From contig CM038471.1 of the NCBI GenBank assembly GCA_021464415.1, forward strand, positions 35,933,234 through 35,997,233: 64,000 nucleotides of DNA, written 5' to 3'. Both the position numbers and the translations under genes were made by a program. This DNA comes from Lonicera japonica (Eukaryota > Streptophyta > Magnoliopsida > Dipsacales > Caprifoliaceae). Of this stretch, positions 1 to 64,000 are shown piece after piece. The notes beneath the pieces are model-generated. The model was not told the DNA's origin. It was given only the letters and a program-made list of their open reading frames with translations, and ran no database searches. Every line of letters begins with the position of its first letter. Position 1 is the first letter of the stretch.

Positions 1-3000
1 ACTGCACGTTATTTCTTTCTTCCTCGCTTTTTATATATATCTCAAATAGATATTTGACATGTTTTTCTTATGCGAAAAAAATATTATTTCAAATTATGAG
101 TCTCACCCTTTTAATTTATGTCTCTCACTAATCTTTGTATAGTATAAATATTTTTTACTTTTTTTTATCAAGTTGAAATTTATTTTTTGTTCAAAAAGAT
201 CACAAGTTACTTGAGAAAATTTTATCTGAGATTTTTTTTTAATTTTCAACTCTAATCTCTTCTAGATAAGTCTAAAAATGCTATTTATTTTCATGGTGTT
301 CAATTTAATTGCTTGAAGTTATACTATATTATTTTTCTATGGGCGTTACTTTAATGTATCAACTATTACATTATAAATTAAACCATTGTGCCCCAAAAAT
401 AGTTACGTATATATACACTACACAAAGTTTATTTTTTTCTTCTCTCCATTGAAGTCTATTAGCTGAATTGGGATTGTGTTAGTGGAATGATGTATAAATG
501 CTCATAAGAAGCCAATTATATATAGTTGCTTGCTTTTTTTTTTCTCTACAATTAATCATAGTCATGATTAAGTTTGATACATATTATACTTAATTAGCTG
601 TTTTATTATTATTTTGTATTTAAAACATTCAAACACATGTATATTTACATATATTTCACACAATTATACATTTAGCATACAACATAGCACACGCATATAT
701 ACAAAACGCTAATTTGTTTCTCTTTCTAATTAAGAAAGTAAAAAAAGTGCACACACATATTATATAGGGGTAATAGGAGAGCCTTGTATTTTTAATGTAT
801 TTTTTTAGAGAGAGAAATGTCTTGCCCTTTTTATGAGTGTTCAAAACTATTTTTTTATAGAGAGAGAAAAGCCTTATTTTAAAATGTTTGGCATCCCATT
901 AAATAGTACTCTAAGTAACTATTAATAAATATATGGTGTTATTAAGAGAGTAAATATCTCGAGTTAATTTAGCATTATTCTTAACACCGTCCTAAAAAAT
1001 GTTGCACTTCTTTCGAGTGGGACACTGCAACACATCCAAAATTGTAAATTGGGCAAAGGGAAAGCCATAACATTAGGCCCAATAGCTTAATTTGAACACT
1101 TTAGGCCCATTAAAATTTTTAAATTTAAGGGGGTCTTTGTTTTTGCCCCAAAATATTTAATGGGAGAGTTTTAAATATTTCAAAGTACAATTTTTTTTTT
1201 TTAAATCATTAAAAGGTTAAAAACTATTTTTATAACGATTAAGCATTTAGCATTAAGAGGTATTAGCTATGTTGAATGTTTAACACTTAATTTAAATCAT
1301 TGTTTTAAACAAAACACTTATATTCAGAGTTTTATTAACAATAAAAATAAACATCATTTTTAAAGCTAAAATTCAGCATTTAGCAAAAAAAAAAAAACGC
1401 CTCGAATTGGATTTAGTCTATCACTCAAATCTTTTATCAAAGATGGTACGTGTCTCAAATTGGATATTGAATATTGAATTTCGTGTTCGATGCATATGGC
1501 TAGCTATCACCAAGGGGAGTGGCAGCCCATATCTCATCTGAAAGGTGGAAACTCTTTTCATAGAGAACCCCTTTTGGACCAAAGAATAATCTTATTTGTT
1601 TATTTTTCCTTTCGTGTTTTAGAAAACTTTAAAAAATGAAAAGAAAACAAAGATTATATTTTTCTAAAAAATTTAAAAATAATGTACCATACATAAATTG
1701 AATTGAAAATCAGTTTTAAAGAATTATACTTAAGAATAAATTTCAAATTAAACATTCAAAAACTCCAACTAAACAGAACCAAAGTGCTTTTGCAAGACAC
1801 TATTAACGGGGAGGGAACTTAATACCGTAGTTAGTGAGACGTAACAATTAAACTCAAACAAATTAAATATTTAAGTTTGGATGTAGTTTTTTACCGTGTG
1901 TTGAATTAGCAAGAGGAGAGCGAAATGCAGGTAACACTCGAACTTCAGACTCCCAATTGCAAGTAGAGCTCTTTGTTATTGACACAACCTGCTCATTTTC
2001 TCGACAAACAAAATTGTTTATATTGAACACTAAATTCTCAAAGAATAGTGCTAGACTTACTCTATTTATATGCAAATTTTTATACAAATTGATACATCAA
2101 TCAATTTTTTTTTTTTAAATTACAACATTTTTTATGCTCCACTAATTGCGGTAGTTACTTAATGTGAGAATAAATAGATAGTCAAACCGGTTAAAATCAT
2201 AATAGCCGACCTCATCATGTGAAAGCTGAATAAAAAAACTTCAGCTAGGCAATCAGAGTAATGAAGGATTAGAAAGGGAGACAAGTGAGACTCTCAAACT
2301 GGCATCAATAAGGCAAAGTGGTCTGATCGATAGGTTAGTCCAAAAGATAAAAGTAAGTGTATAGAGCGGATGTTGTGTGCCGACTTAGTAGGTCGGCCAT
2401 GAAAGGTAAGAACGAGCAGATAAAGAAGCTGAGCTAGAAGATAACGTACTAGAAGGATAAAACCAAATATTATAGATAAAGGGATCTAGGGCAGCCATAA
2501 AGTGAAGGAGTATTGCTTAAGCATACCCTTTTAATCTTTTGTCCAAAAACCCTAATGTACACCCTAATAATATATTTATAAATAAGAAAGGGGAAGACCT
2601 TTTAGACAACAAATATTCATTAGCACATATCCTTATAAAACAGTAGCAGCAACAGCTCTGTAAAAACTCTGCCTAAACCCCCCCCCCCCCCCCCCACCCA
2701 AGCATTTTGTATAAATCGCGTTTAGCATTATATAAGAAAAGCACACATAAAGGGTGGATGTATGCTGGACTTACCATTCATAAGCCAGATGAACCACCCT
2801 AGCCTTAAAAATCCTTCTCTCATTGTGGTTTGGTTCCTTCTATTTTTGGTTGTCACTACTTTCTTTACGAGGAATCTCTCAATTGTTTTGGTACTCACAC
2901 TTAAAACAGGTTAATTGCTGTATCACATATAGGCACTTCTTTTGTTACCGAGCACCGACCTATCAATGAATCTGATTTTGACCGGGTTACCTTATATCCA

Positions 3001-3878
3001 ATCTGATTCACTATTTTTTTATATTCTTCCAATCCAATAATCTGACGGATTGTTAATGATCAAATCTATATTCGATTTTATGAACCAAATGGATTTTTAA
3101 TCCGACAATCTAATTCTAATTTTTTAAGAAAAAAATTTCATTTTTAACTATAGAAAAATAAAAAGATAATATAACTTCCAAAAAACAAACAATGAAATAA
3201 TATAAAATATTCATACTAAGAGCTAAGCATTAATGTAGACACCTTCAATGACAATCTACTCAACTTGATTATATATTATATGTAGTAAATACGAAATATA
3301 AAATATACAATTTCAAATCGAGTTAGATTGTTAACGGATTAGATATGCATAAATTCAGATGTGATGCATTAAATTATTGACTTAGCGGGTTGAGATCATA
3401 ATAGGATTATCATATTAAAATTGTAAATCCATGTCCAATAAAACAAGTCAAATTTAAATTAGAAAGCGATCGAAATTCGTTCCGTCCAGGGCAAATACCA
3501 TGGCGGCAAAGTATTCATTTTAAATTAATAGACTCACCCCCACTCCCACATAATTTACAATTCCAACTACCAAGTGTGGCCCAATAGCACGCAAGAACAC
3601 CAGGTTTAACTGAGAATTTTTAGGTCGAATTTTGGTACATGCAAAATTGCTGGTATCGAGTAGTTGACGCCCTAAACACTTGGAGATTAGTTGAGGAGGG
3701 AAAAATTAACTAGCAGCGGTAGATGAACCCTAAAAAAATAAAAATAAAAAAAAGTAAAAGAAAATATAACTCATTTACAATTCCTTTCACCATCACCACC
3801 ACCTCCACTGCACATAACCCACTGCACGCGCCACCACTCTCCCACCTCTCTCATTTTCAACTCTGCACATCAATCCCA
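1..3878. other. AT-rich non-coding DNA
   Basis: No gene recognised. The stretch is AT-rich with short spurious frames only. It contains an 18-base C run at 2678-2695. The 2240-2700 part has a different texture, more GC and AG-rich with an ATATTTATAAATA-like box near 2570, and might be a fragment of an LTR, but no second LTR or target duplication was found. The remainder shows nothing I can support. Confidence 0.6.
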
Positions 3879-4023
3879 ATTGATGTCTTCGTCTTCACCA
3901 ATATGGGTATGCTACATGTGGTCCTGTTCGGGATGCACTTGAGGTGTTCGATGAAATGCCTAAGAGGAAAGTTGCTGATTGGAACATCTATGATTTCTGG
4001 GCGGAGAGGAATGCCATTACTTG
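3879..4023 (+). pseudogene. Pentatricopeptide-repeat (PPR) protein fragment
   Basis: A short relic of a PPR gene. One frame reads DVFVFTNM from about 3882; after a one-base shift the next frame reads YGYATCGPVRDALEVFDEMP and then KRKVADWN before a TGA at 4021-4023. The pattern 'dVfvfTnm.y.YA.CG.v.dA..vFDEMP.R.v..WN' is the typical junction of two PPR motifs in plant RNA-binding PPR proteins of organelles. Only about 45 residues survive, the frame is shifted, and no further repeats were seen either side, so this is a dead fragment. Seen: the residues. Known: the PPR signature. Inferred: origin by fragment duplication. Confidence 0.6.
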
Positions 4024-5334
4024 AATTCGTGAGGTCTAGTCCCTTGATATACTGAATGAAAGAAACTGTACCCTTAATTTGGGATGTGTCAAGCTGTAAT
4101 AATGAACTCTTAATTTTGGGACTGAGTAAATAAATATTATTTTGGTGGCACTATTGTCAACGCAATTATGGTTGTTGCTAAAGCAAGATACAACTTTAGA
4201 AGCGTACAATACAACTATTTAATATAATACTTTGGACCGTCAAAGAGATACGGAGTAATTCTTTTGGCAATATAGGTACCCTATTATTTTCCTAATAGTT
4301 ATGCACACCACCCTCCTAGTCCTTTTGGACTTTAGTGATAACATTAATATGCGATGAACTTATTAAGGTAGGTATCTATGAATTTGTGTCCAGATGCTAG
4401 TGAATAAATTAGTTTCCTCTTTCAAATTCTTTCCTGCCCTTTTTGATATTCTTGATGAATCCATTTTCATGGCAGCTGATGATCTGTAATCTGCCATGGT
4501 GCACACTTTAAACCTCGGGTAATCACCAATAACGTTTAAGGTATTTTTTCTGCTATAATGCTGAGATTGGATTTACATTTTTCTTCTTACTCATATTCTT
4601 TTAAAGAAAATAGTACATTTGAGAGTCACTTACATATTGGTCTTTGTAGTCGCATTGTGGTGCTCTCAACCACAGTTTGGATGGAATTCTTAAAATTAAA
4701 TATTATCAGTGTTACTCTTGTATCTCACTAACTGAATGATATAACTTTGATCTTATATGTTACAATTTTGGATTTTTAAGCAGTTATGACCTATAACTCA
4801 ATTGCCAGATTAAATATACATTTCATGTTATATATGTCAAAAATTTATATAAATATCTGAAATCCAGATGTACCTCGTCATAACCCCTCTTTAAATCAAC
4901 GTTTGGTCTTCTTAAGATTGTGAGAAATATAAATTTCTAAATACTGTTTTTCACGTTCAAAATTTAAAGAATTCTTGAAAATATTATCTTCATGATGACC
5001 ACCGAAAATAAAATCAAGTGTAGTGATACAATTGCATGGCGCTGCTGACATGGTGTCACCAAAAGATGATAATGGTGGTAATGACAGAAATTAGTAAGTG
5101 TTGAACATATACATACAAATGACGTAACTCATCATAATTCGACCACGCTTTAAAAAAATCAAGTATAGTGAGTATCACCAAAAAATCTTGGGCATTGAGC
5201 ATTTGAGTTCTGTGTATCCACAATAAGTTCAAAAGGTTTTATCATACATTTTCTGAGCTTAGTTAAACACTAGAGAAAATGGAACTACATCATTTTCAAA
5301 AGAATCTCCAAACTCGACCAAAAAGTTTGATCAT
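4024..5334. other. Non-coding spacer
   Basis: No reading frame, RNA gene or terminal repeat recognised. The right limit is where similarity to the second duplication block begins (the CTAGAGCACC at 5335 matches that at 45278). Confidence 0.55.
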
Positions 5335-5428
5335 CTAGAGCACCAAACTTTTTGTATAATCAATCTCTAACTTGCATTTTGCTGATTGATAACTGAAGAT
5401 CACAGTAACTTGTTTTTCCAGATTTTAG

Positions 5429-5505
5429 TTTGCTGAGATGCAATGACAGCTGGAGTAACAACAGATCCTGGACAGACTTATATGGCCGGGCTGCTAAGTT
5501 ACTAG
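5429..5505 (+). other. Exon-like segment conserved in both duplication blocks
   Basis: Seventy-seven bases bounded by an acceptor-like TTTTAG and a donor-like AG|GTAAGAAA. One frame is open and reads RCNDSWSNNRSWTDLYG then RAAKLLG. The copy at 45372-45448 is the same length and appears base-identical within the exon-like part, whereas flanks differ at several positions. The protein is not recognised. It lies on the strand opposite to the TNL and downstream of its 3' end. It may be a relic exon of an unrelated neighbouring gene or simply a well-preserved spacer; coding status is unproven. Confidence 0.25.
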
Positions 5506-5724
5506 GTAAGAAACTTCAGAGAATTATTCTTAGGCTTTCTCTCTCCAACCTTTTGTGTCATATTCTGGTTGCATTTCATTCGGGGTGAAACACTTCTTGC
5601 CTTGGTAAAAAATGAGACAGTGAAATATATTTCCACATTATATATGTTGCCTGCTTTATATGCTACTCTGGGAAGTGTCAGATTAAGAGCCACTTTTTAA
5701 AAAAAAAACCAGAGTCAAGTACTA

Positions 5725-6020
5725 GAGTACAATTTTTATTAGCAAAGGGTGGGCTACACAAATGGGGGCAACCGTCTCTTATTGAGTGTGGATTCATTGA
5801 GATTTGAGAAACTGCCCCAAGTGGGGTTTGAATTTGCCCCTGACAGGGTTCGAGTGTGCATGTCCGCGGCCCTCGAACAATTCTCTAAAGACTTGCTTCC
5901 TCTCTGGATCTGCCAGCTTGTGTGGAATACTCCATTTCTAATTATGCAGTGAAACTCACCTCCTCTGTTTCGAATCTGCAACCTCCTTCTTATGAGAGAG
6001 GTGCACTTGCCATTCAATTT
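5725..6020 (-). mobile_element. Possible tRNA-derived SINE, block A copy
   Basis: Read on the minus strand this about 295-base segment starts near GGCAAGTGCACC (box A-like) followed by GGTTGCAGATTCGAAAC (box B-like, close to GxTTCGAxxC) and ends near CTAATAAAAATTG. That internal promoter layout suits a plant tRNA-derived SINE. No target-site duplication was confirmed. The same segment is at about 45665-45960 in block B, so the insertion predates the duplication. The long frames across it on both strands look fortuitous. Alternative: a conserved non-coding repeat of another type. Confidence 0.3.
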
Positions 6021-6414
6021 TGCATGTTTGTGAACATTCTGCTTCTAACGTAATCAATTGTGATGAATGAAAATTGTTCCGTTTTACAAAAGCAGTTCAA
6101 TCTCCAATATTTGAGCTGAGGGAGAAAAGAAACAGTTCAATCATGAGAGATACTGCATACAATAACCTAATCACTAATATAAGCAAATCTGTAGATTGCT
6201 GCCTTTGTATCCTTTCTGTCGTTCCTTCCGCCTGTTTATATAACAAAAATATTTTAAGATTAGATTCAAAATGGGGTAAAGGGAAACATTGCATCGCTAT
6301 ACATAGAATTGCCATAATTACTGAAGGTCACCTACACTTTTTCCTTTTGAATTTATGCTTGTTTATGTAACTGTGTGAAATCAAATAGTAGGGTAAAAGG
6401 CACAAACCCATGAA

Positions 6415-9400
6415 TCAACGATGTTCATTGAAATATTTTGGGAACCAAAAATCTTCGTCAGGAATTTCCTCAAACATGTAGTAGAGGAAGTATGTTCCTG
6501 TGCTTAATTTGAGTGCTGGAAAATTGTGATGTGACTCCTCGATAGTTGAGGTACTTCCATTACCTTCTTCTTGGTCACGGTGGTACACAATTTTAAAACC
6601 ACACTCCTTCACCACAAATTCATTAGAATAAAACGTAATAGTAATTTCCTCTCCAACCTCCGAATGATTCCCAAACCTCCATCGGCTCATCCATTCAAAA
6701 TCTTTATTACTATATATATGGACGCACAAAGTAGTTTGGGTGGTATATCCATGTGAGTTCCTTTGTCTTATTCTCAATTTTAACATAAATCCAACGTACG
6801 GGTCTAATGAATTTCGTTTGCTCAGACATACACCACACATTCAAACAATGGATTCTATGAGTAGGAAGTGAAGGCACAGCAAAACATATCGACGAACCCT
6901 CAATTTTTTCACCTGAAAAGATTGGAACTGCCCCACTCGGAAAATATATGCTAAATATACCATACTCGAACGTACCCTGTGCCACATGAATCCTAATGTT
7001 ATTTACTTATCGGAATATAGCTGAAGGTAAGATATTGTTTACAAACATATATATACAGAGAGGGTACCTGGATAAGATGTTTCTTTGCATAGTAAATCAT
7101 ATTGGTTATTCCCGTGAACTCAAATTCTGTTGTGGTTTCTTTCTTGAAACAATTTTCTAGTTCTACCGATTTATGGCAACCATGTAACAAGAGGTAAGCA
7201 CTCGCATCTAGAGTTGTTACTTTTTCAGAGAACTGCAATTTCTTGCATCTATTCGACCTGACTTAATCGATAAACCATTAAGGTTAAGCGATTGGAGCAT
7301 GTGACTATTATATAAATAGAGGGAGTATAGCCCACTAAGGCTTCTGATGAAATTCGGTATCCTACGAAATGGATTTCTGCATAAGTTCAATTATTGTAAT
7401 GAGGGTAGGTTACCGAAAGTCACAGGGAATGAATCATCAGATTGATTGAACCCAGACGTACTTAATTCTCTTAAAGAGCATGGTAAAGAAGCCCATAAAG
7501 TCTCAGGACCTTTCCTTGGTGTTGGCACCATTAACCAAACTATCAGTTGCCACCATTTGACCTCCCCACTACTATTGTTTAATGGGTTTTTGGCAATCCC
7601 ATCAGCGTTAAGCACTTCTAATGACTTCATATTTTTCATCTCACTTGGCAACTACCAATATTGCAACTTGATATTACTAGAGTCTTTAAAGATCCTAGCT
7701 TGCCAATGTTTCTTGGGAGTTTCCTTAATGTTTTACAATCTTTTAAATCAAGTAAATCAAGCATCTTAAGGTTTCCGATGGATTCACAAACCTCAACCAA
7801 ACTTACACAACCTTTAAGGATTAATCTCTCAAGGTTGTGGAGGCCCAAGAAGTTGGGGGTTCTTAATTTCAAGCCATTCCGAATAACTCAAATCAAGGAT
7901 CTTTAATGATTCAAGAAACTATACGCAAAAAAGGGAAATTAATTCTAATATACTAAGCCATCACCAAACTAAGGAAAAAAGAAAAAAAATGAATATCATA
8001 TCGGGGTTTCCTTCCAAACTTGTTTTAATCTCTATGACGAAAGTCAAAAGCAACCAAGTTCTTCGATTTAAATTCAACGGGAATAGATTTTAAAGGAAAT
8101 CCATGCCAAGACAACCATACTAAACTTTTAGGGAAATTCTTATAGTTTCCCTTAACTTGTGCATAATTGAGCTTAAGTAGCTTTAGCTTTCTCATACTTT
8201 TAAATGCATCGGCTCTCAAGCATATGCCATTTGAACTTCTTAAAGTTGTGCTTGCTGATTCTCCAGAGACAAAGCTTGAACAATGTCGCTTTAGTGAGCT
8301 GGCATGCTTTGACAATATTGATTTGTCACGAAATTCCTGATAACGGCACTTTTTTTCATGATTAGCAACTTCCTTCGACATATGCATGTCAAGGGTAAGG
8401 CCTTCAACTGTTTTTGTACAATATTAAAAGAAGAATATGAAAAACACGTAAAAAAAATTGGATCTATTATTGGAATACACGTAAACTAAGAAACACACAT
8501 GAGATTATTTTTACCTTTTCATTTTTTAATACGCTAATGGCATCTCCATTATGCCATAGTCTACTACGCTCTCCTACCTCCTGTGATTCTTGGCATATAA
8601 TTTCTCGTCCCTTGTCTTGAATTAGTCTATGCATTCCCAACAATCCATGACTATCCCTTTCCAAAGGACATCGATCAATTAGATTTTGAATTCCAATTTT
8701 TGCGTGAAGGTCACATTTCTCTAGTATTTTGATTGCATAATGCTTATTTATTCCAACAACGAAGCAAGTAACGCCGAGGAATAATCTTTTTTCGTAGTCA
8801 TCTTGTAAAGAGTCATAACTGATTTTAAGTTTCTTAAGGATTTGACTGTGAGGTATTACTTCCAGTTTTGTTAATTGGCTGACCTATTCATCTTCACTTT
8901 TCCCGAACAAAAAAGAACCTACAACTTTAAGAGCTAATGGAAGCCTTTCACAAATTTGCATCGACCTTTTTGTGTGCTCTATATAACTTCTGAGAGGAAA
9001 ATTTTCTCCAAAGGCATGCAAATTGGAGAGCTTAATTGATTCACCTTGACCCAATTTTTTAACCCTAAAAATCTGATTAGGTTTTAATAGCCTATCATAT
9101 CTAGTAGTTAAGATAATTTTACTTCTTGGGAAAAGAGAATCTTGCATTCCAAGTAGGGCATATATTTGATCCTCTTCTTCCACATCATCAAGAACGAGGA
9201 ACACCTTCTTTTGACATATAACATTTATGATCTTGCTGAGCCCTTCATCAACGTTATTAATTTTTCCCAGTTTCCTTCTTGAAATATTTGATTGAAGTTG
9301 TCTTTGTAAGCAAAGTAAACCGTTAGGTTGTTCTAACACTTCCCTGATGTTTCCTAGAAAGCTACTACCCTCAAAGCTATCAAAGTTTTGATTATAGACA

Positions 9401-9605
9401 TATTTTGCGATGGTTGTCTTTCCAATGCTACCCATCCCACAGATAGCATGTACTCTATCATCACTTGAACCTTCTTGTAGCCACATATTTATATTTTTAA
9501 AATCGAGAATCTATCCTAATTATGTACAGAGCAACGTCCAAGGCTGTGCAACTCAATTTGTCTCCAATCACTTTTACAATTTTTTTGATAAACTTGGATT
9601 CATGC
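6415..9605 (-). pseudogene. TNL-A: NB-ARC-LRR-C-JID resistance gene pseudogene, no TIR
   Basis: A TNL-class immune receptor relic. Exon 2 (about 9605-8515) encodes NB-ARC with P-loop GMGSIGKTT, kinase-2 VFLVLDDVEE, RNBS-B KIILTTRYDRLL, LPLAL and MHR in place of MHD. Exon 3 (about 8425-8027) has the start of the LRRs (SLVWLSWHGFPLKSIP). Exon 4 (7918-7068) carries further LRRs. Exon 5 (6976-6415) is the C-terminal post-LRR (C-JID-like) domain ending DEDFWFPKYFNEHR. Lesions: frameshift near 9503; TGG to TAG at 8881-8883; exon 3 acceptor AATAG changed to AATAT and its donor GGTATG changed to GATATG; frameshifts near 7870 and 7660; stop near 7388; frameshift near 6720. No TIR exon lies upstream. 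Comparison with TNL-C and TNL-B defines each lesion. Certainly a pseudogene. Confidence 0.9.
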
Positions 9606-10000
9606 CTACAAATTCAATCGATTTAGAGAAGAATGGTAAATAATCAAATATACCGAGACTTTAAATAAATTACAAGATATTGTAGAAACAACAATAACAA
9701 AAACAACAACAATACAACAATATCATCTCGAATTAAGAGTCATGTTTTTTTTTTCATTATACTCTTGTGCATTTATTAGGTTTACATCACCATTTTCTTT
9801 GAATTTTGTAAAAGTCAAATAAGAATGATTGAACTTTTAGGAAAGGCAAACCAAGGAAACATGTTATAAGAGACTTCCTCCATGGTTCACAACTTCTCCT
9901 TTTGAGTTTCTAATTAAATTGGGACGGACAGAATAGGAATTATTGATTAAGGTACCCCTGATTGCTTACTAAGTAATGAATTGGGAGCAAGTTTGTTGAA

Positions 10001-10243
10001 AAGCTTTGGCTCAGTGGAACTAGTCCTCATCTTGTACTTGTGAGCTTCAAAGATGGCAGAATTTATTTCTTTTTTCTTTGTTAGTTTTTTTATTGTTAGG
10101 ATATATGAGTATTATTTTTGTTAGATGTATGGGCGGACTGCTGGTCCATCATCTTTTCTTTTAGCTTTGTAATTGTACTATAGTGCTTGCTTTTTATGAT
10201 TAATTGATTATCATCAATAAAACCAATTGTTTCTGATAAAAAA
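10001..10243 (+). mobile_element. Short retroposon (SINE or LINE 3' end), block A copy
   Basis: This segment is present in blocks A and B upstream of the NB-ARC exon but missing from the matching place in TNL-C (around 25512), so it is an insertion. It begins near AAGCTTTGGCTCAGTGG, which resembles a tRNA box A, and ends with CAATAAAACCAATTG, then CTGATAAAAAAG, a typical A-rich retroposon tail. The box B is weak (TGAGCTTCAAAG). It could be a tRNA-derived SINE or the 3' end of an L1 element. Target duplication not established. Confidence 0.4.
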
Positions 10244-10671
10244 GAAAATGCAAAATCTTACTCAAGTAGTAATGAAAATTATAACATTCCAAAGATGACA
10301 ATGGCAACTGTAATAGCCATAATACAGGGGTATTTAGTTATAATTTTCTGATCAGATTACTTAATTAACCTGAAAATATCCAAATGGATGATAGTGGACA
10401 AATGTCAATTACTTTAGGGTTTTATTAGCTATGCTAAATTGCTAATTGTATAATCACAAATAAGAAGAATAGCTATAAAAATTAATTTACCCATCAAATG
10501 AAAGAGCAATGGTGGAAAAATTGTAATATTCATAAAGGATAATGAAGCGGTTAGTAACACAAGTGTAACGTTAATACAGGTGTATTTAGTTATATATTTT
10601 TTTATCAGACTACTTAATTATCCTAAAAAAACATCCAAATGGATCCAATGAACAGTGAGCAACTGTAAACT

Positions 10672-11939
10672 GGAAGATCTTATCAATGAGAATGGCACGT
10701 GGAATGAAAACAAGCTATGGGATATAATGCCTAATGAGTTTCATGAAGAAGTCCTTAGTACCCCTCTTCCCCTGGAAGAAGGAAAAATGGACAAACCTTG
10801 CTAGTTGGGCAAAGGGTCAGGTAGATTTACAATAAAATCGTGTTATCTCCATATTCTTACTGATATAAATCCTCCTGATCCAAACGAGAGTGACTGGAAT
10901 TGTATTTGGAAAGTAAGAGTGCCTTTCAAAATTGTTAACTTCATTTGGATGTTAAGACATGATAAGGTCCTATCTGGGGAAAATTGCGTGGCTAGAGGAA
11001 TCTCAAATGACCCCAAATGCAAGTACTGTGGCATGAATGAGAATAGTATTCACATATTTAAAGATTGTAGTAAGGCGGCAGCAATGTGGAATACTCTTGG
11101 ACAACAAGATCCTACTGCTCCGAGGAACTCACATATTAGAAGCTGGCTGAATGTTAATCTCAAAAATGAGAATGACTACCGGGGAAGTCCTCTACCCTGG
11201 AATATCCTATTTGCTTCTACCATCTGGTGTATCTGGTTGCATAGAAATTATTTCATATTTCGCAATATAGAAATGGTTGCATAGCTTCAATATGGCTAAA
11301 CAAACTTTTGAAGCTTTTCAAAGCAAGCTGCGTAATGAGGGTACCAAGAATGAGAAACTGATAAATTGGTGTTTTCCAAGTGCAGGTTTAATCAAAATCA
11401 ATACGGATGGGAGCAAGCCCCAAAACTCATGCTATACAAGCTATGGAGGACTGGCTAAAACTGACGAGGGGCGCTGGATTGAGGGATTCTGCGGACGAGT
11501 GGGTGCCACAGTTCTTGGAGCTGAGCTATAGGGCATGAGACAAGGGCTCATGCTAGCAAAAGAGAGAGGCTGGGAAGGAGTGGAAGTGGAAAGTGATTCT
11601 AAAATTGGTATGGATATCATCAACAGTAAAGAGAGTGTGGAAAATCACCCAGAGCGGAATCTCATCAAAGATTGTAGAAGCCTGAAAGGACAAGTGAAAG
11701 CAAGGATCTGGCATATTCTCAGGGAGGCAAATAGATGTGCTGATGGTAAGGCAAGAATTAGAGCAACACAGCGAGAAAAGCATGTCAGGGTCCTAATAAT
11801 ACCTCCGGACGAAGTGGTGGAGTCTTATGGCAGACCATGTAGGGGTTGCATACCCCAGAGGATATAAGTTGTTTCTTTCTGTGTTTTTTCTGGTTTGTTT
11901 GCTGTTGTTTCTTCCTTTGCACAAAAACAACAAAAAAAA
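10672..11939 (+). mobile_element. 5'-truncated L1-like LINE (zf-RVT and RNase H)
   Basis: The 3' part of a plant L1-clade non-LTR retrotransposon. Residues start LEDLINENGTWN, then GKGSGRFTIKSCY, a zinc-binding RT domain with CKYCGMNENSIHIFKDC (about 10805-11284), then an RNase H-like domain with INTDGS, GAEL, VESDSK and EANRCAD, carrying the expected acidic residues (about 11370-11760). The frame is broken by the change of frame near 11280 and by a TAG at 11529-11531 where the family has Trp. A short 3' UTR ends CAAAAACAACAAAAAAAAT. Endonuclease and RT are absent, as in a 5'-truncated insertion. Block B has the uninterrupted target (57405-57425), so the LINE arrived after the duplication. 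No exact target duplication was found. Confidence 0.9.
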
Positions 11940-11984
11940 TAATTTTTTCCAAAATTGCAAAAAATAACTATTTTCTCTAACATC

Positions 11985-12128
11985 GTCAATGTTGACCCGT
12001 CTTTAAACCACATATTGATATCTGACACGAGATTATATTCCAATTATGTACAGAGCAATACCAAGGTTGTGTGACTCAATTTGTCTCTAGTGACTTCTGT
12101 AATTTTTTGAATAAACTTAAATTCATGC
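11985..12128 (-). pseudogene. Second NB-ARC exon relic, block A
   Basis: The first about 50 codons of another TNL exon 2. After an acceptor-like CGTAG, the minus strand reads HEFKFIQKITEVTRDKLSH, and further on DINMWFKDGSTLTML, which aligns with HESKFIHKIIKVIEDKLSR and DINxWLQDGSTDVEM of TNL-C. A frameshift and stop lie between the two parts. The similarity ends just before the P-loop. The same relic is at about 57445-57595 in block B. It shows the ancestral unit carried pieces of two TNL genes in tandem. Confidence 0.7.
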
Positions 12129-12361
12129 CTACGATCCAGTCAAATTGGATAGGAATTTTAGATAATCAAATTTTCGAAGACTTTAAGTAACATACAAAAT
12201 CTTGTGAAAACAACAATAACAAAAACAATAAGAATAATAATGCAACAGATCAATTATATGCAGGTTAAACACAACAATGTGTTTATTTTTTTACTTTTTA
12301 AAGAAACAAAATAATATTACTAAACCAAAAATAAGTACAGCTGAGAGAAAAGAAGATGCAC

Positions 12362-12480
12362 CACTACAAGAAAATTGTATATTAGGGACAAATTTTGGGA
12401 TGGCACATAAAGGCATCCCCACCTCCTTATTATATTGGGACATATATACGTCCACTACCATTACATAAAATTCGAACATT
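12362..12480. mobile_element. CACTA-type terminus (family 2), block A copy
   Basis: The sequence CACTACAAGAAAATTG at 12362 is a canonical CACTA (En/Spm) left end and is followed by TTAGGGAC and TGGGATGGCAC motifs, possible subterminal repeats. The same terminus is at 63837 in block B, so it was present before duplication. No matching right end (TTCTTGTAGTG) was found downstream before 18.5 kb, so the element is truncated or its other end is unrecognised. A 67-codon minus-strand frame at 12480-12680 beginning MNEWKTSRVTILG follows it and is not recognised. Confidence 0.5.
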
Positions 12481-13014
12481 CAAAACAAGTAACAATTCCC
12501 TAAAACACTAACCCTCCTTGTCATCTTGGTTGTAGCTCCGCAAGTGGGGACATAGAAGTCAAGGGTTTGAGAGTTGGTACCAACAACAACAATTCCTTGT
12601 AACAGATTACTCGTAAGAACCCCATTCAAAAAATTATAGCTTCCCAATATAGTTACCCTTGATGTCTTCCACTCATTCAATCTTCCGCCAACATCATATC
12701 AGCTTCCGTATTAGCTTCCGCCATCCTATCAATATAAGAAAATATTAAAATAAAAAAACCAAAAAATTTTGCATCAATGTACATATAAGAATTAATGTAA
12801 TTACTGAATGGGATCACCAAACTTAACTGTATAAGCTGATGATTCTACCTAAACTTGGCAAAGCAAGACACAAGATGATAAAATGACATGAGTCGACATA
12901 AAATTATAAGTTAATGGGTAAAACTTTAATAGTTTCAGGTTATATTGATACATGCTAACACGATAAAATAACAAGTTAGGTCAATTAATATTTGTTAACA
13001 CAATAATACCTATT
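12481..13014. other. Spacer, no recognised gene
   Basis: Contains only the unrecognised minus-strand frame at 12480-12680, which lacks a known domain and could belong to the truncated CACTA element. From 12780 on it is AT-rich. The last five bases, AATAA at 13015-13019, are the target duplication of the following LTR element. Confidence 0.5.
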
Positions 13015-13019
13015 AATAA

Positions 13020-13887
13020 TGATGGGGTAAATATTAATTTACCATTGGCCTACAAAAAAAAAAAAAAAAAATTTACTATTGGCTTACAAAGGTAATTTTC
13101 AACATTTTTTACCTTCGGTAAAATTCCAATTTTACCCCTGGTAAAATCTCGTTTTTACCCCCGGTAAAATCTCATTTTTACCTCCTCACCTACCACACCT
13201 ACCACATCTCACCTACCTCACCTACCTCCACCAAAGATTAACTTATGCCATTCATTTTTATAAAATTTACGATTTTTGCCATTCTCCATTTACCTATAAA
13301 TACCCCCCACCATTCATTCATTCAACGCACAACAAAAACATCTCTTCTTTCTCTCTTAAGATCCATCTATCTCTTCCAAGAGATATAAAGCCATTGGCAA
13401 TACAAATACAAGCCAATTCGGGAAGAAATAGAAGAGTCATATACTCTCTCTTTTCATACCCCCAGAAATAAAAGGGTCTTATACTCTCTATTTTCATACC
13501 CCAAAAAATAGAAGGGTCTTATACTCTCTATTTTCATACTCCAAAAAATACCAACAACCCATATACACTCTTTCGCCTACACAGTTTATTATTTATTCTG
13601 TTGAAATATTTGTAATCCTAATTCTATACTTATAAATAGAATTAAGGAAATTATAGAGAGGGAGAAGTTGGTAGCTTGTATTATCTTCCAAATTGGTCGC
13701 CTTTGAGCTAATACAACACAAGCACACACAAAAGGAGGACGTACCACTGGAATAGCATAAGCGCTACCGGGGGAACCTACCTTAAAAAAAAAGTCATGTG
13801 TTCATTATTGCGCCGCATTTATTTTTTATTCACCGATATTCGCTTATTGATTGGTTAATTATCTATTTCTAGATTTTGACACCATCA
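13020..13887 (+). repeat. 5' LTR of the LARD-like element
   Basis: Begins TGATGGGGTAAATATTAATT and ends TTTTGACACCATCA. A likely TATA box, TATAAATA, is at 13295-13302, with CT-rich and GA-rich leader sequence after it. The matching copy is at 17055-17920. Confidence 0.93.
13295..13302 (+). promoter_or_regulatory. Putative LTR TATA box
   Basis: TATAAATA within CCATTTACCTATAAATACCC in the 5' LTR, followed within about 40 bases by a CATTCATTCA stretch. Position and sequence suit the RNA polymerase II promoter of the LTR element. The same box is in the 3' LTR. Confidence 0.55.
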
Positions 13888-13904
13888 GTTGGCGCCGTCT
13901 GTGG
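13888..13904 (+). other. Primer-binding region
   Basis: GTTGGCGCCGTCTGTGG lies directly after the 5' LTR, the place where a tRNA primes minus-strand DNA synthesis. The 30.6-kb gypsy element has the closely similar GTTTGGCGCCCTCTGTGG at the same place. The tRNA was not identified. Confidence 0.6.
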
Positions 13905-13972
13905 AAATAATAAGCTCTCTAAAGCTCTCGTTCTTTAGAAATTACAAGTGAATTTTCGGTGAAAAACTCAAA

Positions 13973-14600
13973 ATCCCGCGGGTCTACGTGGCTCAATATT
14001 CTCGGGGGCATAACTTCGTGCTCGGAATTCCAAATCATGCGATTATGGAGTCCATTTTGGAGAAAATTTCAAGAGCTACAACTTTTCAGTTTAAGCTTTT
14101 TTCAAATTCGTTCATCTCGGGATTCAAAACTTCGATTCAAACTTTCTGGAACAAAATTTCGCGGGTCTATAGTGATTCAATATTCTCGGGGGCATAACTT
14201 CTTTCTCGGAACTCCAAATCATGCGATTCTTGAGTCCATGTTGAAGACAATTTCAAGATCTAAAACTTTTCAGTTCAAGCCATTTTCAAATTCTGCCATC
14301 TCAGAGTTCAAAACTTCGATACAAACTTTCTGAAACGAAATCCCGCGGGCCTATGGTGACTCAATATTATCAGGAGCATAACTTTGTGCTCAAAACTCCA
14401 AATCATGCGATTTTGGAGTCCATTTTGAAGAAAATTTCAAGATCTACAACTTTCCAGTTCAATCCGTTTTCAAATTTGGCCATCTCAGGGTCCAAAACCG
14501 GGATACAAAGGTGCTGCGATAAAAAATGCAAAAATCCGGCAGGCTTATGCTGGCTCAATATTTACGAGCGCATAATCATTCAAAAATTCGGTTACCCAAG
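13973..14600. repeat. Tandem repeat set 1 of the LARD-like element (~183 bp units)
   Basis: Three units start near 13973, 14156 and 14338 with a partial fourth near 14531. Each begins with a variant of TCCCGCGGGTCTA, continues to TCAATATTCTCGGGGGCATAA, then CCAAATCATGCGAT and GAGTCCAT. Overlapping open frames of 69 to 124 codons (13959-14333, 13988-14197, 14353-14607) repeat the same words (e.g. GHNF, PNHAI), but no known domain is visible and the frames are probably a by-product of the repeat. Confidence 0.75.
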
Positions 14601-14949
14601 GGGATAAAATCCAAAAAAGAGATAAGTTATTTTTTGATAACTCATATATGATTTTTTATCTTTGTTTTAATATATCTAAAGTTGTATCATTTTCTTACGA
14701 TCAATAATTTTTATTGTAGAAAAAATTGATGAGCTTCCAAAAGATTACTTCCTGAATGTAATTTTTATCAAGTTCATCTGACAAATCACAAGAAATAAAT
14801 TGAAGAAATTTTCAGCGGATATTAAACTTTCACAAAGCCGAATGCAATTTTGAAGTCTATCAGACAACAGCAGGACCACCTCAACCCAAAGAGACCTGGC
14901 TGAGAATGATTATCTACTGCTGCACCACTGGTCAGAGACCAAGATTTTG

Positions 14950-15270
14950 ACGTTCCCTGGTAATATATGAGAAAATTTGTCAAACTTTGCTTAAGTCAGA
15001 AGGGGGCATGGCTCTACTCAAAACTTAGCAAAAAAGAACAAATTTTCTTTTTAAAAAATCCTGGTAATAAATGAGAAAATTGTCAGAATTTACATAAGTT
15101 AGAAGGGAGCAAGACTCTACTCAAAACTTAGCAAAAAGAACAAATTTTCCTTTTAGGAAACTAAGGACTTAAATGAGAAAATTGTCAGAATTTGCCTAAG
15201 TCAGAAGTGGGCATGACTCTACTCAAGACTTAGCCAAATAAAACAATTTTTCCTTTTAAGAAATCAAGGA
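14950..15270. repeat. Tandem repeat set 2 of the LARD-like element (~103 bp units)
   Basis: Three units near 14956, 15060 and 15162, each with AATGAGAAAATTGTCAGAAT or a variant followed by TAAGTCAGAAG.GGGCATGACTCTACTCAAAACTTAGC. Non-coding. Confidence 0.75.
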
Positions 15271-15360
15271 CTTCGGAAAAATTGCTATCAACATATAAGG
15301 GCCACAAGTGGAACATCTCCGGAACATTTTTACAAAACCCTCACTAGGGATACACATTAT

Positions 15361-16187
15361 CTAGTCACTCAAAAAAGGCTGAAGAATCTGAAGATCATCA
15401 GCATCAAAATTTAAAATAGTACTTAAATCAGAAGAAGAAGAATCAAAAAAATCATGGCGGATATTCCCCGAAACTGTCCAATCAGGGCCCGTTGTTTCAG
15501 CAAAATCTGCAACAAAATCATCTAGTGAAGATTGCAATAAAAAACCTTCCGAGACAGCCTGGTAAACGAAGTCCAAGGTAGCCTGGTTATAGGACGGATT
15601 CTGAAATGACGGCAAATTCACTTCAGTCAGAGAAGCCCCATTTTCTATAAGATTCGTGGTAGTCGAAAGAATATTCTGTACACCCTCTTCCGACATAAGG
15701 AGCCTCAAAAAACCTCCGGGAATAGGTTCCGAAAGATTCACGGCAGTCGGAATAATATTTGGCACGTTATTTCCTGCCGACGAATGGAACCTCGAAGAAC
15801 CTCCAAGAGGAGCAAAGGAGCATAACGGGTTAACACAGGAAGACCACCTCCTAATCGAGCCTCAAATGCCGTCACCCGTGCTTGTAACTCTTTCACCTTC
15901 TGTTCAAAAGAAGCAAGGAGAGCAGTACAGCCTCTAGCGAGATTCTCAATCCTCGCCGTGGCTTCAAGAAGATACGAACTAAGAGCCTCGAGAAGTCGAT
16001 CTTCGGGGACACGTTGCAAAAAAGATGCAACATTCCTCACCCCGAAAATAGTGAAGATTGTGTGATAGTCCTCACGATCAATCACATTTGGAAAAATTCT
16101 AGCATAATCACAAGCTAGAGGATATCTCTTGTGGCTATGAGCACAAGCCACACATGGACGACCTGAAAAAAATGGAGTGTTTGACAT
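15361..16187 (-). pseudogene. LOB-domain (LBD-like) reading frame inside the LARD-like element, antisense
   Basis: Two overlapping minus-strand frames, 16187-15738 (ATG at 16187) and 15765-15361, join into an LBD-like protein of about 275 residues if a frame change near 15760-15800 is allowed. Residues 12-26 read CVACAHSHKRYPLAC, matching the CX2CX6CX3C zinc-finger-like motif of plant LBD transcription factors except that the third Cys is Tyr22. It is followed by DYARIFP, a GAS-like block (FGVRNVASFLQRVP then LLEALSSYLLEATAR) and a coiled coil (ASFEQKVKELQARVTAFEAR). The acidic, Ser-rich C-terminal part (DDFVADFAET, FDSSSSDLS) looks like an LBD activation tail. It is antisense to the LTRs. 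Few disabling changes for its length; it is either a captured host gene or an element-specific antisense ORF. DNA binding is doubtful given the lost Cys. Confidence 0.8.
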
Positions 16188-16239
16188 TATTTTTGTTTAC
16201 TTTTGTAAGAAAAACTTATTACAAAAGAGAAAAATGGCG

Positions 16240-16515
16240 TTGGAAGAAAGGGATGGTGATGGAAGAAATTGGTTGGGTCTCGAGGGAGAGGAAGACGAAG
16301 AAGCAGAGTGAGAGGAAGATGAAGAGTGAGAGGAAGATGAGGAGTGAGAGGGAGATGAAGAGAGAGAGGAGCCTTCGACAGGGAGGATTTCAAAAAAAAA
16401 AAAAGGGGCCGAAAAACGGCCGAAAGGGGCCGACAAAAGAAAAAGAAAAGAAAAGAAAGGTGCAAAAAAAAAAAGAAAAGAAAAGAAGGGCGAAAAAAAA
16501 AAGAAAAAAAAATAT
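16240..16515. repeat. Purine-rich low-complexity tract
   Basis: GA-rich on the plus strand (GAGAGGAAGATGAAGAGTGAGAG units, then AAAAGAAAAG). The Lys/Arg/Glu-rich and Ser/Pro-rich frames over it are artefacts. It lies directly upstream of the antisense LBD-like ATG, where it reads as a CT-rich tract, a common feature of plant 5' leaders. Confidence 0.7.
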
Positions 16516-16559
16516 ATATATGTGTATATGAAATAAAGAGTTGAAAAAAGGCCCGAGTA

Positions 16560-16930
16560 GAATCAAATTATTTATGATCAAAAGTATAGCGAGCTTTACA
16601 TATTAATGTTCCAAGCTCTACGACTTGCATCTAATGTCTAACGAGTTCTACACATTGATGTTTCGAGCTCAACGACTAGCATCCGAGATCTAGCATCATT
16701 GGACTACGACTCGAGATCAACGTCTAGCCAGCCTTACACAATGATGTTCTGAAGCTCTAAAAGCTCTACACATTGATGTTTTGAGCTCAACGACTAGCAT
16801 CCGAGATCTAACGTCTTTGAACTAAGACTCGAGATCAACGTCTAGCCAGCCTTACACAATGATGTTCTAAAACTCTAAAACTAATGATCAAAGTCTAGCT
16901 AGCTTTACACATTAATGTTCCAAGCTCCAC
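16560..16930. repeat. Tandem repeat set 3 of the LARD-like element (~119 bp units)
   Basis: Units near 16643 and 16762 each run from CTACACATTGATGTTT through GAGCTCAACGACTAGCATCC to GATCAACGTCTAGCCAGCC and TTACACAATGATGTTCT. Degenerate partial units flank them. Non-coding. Confidence 0.75.
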
Positions 16931-17040
16931 AAACTTACGGTCAAGGATTCAGGCCTAAGACATCTCAAGCATCAGAGCTACTACTAGCTCCCGGATTGAA
17001 GGATATCCTCACCAATCAGCTCATCCGAGCTAAATGATAA

Positions 17041-17054
17041 GGATAGGGGGCAAT
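17041..17054 (+). other. Polypurine tract of the LARD-like element
   Basis: GGATAGGGGGCAAT immediately precedes the TGATGG start of the 3' LTR, the expected site of plus-strand priming. Confidence 0.6.
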
Positions 17055-17920
17055 TGATGGGGTAAATATTAATTTACCATTGGCCTACAAAAATAAAAAA
17101 TAATTTTACTATTGGCTTACAAAGGTAATTTTCAACATTTTTTACCTTCGGTAAAATTCCAATTTTACCCCTGATAAAATCTCGTTTTTACCCCCGGTAA
17201 AATCTCATTTTTACCTCCTCACCTACCACATCTACCACATCTCACCTACCTCACCTACCTCCACCAAAGATTAACTTATGCCATTCATTTTTATCAAATT
17301 TACGATTTTTGCCATTCTCCATTTACCTATAAATACCCCCCACCATTCATTCATTCAACGCACAACAAAAACATCTCTTCTTTCTCTCTTAAGATCCATC
17401 TATCTCTTCCAAGAGATATAAAGCCATTGGCAATACAAATACAAGCCAATTCGGGAAGAAATAGAAGAGTCATATACTCTCTCTTTTCATACCCCCAGAA
17501 ATAAAAGGGTCTTATACTCTCTATTTTCATACCCCAAAAAAAGAAGGGTCTTATACTCTCTATTTTCATACTCCAAAAAATACCAACAATCCATATACAC
17601 TCTTTCTCCTACACAGTTTATTATTTATTCTGTTGAAATATTCGTAATCCTAATTATATACTTATAAATAGAATTAAGGAAATTATAGAGAGGGAGAAGT
17701 TGGTAGCTTGTATTATCTTCCAAATTGGTCGCCTTTGAGCTAATACAACACAAGCACACACAAAAGGAGGACGTACCACTAAAATAGCATAAGCGCTACC
17801 GGGGGAACCTACCTTAAAAAAAAAAGTTATGTGTTCATTATTGCGCCGCATTTATTTTTTATTCACCGATATTCGCTTATTGATTGGTTAATTATCTATT
17901 TCTAGATTTTGACACCATCA
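17055..17920 (+). repeat. 3' LTR of the LARD-like element
   Basis: Collinear with the 5' LTR, differing by scattered substitutions and by the length of an A-rich run. Ends GACACCATCA and is followed by the target duplication AATAA. Confidence 0.93.
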
Positions 17921-17938
17921 AATAATATATATGGCATA

Positions 17939-17966
17939 TTATTATTATTATTATTATTATTATTAC
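17939..17966. repeat. (ATT)n microsatellite
   Basis: About nine ATT units directly downstream of the LTR element insertion site. Confidence 0.9.
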
Positions 17967-19127
17967 ATTATGCATGTATTCACATACATATGTTCATTTT
18001 AATGTCGGTGTGTGTATACGTGTATAATTTTATAAAAGGTGTGTCTAGCTTTTAATATATGCATATGTGTGTTCGTATTTGACTTGAAACAATTCGTTTC
18101 ATTTAATTAGTGGGTAATAATGGGCTAAGTTGGGTTTGAATATAATATTTTTACCCTATTAAAAAGTCACTCATTTAACCCAAACTAATAGCACCCAAAA
18201 CACGATAAACATGAATACAACTTGAGCCGACCCCTTGGCCATGCTTAATTTTACCCATAATCTTTAGGTGGTAATAAATAAAATTTAGATTTTAGAGTGT
18301 TAATTAAAATATAATTTCATCATCTAAATAATCTTTCCTTCCCTTTTTTTTTTGAAAAATTTAATGCTTATCTTTGTATCTGGGAAATTAATAAAATATA
18401 ATTTCATCTTCTAAATAATCTTTCTTTCTTTTTTTTTTTCCTTTTTTAAAAAAACAAAATTTAATGCTTATCTCTATAACTGCAAAATTAAAAGAAGGGT
18501 AAAAGGGGTAAACCGCATTACGTAGTTCGATTTAATCTTCTCGGGAACCAAAAATCTTCGTTGGGATTTTTCCTGAAGTGTCGCTGGACAAAGCACCAAT
18601 TTGTAGTAGAATTGTGATGGTCATCCTCCAAGGTTGAGGCACTTCCATTCGCTGCTTCTGCGTCACGATAGACAATTTTAAAGCCGTCCTTCACCACATA
18701 TTCATCCTTAATATCAAACGTAACACTACTTTCATGTGCAGCCTCCAACTGTTTTGCAAACCTCCATCTCCATCTGCTCAACCATCCCACATTTTCATTG
18801 TTTGGAAAGTAGTTAGGGTTCCTTATCAAGGCCTGATCGTGTGTCTTATTCCCGAGGCGATCAGTACAATCGATGTATGTCTTCTCATCCGTACTACACC
18901 ACACATTCAAGCATTGGGTTCTATGATGAGGAGGAGGCCAGTCCACATTATAATTGACAAATTGGTTCGATTGATCCTGAAAGATTTTAGCTGGAGATAT
19001 TGGGAGTGTAGTCTCCTCAAGATATAAGTTAAATTTACAGTCGAATGTTTCCTGGGCCACATGAATCAGAATGTTAATTATTGATCCCACACCAGCATGT
19101 AACATATTATTTAGAAGCAAATGGTTT

Positions 19128-19198
19128 CACTATGGCGTCGTTTGATCCATGTAGCCGACCCCACCTAGTGGGATAAAGGCTTGTTGTTGTTGTTGTTG
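19128..19198 (+). mobile_element. RTE-type LINE 3' tail
   Basis: GTAGCCGACCCCACCTAGTG followed by GGATAAAGGCTTG and a (TTG)n end is a widespread plant RTE LINE 3' end, whose tails are short microsatellites rather than poly(A). Only about 70 bases remain. It lies in intron 4 of TNL-C, just upstream (gene sense) of the last exon. Confidence 0.55.
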
Positions 19199-19594
19199 AA
19201 AAGATAGAAAATAAGATGTGAGACGTTACTCATTTTATGAGTATATATCCTCCATCTTTCTATATTTTTGTTGGAAAATTTTTACTCACCATCAAATAAA
19301 GAAAATTTCTTCATGAAAAAACTTAATCAAGAGGATATCATCTCCATCACTCAACTTATTTTCCATCTTTTCATCAAAACTAACACAATTTATTTTCCTT
19401 TTCCACTTTGCAATCAAACGGAGCCTTATATATCTATATTGATCCATATCTATATTGAACCATGTCTATATATGTATCTATGTCTATTTATATATATCTA
19501 TAAATCTACATATCTATATATAGACGGCGGCGTAGATTGGTCAATTTCTAAAAGCAAAATTTAAAAGGGTAATGTTATATATTTGAGACCTTTA

Positions 19595-20076
19595 GAACAT
19601 TTCCAACAATAGTTTGTATTGTCGTTTTTTATATAATTTATACAATTTGTAAAAGTTTTTAGTCTCTAGCAATTTTTTAAATTTGACTTTTGTGTAAAAT
19701 TGAAGTGTAAAATACACTCCAAGCTTTTTCTTTCCCCAATTTTTTTTTAAAACTTTAAAATGTAATAACTTTTAATATAAAATATATATTTTAATAAAAA
19801 TTATATATTTGAAATCTACTTATCTTGACCAATATATCAAGATCCATTATTATTATTAGAAGATTATGTATATAACATTTTTTTTAAAAAAAAAAAATTA
19901 CAAAAAATGACATCAAACATGCATCGGTTTCTTATTGGCTAATTCAAATTTTACACAAAGTTTACAAAAGTATCAATAGAGTATATATATATATTTTTAA
20001 ATTTCAAGATTTGTGTAAAATTGACTTGACACATAGGATTTATCTAACAATTTTTACACTACAGTTGTAGATGCTC
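19595..20076. mobile_element. Tourist-like MITE in TNL-C intron 4
   Basis: A 482-base AT-rich segment flanked by TTA at 19592-19594 and 20077-20079. Ends are inverted and imperfect: GAACATTTCCAACAATAG against GAGCATCTACAACTGTAG. TTA target duplications and GAGCA-like ends suit PIF/Harbinger-type MITEs. No coding capacity. Confidence 0.7.
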
Positions 20077-20768
20077 TTATAAAGATTCCTAGTCTTATTA
20101 AGAATTCTATTTTTGATTCGTAACATGACATCGTTTTTAATTAAAATGGTGTCTTTAAAAATATATTTGGTTTCTTATCTTAAGAGAATTCCTATATTAT
20201 CCAATCACTGATTCCTGGATATCACAATTAGTTGGTTTACTAAGATCTAAATTAAATTTAAAAAGTCTCCTTATTAAATTTTTAAATTAAATGGGAGTTA
20301 CCTTCAAACAAACAAGAAAAAGTCAGGTTCTTGAAGCAATTTAATAAGGGTGATTTTGCTTATATCCACTATATCTTACAGTTAATCCGCACTAATAAAT
20401 TAGTCCGCATTACCTATTAAGTTAATCCACGAACGTGGATAAATTGATAAAAAAATATTATGAATTTAATTTTATAAATATTATTTTGAATAATAATTTA
20501 ATACTAAAATATCCACCAAATTAATAAATACCATCACTTTATAAATTGAGATTCTAAGGGTAAATATTAATTAAGTTTAAAGTAAAAATAACACAAACAA
20601 AAATTAACCCCAGCCTTCTTCTTTCTCACACACACCGCCCTCTTCCACCCACCCTCTTCTCTCTCTCTCTCTATATATATATTTTACTGTTGCACAGGCA
20701 ACTTATAAACTTTGAATTGTTGAATAAAACTTAAAGCAACTCAAACCCATTTCCTAACCGAAATTTAA

Positions 20769-21413
20769 GGGGAATGTTCAAGTTACACCTAAATAAAATA
20801 AAGAAGTTTTACACCAGTTAATAATTTTTTTCTCAACTTCATAATTCATCAACCTGTCCATTAGATTACATCATTATTATATACTCCCTCCGTCCCAAAT
20901 TGCTAGTCCCTTTTACCTTTTTTGGATGTCCCAAAATAAATGTCCACTTTCCATAAAAGGTAAATACATACCTATTTTGCCCTTTTGTACTTTCACTTTT
21001 AAAGTAAAAGTTTTGAATAAAGTAAGGGTAAAAAGGAAAAAATCTATGCAAATTAAACCAAAAAGTGTAATGATGATGTTGGGTCCTTAATAAGTTGGGT
21101 TCCCCAAAAGGGACCAGCAATTTGGGACGGAATGAGTATCAAAGATGCACACAAAATGTTAAATGAGTCGGAGTTACATAAGCCCCTCATCATAATTATA
21201 TTATATATTAAATTATGTACCTTATAAAATTTAAGTAAAACTAGGTATATCAATTAAATGCTTACAAATATCTGATTAGTTTGAAACTTTGCGTGCTTGA
21301 TAAACACATCAAAAATAGTTAATCATTAGTGGTATCGATAAATTATGAACTTACAAAAAAGTTATGAATGAGTGTAAAACTATTTAATATTACACCAGTA
21401 TAACTTGAACCTT
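20769..21413. mobile_element. MITE family X, copy 1, with nested Stowaway
   Basis: Ends are inverted: GGTTCAAGTTATACTGGTGT (minus strand of the right end) matches AATGTTCAAGTTACACC on the left, and the similarity continues through GTTTTACAC and AACTTCATAATT. The related copy at 44141-44500 lacks the Stowaway insertion and shows the uninterrupted site. Without the nested element this copy is about 390 bases. Confidence 0.65.
20884..21136. mobile_element. Stowaway-type MITE (nested)
   Basis: 253 bases with terminal inverted repeats CTCCCTCCGTCCCAAATTGC and its near complement GCAATTTGGGACGGAATGAG, flanked by TA (20882-20883 and 21137-21138). This is the classic Stowaway (Tc1/mariner-derived) structure. 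Confidence 0.9.
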
Positions 21414-24400
21414 ATCTTACATGTAAAACATATATGACTAATATTTATAATATATTATTTAATTCACGCTGGACTTGGATTTTGGGTTCCTTTCAAGAAA
21501 ACCATTAAACCATTTAGTTAGATTGTCTAAAAGTGAAACATATGCTATATTCAGAAAAAGATTTATAGAAAAATCAAGGTTGATTGTGGAAAAGATTAAA
21601 CTTTCTAAGGTGAGTAATTTTTATTTGTTTTAATTTATCTTTTTTCAAGATTAAGAAGTTATCTTCCTTTATTTTTTCCCTTTGTTCGTAAGTTCAACCT
21701 CAACGAATTGTCTTAGTTTTATGCTTTACTCAACGAATTGTCTTAGTCTTATGCTTTAAAAGAGAGATTTTTTCATGCGCAATAAAATTTATATTATTTT
21801 GTGACTCCTACGTTGGAATAGAAAACATATATAATTGGTAGAAACCAAAATCCAGTATTTTACGTAGTACAAATATAGGTCTTAAAAAATAACTAAACAA
21901 ATTAAAGTGATAATGAACTATGATCAGAAATTATGAGTCACTCCCTCATGCGAGTCCATGACCGGTTTGATATATTTTGTATGTGTGAAACTCCTTAATT
22001 TTACATTTTTTCAAAAAGAGGGACAGTTGTTTTTTTTTTTTTTTTTTTTTTAGTAAATCCCCTATGCCCTAGCAAGGGCAAAAGAGGGACAGTTCTTAGT
22101 CCCATTCAATTCGATAAGTTTTATAACCTTTTTTCCATTTTATAGAATTAGTTTTTTGTATCTAAACATTTTGTTTGCTTTTAAATTCATAGATCTTTGC
22201 CAATGTTTTCTTTCTAGCAGCTATCATCATAACTATTAAGTTCTCTTCACATATTAATTTGAGGGCAATTGCTACTTGAGTTTAGAACTTTTGGGCATAT
22301 ATGATAATAAATGATAATGGCTTTTGAAACTTTAATTCAATATGAATTTCTTTTGTTTTTGTTCACCTACTTAAATGGAAATTTATTTTAAATATAACTT
22401 ATTGTATAAAGGTTTGATTAGCCGGTGGATTTAGGGGTGCGTTGGAAAATAAGGAAAGATGAAAAATATATGCTAAGATTAATTTAAATAAATATAAGGA
22501 AATAAGAGTAATAACAATTTTTCCAGTAGGTAGTATAAGGAAGAAATTTATTTTTTTAGCAGCAAAAATTCCCAAAAGATTTCAAAAATAACTTTTGTTG
22601 GATAACACTATTAATTAAAAATAATGTATATATAAAGAGAAAGGGGTACCTGCATATCCTCATTCCTCGTGCTTTCTTTCTTGAAATAGTCTTCTTTTCC
22701 AACCACTTTATAGCAACCAGCTACCCAGAGGTCGACCCTCTCATTTAGAGACATTATTTTTTGTTGTGATCTGCAACTTGTCACGTCTATGCAACCTGAT
22801 TTCATCATTAAACCATTAAGATCAAGTGATTGGAGCCTATGACATTCAAACATATCGAGAGATTTTAGGAGTCTACAAAATTGATTCATACTCAAGTCCA
22901 AGTCAGATAATGAGGGTAGGTTACCGAAATTCTCGGGGAATGAATTATCAGATAGATTGCTATTGGACATACTTAAGCTTTTCAAAGAGTATGGTAAACA
23001 AGCCCAGAAAGTCTCTGGACCTTTTCTTGGTGTTGGCACTACTGACCAAACAATTGGTTGCCACCACTTCACATCCTCTCTGCTTGTCTGTAATTGGTTT
23101 AAGTCAATCCCATCAGCCTTAATCACTTCTAAGGACTTCATATTTTTCATCTCACTTGGGAACTCAACAATATTGCAACCTGAGATTACTAATATCCTCA
23201 AAGATACTAGCTTAGCAATGTTTTTTGGAAGCTTCCTTAGAGTTTTGCAATCTTGTAGATCCAGTAAATCAAGCATCTCAACGAACTCGATGGATTCACA
23301 AACCTCAACTAAACTCATACAACCCTTAAGGATCAATCTTTCAAGGTTGGGGAGGCCTAAGAAGTTGGGGGTTCTTACCAGCCATTCAGAAAAACTCAAA
23401 TCAAGGATCTTCAATGATTCAAGAAACTGTAAGGGAAAATAAAAAGGACTATTTAATTCAATATCCACAAGTTATAATCATAAATTGAGGAAAGAAGAAA
23501 GGTACGTAATTGAATGTCATACCGGAGTTTTCTTCCAAAGATGTTTTAATCTACTATGACGCAAGTCGAGAGCAACCAAGTTCTCTAATGTAAATTCAGA
23601 AGGGATATATTTTAGTGGAAACCCGTGCCAAGACAGCCACACTAAACTTTTAGGGAAATTCTCATAGCTTCCCGTAAGTTGTACATAACTAAGTTTGAGT
23701 AGCCTTAGTTTTGTCATGCTTTTAAATGCATCGGTTCTCAAAGATACCTCATGTAGACTTGTTAGAGTTGTGCTTACTGATTGTCCAGAGACAAAGCCTA
23801 AAAGACGCCGCTTAAGTAGCTCGCATGCTTTAACAAAATTGATTTGCCATGAAATTCCTCGTACCGTCGCTTTTTTGCTGTATTACCAACTTCCTCAACC
23901 ATACTCTTGTCAAGGATAAGGCCTTCAACTGTGTTGGTACCCTATTAAAAGAACAATATGAACAACATGACAAAAATAAGGATAAATTATTGGAATACAT
24001 GCAAATTAACTAAGAAACATGTATACATGAGATGATTTTTACCGTTTCATTTTGCAATACCCTAAAAGCATCCCCATGTTGCCATAGTCTACTACGCTCT
24101 CCTGCCTCGTGTGATTCTTTGCGTACAATTTCTCGTCCCATGTCTTGAATTAATCTATGCATCCTCAGGACTTTATGACTGTCCTTTTCTAAAAGACAAC
24201 GATCAATGAGATTTTGAATTCCAATTTTTGCGTGAAGGTAACATTTCTCTAGTATTATGATTGCGTAATCCTTATTAGTTCCATTGAAGAAGCAAGCAAC
24301 ATGGAGGAATAATCTTCTGTCGTAATCATCTTGTAAAGTGTCATAACTGATTTTAAGTTTCTTGAGGATTTGATTGTGAGGTATTTCTTCTAGTTTTGCT

Positions 24401-26232
24401 AATTCGCTGACCCATTCATCTTCATTTTTTCCGGACAAAGAAGACCCTATGACCATAAGAGCTAACGGAAGTCCTTCACAAATTTGCACTGCCCTTTCCG
24501 TGTGCTCTGTATAACGTTTGAGAGGAAACTCTTCTCCAAAAGCATGCAAACTGAAGAGCTTAATTGAGTCATCTTGACCCCAATTCTCAACCCTAAAAAT
24601 ATGATTAGGTTTTAACAACCTCTCATGCCTAGTAATTATAATGACTTTACTTCCTGGAAAAATCCAATCTCGCATTGCAAGTAGTGCATACATTTGATCC
24701 ATTTGCTCCACATCATCAAGAATGAGAAGCACCTTTTTTTTACGGATGACATTTCTAATCTTGGCTAGCCCTTCATTGACATTATGTATTTTTCTTTGTT
24801 GCCTTCCCGAAATATCAAGTAGAAGTTGTGTTTGTAAGCCAAGTAAACCATTAGGTTGTTTTGACACTTCGTTGATGTTTTCTAAAAAGCTACTACCGTC
24901 AAAACTACCAAAGTTTTGATTATAGACATATTTTGCGATGGTCGTCTTTCCAATGCCTCCCATCCCACAAATAGCACGCATTTCAACATCAGTTGACCCG
25001 TCTTGCAACCACTAATTTATATCTTTGACTCGAGAATCTATTCCAATTAAAAAAGGTGCAACGTCCAAGGCTATGCGACTCAATTTGTCTTCAATGACTT
25101 TTATAATTTTGTGGATAAACTTAGATTCATGCCTACAAATCAATCGAATTGGATAAGAATATAAATAATTACATACAGAGACTTTAAATAACATGAAAAA
25201 TCATATATAGAAACAACGAGAATGACAACAATAATATTATAAATGTATTATCCCTAATTAAGAGTTTGATTTCTTTTTAGTTCTATTATGTTGATTAGAG
25301 AGACATTTAGTATTTGTTTTAAATTTGTAAAAGTCTAACATGACGGAATTTTTGGGGAAGGCCAACAATCAGAACTTTGACTTTAAAAGACTTCCTCCGT
25401 GGTTCAAAAATTCTCCTTTTGAGTTCTCGGCCCCATTCCGTTTCCACTCTCGCTAGTTTATAAGATAAGAACTAGTAATCCATCATTAGTGCCTATGATT
25501 GTGATTGACTTGAAAAAAATTCAAAATCTTCCCCAGTAATTAGTAATGAATATAATAATAATCCAACCATGATGATGGCATTGGCCATAGTGATACCTTA
25601 GCGATAATATACACGGGTATATTTAGTTTTAATTTTCAGATCAGATTCCTTAATTAACCTAAAAAATTATAACAATGGATCAGATTCCTTAGGGTTTGCT
25701 TAGCTATGCTAATCGCATAATCACAAATAACCAAAATAGCTACAAAAATTCATTTGCCCATTGTTGTTCTTTCTTTATTAGAATTAGTGTATTAGCTATC
25801 ATATTAATTGGATAGTTGACTTTACTTAAATATGTTTTAGGTATACCTTTGAGATATATAAAAATAATATTCGGCCATTTATCAATTCAAATTAAGGATC
25901 AACGCGGGAAGATTATAATATTTGTTAAGACTAAATGGCTTATTTAGAGGCTTCATTCTAAAAAGAAGCAAAAGAGAGATTCAAAATGTAAACTTCACGT
26001 TTAGATTCCAGAGTTTAATTTAGGATATTCAATTTGGATAAAAATATGGATAACCTTCAAGGTTTTCTCTTATAAGTTAATAAAACAAGGGGATTGTTAA
26101 TTTAATATGCGGAATGCTAAATAGAAATTTTGCCATTTATTAGGGAATTCGGATCTAGTCTTCTAGGGAAAAAATTGGGCAGCAACAAATATTGGAATTA
26201 TATATGAAAAGAAAAATGAGGAGCTTACGTAC

Positions 26233-26753
26233 CCGTCAGCTTGGTTTCTCAAGTCCAATCCAATCAAATTAGCAACTTCTTTGAGTGCTGATCTCCACCC
26301 ATTTATCTTTTCCCTCAATTTTCTTTTACCCTCAGAATCCGTTCCTTTTTCAAATTGCTCTTCGTATCTAGCAAATGCTTCTGCTGTCCTCCCTGTTTGC
26401 TTCCGAATTTCGGATGGATCTATGTGATAGAACACCGGTAAAACTATATGGTTAGAGTTCCTCCTTCGTTTGAGGATCATCACCAATTCATCAAGACACC
26501 ACGTGGAAGACGCGTAGTTCTCCGATATGACAATGATCGAACACTTTGACTGAGGGATCGCTTTTTCTAATTCTGACTTGAGATATTCGCCCTTCTCCAT
26601 CTCATCATCGTCTCTAAAGGTGCGAAATCCTTGTTGGTCTAAAGCTGTATATAGATGATCTGTAAAAGTTTTTCGAGTGTCTTCACCTCTGAAGCTCAGA
26701 AACACATCGTAACAAGTGGAAGAAGAGGCTTCATCGGATCTTACAACGGCCAT
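26233..26753 (-). CDS. Intact TIR-domain exon of TNL-C
   Basis: Exon 1 starts at the ATG at 26751-26753 (MAVVRSDEASSST) and ends at the donor CGG|GTACGTAAG. The frame extends further upstream without an ATG, so this is the best start. TIR motifs are intact: YDVFLSFRGEDTRKTF (residues 15-30), TFRDDDEMEKGEYL (45-58), and SENYASSTWCLDEL (77-90) with Glu89 at the position of the conserved catalytic glutamate of plant TIR NADases, then VLPVFYHIDPSEIRKQTG. If intron 1 is retained the frame adds about 22 residues and stops, giving a TIR-only protein. With the downstream TAG, a spliced product would also be little more than a TIR. Activity is inferred from conserved residues only. Confidence 0.85.
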
Positions 26754-27785
26754 TATATTATTTGGAGAAAGATAGTTTTGGGCAATGAAATGAAGGAGCA
26801 CCCAAGCGTAAGTTAAAAAGCAATTATATTGGAGTCTGGACTCTGGAGAGGATGTTAGATATTGGTTGTATATGAGGAGGATGAATTGGGATAGTCAGAG
26901 TAAATGGAATCTCCCAGGAAAAGAGAAAGTGGAATACTTTGGAAAATAGGCGAAGAAAAGTAGGGGAAACTTGCAAACCGGCCACTTCCGGGTAATTTCC
27001 TAAAAGTTCATTTATACAAATATGCTTTGCTAGTCTAATGTAATTATTATTTTTAGCCTCTTCCTTAAATATTGACATTACCTTACGGCCATCAAATTTA
27101 TTAAATTACATAAGATAACATGTACCCGGACACTATTCGATAAACTATTTGATAATATTTTTGTATTTTGTATCATTAAGATATTGGGTAATCCGTTTCT
27201 ACCCATTAAGAATATAAATTTTAGAAAAAAATATATTAAATTTAAAAAAAATAAAAATTGTACTAGATAAGATGGATAAATAACTTAAAATTACTAAAAA
27301 AAAACAAAAATTAAGGTTAAATATTTAACAAGATTTTACGTTTATTTTAATCATTTAAAAAGTTTTACTGTGCTAATAGAACACCCGAATTCATTAAGGA
27401 TAAGCCTGTAAGCAATTCGTTATTATTTCATGTCTACCGGGTGAACTCGATAACCACTTTAATTCGTTTACGGTCAACCCATTCACTTCTCATTTCGTAT
27501 GGATTCACGTCATGTTATTATCTAACGTGTGATTTTACCAAGTCCAGTAAAGATCAATTAAGAGCATGGGAGAAATTAGTGCACTTTACAAACACAAAGA
27601 GTACAAGAAGTTGTGTTAAGTAACTAGATTTCTCCCAAATTAGTTTAAGTTTCAGTTCATTCTTATAGCCCTAAATTGGTGAATTCACACTACAAGTTTC
27701 TTATAATCCATGGACAGAAGTTGAGAAGTTGACGAAACTCAAATTTTCAATGTAAAATTACTATTTTAGCTTGTAAAAACTAACA
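26754..27785. other. Upstream region of TNL-C and spacer
   Basis: Directly upstream of the TIR ATG this should contain the promoter of TNL-C. No confident TATA box or W-box cluster was picked out by eye. From 27080 it is plain AT-rich DNA with no recognised gene. Confidence 0.4.
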
Positions 27786-28975
27786 AAACCTCGAAACAAA
27801 AGAATAATAAGTCTCGGTTGATAACAACATGAAAAATGATATAAAAAACAAATAATTTGTGTAAGAAGTTAAAAAATAAGTTGATACATGTTATAAGATA
27901 CTCTATATATTTTAAAAAATTTTATATAAATTATTTTTTTTTCACTATTTTTTATGTTACTATTAAAAAAAACAAAAGATAGTATATTTCCCTTTTTTGC
28001 TTGTAATTGTTAATTTGTTTAAAATGGGCACAATTATCAAGCTAGCATATCTCTTTTCAAAACCTCGAAGCAAATTAATAATAAGTTTCAGTTGATAACA
28101 ATATAAAAAATGATAAAAAAAAAAATAACTAATTTATATGAAAAGTTAGAAAAAAAAACTGAGATATGTTGTAAGATGCTTTCTATTTTGTTTTTATTTT
28201 TATGAGTAAATATCTTTCTTCATTTTTTATGTTTTGCAAAAAAAAAATTCTTTCTTACCTCAAAAAATTCTATGAAAAAAGTTAAAGAAAATAAGATTGA
28301 GTTTCAGCTTTGACTTTTTTTTTTATATATAAATTAATTATTTTTTTCACTATTTTTTGTGTTCCTATTAGACCATCCGTAGTACATAGTGTATAAATGT
28401 AATGTAAAAATGTGTATTTATCCTATTAGTTAAACAAAAAGTGCAATGGGTAAAAGCTAAATTAAGGTCACATGATTAATGAAATGGCGGGGTAAAAAAT
28501 CCTTCCTCCCCAAATGATGTGTCGTGCCATGACAATGAATCCCACGACACATCATGTGTCGTGATAGGCAAAGCTTTATTTTAATTTTTTTTCCCTTATT
28601 TCATTTTCGAAAATATGTATGCATGCATGTCTCGATACATCATGTGTCGAGTCATGACAAAATTGTCTCTCACGACACAATGTGTCGTAACAAGTGGTAT
28701 TTTATGTCTCGATACATCATGTATCGAACGAGCTAAAAAATTATTGACCTAGATTTTTATCTTTGTTTTACCTTTTTTCACTATTCTATCTTTTTAACTT
28801 ACACACTAAGCCACATAAATAAAAAATTTTAACATTTTAACCTACAGGATGGAGATGATCTTAAAAATAACCCAAGAGTAGCATATTTTCCTCTTGGGCT
28901 TATAATTGTTAATTTGTTTAAAATGGGATGGCACAATTATTTAGCTAGCTTATCTCTTTTCAAAAGTTATATTAT
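27786..28975. repeat. Tandem duplication of an AT-rich segment, second copy split by a MITE
   Basis: Unit 1 starts AAAACCTCGAAACAAAAG near 27786; unit 2 starts AAAACCTCGAAGCAAATT near 28060. Both proceed through TTGATAACAA and CACTATTTTTTATGTT to CTTGTAATTGTTAATTTG. Unit 2 is interrupted at CTATTA by the MITE at 28371-28860 and resumes at 28861. Unit 1 provides the empty site. Confidence 0.7.
28371..28860. mobile_element. MITE with TTA target duplication and internal palindromes
   Basis: 490 bases flanked by TTA at 28368-28370 and 28861-28863. Ends GACCATCCGTAGTAC and the inverse of CTACAGGATGGAGATGATC are related but imperfect. The interior carries several short palindromes, among them CACGACACATCATGTGTCG at 28543-28561 and CTCGATACATCATGTGTCGA at about 28631. 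The empty site in the neighbouring tandem unit supports the limits. Confidence 0.7.
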
Positions 28976-29109
28976 GTGTAAAGTTGTGAACCTCTCATTG
29001 TGTGTGGAGCAAACTGTTTGCACGCATTTTCTACTGACAGCCCCTTCCTTATCTGACAGCCTCTCTTAAGTCTAGTCAACTCAACATTTGTCGGCAGAGA
29101 GAGGTCTTA

Positions 29110-29588
29110 GAGCATTTACGGCTGTCATAATAAAATTTAGACCTAAATTTATAAATATTAAATTAAATTTTAAAAAATAAAACAATAAATATATTATAAA
29201 AAATAGTCATCCAAATTTGTTTCATTTGCACTAATTTTGAGTTTAAAAATATAAAAAATAAAAAAAATTCTTATACAAATGTGCTTCATTTGTATAAACA
29301 TTTTTTTTTCTTTTTTTTTTATTACTCTTTATGAGATAGAATAAAAGATAATATATATACATAATTTCATATGAATATGCTTTACTCATTTATTTTTTTT
29401 ATATATAAATTTATCACCACCGTATGAATTATATAACTGAATGAAAGATGTAAAAGTAAAATTTAAACATGTGGTAAATTTACTCTATCTATGTAAAATA
29501 CAAGTCTAAGTTTAGTCATTAACATTTTTCCGTTGTAAAATGTGGGTATGGTAAATTTACGAATTTACCATACCCAATGTGACTGCTC
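29110..29588. mobile_element. Tourist-like MITE
   Basis: 479 bases flanked by TTA (29107-29109 and 29589-29591). Ends GAGCATTTACGGCTGTC and the inverse of GACTGCTC share the GAGCA start typical of PIF/Harbinger MITEs. AT-rich, non-coding, with a GGTATGGTAAATTTACGAAT palindrome near its right end. Confidence 0.65.
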
Positions 29589-29600
29589 TTATAAAAAGTG

Positions 29601-30335
29601 GTGTTATTTACACTTCATAAATCTGTCACAAATACTCATTCAAAATTTAACTAAAAACATATTTTAATACCACCTTATTTGTCACAAACAACCCATTCAT
29701 TGCCTGATGTTAAGTAAGTGCTTAGCAACACATTCTCCTTATGTAAATCGAATTTATATAAGTTCACTCACCTCTTATTAGGCAGGTCTTATTTGAAAAA
29801 CACTCCAGTAATCCATTGCCTGATGATAAGCGGGTTATTACAAACAAACTCTCTTCAAGTGAGGCTAGTGTGTGCATCTAAACTAACTTCTCATTAGGCT
29901 AGTCTTAATGGGGTGTAAGTAATTAGAAATTTACATTTGGGGGTGTTTGTGACAATGGTATTATTTGTGACAAAAATAAAGGGTGTGAATAAAACCACCC
30001 TTTATAAAATCATCTCTATTGCAAAAGGCAAAAATATGACAAATAATAATATAAAAAATGGTATTATTTACTTTCATATTAATCACAAATATTCTTCTTG
30101 TCACAAATACTCCCTTATAGTAAATTTATTATCATTAATACCTCTCGTAAAGCCCTCCTAATAATAAATAAGTGTAGTCAAATAGTTTTGTTTTTTTTTT
30201 CTTCCTTTTTTTTAAATTAAGGGTGCTCTTAGTCTCTTCCGCAATCCTACAAACAAAAAAAAATCCACCCACTCACCCCATGAGTCGAACCATTGAAGGA
30301 GTATTTGTGACACATTTAGACGGTGTAAATAACAC
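29601..30335. mobile_element. MITE with ~41-bp inverted ends (GTGTTATTTACAC)
   Basis: The left end GTGTTATTTACAC, then TGTCACAAATACTCATTC, is the inverse of the right end GAAGGAGTATTTGTGACAC, then GGTGTAAATAACAC. TGTCACAAATA or its inverse also recurs inside near 29671, 29944, 29960 and 30100. Target duplication not identified. It abuts the preceding MITE, and no coding sequence is seen. Confidence 0.65.
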
Positions 30336-30621
30336 TGCTCTAAAAGAAGGGCAAGTATAGCAGTCGACAAACATATCACTTACACAATACACTGTGTATT
30401 TTGCAAATTAACATGACACATTGAGCATCATACTAGCCATAAATACCTCCCACGATGGTCTCTCCATCATGAACCTATTCCATTGATATGTAAAAGATTG
30501 TAGCAAATATATATACGTAGATGTGCCGATCTAGGATTTTTTGTGTACCAAAAAATGTAGGTCTCTTCATAAGAAAAGTTTAAAGCACAATCAGTTGGAT
30601 GAGTAGTGATAAATGATAATG
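30336..30621. other. Short spacer
   Basis: About 290 bases between the MITE and the gypsy element. Nothing recognised. CAGTA at 30622-30626 is the probable target duplication of the gypsy element. Confidence 0.4.
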
Positions 30622-30626
30622 CAGTA

Positions 30627-31510
30627 TGATGGTGTAAATTAATAACTCAATTTACCTAGCCAACCACAAGCCAACATGTGACCGCCCACGCCAGCAACCT
30701 GTTCTACCACAGCAAGAGGAGCTCTAAAGAGCTCTATTCAAGTACCACAAGAGTAATGGAGCTTTCCAGTAGTTGGGTACTTGCTCAAGAACTAATTCCG
30801 CATAATAAATCATAGAGCTCGAAGGCTAGAGCTCTTTCAACGAGCTCTAGAGCTCTCGCCTAGCCACTCTGACAGATTAGTTGACTAATGGTATGGGCGA
30901 CTACTACTTGCTCTGCAAAAGACACAGAACTTCTTTTGCCTTCATTAAATGCCCACTGACTATATTTAATGCACCAAAATTCATGAAGAAGCAAGGCCAG
31001 AGTCAGTGATAATTAATGCATGGTTTCAGGTATGCGGGCAGAGCTCTGCCACACGTCTTCTCTCAATCATATATATAGAAGGAGAATCCAACATTTACTC
31101 CAAGGTTCATCTACCTAAGACAAGTAATAACTCCTGAACAAGAGAGAATCCAATATTCAATAGCAAAAAGACAAAAGAGAGATGGAAGCTCAGAGCACCT
31201 AATATAGCTCATAGTATATGGAAAATAGCACTTGTGTAGCCCGAGCTTACTCCTATTGTAACATTGTGATGATAGAATATTTAGATAGACTTCTGTGAGT
31301 TTGTAATAGTTGTTTGGTTATCATCCATACAAAGCAAACTGAGCTCCTAGCTCTACTCCACAGAGGATGACTAACCCGTATCTTCATACGTGGCCAACCT
31401 CCTCTATAAATCTTTAACTCTCTTAGATTCTTTACTTTCATTGTTCCAATCATTTAATACAATCATTGAATGTGTAGTCTAAGATACCCCTCTAGTTTTT
31501 ACCACCAACA
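30627..31510 (+). repeat. 5' LTR of the Tat-type gypsy element
   Basis: 884 bases, rich in AGAGCTC motifs, with an ATATATAG box near 31070. Its last about 440 bases match 38086-38526. The start resembles the LTR start of the 13-kb element. Confidence 0.75.
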
Positions 31511-31593
31511 GTTTGGCGCCCTCTGTGGAAAAGACATTTTCTCAAGTCACAAACACTCATTGTCGAACAAAAACACATTCAAAAAAAATCATC

Positions 31594-32960
31594 ATGTCTT
31601 TAAGGAACACCAGCCAGCCGACTACTGGCCCTGTAGGAGCGACACGGTGCCCTCCAAGTCCAAATAGACAGACTCTTAGCCAGGAGAGAGACCCAGCCAG
31701 GTCGAGAGATAGGTCGGCTTCAGCCTCTACGTCTGCTATCATTCTCCCAGTTTCGCCATGAGTTCTAGCTAGAGAAAGGCTTGGAGGCCATGTCAAAGAA
31801 TCTAGGGGGAGTCGTAGCAGAACTAGCAAGCTCGAATCCAACCGCTCCAGCTCCAAGAAAAAGTTTCAGTTGCACTTACTCTCCTACCAGCAAGAAACTC
31901 GCAGGTGCATGTAGTCCTTGAGAGGCGCTCAAATGGAGCCTCATGGCATTAGAGCCTAAGTAGAGCTCGACCTCCCCTTCCACTAGTTCGAATACCTGAA
32001 CGAGAGGCCGATGCTAGACCTCGAGCTTCTGTGTTTGACGGAATATCCCATAAAGGATCCGTGGAAGAGGTCGAAAAGAGGCTTATATCATAAATGGGAG
32101 TGCAAATGGCCGAGATAATGAAGACAATAGGCCATCTAGGAGGGGGCTCGACTACAGCTCTAGCAAGGGACTCTAAATCATGATTCGCAGAGCACTTTCA
32201 AAGTTGTTAGGTCCCTTAAAAATTCAAACTCCCAACACTAGAGTTGTATGATAGAACCACTGACCCCGTATATCACTGGCAGCAATATGGGAATATAATA
32301 AGGCTCTAGAACGTCCCCAACGACATCATGTGTAGAGCCTTTGTCACCACTTTTAAGGGGCAGCCCGCATGTGGTGCAATAGCCTGCTCTTAGGATCAGT
32401 CCAAAGCTCGCAAGAGCTCTGAACCAAGTTCATTTCACATATCATGGGGATCCGAAAACAGTCTAAGTCTTCTACTTACCTCTTTACTGTGAAGCAGAGG
32501 TCGACAGAGAGCTTGAAGGAATATGCCTGCCATTTCAATCAGGAAAGCCTTATGATCACGAACCTCAATTAAGGTGTGGCAGTGGCAGCCTTTATAGAAG
32601 GGTGAGCTCCCTTTACAGCCTAATGACTTTAGCAAGAATGACCTATAAGATCATTTCGAGTTCCATCCAAGATGAGGTCAATAAACCGATTGGCATGGAA
32701 GAAACTCTGAAGGGACGAGACTTGTTAAGTCTGTTAGCTTTCTTGCCCTCATCCAAGCGCCAAAGGGGGCACAGCCCACCCCGCGGTTAAGAAAAAGAGG
32801 GCAAGAAGGGCAAGAAAGAATCAAACAAGCCTGAATCAAGTGAGGGCAGAGCTCGTTAGCAGTTCACTCCTCTAACAACTCATTTGGGTGAAGTCTATGC
32901 ACAGTTAGAGCCGGCTTAGATCCCAGAAGCCCGAAAGATGAAGACTTCTGAGAAGAAAAG
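31594..32960 (+). pseudogene. Tat-type gypsy gag fragment
   Basis: An ATG at 31594 opens MSLRNTSQPTTGPVG and stops at 31761. From about 32219 scattered frames spell a Retrotrans_gag domain: LELYDRTTDP, then MCRAFVTTFKGQP, and further on a stretch corresponding to the usual 'DLNEGVAVAAFI.G'. Gag forms the particle that packages element RNA. Many frameshifts and stops make it non-functional. It is cut at 32967 by the nested LTR. Confidence 0.7.
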
Positions 32961-33543
32961 GGATACGTGTAACACCCCCGCCTTAATTAGTAGGATAACA
33001 CATGTAATTAAAACCTAGAGCGTTACTAACCCACCTTAGACGAGCTAAAGTAGGTTTGAAATAATTAATGAAACAATAAATCCAAGAAAATCACATAACC
33101 TGTAATAAACAACCCTGATATTCATGCTACGGCCATAATATAAAACATGAGTGCAATATACATCTATACACAGGCATGAAATCCAAAAGACATACACACT
33201 ATGTTAATATGTATTATATAGTAAACAACAACTTAGGCTAATCGTGGCTTGCCATGTACACACTTATACAAGAAAAATGAGTCGGTATCAGAGGTCCTCT
33301 ACTTCGTTTCCGACCCAGTCACTTTTTTTGTCGTATCCGTCTCCTGGATACTTGAATTTGTTTACATAAAAAGGGGTAAGCTCACAGCTCAGTAGGGGGA
33401 TATAACAGGTAATATTACGTACAAAACGTAATTAACTATTTAATCATAAATCATGGCTCAACCGATAAAACAATGCATGCATATGCATATGCATATTACC
33501 TCCCTTGTGTCAGCTATTATACCGAAAGAATACCGAGGCCAAA

Positions 33544-33547
<4 letters not shown>

Positions 33548-33599
<52 letters not shown>
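33548..33599. repeat. (AAT)n microsatellite
   Basis: About 17 AAT units inside the left nested LTR. Poly-Asn and poly-Ile frames across it are artefacts. Confidence 0.95.
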
Positions 33600-33602
<3 letters not shown>

Positions 33603-34923
33603 TCGGTCTGACCGCTCCCAAGAGATATCGAAGCTGGGCCGAACCATAATCATAAGAAGAAGAACGGGCCTGACCGCCCCAGAGAATAAGTCGAACATAA
33701 TCACAATATAACATCATCCGGCCCATAAAGATCACCATCATATCATAATAGAATTGGACCACATGTCCATTCATATCATATCACAGAATCACAAGTGCTT
33801 TGTCGAGGTCTAGATTTTCGGGCTACTCACCGCTGGCTCTAGACAGCCGACCTCATTGCTGTCCCCTGGGGGTTTAGGAATTTTCAACCCAAGGGCACCG
33901 AGCCCTACTTATTTTCACATCGGCAAGCACTAGTTAATACATATTCTCTTCATTATCGAAGGGCCATAATAACAATCATATCGAACCCATCACAGAACCA
34001 TATTACATCCCAGAATAATTCAACATATATAAGAAGCTTTCGACACCATAAATACAGGATATATGCTCATATGATAGGCCATAAAAATAGTCCGAGCTTG
34101 CCGAAAGGTCTCTAAGAATCCGGTTAACGCAATAACGATGCACAATATGCACAATATGCTAATAAATAAATATTTGAAACAACTTATGCCATATAACTAC
34201 AATAAATCTCTATACATGTCCCTTGATGTATATAATTCATCAATTAATTAATTTCATAAATATACAATATTTATACATCCAAGGGATATCTCATGTATAT
34301 CAAATAATACAAATGTATCAAGTGTAATGGCATATCTTGCTTCAAATAACATACACATGGCTTTATAGATCACAAAACATCATCATCCTCAGCATATAAT
34401 AATTCTTAAAACAAAGACAATTAAAATATGATGATTCATATGTAATAAAATTATACTATCAGTTTTTAAAAATAATTAAACCCCTACCTCAGAATATTTA
34501 GCCCCAAATAATGAAATTTGAGTTGATACCCAAACCCCAACCAGCACAACTCTACAATTCTTATATAGTTGCGTAGCCCTCAACGTATAGAACAACTTTT
34601 CCTTAAGGCTCGATTCGATTTGGCGAAGTTTTGATGACCAATTGCTAAGACGTAATCTTCGTACCTATTTTATTTTTATCTTTGTTTTCTCTCGATTTTC
34701 TCTCGGCAAAGGTAATTGAAAGAAAGAAAAATGGAGAATTATGCAGGTGGTGAGGTAAGTTACTTTTAAAAAAATCTAACTTTTATCTAATTACGATATT
34801 TAACCCTAAAGCTTCATAACTTTATTTGTTTTAACCCTGAACTTTTGTAACTTTATAATTTAGTCCATACTCAACCAAGAAATATGTGTCTAATTTACAC
34901 TAATTATATTACGGAGTATTACA

Positions 34924-35139
34924 ATCTCCTCCACTAATAAAAATTTCGTCCTCGAAATTTAAATACCGTACCTTAAGTGAATAAGTCAGGATATTTGTGA
35001 CGGATCTCAGTTTCTATTTCCCATATTGCCTCCTTGACTCCGTGGTGCAACCAAAACTCTTTGACTAGTGGTATAACTTTGTTTCTCAGTACTCGATCTT
35101 GACGGTCTAGGATTTGAATCGGTCGGGTTTCATACGTCT
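34924..35139 (-). pseudogene. Chromovirus (Ty3/gypsy) pol C-terminus
   Basis: The minus strand reads TYETRPIQILDRQDRVLRNK and then VIPLVKEFWLHHGVKEAIWE to HKYPDLF. This is the conserved end of chromovirus integrase/chromodomain-type polyproteins ('p..ILDR....LR.k.iplVKV.W..hg.eEaTWE.E..mr..yP.LF'). A purine-rich AGTGGAGGAGAT then leads into the minus-sense LTR, as expected for a polypurine tract. Everything upstream of it is gone. The fragment identifies the nested LTR on its left as a 3' LTR of the Tekay/Del-like group. Confidence 0.8.
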
Positions 35140-36299
35140 TGTAATACCCCGTAATTTAATTAGCGTAAATTAGACCTGAATTAATATCTATTAAGTGAAA
35201 TTTTTGAAGTGTTTAAAAATATTGATTAATTATGGACCAAGTTATAAAATTTCGTATGGACTAAAATATAAAGTTGTAAAGGTTCAGGGTTAAAATAATA
35301 AAGTTATGAAACTTCAGGGTAAAATGTTGTAATTAAGCAAAAGTTAGATTTTTTTTTAAAAAGTGACAGACTTTGTCACCTTTCCTTTTATCTTCATCTT
35401 CTTCATTCTTCTTCCACTGCCGAAAGAAAAAAAAAGAGAGAGAGAAAGTCAAAATTAGTTTTAAGGTTACTCCTTATAAATTAGTCGTCAAAACTTCGTT
35501 GAATCAAGTCGAACCTTAAGGAAAAGTTGTTCTATCCGTCGAGGGCTACGCAGAGGTATAAGAATTTTAGAGTTTTGCTGGTCAGGGCTCGGGTTATCAT
35601 TTCAAACTTCATTCTTTGATGATAAATATTTTGAGGTAGGGGTTAATTATGATTTCTTGTGTTTTAAATTATTAAAGAATAATAAATATTACATGAGTAT
35701 ATGATTGTGCATATGTAAGTAGCTATATTGATTAATGATTTATGATTTATAATAACCAAGTACATGTGTATAAATAATATTTTGCAAGTTTGAATTTAAA
35801 ATATGGAGTAGTACACATTTGTTCATATTTTGGCCATTGTTTTGATTAAATCTGGACAATTTGGTATAAGAGCATAGGTTTACGCGATTACTTGGGTTGT
35901 GGGACAAAATTTTTGATATATTGTAATAAATTATTGTCTTATTAAAATATATTGGATTGTCATGACGTTCCTTTTCTTGTTTTCGTATAGAATGACGACT
36001 TCACCAAATCACAATGCCACCCACAGGAGTTCCACCTTTGGGGAGTCAGTAGATGCAATCCGTGCCATGGCCCGAGGAGTTTATATACTTTGGTTATTGG
36101 TATGGCTTGAATTATATGTACTTGCTACATGCTGGAATGTATAATATGTTGATACTCTATGCAGTGTGATACTTGCTATATATGTTGTTGTTGACTTATT
36201 TATTTCTGTATACCTATCTTAGTTTTACTAAGACAGGTTAGTAACGCTCCAGGCCTTAATTACAGACGTTATCCTATACGCTAAGGCGGGAGTGTTCCA

Positions 36300-36690
36300 T
36301 CATCAAGAATTTCCAAATCTTCCCATTGAACAATATGGGATGGATCGTAAACATACCGTCGAAGTTGTATGAGACCAATGGCTGCTGGAAGTTGTATGAA
36401 AAAACTGAGAAACTCATCCAGAAAGGACAGTTCCGTCAATATGTGGACAAGAAGAAGGAATCTCCCCCCAAAGCTAAGGGAAAAAAACTCGATAATGAGA
36501 TCTTCATTATTGAGGGGGGCTCGTCCTACTCTGGAAACAACAACAACATGTCTAGAAAGGCCAACGTCAGATATGCCAAGTCCACGAGCTCGGAGGCAGA
36601 GTGCTTCAGTTTCAGGCTAGCCAAAATGGTGAAGTATGATGTCAAAGAGATCACCTTCACATATGAGGACTTGAATGGGAGTAGAGTTCC
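36300..36690 (+). pseudogene. Tat-type gypsy gag C-terminal part
   Basis: The frame from 36326 contains TNGCWKLYEKTEKLIQKGQF then RQYVDKKKE, matching the end of Tat-type gag ('.EC..LK..IE.LI..G.l..fv....'). It continues to ITFTYEDLNG, which leads into the protease after a frame change at about 36685. It is the continuation of the gag piece that ends at 32960, separated by the nested LTRs. Confidence 0.65.
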
Positions 36691-37235
36691 CACACGATGA
36701 TCCTTTGGTAGTAACAGCAATGGTGGACAATCACAATGTCCACATAATCCTTATAGACACTGGGGCTACCTCCAACCTCATGTACTACAACTCCTTCAAA
36801 GCCATGGGCCTCACCACCGAGCATCTGACCCCTTCGACAATCTTGTTGGTTAGTTTTTTTGGGGAAAAAACCAGGTCATTAGGGACTATTAAGCTCATGC
36901 TAACTCTGGGGATAGCCCCGAAGCAGATTATCACCATCGCCGAGTTCTTAATACTAGACAGTGCCCCCCACTACATTGCCATCATAGGCAGGGGTACTCT
37001 CACCAAAACCAGAGCTTCCATTTCAACTTGCAGTTTGACCATGAGGTTCCCAACCCCCCACGGAGTTGGGGAGGTTAGAGAATACCAAGTGAAGGCTCGA
37101 TACTGCCCATTTAGAACTCTAAAAGAGGTCAGAACCGCCGATGTGGACCTCGAAGCAGCGGCTGTTGGGGAATTAATAAGTGCGGAGGGGCCCAATAATT
37201 TAGAGAAGTGGGAGATTGATACTTTGGACCCTTAG
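36675..37235 (+). pseudogene. Tat-type gypsy aspartic protease fragment
   Basis: The frame reads EFPHDDPLVVTAMVDNHNVH and then ILIDTGATSNLMYYNSFKAM, with the DTGA catalytic motif of retroviral-type aspartic proteases, followed by GEKTRSLGTIKLMLTLG. The protease would cleave the gag-pol polyprotein. The domain is long and open (about 186 residues) but is out of frame with the preceding gag, and the RT that should follow is absent. The frame stops at 37235. Confidence 0.85.
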
Positions 37236-37299
37236 GATGAAGAGAAAGAGCTTAGAGGAAAACTGGTGGAGGACCTAGAGGACTTGCTCTTAGACCCTA

Positions 37300-38085
37300 C
37301 AGCCTAACAGAATGTTGAAGATCAGCAATCAGCCGAACCGATTTTGTTTTTTAAAAATATATATCAATCTTTTAAGTTGTAAAAGTTTTAACCTTCACTC
37401 AAACTTCAAACCCCCTCTATTGCTAGTGTCAGATGGGAACTACTTTCTGTCTCTCTCCATTATCACCTTTTATCACTGTCTCTCTTTACACTCTCACTTT
37501 CTTTCCTTCGTCTCTCTTTCCACCTACAGCCACCGCCCACCACTCTCACTTTCTCTCACTCATCCCTCTCTCCACCTGCATGCCGCCGCTCACCACTCTC
37601 ACTCATTTCTCGCTCACCACTCTCACTTTCTCTTATTCGTCTCTCTCTCCACCTACAGGCCACTGCCCACCGGTCCTCCCACCAGCCATAACACCTCCAC
37701 CAGTCCATACTCACCTCTCTCTTCTTAACAACGATGAGGTGAAAGTTGGGGAAAAAGGAAAAGCTCATGTACAAACTTTTCTCAATCTATTTTTTTTGTA
37801 TATTTGATTGAGTTTTTTATATATTATAGTGTATATACTTTGATTTTGGACTTCTGCTATGCTCCAATTTGATTTTGGACTTCTGTGTGCTTGTTTGTGA
37901 TTTGTATTTTGATCTTTTTGAGAATTTTAGTTTTACCGAAATTAAACCAATACCAAACCAATTTTTTGGTTGTCGAATACTACTCGGTTTAGGATCGTTT
38001 TACATTTTGGTGATACTAAAATTTTTGGTTCAGTTCGGTATAATAGGATTCGGTTCGGTTACCGAATAAAGTCCAGCCCTATTCG
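37300..38085. mobile_element. Probable nested DNA-transposon remnant (hAT-like end)
   Basis: The segment replaces the expected RT region and starts near CAGCCGAACCGATTTT; it ends TTCGGTTCGGTTACCGAA then AGTCCAGCCCTA. Inverted, the right end reads TAGGGCTGGACTTTATTC, similar in style to hAT termini. The left counterpart is poor and no 8-base target duplication was found. The 37400-37740 part is CT-rich with spurious Ser/Leu/Pro frames. A tentative call. Confidence 0.35.
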
Positions 38086-38526
38086 TATATATAGAAGGAG
38101 AATCTTGCATTTACTCCAATGTTCATCGACCTAAGACAAGCTATAACCCCTGAACAAAAGAGATTCCAACATTTAATAGCAAAAAGACAAAAGAGAGATA
38201 GAAGCTCAGAGCACCCAATAGAGCTCCTAGTGTAGGGAAGATAACACTTGTGTAGCCCAAGCTTACTCCTATTGTAACATTGTGAGGATAGAATAGCTAG
38301 AGAGACTTCTGTGAGTTTGTAATAGTTATTTGGTTATCATCAATACAAAGTAAACCGAGCTCCTAGCTCTATTCCACAAAGGAGGACTAATCCGTATCTT
38401 TGTACGAGGTTAACCTCCTTTATAAATCTTTGACTTTCTTAAATTCTTTACTTTTATTGTTCCAATCATTTGATATAATCATTAACTGTGTGGTCTAAAA
38501 TACCCTTCTAGTTTTTAGCACCAACA
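38086..38526 (+). repeat. 3' LTR (truncated) of the Tat-type gypsy element
   Basis: Collinear with about 31066-31510 with scattered differences; ends TTTTTAGCACCAACA. The first half of the LTR is missing. Confidence 0.8.
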
Positions 38527-39060
38527 CAATACGCCTTCCTTTTATGTATGTGTGGCCGTATGTAAGCTTAAAGGTAATAAATTAACTTAGTGAATGTTAT
38601 AAATAAACTACCAACTTTCTCTGTCTATAGTTAATTACCTAGAATTCTGGACCCTTGTAAAAACTTTTATTCTTCAATTTATTGGTTAGAATTAGGATTA
38701 TAATACTCCATGAAGGTAAACAGTCAAAAAACTATAATGGACAAAATTTGGCTTCTACTCTAACACTTTACAAGTGTCATATTCTTATTCGTAGAGATGA
38801 CCATCTCGGCATTTGATGACGTTAGTATGACCATCTTGGCCAGAAAGGTATACTCAGTGTTCACAATATATTCTACCATAAACCGAATCTCATTCTCTTG
38901 AGTTAGATTCCATGTTGCTCATATGGTTGGGTTTGGTTGGATCATCAGGCCCAAAAGGTTAAGTCAACCCAAATCGTTGATGTTATTTTTGGGGCTCCAT
39001 TAGATTTCGTTAAGGGGTGTGCTAAGTTTAAAACAAAATTTAAGAAATCTTTTATTTTTA
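38527..39060. other. Spacer
   Basis: No gene or repeat recognised. The last nine bases, TTATTTTTA at 39052-39060, are the target duplication of the following MULE-like element. Confidence 0.5.
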
Positions 39061-40242
39061 GGGCTATTTTGAGTTTGCCCATATTATTAATACGAAAATC
39101 AAGATACCCCTTATTTTACTAATCGTTTGACTTGCCCGCTATCTTTTAATGGATTACTAACTATGTCCAATTTTCTCTTGCTTTGACCATTTTGCCCTTA
39201 CTATTCATCATTTTCTTCAAAAACCCAAACCTTTTCTCTCTTTAAACTTACAAAAAATATACCCCCCTTTCTCTCTAAAACCCAAGAACCCTTTTAGAGA
39301 ACCCATCTCCTTTCTACACACAGTCAAATAAACACACACATTTATATAATCACAACCACATATACTTTTCGGGTTTTCGATTCGATTGAATTTGTTTTTC
39401 AATTTATAGATTCATCGGTTTTCCAAACTTCAAATTAATCCAATTCTTTTATGCGACATCGAAATGCTCCAATTCAAGAAGAAAATGTGGATGTTTTCTC
39501 GTTAATCTTTTGCCCCAATCAAAACCCAATAGTCTCTTTTTTCTGTAAATGAAAGTTATGACCACCACAACACCCTCGATTATTAGGCTTATCAAGCTTC
39601 TCCGTTGTATGCTTTCTTTCTGGTTTGCACCCAACACTCACCCACCTGGTAATAAAATCGAGTAATTTGGGTAATTTTGGAAGGTTTATTAAGATATGGA
39701 GAAGTGGGTCAATAGGAGGGAGGTGGTGTTGCGGATGTGGGAAATGTCAAAAGAGATGGTGGTGATAGAGGAGCACTGCCGAAGAGGAGGGAGGTGGTGT
39801 TGCGGATATGGGAGAAAGGAGGTATCGAAAAAGACGGTGGTGATGGAGAAGACCGCAAGAGGGGATGGATGTGGTGTTGCGGATGTGGGAGAAATGAGAT
39901 GTTAGAAGAGATGGCTATGATTATAAAAGAGCAAATTCAAAAAGGAGGGATGTGGACTTGGTGGTGCGGTTGTGAAAGAAGATGGGGGAATTTTCCTCTA
40001 TCTCACCTAAAGAAAAAAGGGGATCTGAGAAAGGAGGGAAGATATATATATATATACACCAATGAACTGTGTATATATATAACTTTGTTTTAAGGTTGAA
40101 GATAAGGGTATATTGGTCAATTTATAATTTTTTTTAACAAAGTTAAAGCATCGTCTTCTGACAGGAGATAACTCAAACTACTAAAATATGGGGGGTATCT
40201 TGAGTTTTGTATTAATAATAGGGGGTAAACTCAAAAAATCTC
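39061..40242. mobile_element. Mutator-like non-autonomous element, copy 1
   Basis: 1182 bases with about 60-base terminal inverted repeats: the left end GGGCTATTTTGAGTTTGCCC, then ATTATTAATACGAAAATC and CAAGATACCCC, matches the inverse of the right end. It is flanked by the identical 9-base TTATTTTTA (39052-39060 and 40243-40251), the target-duplication length of Mutator-like transposons. The interior is non-coding apart from Gly/Arg-rich spurious frames over GGAGG-rich repeats at about 39700-39960. Mobilisation would need a MULE transposase from elsewhere. Confidence 0.85.
39710..39960. repeat. Degenerate G-rich tandem repeat inside MULE-like copy 1
   Basis: Three loose units share GGAGGTGGTGTTGCGGATGT or variants followed by GGGA and GATGGTGGTGATGGAG. 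The Trp/Cys/Gly-rich frames over it have no known domain. Confidence 0.55.
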
Positions 40243-40536
40243 TTATTTTTATTTAAAAAAATGATAATTTCACAATACAATTAATATTTTTTCTATATAA
40301 GCCAATTCATAACCACCACAACAAAAAGGTTGACACAGTTTTTTTCTAGCAAAATTTAAGTCAAAATTTGATAATAAAATTAGCAATTTTTTCTAATACA
40401 ATCTTAATAAACTTTTACATAATTGGAGTGAAAACTATAACAATATTAACTTATTTTCTATTTGTTTTATACATAAACAAACGATTAAATAAACACTTAA
40501 TATATATGTACACATGTATATTACAAATTTACAATA

Positions 40537-41789
40537 TGGCTTTTTTGAGATACCCCCTATTATTAATACTAAACTCAGGATACCCTCTTATTTTCATAAT
40601 CCTTTGACTTACCCCGCCCCTAAACTTTTGACGGATGTTTAACACTATCAATTATTTTATTAAATGGACGGAAATACACTCATCTTCTTCATCAGATCTA
40701 TGAACCCTAAATATAATTTCATTCTCTCACTCTAAACACTAATCTTAACAACTTTCTCTCTAAAATTAGTTTGCAATAGTGAATGGCAGCATTTCATCTT
40801 CTTCATTTTCCATCTCTCCTCTATCTCAACCAATACCAACTTTGTAATTTCAACAAATCACTCCAACATTAAAATAAATTAGTTACACTATAAATGTATA
40901 TGTATATATGTGTATATGTGTGTATTGGTCTCTTTCATCCCTTAATTTGTCCCCTGAAATTATTTATCTTTTCTTTCTCTCTCTAAAAAACAGGTTTCAT
41001 CATCTTCAAATAAAAAGCAACACTAAATCGAAACACGAGCTAAATTCTTGATAACAAAACCTTCTATATTCTAACTTTCTTACATATTCTCTCGTAAAGA
41101 TGAAAATGATTCCATCCCTCTGTTTTATTTTTTCTCCATTTTCAAACACCTAGTCAATTATTCAACTTGTGTAAAAATGGTATCAAAATGGGTTAATTGA
41201 TATAAACGATTTTGGATTTGTAAATTGGTTATGAAAATGGGTTTAGTAATATAAATAATATTGGGTAAGGAAATTAGGTATAAAAATGGGCTTATTATTG
41301 GAAACGATTTTGGATTTAACAATGAGGTATCAAAATTGGCTTACCTTTAAAGTAGTGAAGGGTGCAATTAGAAAATACAAATCTCCTATATTCTTTACCC
41401 CTTTACCCTTTTATGCAAGTATGTGTTTGAGTATGAGAGAAAGGAAGAGTGTGTTGAGTATTTGTTAATGGGGGGTTTATTTGGACAGATTAGAAAGAGA
41501 GAGGAAGTGTATTTAATTTTACTGACATAGTTTTAAAGAAAGAGAGATAGAGTGAGCGAGATAGATTTGTTGTAAGTTTAGAGAAAGAAAGTAAGAGTTA
41601 GGATTTTTTGAAGAAGAAAATGAATAGTGAGGGACAAAATGGTCAGAATACAAAAAATTCAGACGATGTTAGAGGTCTGTCAAAAGCTGTGGGGGGGGGG
41701 GGGGGGGGGGGGGGTAAGTCAAAAGATTAGTAAAATAGGAGGTATCTTAAGTTTAGTATTAAAAAATAGGAGGTAACTTAAAAAAGCCT
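40537..41789. mobile_element. Mutator-like non-autonomous element, copy 2
   Basis: 1253 bases from the same family. The left end GGCTTTTTTGAGATACCCCC, then TATTATTAATACTAAACTC, is inverted at the right end (inverse GGCTTTTTTAAGTTACCTCC, then TTTAATACTAAACTTAAG), giving about 75 bases of imperfect terminal repeat. Flanks TTTACAATA (40528-40536) and TTCACAATA (41790-41798) form a 9-base target duplication with one mismatch. A 24-base G run sits near the right end at 41691-41714. Only 294 bases separate it from copy 1. Confidence 0.8.
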
Positions 41790-41798
41790 TTCACAATA

Positions 41799-44140
41799 TA
41801 CATACAAGATGTATACTTTAATAGTAGAGGAATAATAAAGGAAACAGATGAAAGGCCCAGGGTTGGTCAATGGGTTTTCAATTATTGTCCATTTTGAGAT
41901 AGACAGTTGTAAGCGTCTAGTTTTTTTTTTTCGCATTTGCTAGTGTTTGATCCGCTCAAAATTCGAGTTGCTGTTGCGTTGTTGTGTTTGTGTTGTCCGA
42001 GCTGTTTGCCAATAATATAAAGCACGCCCAAAATTTCAATAACTGAATCATGATCCAAAAATTATTTTTGAAAATACTGTTATTTCTATTTTTATAATCT
42101 TTGGGTTCTGGCTTTTAAAATAAATCTATTAAAGATATTTTTTATTAATTATTTTGACTTGTTTTATATATATATATATATATTTTCTTTTGTCAAAATA
42201 TAACTGTGGGGAAAAGTTAAAGTGTGTTTCTTTAGTTTAATCTTGACCTTGCATTTAATTTCTTATCAACGGTTGGTGTTGAACAATCCAAGTGACTTTG
42301 TGGAAAATATATATACTATTTCTCTTTTATTCATAAAGACATATACACACAGACTTTTCTCTCTTTCATACATGGTTTTCTCTCTCTCACACAGTTTTTC
42401 TCTTCTCTTTTTCTCACTGTGCATAAATTTCTTCTTTTTCTTTGTGAGATAAAAAATCCTAGAAACATCTAGTTTCTTTTTTCTCTAGTGTGATTAATTT
42501 TTGGAGTATAATGATAGGTGATTTTTCTTCTATCTTGGTGCGATTGTTAGCTTACTCGAGGTTAGATGTTTGCGATTTTGTTTATATTTTTCTAGGGTTC
42601 GTTTGATGCTTTGAGAAGGGTTTTAGATCTGCTATATTAATGTTTTTCTTGGTTGAAATCTGGTCCAATTTAGTTGTGTGTTTTGGTATTACTCGGGACC
42701 GTATAATTACAGCGTATATACTTGGTTGTGTATTTTTGGGGCTGTTTTGCTCTCGGTTGGAAGATCTATTTTAGGGCTAATATTTTTTCGTTGTATTTCC
42801 ATTCAAGATCTAAGAGTATGCCGAGATAAAAAATTATTTTGAGGTTTTCAAATTGATTTTATACTCAGTATATATGTATATTTGAGTTTTTATTTTGGGG
42901 ATTTTTGGATCATGTTAACTGTGCATCTATGAGGCGATTCATACAACCTATTTCCTTGGTTTATCACGAATGTGATCGGAGTGGTGTTCGGTTAGTGACC
43001 AATTTTTCTAAAGAGGTATGCGGTGATACACTGGAGGTGTGCGTAGGACCCTTTGTAAGTATTTCCATTTTGTTTCTTGTACTCTTTTTGTGATAGTGGA
43101 ATAGGTTGTGAGGTTGCATGGGAGCCTCTGTGGAGTTTTCTCGTTCCCCCGTTTAACGAGTTTTACCACGTTAAAATATGGTTTTCTTTGTGATTGATTA
43201 TTCTGTGTGACTGGCTTATTATTTCTTCTTTAAACTGGATTTTCAGCACTCTACAGGCTTATTAAAATAGTCATTCTAATTCAACTTTAGTCTTTAATAA
43301 ACTACATAATTTTTATTGAACCAAATAGCTTGTTTGGATTTCGAAATTGGTGTTGAGAAATTTGTTTTATTGTATTTCGAATTTCAATTTTTATCCAACA
43401 GTTTCTTGTGAGAATTCTTATTTGAATATTAAAATCAGTTTGAGGTTTCTTTTAACAGACTAAAAAGGTAGTATTAAAGGAAATAAAGTAAAAAAAAGTA
43501 ATATTAAAGGAAATAGACAAAGCTGAAAGACGTAGTCTAAATATGCATCTTTTATGTTTTGCATAAAAGACACATTGGTCCACATGTGAAAATAGTGAGG
43601 GAGCATTGATATGGTAAGGTTCGAAAATGGTTTTGAATAGGATGAATTGGAAAGTGAATTGAGTTAATTAGGTTTACGGATGTTGATCAGATGTAATGGA
43701 TCATAATACCCTTATTTGGAAAATTTTCAAAAATCTTCCAAATTCCAAATACCTTTTCAATTCATATTCCAATACCAAAATTTTCGAAAATTCAAAAAAA
43801 ATATTCAAAATCAGAAGTTCGGAAATTTTCAATTTCTTAAAATTTTGACATAACTTCAACATTATTTTAAAAAATAGCTGAAGAACTATGATATTTTTTT
43901 TACCGAACCATATTGTAATAATCCACCACCACAAAAACAACATAAACAACATGCTACTATCATTATTAGAAGCTTAATTAAACAACAAAACACTAAATAA
44001 TTGTTAGTATTATTACATACATTATTATTGTCCTAAATAGAAATTAATGTTTTTAACTAAAAGTTCAAGTGTTATTTTATGTTAAGATGGATTGAAATAA
44101 TACTTAAAAGATAAAAACACAAAACTACAAACATTATATA
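41799..44140. other. Non-coding spacer with exon-like stretch
   Basis: No protein family recognised. A 62-codon frame at 42905-43093 containing VYHECDRSGVRLVTNFSKEV ends next to a donor-like TTTGTAAGT at about 43054, but matches nothing I know. The 42340-42640 part has TTCTCTCTC and a CTAGGGTTCG leader-like texture. The 43100-43260 part resembles an LTR of copia type in texture only. The rest is AT-rich. Confidence 0.4.
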
Positions 44141-44500
44141 AAGGGGAGGGTTCAAGTTACCCTTAGTGTAAAACAAAAAAGTTTTATACCCTCCAATAAC
44201 TTTATCTCAATTTCATGATTCATTAATTTAACCGTTGAATTGATTAATTATAATATCTTAAAGATGCATGCAAAATATTAAAGTAACCAAAGATGCACAA
44301 GTCTCTCATTACAATCATGTTATAGATTGAATTATGCACCTTACAAAATTTAAGTAAAAATAAGTATAGTGATTATATGGTTTCAAATATCAGATTGACT
44401 TGAAACTTTGCTTACTTGATCAATACAATAAAAATAGCTTATCTAATGGTGGAATTGATAAATTATGAATCAGAGAAAAAGTTGTGAATTTGAACACCAA
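44141..44500. mobile_element. MITE family X, copy 2
   Basis: Collinear with 20769-21380: AAGGGGAGGGTTCAAGTTAC, then AAAAGTTTTATAC, AAGATGCATGCAAAAT and AATTTAAGTAAAA. It lacks the Stowaway insertion found in copy 1, and its right end seems truncated. Confidence 0.6.
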
Positions 44501-45277
44501 GTTCGAGCTATGCTTATTGAAAAGAAACAGATAATTTGTTACGCGACTCAATAACACAACATGAAATCATCATGAATTTTTTTAGGTATCGGTGAAACAT
44601 TAATGAGTAATTAGAAATGGATTAGGAATGGATATGACAAGCCTTGTGGTATACTATTATAACTGCAATGTTGTTAGGTGGATCAACTTCGAGTATCGAG
44701 TTCATGCTATGCATATTGAAAAGAAGCGAGTTCGGATTTTTCAAAACAAAAACTGTTCAAATTGAGCCAGGTTCTTTCCAACTAGTGCTTGTATTAAATT
44801 TTGGTATAAATATTCAACAACCTACCATACCTCTTTAACGACTCGGATTTGGGGTAGGCTTTTGAAAAATCTCCCTAATAAATCACAATTGAAATGGGTT
44901 TTTCTGAGACAAGGGATGAATATGGGTTCCAAAGCAAATGCACAACATGAGCTTGGGTTAGGTTCATATTTGCATAAATATAACCTATTTGATTTGATCC
45001 GACCTAAATATAATAATTTTTCTAAAATACCTTTATAGTAAGCCTGAAAATTTATTACACGCCTAGACAATATAACACGAAATTGGTAGAAATTTTTTGA
45101 GTATGGATAAAACATTAATTGGTGGTTATAAATGCGTCATAACATAATATTATATGGCTTATAGTGTCTTATAACTGCAATGTATTTGGGTGGGTCCACT
45201 TCGAGCATCGAGTTTGGGTTACGGGCTACGCTATCTCTTTAATGAGAAGGATTTCGTGTGGGTTTTTGGAAACTCGG
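44501..45277. other. Spacer with a degenerate direct repeat
   Basis: Two loosely similar stretches (about 44585-44725 and 45105-45235) share AAACATTAAT, TATAACTGCAATGT and CTTCGAG.ATCGAGTT. No gene recognised. Block B similarity starts at 45278. Confidence 0.4.
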
Positions 45278-45664
45278 CTAGAGCACCAAACTTTTTGTAT
45301 AATCAATCCCTAACTTGCATTTTGCTGATTGATAACTGAAGATCATAGTAACTTGTTTTTCCATATTTTAGTTTGCTGAGATGCAATGACAGCTGGAGTA
45401 ACAACAGATCCTGGACAGACTTATATGGCCGGGCTGCTAAGTTACTAGGTAAGAAACTTCAGAGAATTATTCTTAGGCTTTCTCTCTCCAACCTTTTGTG
45501 TCATATTCTGGTTGCATTTCATTCGGGGTGAAACACTTCTTGCCTCGGTAAAAAATGAGACGGTGAAATATATTTCCAGATTATATATGTTGCCTGCTTT
45601 ATATGCTACTCTGAGAAGTGTCAGATTAAGAGCCCTTTTTAAAAAAAATCAGAGTCAAGTACTA

Positions 45665-45960
45665 GAGTACAATTTGTATTAGCAAAGGGTGGGCTACACA
45701 AATAGGGGTAACTGTCTCTTATTGAGTGTCGCTTCGTTGAGATTTGAGAAACTGCCCCAAGTGGGGTTTGGATTTGCCCCTGACAGGGTTCGAGTCTGTA
45801 TGTCCGCGGCCCTCGAACACTTCTCTAAAGACTTGCTTTCTCTCTGGATCCACCAGCTTGTGTGGAATACTCCATTTCTAATTATACAGTGAAACTCACC
45901 TCCTCAGTTCCGAATCTGCAACCTCCTTCTTATGAGAGGGGTGCACTTGCCATTGAATTT
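45665..45960 (-). mobile_element. Possible tRNA-derived SINE, block B copy
   Basis: Counterpart of 5725-6020, with the same box A-like and box B-like words on the minus strand and the same A-rich end. Shared by both blocks, so older than the duplication. Confidence 0.3.
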
Positions 45961-47010
45961 TGCATGTTTGTGAACATTCTGCTTCTAACGTAATCAATTG
46001 TGATGAATGAAACTTGTTCCGTTTTGCAAAAGCAGTTCAAGATTTCAATCTCCAATATTTGAGCAGAGGGAGAAAAGGAAGCAGTTCAATCATGAGAGAT
46101 ACTGCATACAATAACGTAATCACTACTATAAGCAAATATGTTGATTGCTGCCTTTGTAACCTTCTGTCATTCCTTCCGCCTGTTTATTTAACAAAAATAT
46201 TTTAAGATTATATTCCAAATGGGGTAAAGAGAAACTTTGCATCGCTATACATAGAATTAATGTAATTGCTGAAGGTCACCTACACTTTTTCCTTTTGAAT
46301 TTATGCTTGTTTATGTAACTGTGCGAAATCAAATAGGAGGATAAAAGGCACAAACCCATGAATCAACGACTTGAAATATTTTGGGAACCAAAAATCTTCG
46401 TCAGGAATTTCCTTAAACATGTAGTAGAGGAAGTATGTTCTTGTGCTTAATTTTAGTGCTGGAAAATCGCGATGTGACTCCTCGATAGTTGAGATACTTC
46501 CATTGCCTTCTTCTTGGTCACGGTGGTACACAATTTTAAAACCGCATTCCTTCACCACAAATTCATTAGAATAAAACATAATAGTAATTTCATCTCCAGC
46601 CTCCAACTGATTCCCAAACCTCCATCAGCTTATCCATTCAAAATCTTTATTACTATTATATGGAGCACGAAGTAGTTTGGGCAGTATATCCATGTGAGTT
46701 CCTTTGTCTTATTCTCAATTTTAACATAAATCCAAAGTATGGGTCTAATGAATTTCGTTTGCTCAGACATACACCACACATTCAAGCATTGGATTCTATG
46801 AGTAGGAAGCGAAGGATAGCAAAACATATCGATGAACCCTCAATTTTTTCACCTGAAAAGATTGGAATTGCCCCACTCGAAAAATATATGCTAAATATAC
46901 CATACTCGAACGTACCCTGTGCCACATGAATCCTAATGTTATTTACTTATTGGAATATATCTGAAGGTAAGATATTGTTTACAAACATATATATACAGAG
47001 AGGGTACCTG

Positions 47011-47190
47011 TATTAAATTTAGAGAAAACAAAAATTCTTTTATTCCCTGATAATAAAGAATGAAAACAATGCACCTTATATAGGAAATAAACACAACTCC
47101 TAATTAACCTAGAGTCCCTATCAAGGTGGGGTTCTACCCACAAATAAAATAACATAAATAACTAAAATAAATTCTACTGAATTATCAATA
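47011..47190 (-). repeat. 3' LTR of the copia element
   Basis: 180 bases; a TATATAAG box (minus sense) lies at 47075-47082. Preceded in element sense by the purine-rich GAGGGAGAG. Confidence 0.93.
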
Positions 47191-47197
47191 CTCTCCC

Positions 47198-48800
47198 TCA
47201 AGTTGGTGCGAAGATATCCGTCATGCCCAACCTACTCACTTGAAATTCGAATGGTTGCCTTAACAGGCCCTTGGTCAAAATATCTGCAACTTGTTGATTA
47301 GATGGAACAAAGGGAGTACATATAATTCCACCTTCTAGTTTCTCTTTGATGAAGTGCCTATCAATCTCAACATGTTTTGTCCTATCATGTAAGACCGGAT
47401 TGTGGGCAATACTGATAACAGCTTTGTTATCGCAGTATAGCTTCATCGGGAGACTTATTGGCCTTTTGAGTTCCTCTAAGACCCTTTGTAGCCAAAGAAC
47501 TTCACATACTCCTTGAGCCATGGATCTAAACTCATCTTCTGCACTACTTCTAGCGACAACATTTTGCTTCTTGCTTCTCCATGTAACCAAGTTGCCCCAA
47601 AGAAACGTACAGTAGCCAGACGTGGACCGTCTATCAGTAACCGAGCCAGCCCAATCAACATCGGTATACACCTCTATCCCTCTTTTATCGTTCTTCCTGA
47701 AGAACAGACCCTTCCCTGGGGAGCCTTTGAGGTAACGAAGAATACGGTACACAGCCTCTAGATGCTCTTCACATGGTGACTGCATCAACTGACTAACCAT
47801 GCTCACAGCGAAAGCAATGTCAGGGCGCGTATGAGACAAGTAGATTAATTTCCCAACTAACCTTTAGTATCTCCCTGTTTCGACTGGAACACCATCTTTA
47901 ACATCTCCTAGCTTGGTACCCAGTTCTATAGGAGTATCCGATGGCTTACACCCACTCATCCCAGTTTCTGACAGCAGATCCAAAATATATTTCCGTTGTG
48001 ATACGACAATACCACTTTTTGACTGGGCCATCTCCATTCCAAGAAAGTATCGTAGGTCACCAAGATCCTTAATCTTAAATTCTCTAGCAAGATTTCGCTT
48101 CAGTCGATTCATTTCTTCAACATCATCCCCTGTCAAAATCATATTATCCACATAAATAATGAGAACAGAAAGTTCGTTTCTTGTGGACGTCTTTGTGAAG
48201 AGAGTATGATCAGACTGCCCTTGATTATATCCTTGGCCCTTGAGGAACTTCGTTAATCTTTCGAACCACGCCCTAGGGGATTGTTTAAGGCCATACAAAG
48301 ACCTCTTTAGCTTGCAGATTTTTGTCCCAAATTCCTCAGTAAAACCAGGTGGAGGTTCCATATAGACTTCCTCTTATAGGTTTTCATTCAAGAAGGCATT
48401 CTTCACATCTAACTGATTCAGAGGTCAGTCCAAGTTAGCTGCATCTGATAAGAGAACCCGAATTGTATTTAATTTTTCCACGAGAGAAAATGTTTCGGAG
48501 TAGTCGACTCCATACGTTTGAGTGAAGCCTTTAGCCACCAGACGAGCCTTGTACCGTTCCACTGACCCATGTGAGTTATACTTCACAGTAAATACCCATT
48601 TACACCCAACAACTGTCTTTTCTTTTGGAAGCTTTACTTTCTCCCAAGTAGCATTCTTCTCCAGCGTTCTTATCTCCTCATACACTGCTTCTCTCCACTC
48701 CGGAACATTTAGAGCATCCTGAACATTGTTAGGAATAACCACATTCGACACACGAGAGATAAATACAGAATAGGAGGGTGAGATATTTTTATATGACATA
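47198..48800 (-). pseudogene. Copia reverse transcriptase and RNase H
   Basis: Element reverse transcriptase copies RNA to DNA; RNase H degrades the template. The RT part starts [18 protein letters not shown], then [20 protein letters not shown], later RSLYGLKQSPRAWF and the active-site loop LIIYVDNMILTG, then FKIKDLGDLRYFLGMEM. The usual YVDD is YVDN, which should abolish metal binding. RNase H shows VYTDVDWAGSVTDRRSTSGY, then CDNKAVISIAHNPVLHDRTK and VADILTKGL. Frames 48799-48425, 48361-47864 and 47839-47198 are separated by stops near 48420, 48375 and 47862. Non-functional. Confidence 0.92.
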
Positions 48801-48889
48801 AAGTTCGAAATAGGATATTTGGGAGATTTCGTACACGCTCTGACTCCTTTTCTAAGAGCAATAGGGAGATCAAGTTGATCAGACTGAGT

Positions 48890-49690
48890 TTACTCGATAT
48901 TAGCTTGAGAACTACCTTCAGGTATCTCGGAAGAGTCATCGTGATTATCATGATCCACTTCCAGGTTGGATTCTTGGGGTTGCAGAGGGATGGTTTCTTT
49001 CCTTCCTTGTTCTAGATTTTTTCTAGAATAAACAAGACCTTTATACCGTTTTTCACACATCTCTGGTCCATCGGTAGTCAGATTTTGGGATGACACTAAC
49101 CCTGGTTGTTCACCATTACCAACATAAGTATCTTCAATATTTAATTCATTTGTTTTCCCAGATTGTGTGTTAAAATAATTAGGTACTTGTTCATACAAAA
49201 CATCAACGAATGAATTATCAAAACCACAACCACCGTCTTCACTCATGCTCTCCCCCTGAAGATGGGAGTTGTAATAGGATTGCCCTTCGAAGAAGGTAAC
49301 ATCCATAGAAATGTATAATTTCTTGAAAGTCGGATCAAAACATTTATACCCTTTCTGATTTGTAGGATAGCCTACAAAAATACATTTGTGTGCATTGGAT
49401 CAAGTTTAGAATTTTTGGGGTCATGATTATGAACAAAGGCAACACTTCCAAATATTTTTAAGGGAATATCCCCTAATAACCGAGTGTTGGGAAATATGTC
49501 AGAAAGCAATTTGATAGGGGCTTTAAATTTTAAAGTTCGTGTTGGAAGTCGGTTAATAAGGTAAGTAGCAGTCAAAATAGCATCTCCCCAAAGGTATTTT
49601 GGAACTTTAGTTTGAAAAATCAAAGCTCGAGCAACTTCAAGTAGATGTCTATTTTTTCTTTCGGCAACTCCATTCTGTTGAGGAGTATAA
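48890..49690 (-). pseudogene. Copia integrase C-terminal part
   Basis: The frame reads PQQNGVAERKNRHLLEVARA, then FQTKVPKYLWGDAILTATYL and INRLPTRTLKFKAPIKLL, the characteristic end of the copia integrase core (catalytic Glu in 'QNGVAERKN'). A stop interrupts at 49372, then the long spacer before RT (49306-48890) with GESMSEDGGCGFDNSF follows. The 5' part of the core lies beyond the solo LTR at 51113. Confidence 0.88.
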
Positions 49691-49697
49691 TTACAAG

Positions 49698-51112
49698 TGT
49701 AGGTCGGAAAATACCTTAGAGGGGGGGTGAATAGGGTTTTTGAAACTTAATCGTATTTTAAAATCAATTTAAAAGTATTATGTCTATATTTATCAAGCAA
49801 TCAACAACAAAGATAATTCCAAGCACAATGAACAAATAGCACAATATAATAGAGCAAGAGATAGAAAGATAGGACCAATCAAAGTCGAAGATTTTTTGTC
49901 CACACGGTTCGGCTTGTTACCCCTACTCCGCGCTCGGTTAGTTTCTCGAGAAATTCCACTATAATCGATCTCCTTCCGGGTGAAGATCAAACCACTACAA
50001 GTGTATTCTTCTCACACACTCTTACAAATATTGAGAACACCCTCAATACTTTCACAAGAAATTCCTCTTGCTATTTTAAGAGATACACCTCTCACAAATA
50101 TGATTTGAATAAGTTTTGGTGACTAACACCAATGTACAATAGCTCTCGTGTATAACAAATTACAAATAAAGCTCACACTAAGAGATATCAATTTTGATCA
50201 ATGAATATAAGCTTAAAGAATGAGAAGATTGATCAATGACTTAGCTTTTAAACTTGAATAATATGAACATATGAAATATGGGTTTGTAAGATCATTCAAG
50301 TAGTTTAAAATGAGTCTAAGAACTCATATATATAGCTTGAAAAAGCTTGTAGCCGTTTGTGGTGGAAACATGAAGTTATGGGTCAAAAGAGATAAAAAGC
50401 TGAAGATCCAACGGCTAGTTTCAGGCCATCAGTCGACTGAGCAATGCTCATCAGTCGACTGAGTGGCCATCAGTCGATTGAGCAATGCTCATCAGTCGAC
50501 TTAGTGGCCATCAGTCGACTGAGCAAAGCCCATCAGTCGACTGATGGTGTCCACTAGTCTACTACCAATTTTGCCAAAAATCCAATTTTTCACAATTTTG
50601 TATTTTAGCTCTAAAATCAATTTTGAAGCTTGGGGAACTTAAAATATGAGTATCTAAGACTTCTAGTATAGTTTTTGTATCAAAAGTAATTCATACAAAT
50701 TTATAGAGAATTTTTAAAGAATACTAGTTTTCGGTAAAATACGTTTTTAAAGGCAAAACTAGTTTTGATCAATCTTGTCATGGTTAAATCAATGTATGAG
50801 CTATATGAATGATCAATGATATCTATTACATAAAATCTAAGCACTCACTCATATTATAAACGCTTCAAGTCTTCGTGATGCTTGATTTTCATCGTTTATA
50901 TTCTTCTTTGGCTTTTGTACTAGGATGCCATTGAAGGTGTATTGATAGAGGTGTGCAATGCTTGTAGATGGATGATCTTGATTCCGGCTTTTCGATTAAA
51001 TCCATGTATGATCAATTATAGTGGCTAACTTCAAACAACAACTAAGTTAAATTACACATGGTTTACTTTATTGTTATTATCAAAACAAGATTTAGTGACT
51101 TTCAAGTCAACA
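49698..51112. repeat. Solo LTR nested in copia integrase
   Basis: 1415 bases starting TGTAGGTCGGAAAATACC, then TTAGAGGGGGGGTGAATAGG, and ending ACTTTCAAGTCAACA (TG...CA), flanked by ACAAG on both sides (49693-49697 and 51113-51117). Removing it restores the integrase frame across the site. It has no internal region, so it is the product of LTR-LTR recombination of a larger element. Apart from the palindromic array it holds nothing coding. Confidence 0.9.
50427..50550. repeat. Array of CAGTCGACTG palindromes in the solo LTR
   Basis: Six copies of CATCAGTCGACTGAG or one-base variants begin near 50427, 50449, 50467, 50489, 50507 and 50530. Spacing alternates about 22 and 18 bases, with AATGCT and TGGC linkers, so the real unit is about 40 bases. 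Each core is a perfect 10-base palindrome holding a SalI-type GTCGAC. Confidence 0.9.
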
Positions 51113-51117
51113 ACAAG

Positions 51118-51983
51118 AACTTTGATGAATTATCCCATTTGTGACGAAAAAATCCCCTAAAAATTCTTTCCCGTTATCACTTTGAAAAATTTTAATTTTG
51201 GTTTGAAACTGTGTGTATCATGGTGTAAAAGTTTTGAAACACACTCCCAACTTCTGATTTTTCTTTTAAGAGAAAGACCCAACATACTCTAGTGTGGTCA
51301 TCAATGAAAGTCACAAACCAACGTTTGCCAGACCAAGTGGGCACTCTAGAGGGACTCTAAACATCACTATGAATAAAGGTGAAAGGTTGTGATTTCTTAT
51401 ATGGTTGAGACGGAAAAACCGTGCGTTGATGTTTTGCTAATTCAAAAGATTCACACCTAAATTTAAGCAATTTTTTATTCATTAATAACTTGGGAAACAA
51501 ATACTTTAAATACTGAAAGTTTGGATGTCCTAACCTATAATGCCATAGCAAAATCTGACTATCATTAGAAACAGAAATAGAATTAAAACAAGTCTGCCGG
51601 TCTTGCCTTCCAGAGGTAGACCCATTATTGAAGAAGTAGAGACCCCCATCATGTTTAGCAACCCCAATCGTCTTCCCTGAATTTGAATCCTAAAATTCAC
51701 AATAAGAAGACCAAAAGTTAACTTGGTAATTGAGATCCAGAGCTAATTTGCTGACAGATATAAGATTATATGAGAAATTAGGGACATGTAAGACATCTTT
51801 AAGAGTGAGAGACGGAGAGACGATTATGGTTCCTTTGCCGGCAACCACAGCGAAAGAACCATCAGCAATTTTAACCTTTTGATTCCCTGCACACGGAGTA
51901 TAAGCCGAAATTTTTTTCGAGATACCGGTCATGTGATCAATGGCCCCTGAATCTAATATCCAGTTGGGATTTGATACAGACAA
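51118..51983 (-). pseudogene. Copia protease and N-terminal integrase
   Basis: The protease frame (51983-51690) shows NPNWILDSGAIDHMTG with the DSG active site. Next are the integrase zinc finger (LWHYRLGHPNFQYLKYLFPK, then CESFELAKHQRTVFP, where the family usually has CxxC; here the first pair is CESF) and HSDV followed by TAG at 51357-51359 in place of Trp. The core resumes with RWFVTFIDDHTRVCWVFLL and DNGKEF before the solo LTR at 51112. The protease processes the polyprotein and integrase inserts the cDNA; neither is intact. Confidence 0.88.
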
Positions 51984-53088
51984 TTGTAGCTATAAACTTA
52001 TTACTTGGCTGAGCTATGGAACATGAGGAGTCAGAGTTTCCTAAAGAATGAGCTTGAACCATTTTACACAGATGCTTTAACTGTTCCTTTGTGAATGGAA
52101 GTGGTTTTGAGGAAGATGGTGGCGCTGAATCTGCATTGCTTGCTTGGAATGCTCGTATTCCTCCCCTCGTTTTGTTATCACGCTTCTTCCAATTTGCTGG
52201 TTTACCATGAAGCTTCCAGCAACTATCCCTAGTATGACCTGACCACTTACAATGATCACAGCACAATTTCTGCTTTCCTCCCCGCTTATCACTGTCTACG
52301 GCTTTATCAAGGGCTACCAGTGAAGAGCCCTCACCATCTGTACGGGGCTCCCGTTCGTCTTTCAACATCACAGATCGTCGAGCCTCTTCTTTTTGTACCT
52401 CTAAAAACACCTCTTTAATAGTGGGCAAAGGTATTCTGCCTAAAATACGACCCTGAACTTCGTCTAGGTCCTTATTTAGTACAGCCAAGAAGACAAACAC
52501 CCGACCTCGCTCAACCTTTTTCTTGTAACGAGCACTATCATTCGGGTTTTCCCACTTTTCAGTTTCAAACAAATCCAACTCTTGCCATATGGCCACCATG
52601 TCATGGTAGTAGGCTGTAACCCCACGATTCCCTTGTTGCATCTTCCACAACTGGTTATTGAGTTCGAACATTTGAGAATAATTGTTTAGATCCAAGTACG
52701 TTTCCTTAACCGCGTGCCAGATATCTCGAGCGGTCGGTAGGAACATATAGGGTTTACCAAGTCCAGCCTCCATGGAATTGATCAACCATGAGGTACCCAT
52801 CGAATTCTCCTTGTGCCATGACTTCAAGCCCGGGTCATTAGATGGTGGTGGTACCACCTCACCATTCACATAACCTAATTTTCTTTTGCCGTCAATAAAC
52901 AGCCTCATTGATTGTGCCAATTCGATATAATTCCTTCCATTCAATTTATGACTAATATTGGCAACAAGATTTTCACTCACCGAATAAATATTAGCAAATT
53001 ATGACATAGTTTCTTTGAACGTAGAAGACGGGCTTGTGGTGGATCCACTAGCCGAATCTGTGAGACCCGAACTACTAGCACCCACCAT
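51937..53088 (-). pseudogene. Copia gag (UBN2-type) with zinc knuckle
   Basis: The gag ATG is probably at 53086-53088 (MVGASSSGLTDSASGS); an in-frame TAA follows at about 52999. From 52980 the frame is open for 347 codons: LNGRNYIELAQSMRLFIDGK, then KRKLGYVNG, a coat-protein core with SWLINSMEAGLGKPYMF, and a zinc knuckle CDHCKWSGHTRDSC (CX2CX4HX4C). Gag forms the virus-like particle and binds element RNA. Only the TAA near the start and a frame change into protease around 51960 spoil it. Confidence 0.9.
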
Positions 53089-53629
53089 AGCAAGTTTATA
53101 GTTCATATGGTAAGAGAATCAATCAAAAAAATATAGAAAGGATTGAACAGTACCCCCACTGGACGGAATATTAACTGAATAGTACCACACTGGACGGAAC
53201 AGTGCAACTGGCTCAAAACTATATTGACAGAACAGTAACTAAATAGTACCAAACTGGATTAAACTCACCAAGCCCAACTCTGGACGGAGTAGTACCAAAC
53301 CAAGGCCAGAATAAGGTGTGGAACAATGAGACGACCGGATCTGGAGATTTTGGTGATGATCGAAGTATCCACGCGCAGTGGATGTCGACGGTGCGTGAGA
53401 TCCACGCGTGGGGAGAGGTGGCGCATGTGGGCGCGTGAGGCGTTGGTTTCCGGCGCTGCTTCCAGGTTACACTCGTCGACTAATTCCGACCAAGCCTACG
53501 TGGTTGGTTTCAGGTGAAGACAACGGCGGCTAGGGTTTTTATGTGAGGCGCCGGCTAGGGTTTTTTTGGGCATGTGTTTTGGCTGGACCTAGACTGCCAA
53601 TGGAGTTCCTAACCTAATCTTTGATTCCA

Positions 53630-53809
53630 TATTAAATTTAGAGAGAACGAAAATTCTTTTATTCCATGATAATAAAGAATGAAAACAATGCACCTTATAT
53701 AGGAAATAAACACAACTCCTAATTAATCTAGAGTCCCTATCAAGGTGGGATTCTACCCACAAATAAAATAACATAAATAACTAAAATAAATACTATTGAA
53801 TTATCAATA
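53630..53809 (-). repeat. 5' LTR of the copia element
   Basis: 180 bases; a minus-sense TATATAAG at 53694-53701 is the likely TATA box. About seven differences from the 3' LTR. Confidence 0.93.
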
Positions 53810-56738
53810 ACCTGGATAAGATATTTCTTTGCATACTAAGCCATATTGGTTATTCCTGTGAAATCAAATTATGTTGTGGGTTATTTCTTGAAATAGTCTT
53901 ATAGTTCAACCAATTTATGGCAACCATGTAACAAGAGGTAAGCACTCCTATCTAGAGTCGTTACTTTTTCCAGAGATCTGCAATTTCTCACATCTATCCG
54001 ACCTGACTTAATCGATAAACCATTAAGGTCAAGTGATTGAAGCATGTGACATTTATATAAATAAAGGGAGTATAGCCCACTAAGGCTTCTGATGAAATTC
54101 AGTATTCTACGAAATGGATTTCTGTTTAAGTTCAAATATTGTACTGAGGGTAGGTTACCGAATGTCACAGGGAATGAATCATCAGATAGATTGCACCCGG
54201 ACATACTTAATTCTCTCAAAAAGAATGGTAAAGAAGCCCATAAAGTCTCAGGACCTTTCCTTGGTGTTGACACCATTGACCAAACTATCAGTTGCCACCA
54301 TTTAACCTCCCCACTGCTATTTGGGTTTATGGCAATCTCGTTAGCGTTATGCACTTCTAATGACTTCATATTTTTCATCTCACTTGGTAACTCACCAATA
54401 TTGCAACATGATATTACTAAAGTCTTTAGAGATCCTAGCTTGCCAATGTTTCTTGGGAGCTTCCTTAGTGTTTTACAATCTTTTAAATCAAGTATCAAGC
54501 ATCTCAAGGTTTCCGATGGATTCACAAACCTCAACCAAATTTACAGAACCCTTAAGGATTAATCTCTCAAGGTTGGGGAGGCCCAAGAAGTTGGGGGTTA
54601 TTTCAAGCCATTCTGAATAACTCAAATCAAGGATCTTTAATGATTCAAGAAATTGAAGGCAAAAAAAAGGGAAAAAAGGACTATTAATTCTAATATACTA
54701 AGTCATCACAAAATTGAGGAAAGAAGAAAAATTAATGAATATCATACCGGGGTTTCCTTCCAAACTTGTTTTAATCTACTATGACGAAAGTCAAGAGCAA
54801 CCAAGTTCTCCAATTTAAATTCAACCAGAATTTTAAAGGAAAACCATGCCAAGATAACCATAGTAAACTTTTAGGGAAATTCTTATAGCTTCCCTTAACT
54901 TGTGCATAATTGAGCTTAAGTAGCCATAGTTTTCTCATACTTTTAAATGCATCAGCTCTCAAGCGTATGCCATTTGGACTTTTTAAAGTTGTGCTTGCTG
55001 ATTCTCCAGAGAAAAAGCTTGAACAACGTCGCTTTAATGAGCGTCAACAATATTGATTTGTCATGAAATTCCTCATAACGGCATTTTTTTTCATGATTAG
55101 CAACTTCCTTCAACATATGTATGTCAAGGGTAAGGCTTTCAACTGTTTTTGTACCCTATTAAAAGAGGAATATGAAAAACATGTAAAAAAAACTGGATCA
55201 ATTATGAATATACGCAAACTAGGAAACAAAAATGAGATTTTTTTATCGTTTTATTTTTTAATACGCTAATGGCATCCCCATTATGCCATAGTCTACTACA
55301 CTCTCCTGCCTCCTGCGATTCTTGGCGTATAATTTCTCATCCTATTTCTTGAATTAGTCTATGCATTCCCAACACTTCATAACTGTCCCTTTCCAAGAGA
55401 CATCGATAAATTAGATTTTGAATTCCAATTTTTGCGCGAAGGTCACATTTCTCTAGTATTTTGATTGCTTAATTCTTATTTATTCCAACAAAGAAGCAAG
55501 CAATGTCGAGGAATAATCTTTTGCCGTAGTCATCTTGTAAAGAGTCATAACTGATTTTAAGTTTCTTAAGGATTTTACTGTGACGTATTGCTTCTAGTTT
55601 TGCTAATTGGCTGACCCATTCATCTCCTGTTTTCCTGGACAAAGAAGAACTTACAACTTTAAGAGCTAATGGAAGCCTTTCATAAATTTGCACCGCCCTT
55701 TTCGTGTGCTCTATATAACTTCTGAGAGGAAAATTTTCTCCAAAGGCATGCAAACTGAAGAGCTTAATTGATTCACCTTGACCCAATTTTTTAACCCTAA
55801 AAATCTGATTAGGTTTTAGCAACCTCTCATTTCTAGTAGTTATGATAACTTTACTTCATGGGAAAAGCGAATCTTGCATTCCGAGTAGGGCATATATTTG
55901 ATTCACTTCTTCCGCATCATCAAGAACGAGGAACACCTTCTTTTGACATATAACATTTCTGATCTTGCTTAGCCCTTCATCAACGTTATTAATTTTTCCT
56001 TGTTTCCTTTTGGAAATATCTGATAGAAGTTGTCTTTGTAAGCAAAGTAAACCGTTAGGTTGTTTTAATACTTCCCTGATGTTTCCTAGAAAGCTACTGC
56101 CCTCAAAGCTATCAAAGTTTTGATTATAGACATATTTTGCGATGGTTGTCTTTCCAATGCCACCCATCCCACAAATAGCACATACTTTATCATCATTTGA
56201 ACTTTCTTGCAGCCACATACTTATATTTTTGGACCAAGAATCTATCCCAATTATGTATGGAGCAAAATCCAAGGCTATGCAACTCAATTTATTTACAATC
56301 ACTTTTACAATTTTTTTGATAAACTTGGATTCATGCCTACAAATTCAATCTATTTAAAGAAGAATGGTAAATAATCAGATATACCGAGACTTTAAATAAA
56401 TTACAAGATATTGTAGGAACAACAATAACATAAACAACAACAACAATACAACTGTATCATCTCAAATTAAGAGTCATGTTTCATTTTCATTATACTCTTA
56501 TGCATTTATTAGGATTGCATCACCATTTTCTTTGAATTTCGTAAAAGTCAAATAAGAATGACTGAACTTTTAGGAAAGGCAAACCAACGAAACCTTAACT
56601 ATAAGAGACTGCCTCCATGGTTCACAACGTACTTCTCCTTTTGAGTTTCTAATTGAATTAGGACGAACAGAGTAGGAATTATTAATTAAGGTACCCCTGA
56701 TTGCTTCCTAAGTAATGAATTGAGAGCAAGTTTGTTGA

Positions 56739-56985
56739 AAAGCTTTGGCTCAGTGGAACTAGTCCTCATCTTGTACTTATGAGCTTCAAAGATGGCAGAA
56801 TTTATTTCTTTTTTCTTTGTTAGTTCTTTTATTGTTAGGATATATGAGTAATATTTTTGTTAGATGTTTGGGTGGACCGCTGGTCCATCATCTTTTCTTT
56901 TGGCTTTGTAATTGTACTCTAGTGCTTGCTTTTTATGATTATCAGCACTAAAAGCAGTTGTTTTTGATAAAAAAATAAAAATAAA
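56739..56985 (+). mobile_element. Short retroposon (SINE or LINE 3' end), block B copy
   Basis: Counterpart of 10001-10243, starting AAGCTTTGGCTCAGTGG and ending in an A-rich tail that differs in length. Present in A and B and missing from TNL-C. Confidence 0.4.
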
Positions 56986-57444
56986 AAATCTTATTCAAGT
57001 AGTTATGAAAATAATAACATTCCAAGGATGATAATGGCAACAGTAATACTGTAGCCATATTTTAGTTATAATTTTCTGATCAAATTACTTAATTAACCTG
57101 AAGAATATTCAAATGGATGAATAGTGGAGAAATTGTAAACTACTTTAGGGTTTTATTAGCTATGCTAAATTGCTAATTGTATAATCACAAATAAACAAAA
57201 TAGCTATAAAAATTCATTTACCCATCAAATGAAGGAGGAATGGTGGAAAAATTGTAATATTCATCAAGGATAATTATGGGGATAGTAACACAAGTGTAGC
57301 GTTAATACAGGTGTATTTAGCTATATATATTTTTATCAGATTGCTTAATTTTCCTGAAAAACATCCAAATGGATCCGATGAACAGTGAGCAACTGTAAAC
57401 TAACTACTTTTTCCAAAATTGCAAAAAAATAACTATTTTTTCTA

Positions 57445-57595
57445 ACATCGTCAATGTTGACCTATCTTGCAACCACATATTTATTTCTTTGACTCGAGAA
57501 TCTATTCCAATTATGTGCGTAGCAACACCAAGGCTGTGTGACTCAATTTGTCTCTTGTGACTTGTGTAATTTTGTGGATAAACTTAAATTCATGC
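57445..57595 (-). pseudogene. Second NB-ARC exon relic, block B
   Basis: Counterpart of 11985-12128. The minus strand reads HEFKFIHKITQVTRDKLSH, then, after a frameshift, EINMWLQD. The acceptor is lost here (TAC in place of TAG). Similarity to NB-ARC stops before the P-loop. Confidence 0.7.
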
Positions 57596-57714
57596 GTACA
57601 ATCCCGTCAAATTGGATAGGAATTTTAGATAATCAGATATACCAAGACTTTAAGTAACATACAAAATCTTGTGAAAACAACAATAACAAAAACAATCACT
57701 ACAAGAAACATGAC

Positions 57715-58030
57715 TTTTGCTGGCGCATTACCTTAAACGCGTCAGGAAAGAGTACCTATGCTGGCGCCTTTGGAACACGCGCGCCGGTATAGGAACAAGG
57801 CAGTTGAGAAAATTAGAGTACTTTTGCCGGCGCAACAATAGCGTCACTAAAAGTCATACCTTATTTTTCCCGGCGCGCTAATATAAACACGTCGGCATAA
57901 GGTGTCCAAAAAAATTGGCGCAAATATTACGCGCCTTTAATTTTATGGAAACAATAATTTTCATATAAAAAGCTTTTTTTTTTTTTAAGAAATTACATTC
58001 GCCGGCGCGAAAGACGCGCCAGGAAAAAGT
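57715..58030. repeat. CACTA left subterminal repeats
   Basis: Repeated GCTGGCGC, GCCGGCGC and ACGCGTC-like words in both orientations, e.g. TTTGCTGGCGCATTACC, CGCGCGCCGGTATAGG, TTGCCGGCGCAACAATAG. GC-rich islands in AT-rich DNA. Confidence 0.85.
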
Positions 58031-61000
58031 TAGTATATTAAACAAAAATTAATTGATCGGTTGATCCCTATTTTCTATCGTCTCTCAACTCTCCCATTCT
58101 CTCGTCTCTCTCAACTCACCACCGCCTCTCATCTCTCTCAACTCCACAGCCGACACCCCCATTTTCTCTCGATCCCAACATAATGAAATCCATCGATTTC
58201 ATCTCTCTCACATGAAACCCCCATCGATTTCATCTCGCGCACTTGCCGATTTCATCTCTGTCACTTGCGATTTACAAAGCTAGGGCTAAAAGAATTTGAT
58301 TCAAAGTTAGGGCTTCAAGAATTAAGATTCACAGCTAGGGCTTCCTATTAAAATCGGTAAGCACTTTTCGAATTACAAGATCTTCCACGTTATTTTTCCT
58401 CAAAATTTGGATTATTAATAGATATTTTGAAAATTAGGATTGGGGAAATTTGAGAGTTGGTATAAGATTTTCTTTGGTTTGGTTGGTGTTATTATATTTT
58501 CTCGAAAGGTTTGTTATATTTGTTTGCCTTGTTCGTCATTTTCGTTAAAAAAATTTAGTAAAAACTTGGAGGCGAGTTGCGCGAGCATATGTTTCAAGGT
58601 GTGAAAGAATGTCTGAGCCAATAATATTTCTTTTTGGTGGTTTGGTTTTGCAAATTGGGTGCATATGGTCCCCCCCCCCCCCCCGGGATTAGAGCTCTCA
58701 AAACCCAAAATTGTGAGCATTTTTCGGATTTGTTTGGGACTAGGCTTCGGAGACTATGAAATTTGCATTAATAAATAGTTTAGCATATGGTTTGAGGTCG
58801 ACCACGTTTAAGCATCTTCTTGGAATCCTATTTGTAGTACCAATTCCACTATGGTTTCTGGGCTGGACCATGTTTAGAAAATATTTCATTCTTTTTTTTT
58901 GTTGTTGGTTGTTAGCCTGCCACAAAAGATGGTAAATCACTTCACCTTTACCACCTATTCTAAAACAAGAATAATTCTTATACTATAACAGTACGTCTCT
59001 TAAGCCAGAGAGTGTACAAATATGGGTAATTCTTTTAATTACTAAACCCAAGGCCAGGACTTTTTGGGAAGCATTGATGGTGTGGACAACACAACGTGTT
59101 AAACATTAAAAATGAAAAATGAGATTAGCCCATTCATAAGTTAGCTCGGTCATGTAGTCCATGTTCATTTGGATTAAATTACTTGTTTTGTTAGTTTGAT
59201 TTAAGGGGTTGATGACTGAACGTGTTAAACATCGTTAGTTTGTTTTGTTAGTCCCTTGTTACTGTAAATTATTTTAGATAAGTAGTTTGTAAAGGGGCTG
59301 ATGACTGATCGTATTGGCTCTAAAAAAAAGAAATTTTAAGTTTAGCAATAAACTGGTGCTACTTATTATGTCCTTAAATTTATTCAAATAAACTAAAATG
59401 TTCTAAAAAATAAATAAATAAGGTAGAATAGTTGCACCTATACCTCAGGAAGCAGGATCCCGTAATCTAAGTAGCTGAGTTGAACACATTTGACTCAATA
59501 GTGTATTATCAAAATTATTGAGGAGGAGGATAATCATTAATCATATATGTTTGCTGTGCCAGTCAAGTCATATATCTTAATCTCACATAATAATTTAGAT
59601 GATGGTTAAGTCATATTTCTAATTAATCAAATTGTGACTTTGATCCACTACACGATAGGAAGGAATTGATAGGATTAAAATCTATGTTTTAGAGATGATC
59701 TTAATTAGTCTGTTTGTAAGCTAGCCATATATATATATATATATTATTCTAATTAGTCTACTTCTTAATCTTGTCCTACTCAACTTATTTTCCAACTTTT
59801 CGCTAATTATTTTTTATTTTGGTATCAAACGGAGACTGTGTATAACTAATAGCAAATATTTATTGTAGTTGTCTTGGACTGCATTGGGATTACTCTAAAC
59901 AGCCCCTTATTTTCCCCGGGATCAAAGGTACTTTAGTTATGGAGTAAAACAATTACAGATTTGCAATGTGTAAATGGTTTCTGTTAATGTAATTAGAAAT
60001 CTTAAAATAATCTAAATGCTTATTTTTTGTCCACGCTGTAATTTAAAGAAGTATCATCATAGATTAAGGTGAAAAGTACCCACTATTGCGCTACCATATA
60101 TATATATATATATATATCAGTCTCTATCTTTTAAGGATAAACTTTTTGGTCCTTAAATATGAACCACCTATTTTGAGGGGATAGACGGGTGAATTTTTTG
60201 ATGAAATTTTAGATGTTTAGTTAATCTATTTCTGGGTTGAATTTTTTAATAAAATTTGGCGGAGATGGTGGTGGTGATCATCTTCGCCAAATTTTATCAA
60301 AAAATTTAATCATTTACCTCTTCAAAATAGTTGGTCCATATTTAAGACAAAATTTGATTTTTGAGGTAGGGACTCTGTGTGTATATTTATCTTATTGGAA
60401 CATGTATTTTATTAAGGAGGGAAACAATTCACAAAATCAAGTCATCAACTAGGTGTGTAGCAGTTGAGGAGTCCGTGGCTTCTTCTTCATCCGATAACCG
60501 CCCTATCTCCACCATCGTTTTCCTAATAGGTACTCTAGAGAGATACTTCTCTCTTTTAGAACTATTGTTAATTATTATTTATCAAATTCATTCATTCATT
60601 TTAAATTTGTTTGTTTGAATTTCCAGCTATGCAGACTGGAAGCCCTTCCTCTTGTCGACAAGTTCCAGCTTTCTAAGGATCAGAATTCTGTCAGTTTCAT
60701 TCTTCTTCCTTCTACTTTCACTTCTCATTGCTTTATTTTTTCATTTTTCCTTTTTAAAGGTTTAATTTTGCAGTTGTTTGAGTAATTTATTTTTATTTGA
60801 TATTGCTAGAATGAGAATTTCAACGCACTATATTGTCTGTAAGTTGAAAGTATGAGTTGACCTTTGATTCATTGCATTGGACCAAATTAATTTTTTTTTT
60901 CTCACGCAAGCATTTTACTTGAAATCTATTTGTAGGAAGCGTGGGCTATGAACTTATTTTATTTATATTTCTGAATCTGCATTAGCTAGGCTTCGTGTGT

Positions 61001-62679
61001 GTAAAATATTAATCACTATACTGGGATTACTCTTTAGCTTGCTAGCTCTAATCAGAAACCTTGGGTTTATGGGAAATTAGGGTGTGTTTGGTAAAAAACT
61101 TGGAAATTAGGGTGTGTTTGGTAAAAAACTCGGGAAATTTTTTATAGGGAAAATAAGAAAAAGGTGGAGAATGTCTCACCAATTTTTTTTAAGGTTCAGC
61201 TTGACGCAGTGCCAAGTTTTGGGTACTGTGTCTTCTTTATATTTCTTATGTTTTACTTTCAATCATCTACGATATATGTTTTAAATATAAACATACTTCA
61301 TTGGTCTCTTGCCTAGTCAGAAATCTTACATACTTTTAAATCAAAATTACTCTGCATTAATAAAATCTTACATTACGATCAAACTCGTATTTGCTAACGG
61401 CTTAAAGAAGAAAAGGTACCCGGGCTACTATAATATTTTATAGAAGTCAATAGGCTGACATTAGGAGTATCTCCACGGTGGCCAATTTGAGTTATAATAA
61501 CCTACTCATTAAAAAAAAAACACCTTGCCCGTTAAACATTAAACATAGGTTCCTAACGTGGTATATATTGCCTTCCTTTAATCTAAGTGAAGAGGTTTAG
61601 TATCTTGTGGGGTTTTAAGTAATCTTTTTTTTACTTGGATGGCCTGCCTTTAACCTGACTAGAGGGGAGATTGATTTCATGTGGGGGATTAAGAAATGCA
61701 TGTTTTGTAATTAGATTACTACTTGTAAAAGTAATACCATAAATTAGAACGACTGTTTTGTTATTCGCTGCGTCTAATTAATATTTTCTTATTATCATTG
61801 TGGCAAAGCATAGTGAGACTTGGAATCCTGATTATATAATTAGATTCAAATAAAGAATTCAGTTCTTGGATGATACCAGTTTTTCTTTTTAAACTATAGA
61901 TAAGGAAAACCCACTTTCAGGTATATATATATACATCCCATGATTTTTTTATATACTATTTAAAAGGAGTTCTGATTTTTCAAAAAAAATTACGTTATTT
62001 TACAAGTTTGAAACTTTGAATTTTATTCTTGGTGAATCTCTTTTTTTTTTTGTGCAATACACATATGTATATATATATATGGTTTTAATTAAAACTGGAG
62101 GACATATTTCTCATTTAGGGCCCCATTTCGTTGATTTAACTTCTTGTTATTTGAAATTATATTAGCATGCTCATATGTTGTTTGATGATATGTCTCATAG
62201 AAATATATTATTATTATTGCAATCACTAGTCTTGATTTAAGTACACTATTACTTGTAGGCTTTCAAATTAAATTAAATATTGATGCTTTTTTAGACTACT
62301 TGTGAAGGATAAACTGCTACAGATTGTTGCATTGTTTTCGCTGCAACTTGGTCCTTGTTTATTACTATTGTGGGCTATTGTTTACAGCATTTAAATAGTA
62401 GTTTTTGATGTACATGCTATTGGTTTATGTGGTGATTTTTGGTTGTTGCTTTAGGCTGCTTTTGGCGGTGTTTATACACTAGTTTGGGGTTGTTTTGTTG
62501 CTAGAATTAGTGCCCCTTTTTGGACATAGTCAATAAATCAAACATTCAAGCTTCACAATAAAAAATAAGTTGTATCATTGATTAATTTGAATTAGCGTTT
62601 CCGTAAAAAGTATTAATGTTAAAGTGGGAGTATTAGTTAACTCATTTATTAATCTATATTATTTTTACAGTTGGAAGTT

Positions 62680-62925
62680 TATCTATTCACATGACGATAA
62701 AATCCTCATGGATTAGATTGAGCAATAGCAGATGAATGCTTTCAAGGAATGGCAACATGTCATGAAAAATCATTGGAAAAAGTTAGGTGGTGAACAAAAT
62801 TCGGAAGCCTCAAAGATGAACAATGTCTTTGCTCAAATGCAAAAATTCATATCTGGATTCTAGTATCAGCCCTCAACGACTCCTTCAAGTGCCACTCCTA
62901 ACAATCTCTCAAGTGATTAGGATAT
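62680..62925 (+). pseudogene. Exon-like coding remnant inside the CACTA element
   Basis: After an acceptor-like TTTTTACAG a stretch reads, between stops, QMNAFKEWQHVMKNHWKKLG, then GEQNSEASKMNNVFAQMQKF and ISGF, stop, YQPSTTPSSATPNNLSSD, stop. The basic, Gln/Met-rich helix and Ser/Thr/Pro tail could be the end of a CACTA accessory protein or of a captured gene. No family is recognised. Confidence 0.3.
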
Positions 62926-63139
62926 TGATTTTTTTATTATTAACATTTTTTTTTATTTTGTATTAATGTTTTAAGACATAACAATATGTATGTTACTACG
63001 GTATTGATAATTTATATAATCTATCATTTTGATTATTGCAATATTGGTCCAGCTTAGCATTTCTATTAACATCTATTAGAAATAAAATTATCTAGTGCAT
63101 TTGTATTTATATTTATTTTTATATAAAAAAAATAATCTT

Positions 63140-63692
63140 TCACCTATGCTGGCGCGTTTTCACGCCACTAAAAAGAATTTTTTACGGCGCGTTTTTCACA
63201 AAGGGTCGGCAAAAGTCATTTCTCTAATCGCGATTTTGACTTTTCCCGGCGCGTCCAACGCGTCAGCAAAAGTGACGTTTCCCGGCGCGTCCAACGCGTC
63301 AGCAAAAGTGACCTTTCCCGGCGCGTTTTAAACGCGTCAACAAAAGTGATCTTTCCCGGCGCGTCAGACGCGTCAAGAAAAGTTATCTTTCCCGGCGCGT
63401 CTAACGCGCCATTAAAGGAACTAAATGCGTCAGCAAAAGTATACTTTCAAGACACCATGCCATGCACTTTTAATGGCGCGCTGCTTTTTACCGGCGCGTT
63501 TTTGCGCCACTAAAGATGACTTTTGCCGACGCGTTTACTTTTGCGTCGGTAAAAGTAAATAGGTTATTTTTACCGGCGGACTTTTGCTGGCGCTCTTTGC
63601 CGGCGCGAAAACGCGTCGCAAAAGGTTAATTGACCTTTGCCGGCGCATTTTGAATACTTTTGCCGGCGCGTTGATGCGCCACTAAAAGTCTT
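63140..63692. repeat. CACTA right subterminal repeats
   Basis: A tandem array between about 63240 and 63420 has a unit of about 35-37 bases: TTTCCCGGCGCGTCCAACGC followed by GTCAGCAAAAGTGAC. Each unit can fold through GGCGCGT and ACGCGTC. Less regular units continue to the end with both orientations (GCCGGCGCG, CGCGTCGGC). Confidence 0.9.
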
Positions 63693-63836
63693 CATTTTTG
63701 TAGTGAATAAGAATAATGCAACAGATCAAATATATGCAGATTAAACACAACAATGTGTTATTTTTTTATTTTTCAAAGAAACAAAATAGTATTACTAAAC
63801 CAAAAATAAGTACAGCTGAGAGAGGAGAAGATGCGC

Positions 63837-63902
63837 CACTACAAGAAAATTGTATAACAGGGACAAGAGTTTTGGGATGGCACGTAAAGGCATCCCCACC
63901 TC
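63837..63902. mobile_element. CACTA-type terminus (family 2), block B copy
   Basis: CACTACAAGAAAATTGTATA followed by GGGACAAGAG and TGGGATGGCACGTAAAGG matches 12362-12420. It is cut at 63902 by the next element. Confidence 0.5.
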
Positions 63903-64000
63903 CAGTGGCGTAGTCAGAAATTTTCAACAGGGGGGTGCGCAAATATTTTTTTATACATATACGAACAAACACAAATTCTAAATTTCTTGTCAACATAAGA
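63903..64000. mobile_element. hAT-like terminus running off the window
   Basis: CAGTGGCGTAGTCAGAAATT at 63903, then a GGGGGGTGCGC stretch, resembles the common plant hAT end CAGTGGCGGAGCCAG. It starts exactly where similarity to block A stops, which supports an insertion. The other end and the 8-base target duplication lie outside. Confidence 0.45.

Follow-up and report, generated by a model that had tools for sequence, protein, structure and literature searches.

A LOB-domain antisense frame in a Tat-related LTR retrotransposon of Lonicera japonica and its relatives in three retroelement backbones

An LTR retrotransposon with two antisense frames

Positions 13020-17920 of the 64,000-nt stretch of Lonicera japonica DNA analyzed here (the window) are occupied by an LTR retrotransposon with an LTR pair, a target site duplication (TSD), a primer binding site (PBS) and a purine tract, the last two recognized by eye. 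The 5' LTR (13020-13887, + strand, TGATGGGG...ACCATCA) and the 3' LTR (17055-17920, + strand, preceded by the purine-rich tract) are 98.0% identical, with 13 substitutions in 865 columns and a K2P distance of 0.015. Unstranded copies of the TSD sequence AATAA at 13015-13019 and 17921-17925 flank the pair, confirming the complete element proposed in a first-pass annotation. The PBS region (TTGGCGCCGTCTGTGG, 13888-13906, + strand, read by eye) carries a motif that also follows the 5' LTR in four other copies in the genome (L031, L032, L033 and L038). The interior contains a 184-nt repeat in three tandem copies (13988-14539, + strand), a repeat of ~102 nt in three copies (14973-15256, + strand) and a 118-nt repeat that occurs twice upstream of the antisense gene (16644-16879, + strand). 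The antisense translation of the 184-nt repeat recurs, fused to a LOB stretch, in a Lonicera macranthoides protein (P0007).

The annotated absence of gag and pol was borne out, since none of 10 internal ORFs (a subset of the 36 listed for 12500-18500) had a Pfam match above the curated cut-off and a comparison of the element with six gag/pol pieces from relatives gave no match at E 1e-10. The element is thus without recognizable polymerase domains of its own, and its kinship to Tat-type elements, also anticipated by the annotation, consists in the PBS, LTR ends, repeats and LOB frame that it shares with relatives carrying a Tat-type gag-pol.

Two frames lie on the minus strand. Frame 1 (15738-16187, 149 aa, Met at 16187) encodes a LOB domain, with a Zn-finger-like block and a GAS-like block, followed by a coiled coil, and frame 2 (15361-15861, 166 codons) encodes a linker and an acidic Ser-rich C-terminal tail. 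Frame 1 matched positions 1-96 of the 99 of the Pfam LOB family PF03195 (E 2.5e-15; 57.3 bits, cut-off 24.2), in agreement with the annotated antisense LOB frame, and it also matched the solved Ramosa2 LOB chain (E 1.2e-10; identity ~27%). All 10 relatives tested contained a LOB domain above the curated cut-off. A chance frame is ruled out by the Pfam match, the Ramosa2 match and the codon-level constraint described below. Frame 2 had no match in a Pfam search and corresponds to the stretch into which the LOB frame continues in long-form relatives. The two-part arrangement of LOB domain, coiled coil and acidic Ser-rich tail therefore stands as described, except that the zinc-finger-like block is not intact in the window copy, where the third Cys of CX2CX6CX3C is a Tyr. 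This copy is the sole exception among 27 frames (26/27 intact); the block was also present in 41 of 82 proteins (P0001-P0082), a set that includes many partial gene models.

Class I LBD proteins have a zipper-like motif, Lx6Lx3Lx6L. The corresponding region, read by eye, is F-x6-L-x3-V-x6-L in the window copy and L-x6-L-x3-V-x6-L in most gypsy-type copies, neither of which is the class I motif. The predicted structure of frame 1 had a pLDDT of at least 90 at 83 of 149 residues, and a structure search placed both 5ly0 chains at the top with a probability of 1.00, but with an E value of 1.5e-3 and an rmsd of 11.7. The element protein is named LBD-like here, and not an LBD factor.

Relatives on gypsy, copia and small backbones

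Of 1605 first-look candidates in the same genome, 150 places were scored, and all 150 exceeded the LOB cut-off; they comprise 24 canonical LBD genes and 126 element-like places, with a gap in score between the two. Copies for DNA analysis were drawn from the list ranked by LOB score. The DNA of 26 of the 126 non-canonical places contained an element-type LOB in every case, with LTR sequence or gag/pol recognized beside it in 23 (the exceptions being L025, L039 and L050). Twenty 10-kb loci comprised five with gypsy pol, nine with copia gag and six with neither, and direct repeats of at least 231 bp surrounded the LOB frame at 15 of them. LTR divergence (K2P) in nine timed elements besides that of the window was 0.0007-0.041. 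Among viral contigs, 164 pattern matches to LOB loci were obtained, of which none was confirmed.

One gypsy-type relative, L032, has an open gag-pol frame of 1894 codons encoding gag, protease, RT, RNase H, a second RNase H and integrase. The domain order is that of Tat elements (RVT_3 after RT_RNaseH and before Integrase_H2C2/rve), and a chromodomain search gave no hit at E 0.01. Behind the gag-pol frame, the antisense LOB frame is the sole frame of at least 120 codons. Gypsy-type relatives with an open Tat-type gag-pol carry the LOB frame in antisense behind pol, the same place as in the window element, so that the frame is not, as had been supposed, a mark of the pol-less element.

The module also occurs in two other LTR backbones, one of them with the frame in sense orientation, which the first-pass annotation had not foreseen. 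In copia-type copies, the LOB frame lies antisense beside a Ty1/copia gag. The assignment of L045 and L046 to Ty1/copia is based on a copia gag (a Retrotran_gag_2 match of 1.6e-26 in L046; matches to L046-type gag in L045), a tRNA-Met-type PBS (TGGTATCAGAG in L045), LTRs and a TSD (AGTTT in L045, like its PBS read by eye). The scanned frames of L046 and L035 showed neither RT nor integrase. In two small elements, L042 and L047, the LOB frame is in sense orientation, and both also contain pieces of host genes, namely a RING-H2 frame and a peroxidase piece. The annotation of L. macranthoides also includes similar proteins, many copies being called as protein-coding genes there; in genomes of this sort, element copies can inflate the number of LBD genes counted.

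Ancestry, upstream region and codon-level constraint

In a phylogenetic tree, 23 element-type LOB rows formed a single clade (100/100) on a long stem. This topology rules out the recent capture of an LBD gene that had been suggested, and judged from the tree the capture by these elements is old. The nearest host LBD was L010 but, because its support was only 94/65, we do not claim this relationship. Copia-type rows were nested within gypsy-type rows with weak support, and the LOB frame together with ~300 bp upstream is common to the copia-type L046 and gypsy-type loci.

A candidate antisense core promoter was located at 16490-16616 (- strand), with TATATATA ~333 nt upstream of the LOB ATG, in a block that is partly conserved in relatives. 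A TATA[AT]A motif occurred between -345 and -290 in 23 of 27 copies, compared with a Markov expectation of 1.4 on average and a maximum of 6 in 200, although the 23 matches are not independent because the copies are related. The motif was absent from the small elements L042 and L047 and from L049, and the promoter-like upstream region is common to the gypsy and copia types. Autoregulation through the LBD binding site GCGGCG was also considered and rejected; the site is present in both LTRs of the window element and in no relative's LTR seen.

For the LOB codons, omega was 0.36-0.39 and fixing it at 1 cost 38 log-likelihood units, in a sample in which dN of the LOB domain is lowered because the copies were chosen from the LOB-score ranking. 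Between subfamilies, pN/pS was 0.46 in the LOB frame, while the five remaining frames gave 0.97, 1.36, 0.96, 0.56 and 1.00; one of these (0.56) was also low. Constraint on LOB was much weaker than on reverse transcriptase in the same elements (ratios of 0.36-0.61 and 0.08-0.23, respectively). Ratios for the tail were close to neutral, at 1.21 among copia-type copies (0.91 for its C-terminal motif) and 0.96 between the copia type and the rest. For the window group (the window copy and L050) against the gypsy-type groups the ratio was 0.66-0.75, and for the window copy against single copies 0.42-0.92; against all others, change at the three codon positions was nearly equal (0.265, 0.258 and 0.297). 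By these measures, the window lineage is weakly constrained. The earlier suggestion that the frame is kept by selection agrees with the other copies but only weakly with the window lineage, whose subfamily is frame-broken.

That subfamily, the short form, was likewise unforeseen. The same frame break was present in 57 of 150 rows (69-100% identical to the window copy, which is counted in), all 150 being best-scoring rows and hence a biased set. Of 43 rows classed as short form, 27 had a tail frame without stops, and 12 of 30 places found in both searches were stop-free in both frames. Stops were commoner in the short form, with 19 of 29 close short-form rows stop-free versus 80 of 93 other rows (p 0.03, counted by eye). 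The window copy is a member of this frame-broken, more relaxed subfamily.

A proposed captured regulator and its alternatives

Since the LBD-like gene occurs in three kinds of retrotransposon, it has the appearance of a captured regulator now traveling with the elements. Our preferred reading, to which we give a probability of roughly one half (0.48), is that this frame constitutes an accessory antisense gene belonging to a Tat-type Ty3/gypsy family, and that the gene derives from a captured host LBD, has a promoter of its own and serves the elements. A host LBD (LOB-domain) transcription factor would have been captured once, long ago, by this family, whose gag-pol members carry the LBD-like gene between pol and the 3' LTR. 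The window element would be a derivative that lost gag and pol and retained the gene, presumably mobilized by relatives whose PBS and LTR ends match its own. Transcription would start from the gene's own promoter, with a TATA box ~300 nt upstream of the ATG, and yield a protein with a LOB domain and a coiled coil, followed by a loosely constrained linker and an acidic tail. Gene and upstream region would have passed to Ty1/copia-type elements, probably via recombination. The protein may bind DNA and benefit the elements by acting on them in trans, either activating their transcription or countering their silencing.

The most serious alternative is a passive passenger, an LBD gene picked up a single time and since then merely replicated with elements that were successful, the apparent constraint reflecting a selection of copies in good preservation and the youth of master copies. 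The ranking of copies by LOB score, tail ratios near 1, the weak constraint in the window lineage, the broken and often stop-containing frames of its subfamily and the gap between LOB and reverse transcriptase are all in keeping with such a passenger. Nevertheless, an omega of 1 is strongly rejected in this sample, the LOB ratio lies below those of the other five frames, one module has been kept in three backbones and in both L. japonica and L. macranthoides, and the gypsy and copia types have a promoter-like upstream region in common; taken together, we consider a passenger rather unlikely. The common TATA position would equally fit antisense transcription in which the RNA itself is what matters, through self-regulation or siRNA, and the protein is incidental; a review of antisense ORFs discusses antisense transcripts from frames of this kind (available part of PMC7264820). 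Constraint at the amino-acid level and the sense orientation of the frame in L042 and L047 make this explanation improbable.

Selection on copies that now function as host LBD-like genes could also preserve the frame, and many L. macranthoides copies are annotated as protein-coding, but the direct repeats around most of the 10-kb loci and the low LTR divergence of the timed elements make this reading improbable. For the frame-broken subfamily, the recurrence of the same break and the stop-free tails and frame pairs would be expected if ribosomal frameshifting joined the overlapping frames, or if the short form alone antagonized the long form. However, stops are commoner in close short-form rows, and every row was among the best-scoring, so that we regard either variant as improbable too.

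The presence of the same module in three retroelement backbones suggests selection on the gene and not on the element alone. We consider it possible, though doubtful, that the captured transcription factor is a selfish regulatory module with its own promoter, exchanged among Ty3/gypsy, Ty1/copia and small retroelements under element-level selection, and that, in well over 100 copies, it drives its carriers and could disturb the host LBD network. The function and origin of conserved antisense frames in plant Tat/Retand elements are an open question, as far as the available parts of PMC7264820 and PMC11963269 go. Here the host ancestor is clear and its fold and kind of activity are known, and therefore both origin and function are directly testable.

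The closest known systems are the Retand/Tat Ty3/gypsy elements (Grande with gene23, RIRE2, Retand; TRP28 domain), for which antisense ORFs and domain-lacking derivatives are described in the available parts of PMC11963269 and PMC6317226. The present family shares with them a gag-pol in which a second RNase H lies between RH and INT, as well as tandem repeats and an antisense ORF between pol and the 3' LTR, whereas its antisense product is a LOB-domain protein. Table 1 of Vicient lists TRP28, Smc, polIII, topo2, TolA and others, with no LOB entry. The literature searched contained no description of retroelements with a LOB accessory frame, although Additional file 4 of PMC6317226 could list one. 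The extra ORF of SIRE is a forward eORF-3'F (available part of PMC6317226); like it and other copia extra ORFs, the frame in our copia-type copies lies near the 3' end, but it is a LOB frame in antisense. The protein resembles LBD/ASL factors in its LOB domain (96 of 99 Pfam positions), its cysteine block and its coiled coil, and differs in its zipper (L/F-x6-L-x3-V-x6-L), the Cys missing from the window copy, its tail and its location in a retrotransposon. Maize Bs1, a gene-transducing LTR element (available part of PMC7264820), likewise holds host coding sequence within an LTR element, and the small elements have their RING-H2 and peroxidase pieces as well. Here, by contrast, one captured gene is a lasting component of several element types. 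Finally, VANC proteins are anti-silencing proteins of VANDAL DNA transposons whose targets are often tandem repeats (available part of PMC5735166). We claim no kinship across these transposon classes, but if the proposed role holds, the LBD-like protein would parallel VANC as an element-encoded DNA-binding protein that favors its own family.

An LTR element with an antisense LOB frame

The first-pass annotation described an LTR element at 13020-17920 of the window that lacks gag and pol and carries an antisense frame resembling an LBD transcription factor, and both points were borne out. The Pfam profile of the LOB domain (PF03195) matched the product of 15738-16187 (-) over domain positions 1-96 of 99 (E 2.5e-15), and this frame also matched the solved Ramosa2 LOB chain by sequence (E 1.2e-10). 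Both 5ly0 chains headed its fold ranking with a probability of 1.00, but with an E value of 1.5e-3 and an rmsd of 11.7. An overlapping frame at 15361-15861 encodes an acidic Ser-rich tail. None of 10 internal ORFs examined had a Pfam match over the cut-off, and none of six gag/pol pieces from relatives matched the element at an E value of 1e-10. The element has a 5' LTR (13020-13887), a 3' LTR (17055-17920), the TSD AATAA and, directly 3' of the 5' LTR, the PBS motif TTGGCGCCGTCTGTGG. From the divergence of the LTR pair (K2P 0.015), with substitution rates taken as 1.3e-8 and 7e-9, the element would be roughly 0.6 to 1.1 My old. Within its 3.2-kb internal region are three arrays of tandem repeats, each different (13988-14539, 14973-15256 and 16644-16879).

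The element seems to sit between two TIR-NBS-LRR stretches. Pfam matches identified TIR, NB-ARC and LRR frames of such genes at 22611-26894 and 55856-56344 (-), and a further stretch of this type was recognised by eye at 8025-9510 (-). A broken copia-type element (47198-52998, -) has a gag matching Retrotran_gag_3/2 (51937-52998) and pol-like pieces in several frames, judged by eye; its 47198-47863 portion had no Pfam match. Frames at 36260-37235 (+) look similar, on visual inspection, to gag/protease of the gypsy-type element at locus L049, with no Pfam match under 0.001 in 36675-37235, and a zf-RVT piece of a LINE-like element lies at 10805-11284 (+; E 7e-17).

Backbones of the LOB copies

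Searching the 886,079,548 bases of the same genome with PF03195 yielded 1605 first-look candidates; 150 were scored and all 150 exceeded the cut-off. They comprise 24 canonical LBD stretches (L001-L024) and 126 others, with a drop in score from 110 to 87 bits between the two sets. We examined DNA for 26 of these 126 lower-scoring places, spread over the list (6 as 3.3-kb and 20 as 10-kb loci), and every one contained an element-type LOB. Next to the LOB, 23 loci showed recognisable LTR sequence or gag/pol; L025 (a short locus), L039 and L050 did not.

Gypsy pol (Ty3/gypsy, Tat type) was present in five of the 20 10-kb loci (L032, L033, L034, L038 and L049), with no gag piece matching in L049. 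In L032, one open frame of 1894 codons encodes gag, protease, RT, RNase H, a second RNase H and integrase, and the LOB lies antisense downstream of it. Thus, the earlier picture of a carrier without pol describes the window element but does not extend to L032. The PBS and LTR ends are common to L031, L032, L033, L038 and the window element, and L031 (TSD ATGGT, by eye) has the same pol-less build as the latter. At L034, a perfect 516-bp tandem duplication (oriented 6033-7062) repeats the LOB tail.

Nine other 10-kb loci are of Ty1/copia type: copia gag, part of the domains that follow it, and then an antisense LOB (TSD AGTTT in L045, by eye). LTR K2P for eight of the nine ranged from 0.0007 (L046) to 0.041 (L041), several 3' LTRs being truncated where the locus stops. 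What L046 has in common with seven gypsy-type or related loci is the LOB frame and ~300 bp upstream, sometimes with short pieces further up. Two small elements (L042 and L047) have direct repeats of 289 and 247 bp (91% alike), the PBS TGGTATCAGAG, a purine tract and the LOB in sense orientation; by eye, the TSD is GAGTA in L042 and imperfect in L047. L042 contains a RING-H2 frame (locus 8466-9017, -; E 6e-13) and L047 a class III peroxidase-like piece (locus 7892-8218, -; E 2.5e-10), as if the LOB were constant and other host gene cargo variable. Neither gag type was found in the four remaining 10-kb loci (L031, L036, L039 and L050); the LOB of L039 is copia-type.

Origin, forms and constraint of the LOB module

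A tree of 63 rows and 97 columns combined 23 element-type rows (14 of the 27 DNA copies and nine proteins), 24 LBD stretches from the same genome and 16 LBD proteins from other plants. All 23 element-type rows formed one clade (100/100), apart from the genomic and foreign LBD rows, and because its stem is long (1.6 changes per column) the nearest host LBD is hidden. The window copy paired with protein P0013 (100/98). Since the copia-type rows fall among the gypsy-type rows with weak support (87/53, 82/81), movement of the LOB module from the gypsy to the copia type is likely, not proven.

Related proteins came mostly from Lonicera macranthoides: all 12 of 56 protein-search candidates at E <=1e-3, and 66 of the 71 (from 7996 candidates) at E <=10 in a profile search, the other five lying on short contigs. 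The largest cluster (22 member sequences, representative 275 aa) has LOB, linker and tail in a single frame. With a wider profile including Ramosa2, element-type proteins ranked ahead of LBD proteins from many plants among the best 120 of 5510. Some gene models join the LOB stretch to further pieces of the window element; the C-terminal part of P0007 is the antisense of that element's 184-nt repeats (95% over 38 aa), and short or weaker LTR/3'-end pieces occur in P0010, P0012 (opposite strand), P0034 and P0071. The P0012 model also fuses an LRR-like stretch with the LOB frame. Five relatives (P0056, P0081, P0058, P0064 and P0070) lie on contigs of 737-2094 bases from source 'ena' and P0046 comes from 'lgn'; these are perhaps transcripts or other species, and P0056 and P0081 form a separate branch within the element-LOB clade.

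In a separate search that used the window frame as query, 57 of 150 scored places continued through its frame-broken end, mostly with an open frame of 152, and 29 of the 57, counting the window copy, were at >=82% identity; therefore the break between LOB and tail, present also in L036 and P0001, is a trait of a subfamily. Most remaining rows end near residue 118, many with open frames of ~278. Stop-free frames were found in 19 of 29 short-form rows at >=82% identity versus 80 of 93 other rows (Fisher p 0.03; counted by eye), the tail frame was stop-free in 27 of 43 rows assigned to the short form because their match starts before the break, and both frames were stop-free in 12 of 30 places common to both searches. 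Such a pattern may reflect a break that arose recently or more than once, or else joined translation.

The evidence that selection maintains the frame, as had been suggested, differs with the part and the copies compared. For 112 LOB codons in 26 of 27 copies (the broken L030 left out), omega was 0.36-0.39 and fixing it at 1 cost 38 log-likelihood units, in a sample ranked by LOB score, which counts against a reading of constraint. Between subfamilies, pN/pS was 0.46 for the LOB frame versus 0.97, 1.36, 0.96, 0.56 and 1.00 for the other five frames. In five gypsy-type copies, an RT piece used as yardstick gave 0.08-0.23 versus 0.36-0.61 for LOB, with one RT stop each in L038 and L049 and 256 of 474 residues covered in L049; the near-identical L032/L033 pair gave 0.00 for LOB and no obtainable RT ratio. 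Against constraint, the window copy and L050 taken together gave 0.66-0.75 versus gypsy-type groups. The window copy differed from L050 with dN 0.121 and dS 0.290 and from single copies at ratios of 0.42-0.92 overall; compared with all others, its fraction of changed sites was 0.265 at first, 0.258 at second and 0.297 at third codon positions. The tail ratio was 1.21 within the copia type (0.91 for its C-terminal motif), 0.96 between that type and the other eleven copies and 0.66 within those eleven. Overall, the LOB codons of the ranked sample show constraint, which is weak in the window lineage, and the copia-type tail is near neutral.

Candidate promoter and comparison with known elements

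Of the 27 copies, which are related, 23 have TATA[AT]A at -345 to -290 from the ATG (200 Markov sets gave a mean of 1.4 and a maximum of 6) and 21 have TATAAAA in the same stretch (mean 0.4, maximum 4); the position is common to the gypsy and copia types. No such motif was found within 650 nt in L042, L047 (both sense LOB) or L049. GCGGCG is an LBD site, and its occurrence did not support LTR autoregulation through it.

These features suggest that a captured LBD was retained as an element gene, which a candidate antisense promoter of its own would transcribe. The product would dimerise and bind the elements' own DNA through its LOB/coiled-coil part, while its acidic tail may activate or open chromatin there. 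As far as the promoter motif, these steps rest on sequence evidence; we infer transcription, binding, activation and benefit to the element from likeness to LBD proteins and to VANC (PMC5735166).

Our literature search on LOB and retroelements found no report of such a frame, and 'LOB' occurs 0 times in the main text of PMC11963269, PMC6317226, PMC7264820, PMC10508981 and PMC13317346. Retand antisense frames are mostly TRP28, some with Smc, polIII, topo2, TolA and others (PMC11963269). In Ogre, frames with a plant mobile domain occur, and a likeness to known domains is seen in only 21.4% of extra ORFs (PMC6317226). A review states that antisense proteins of this kind had not been described as clearly similar to any other proteins (PMC7264820). 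Finally, Retand elements likewise contain tandem repeat arrays, and those of the window element are possible target sites if the LOB protein works like VANC.
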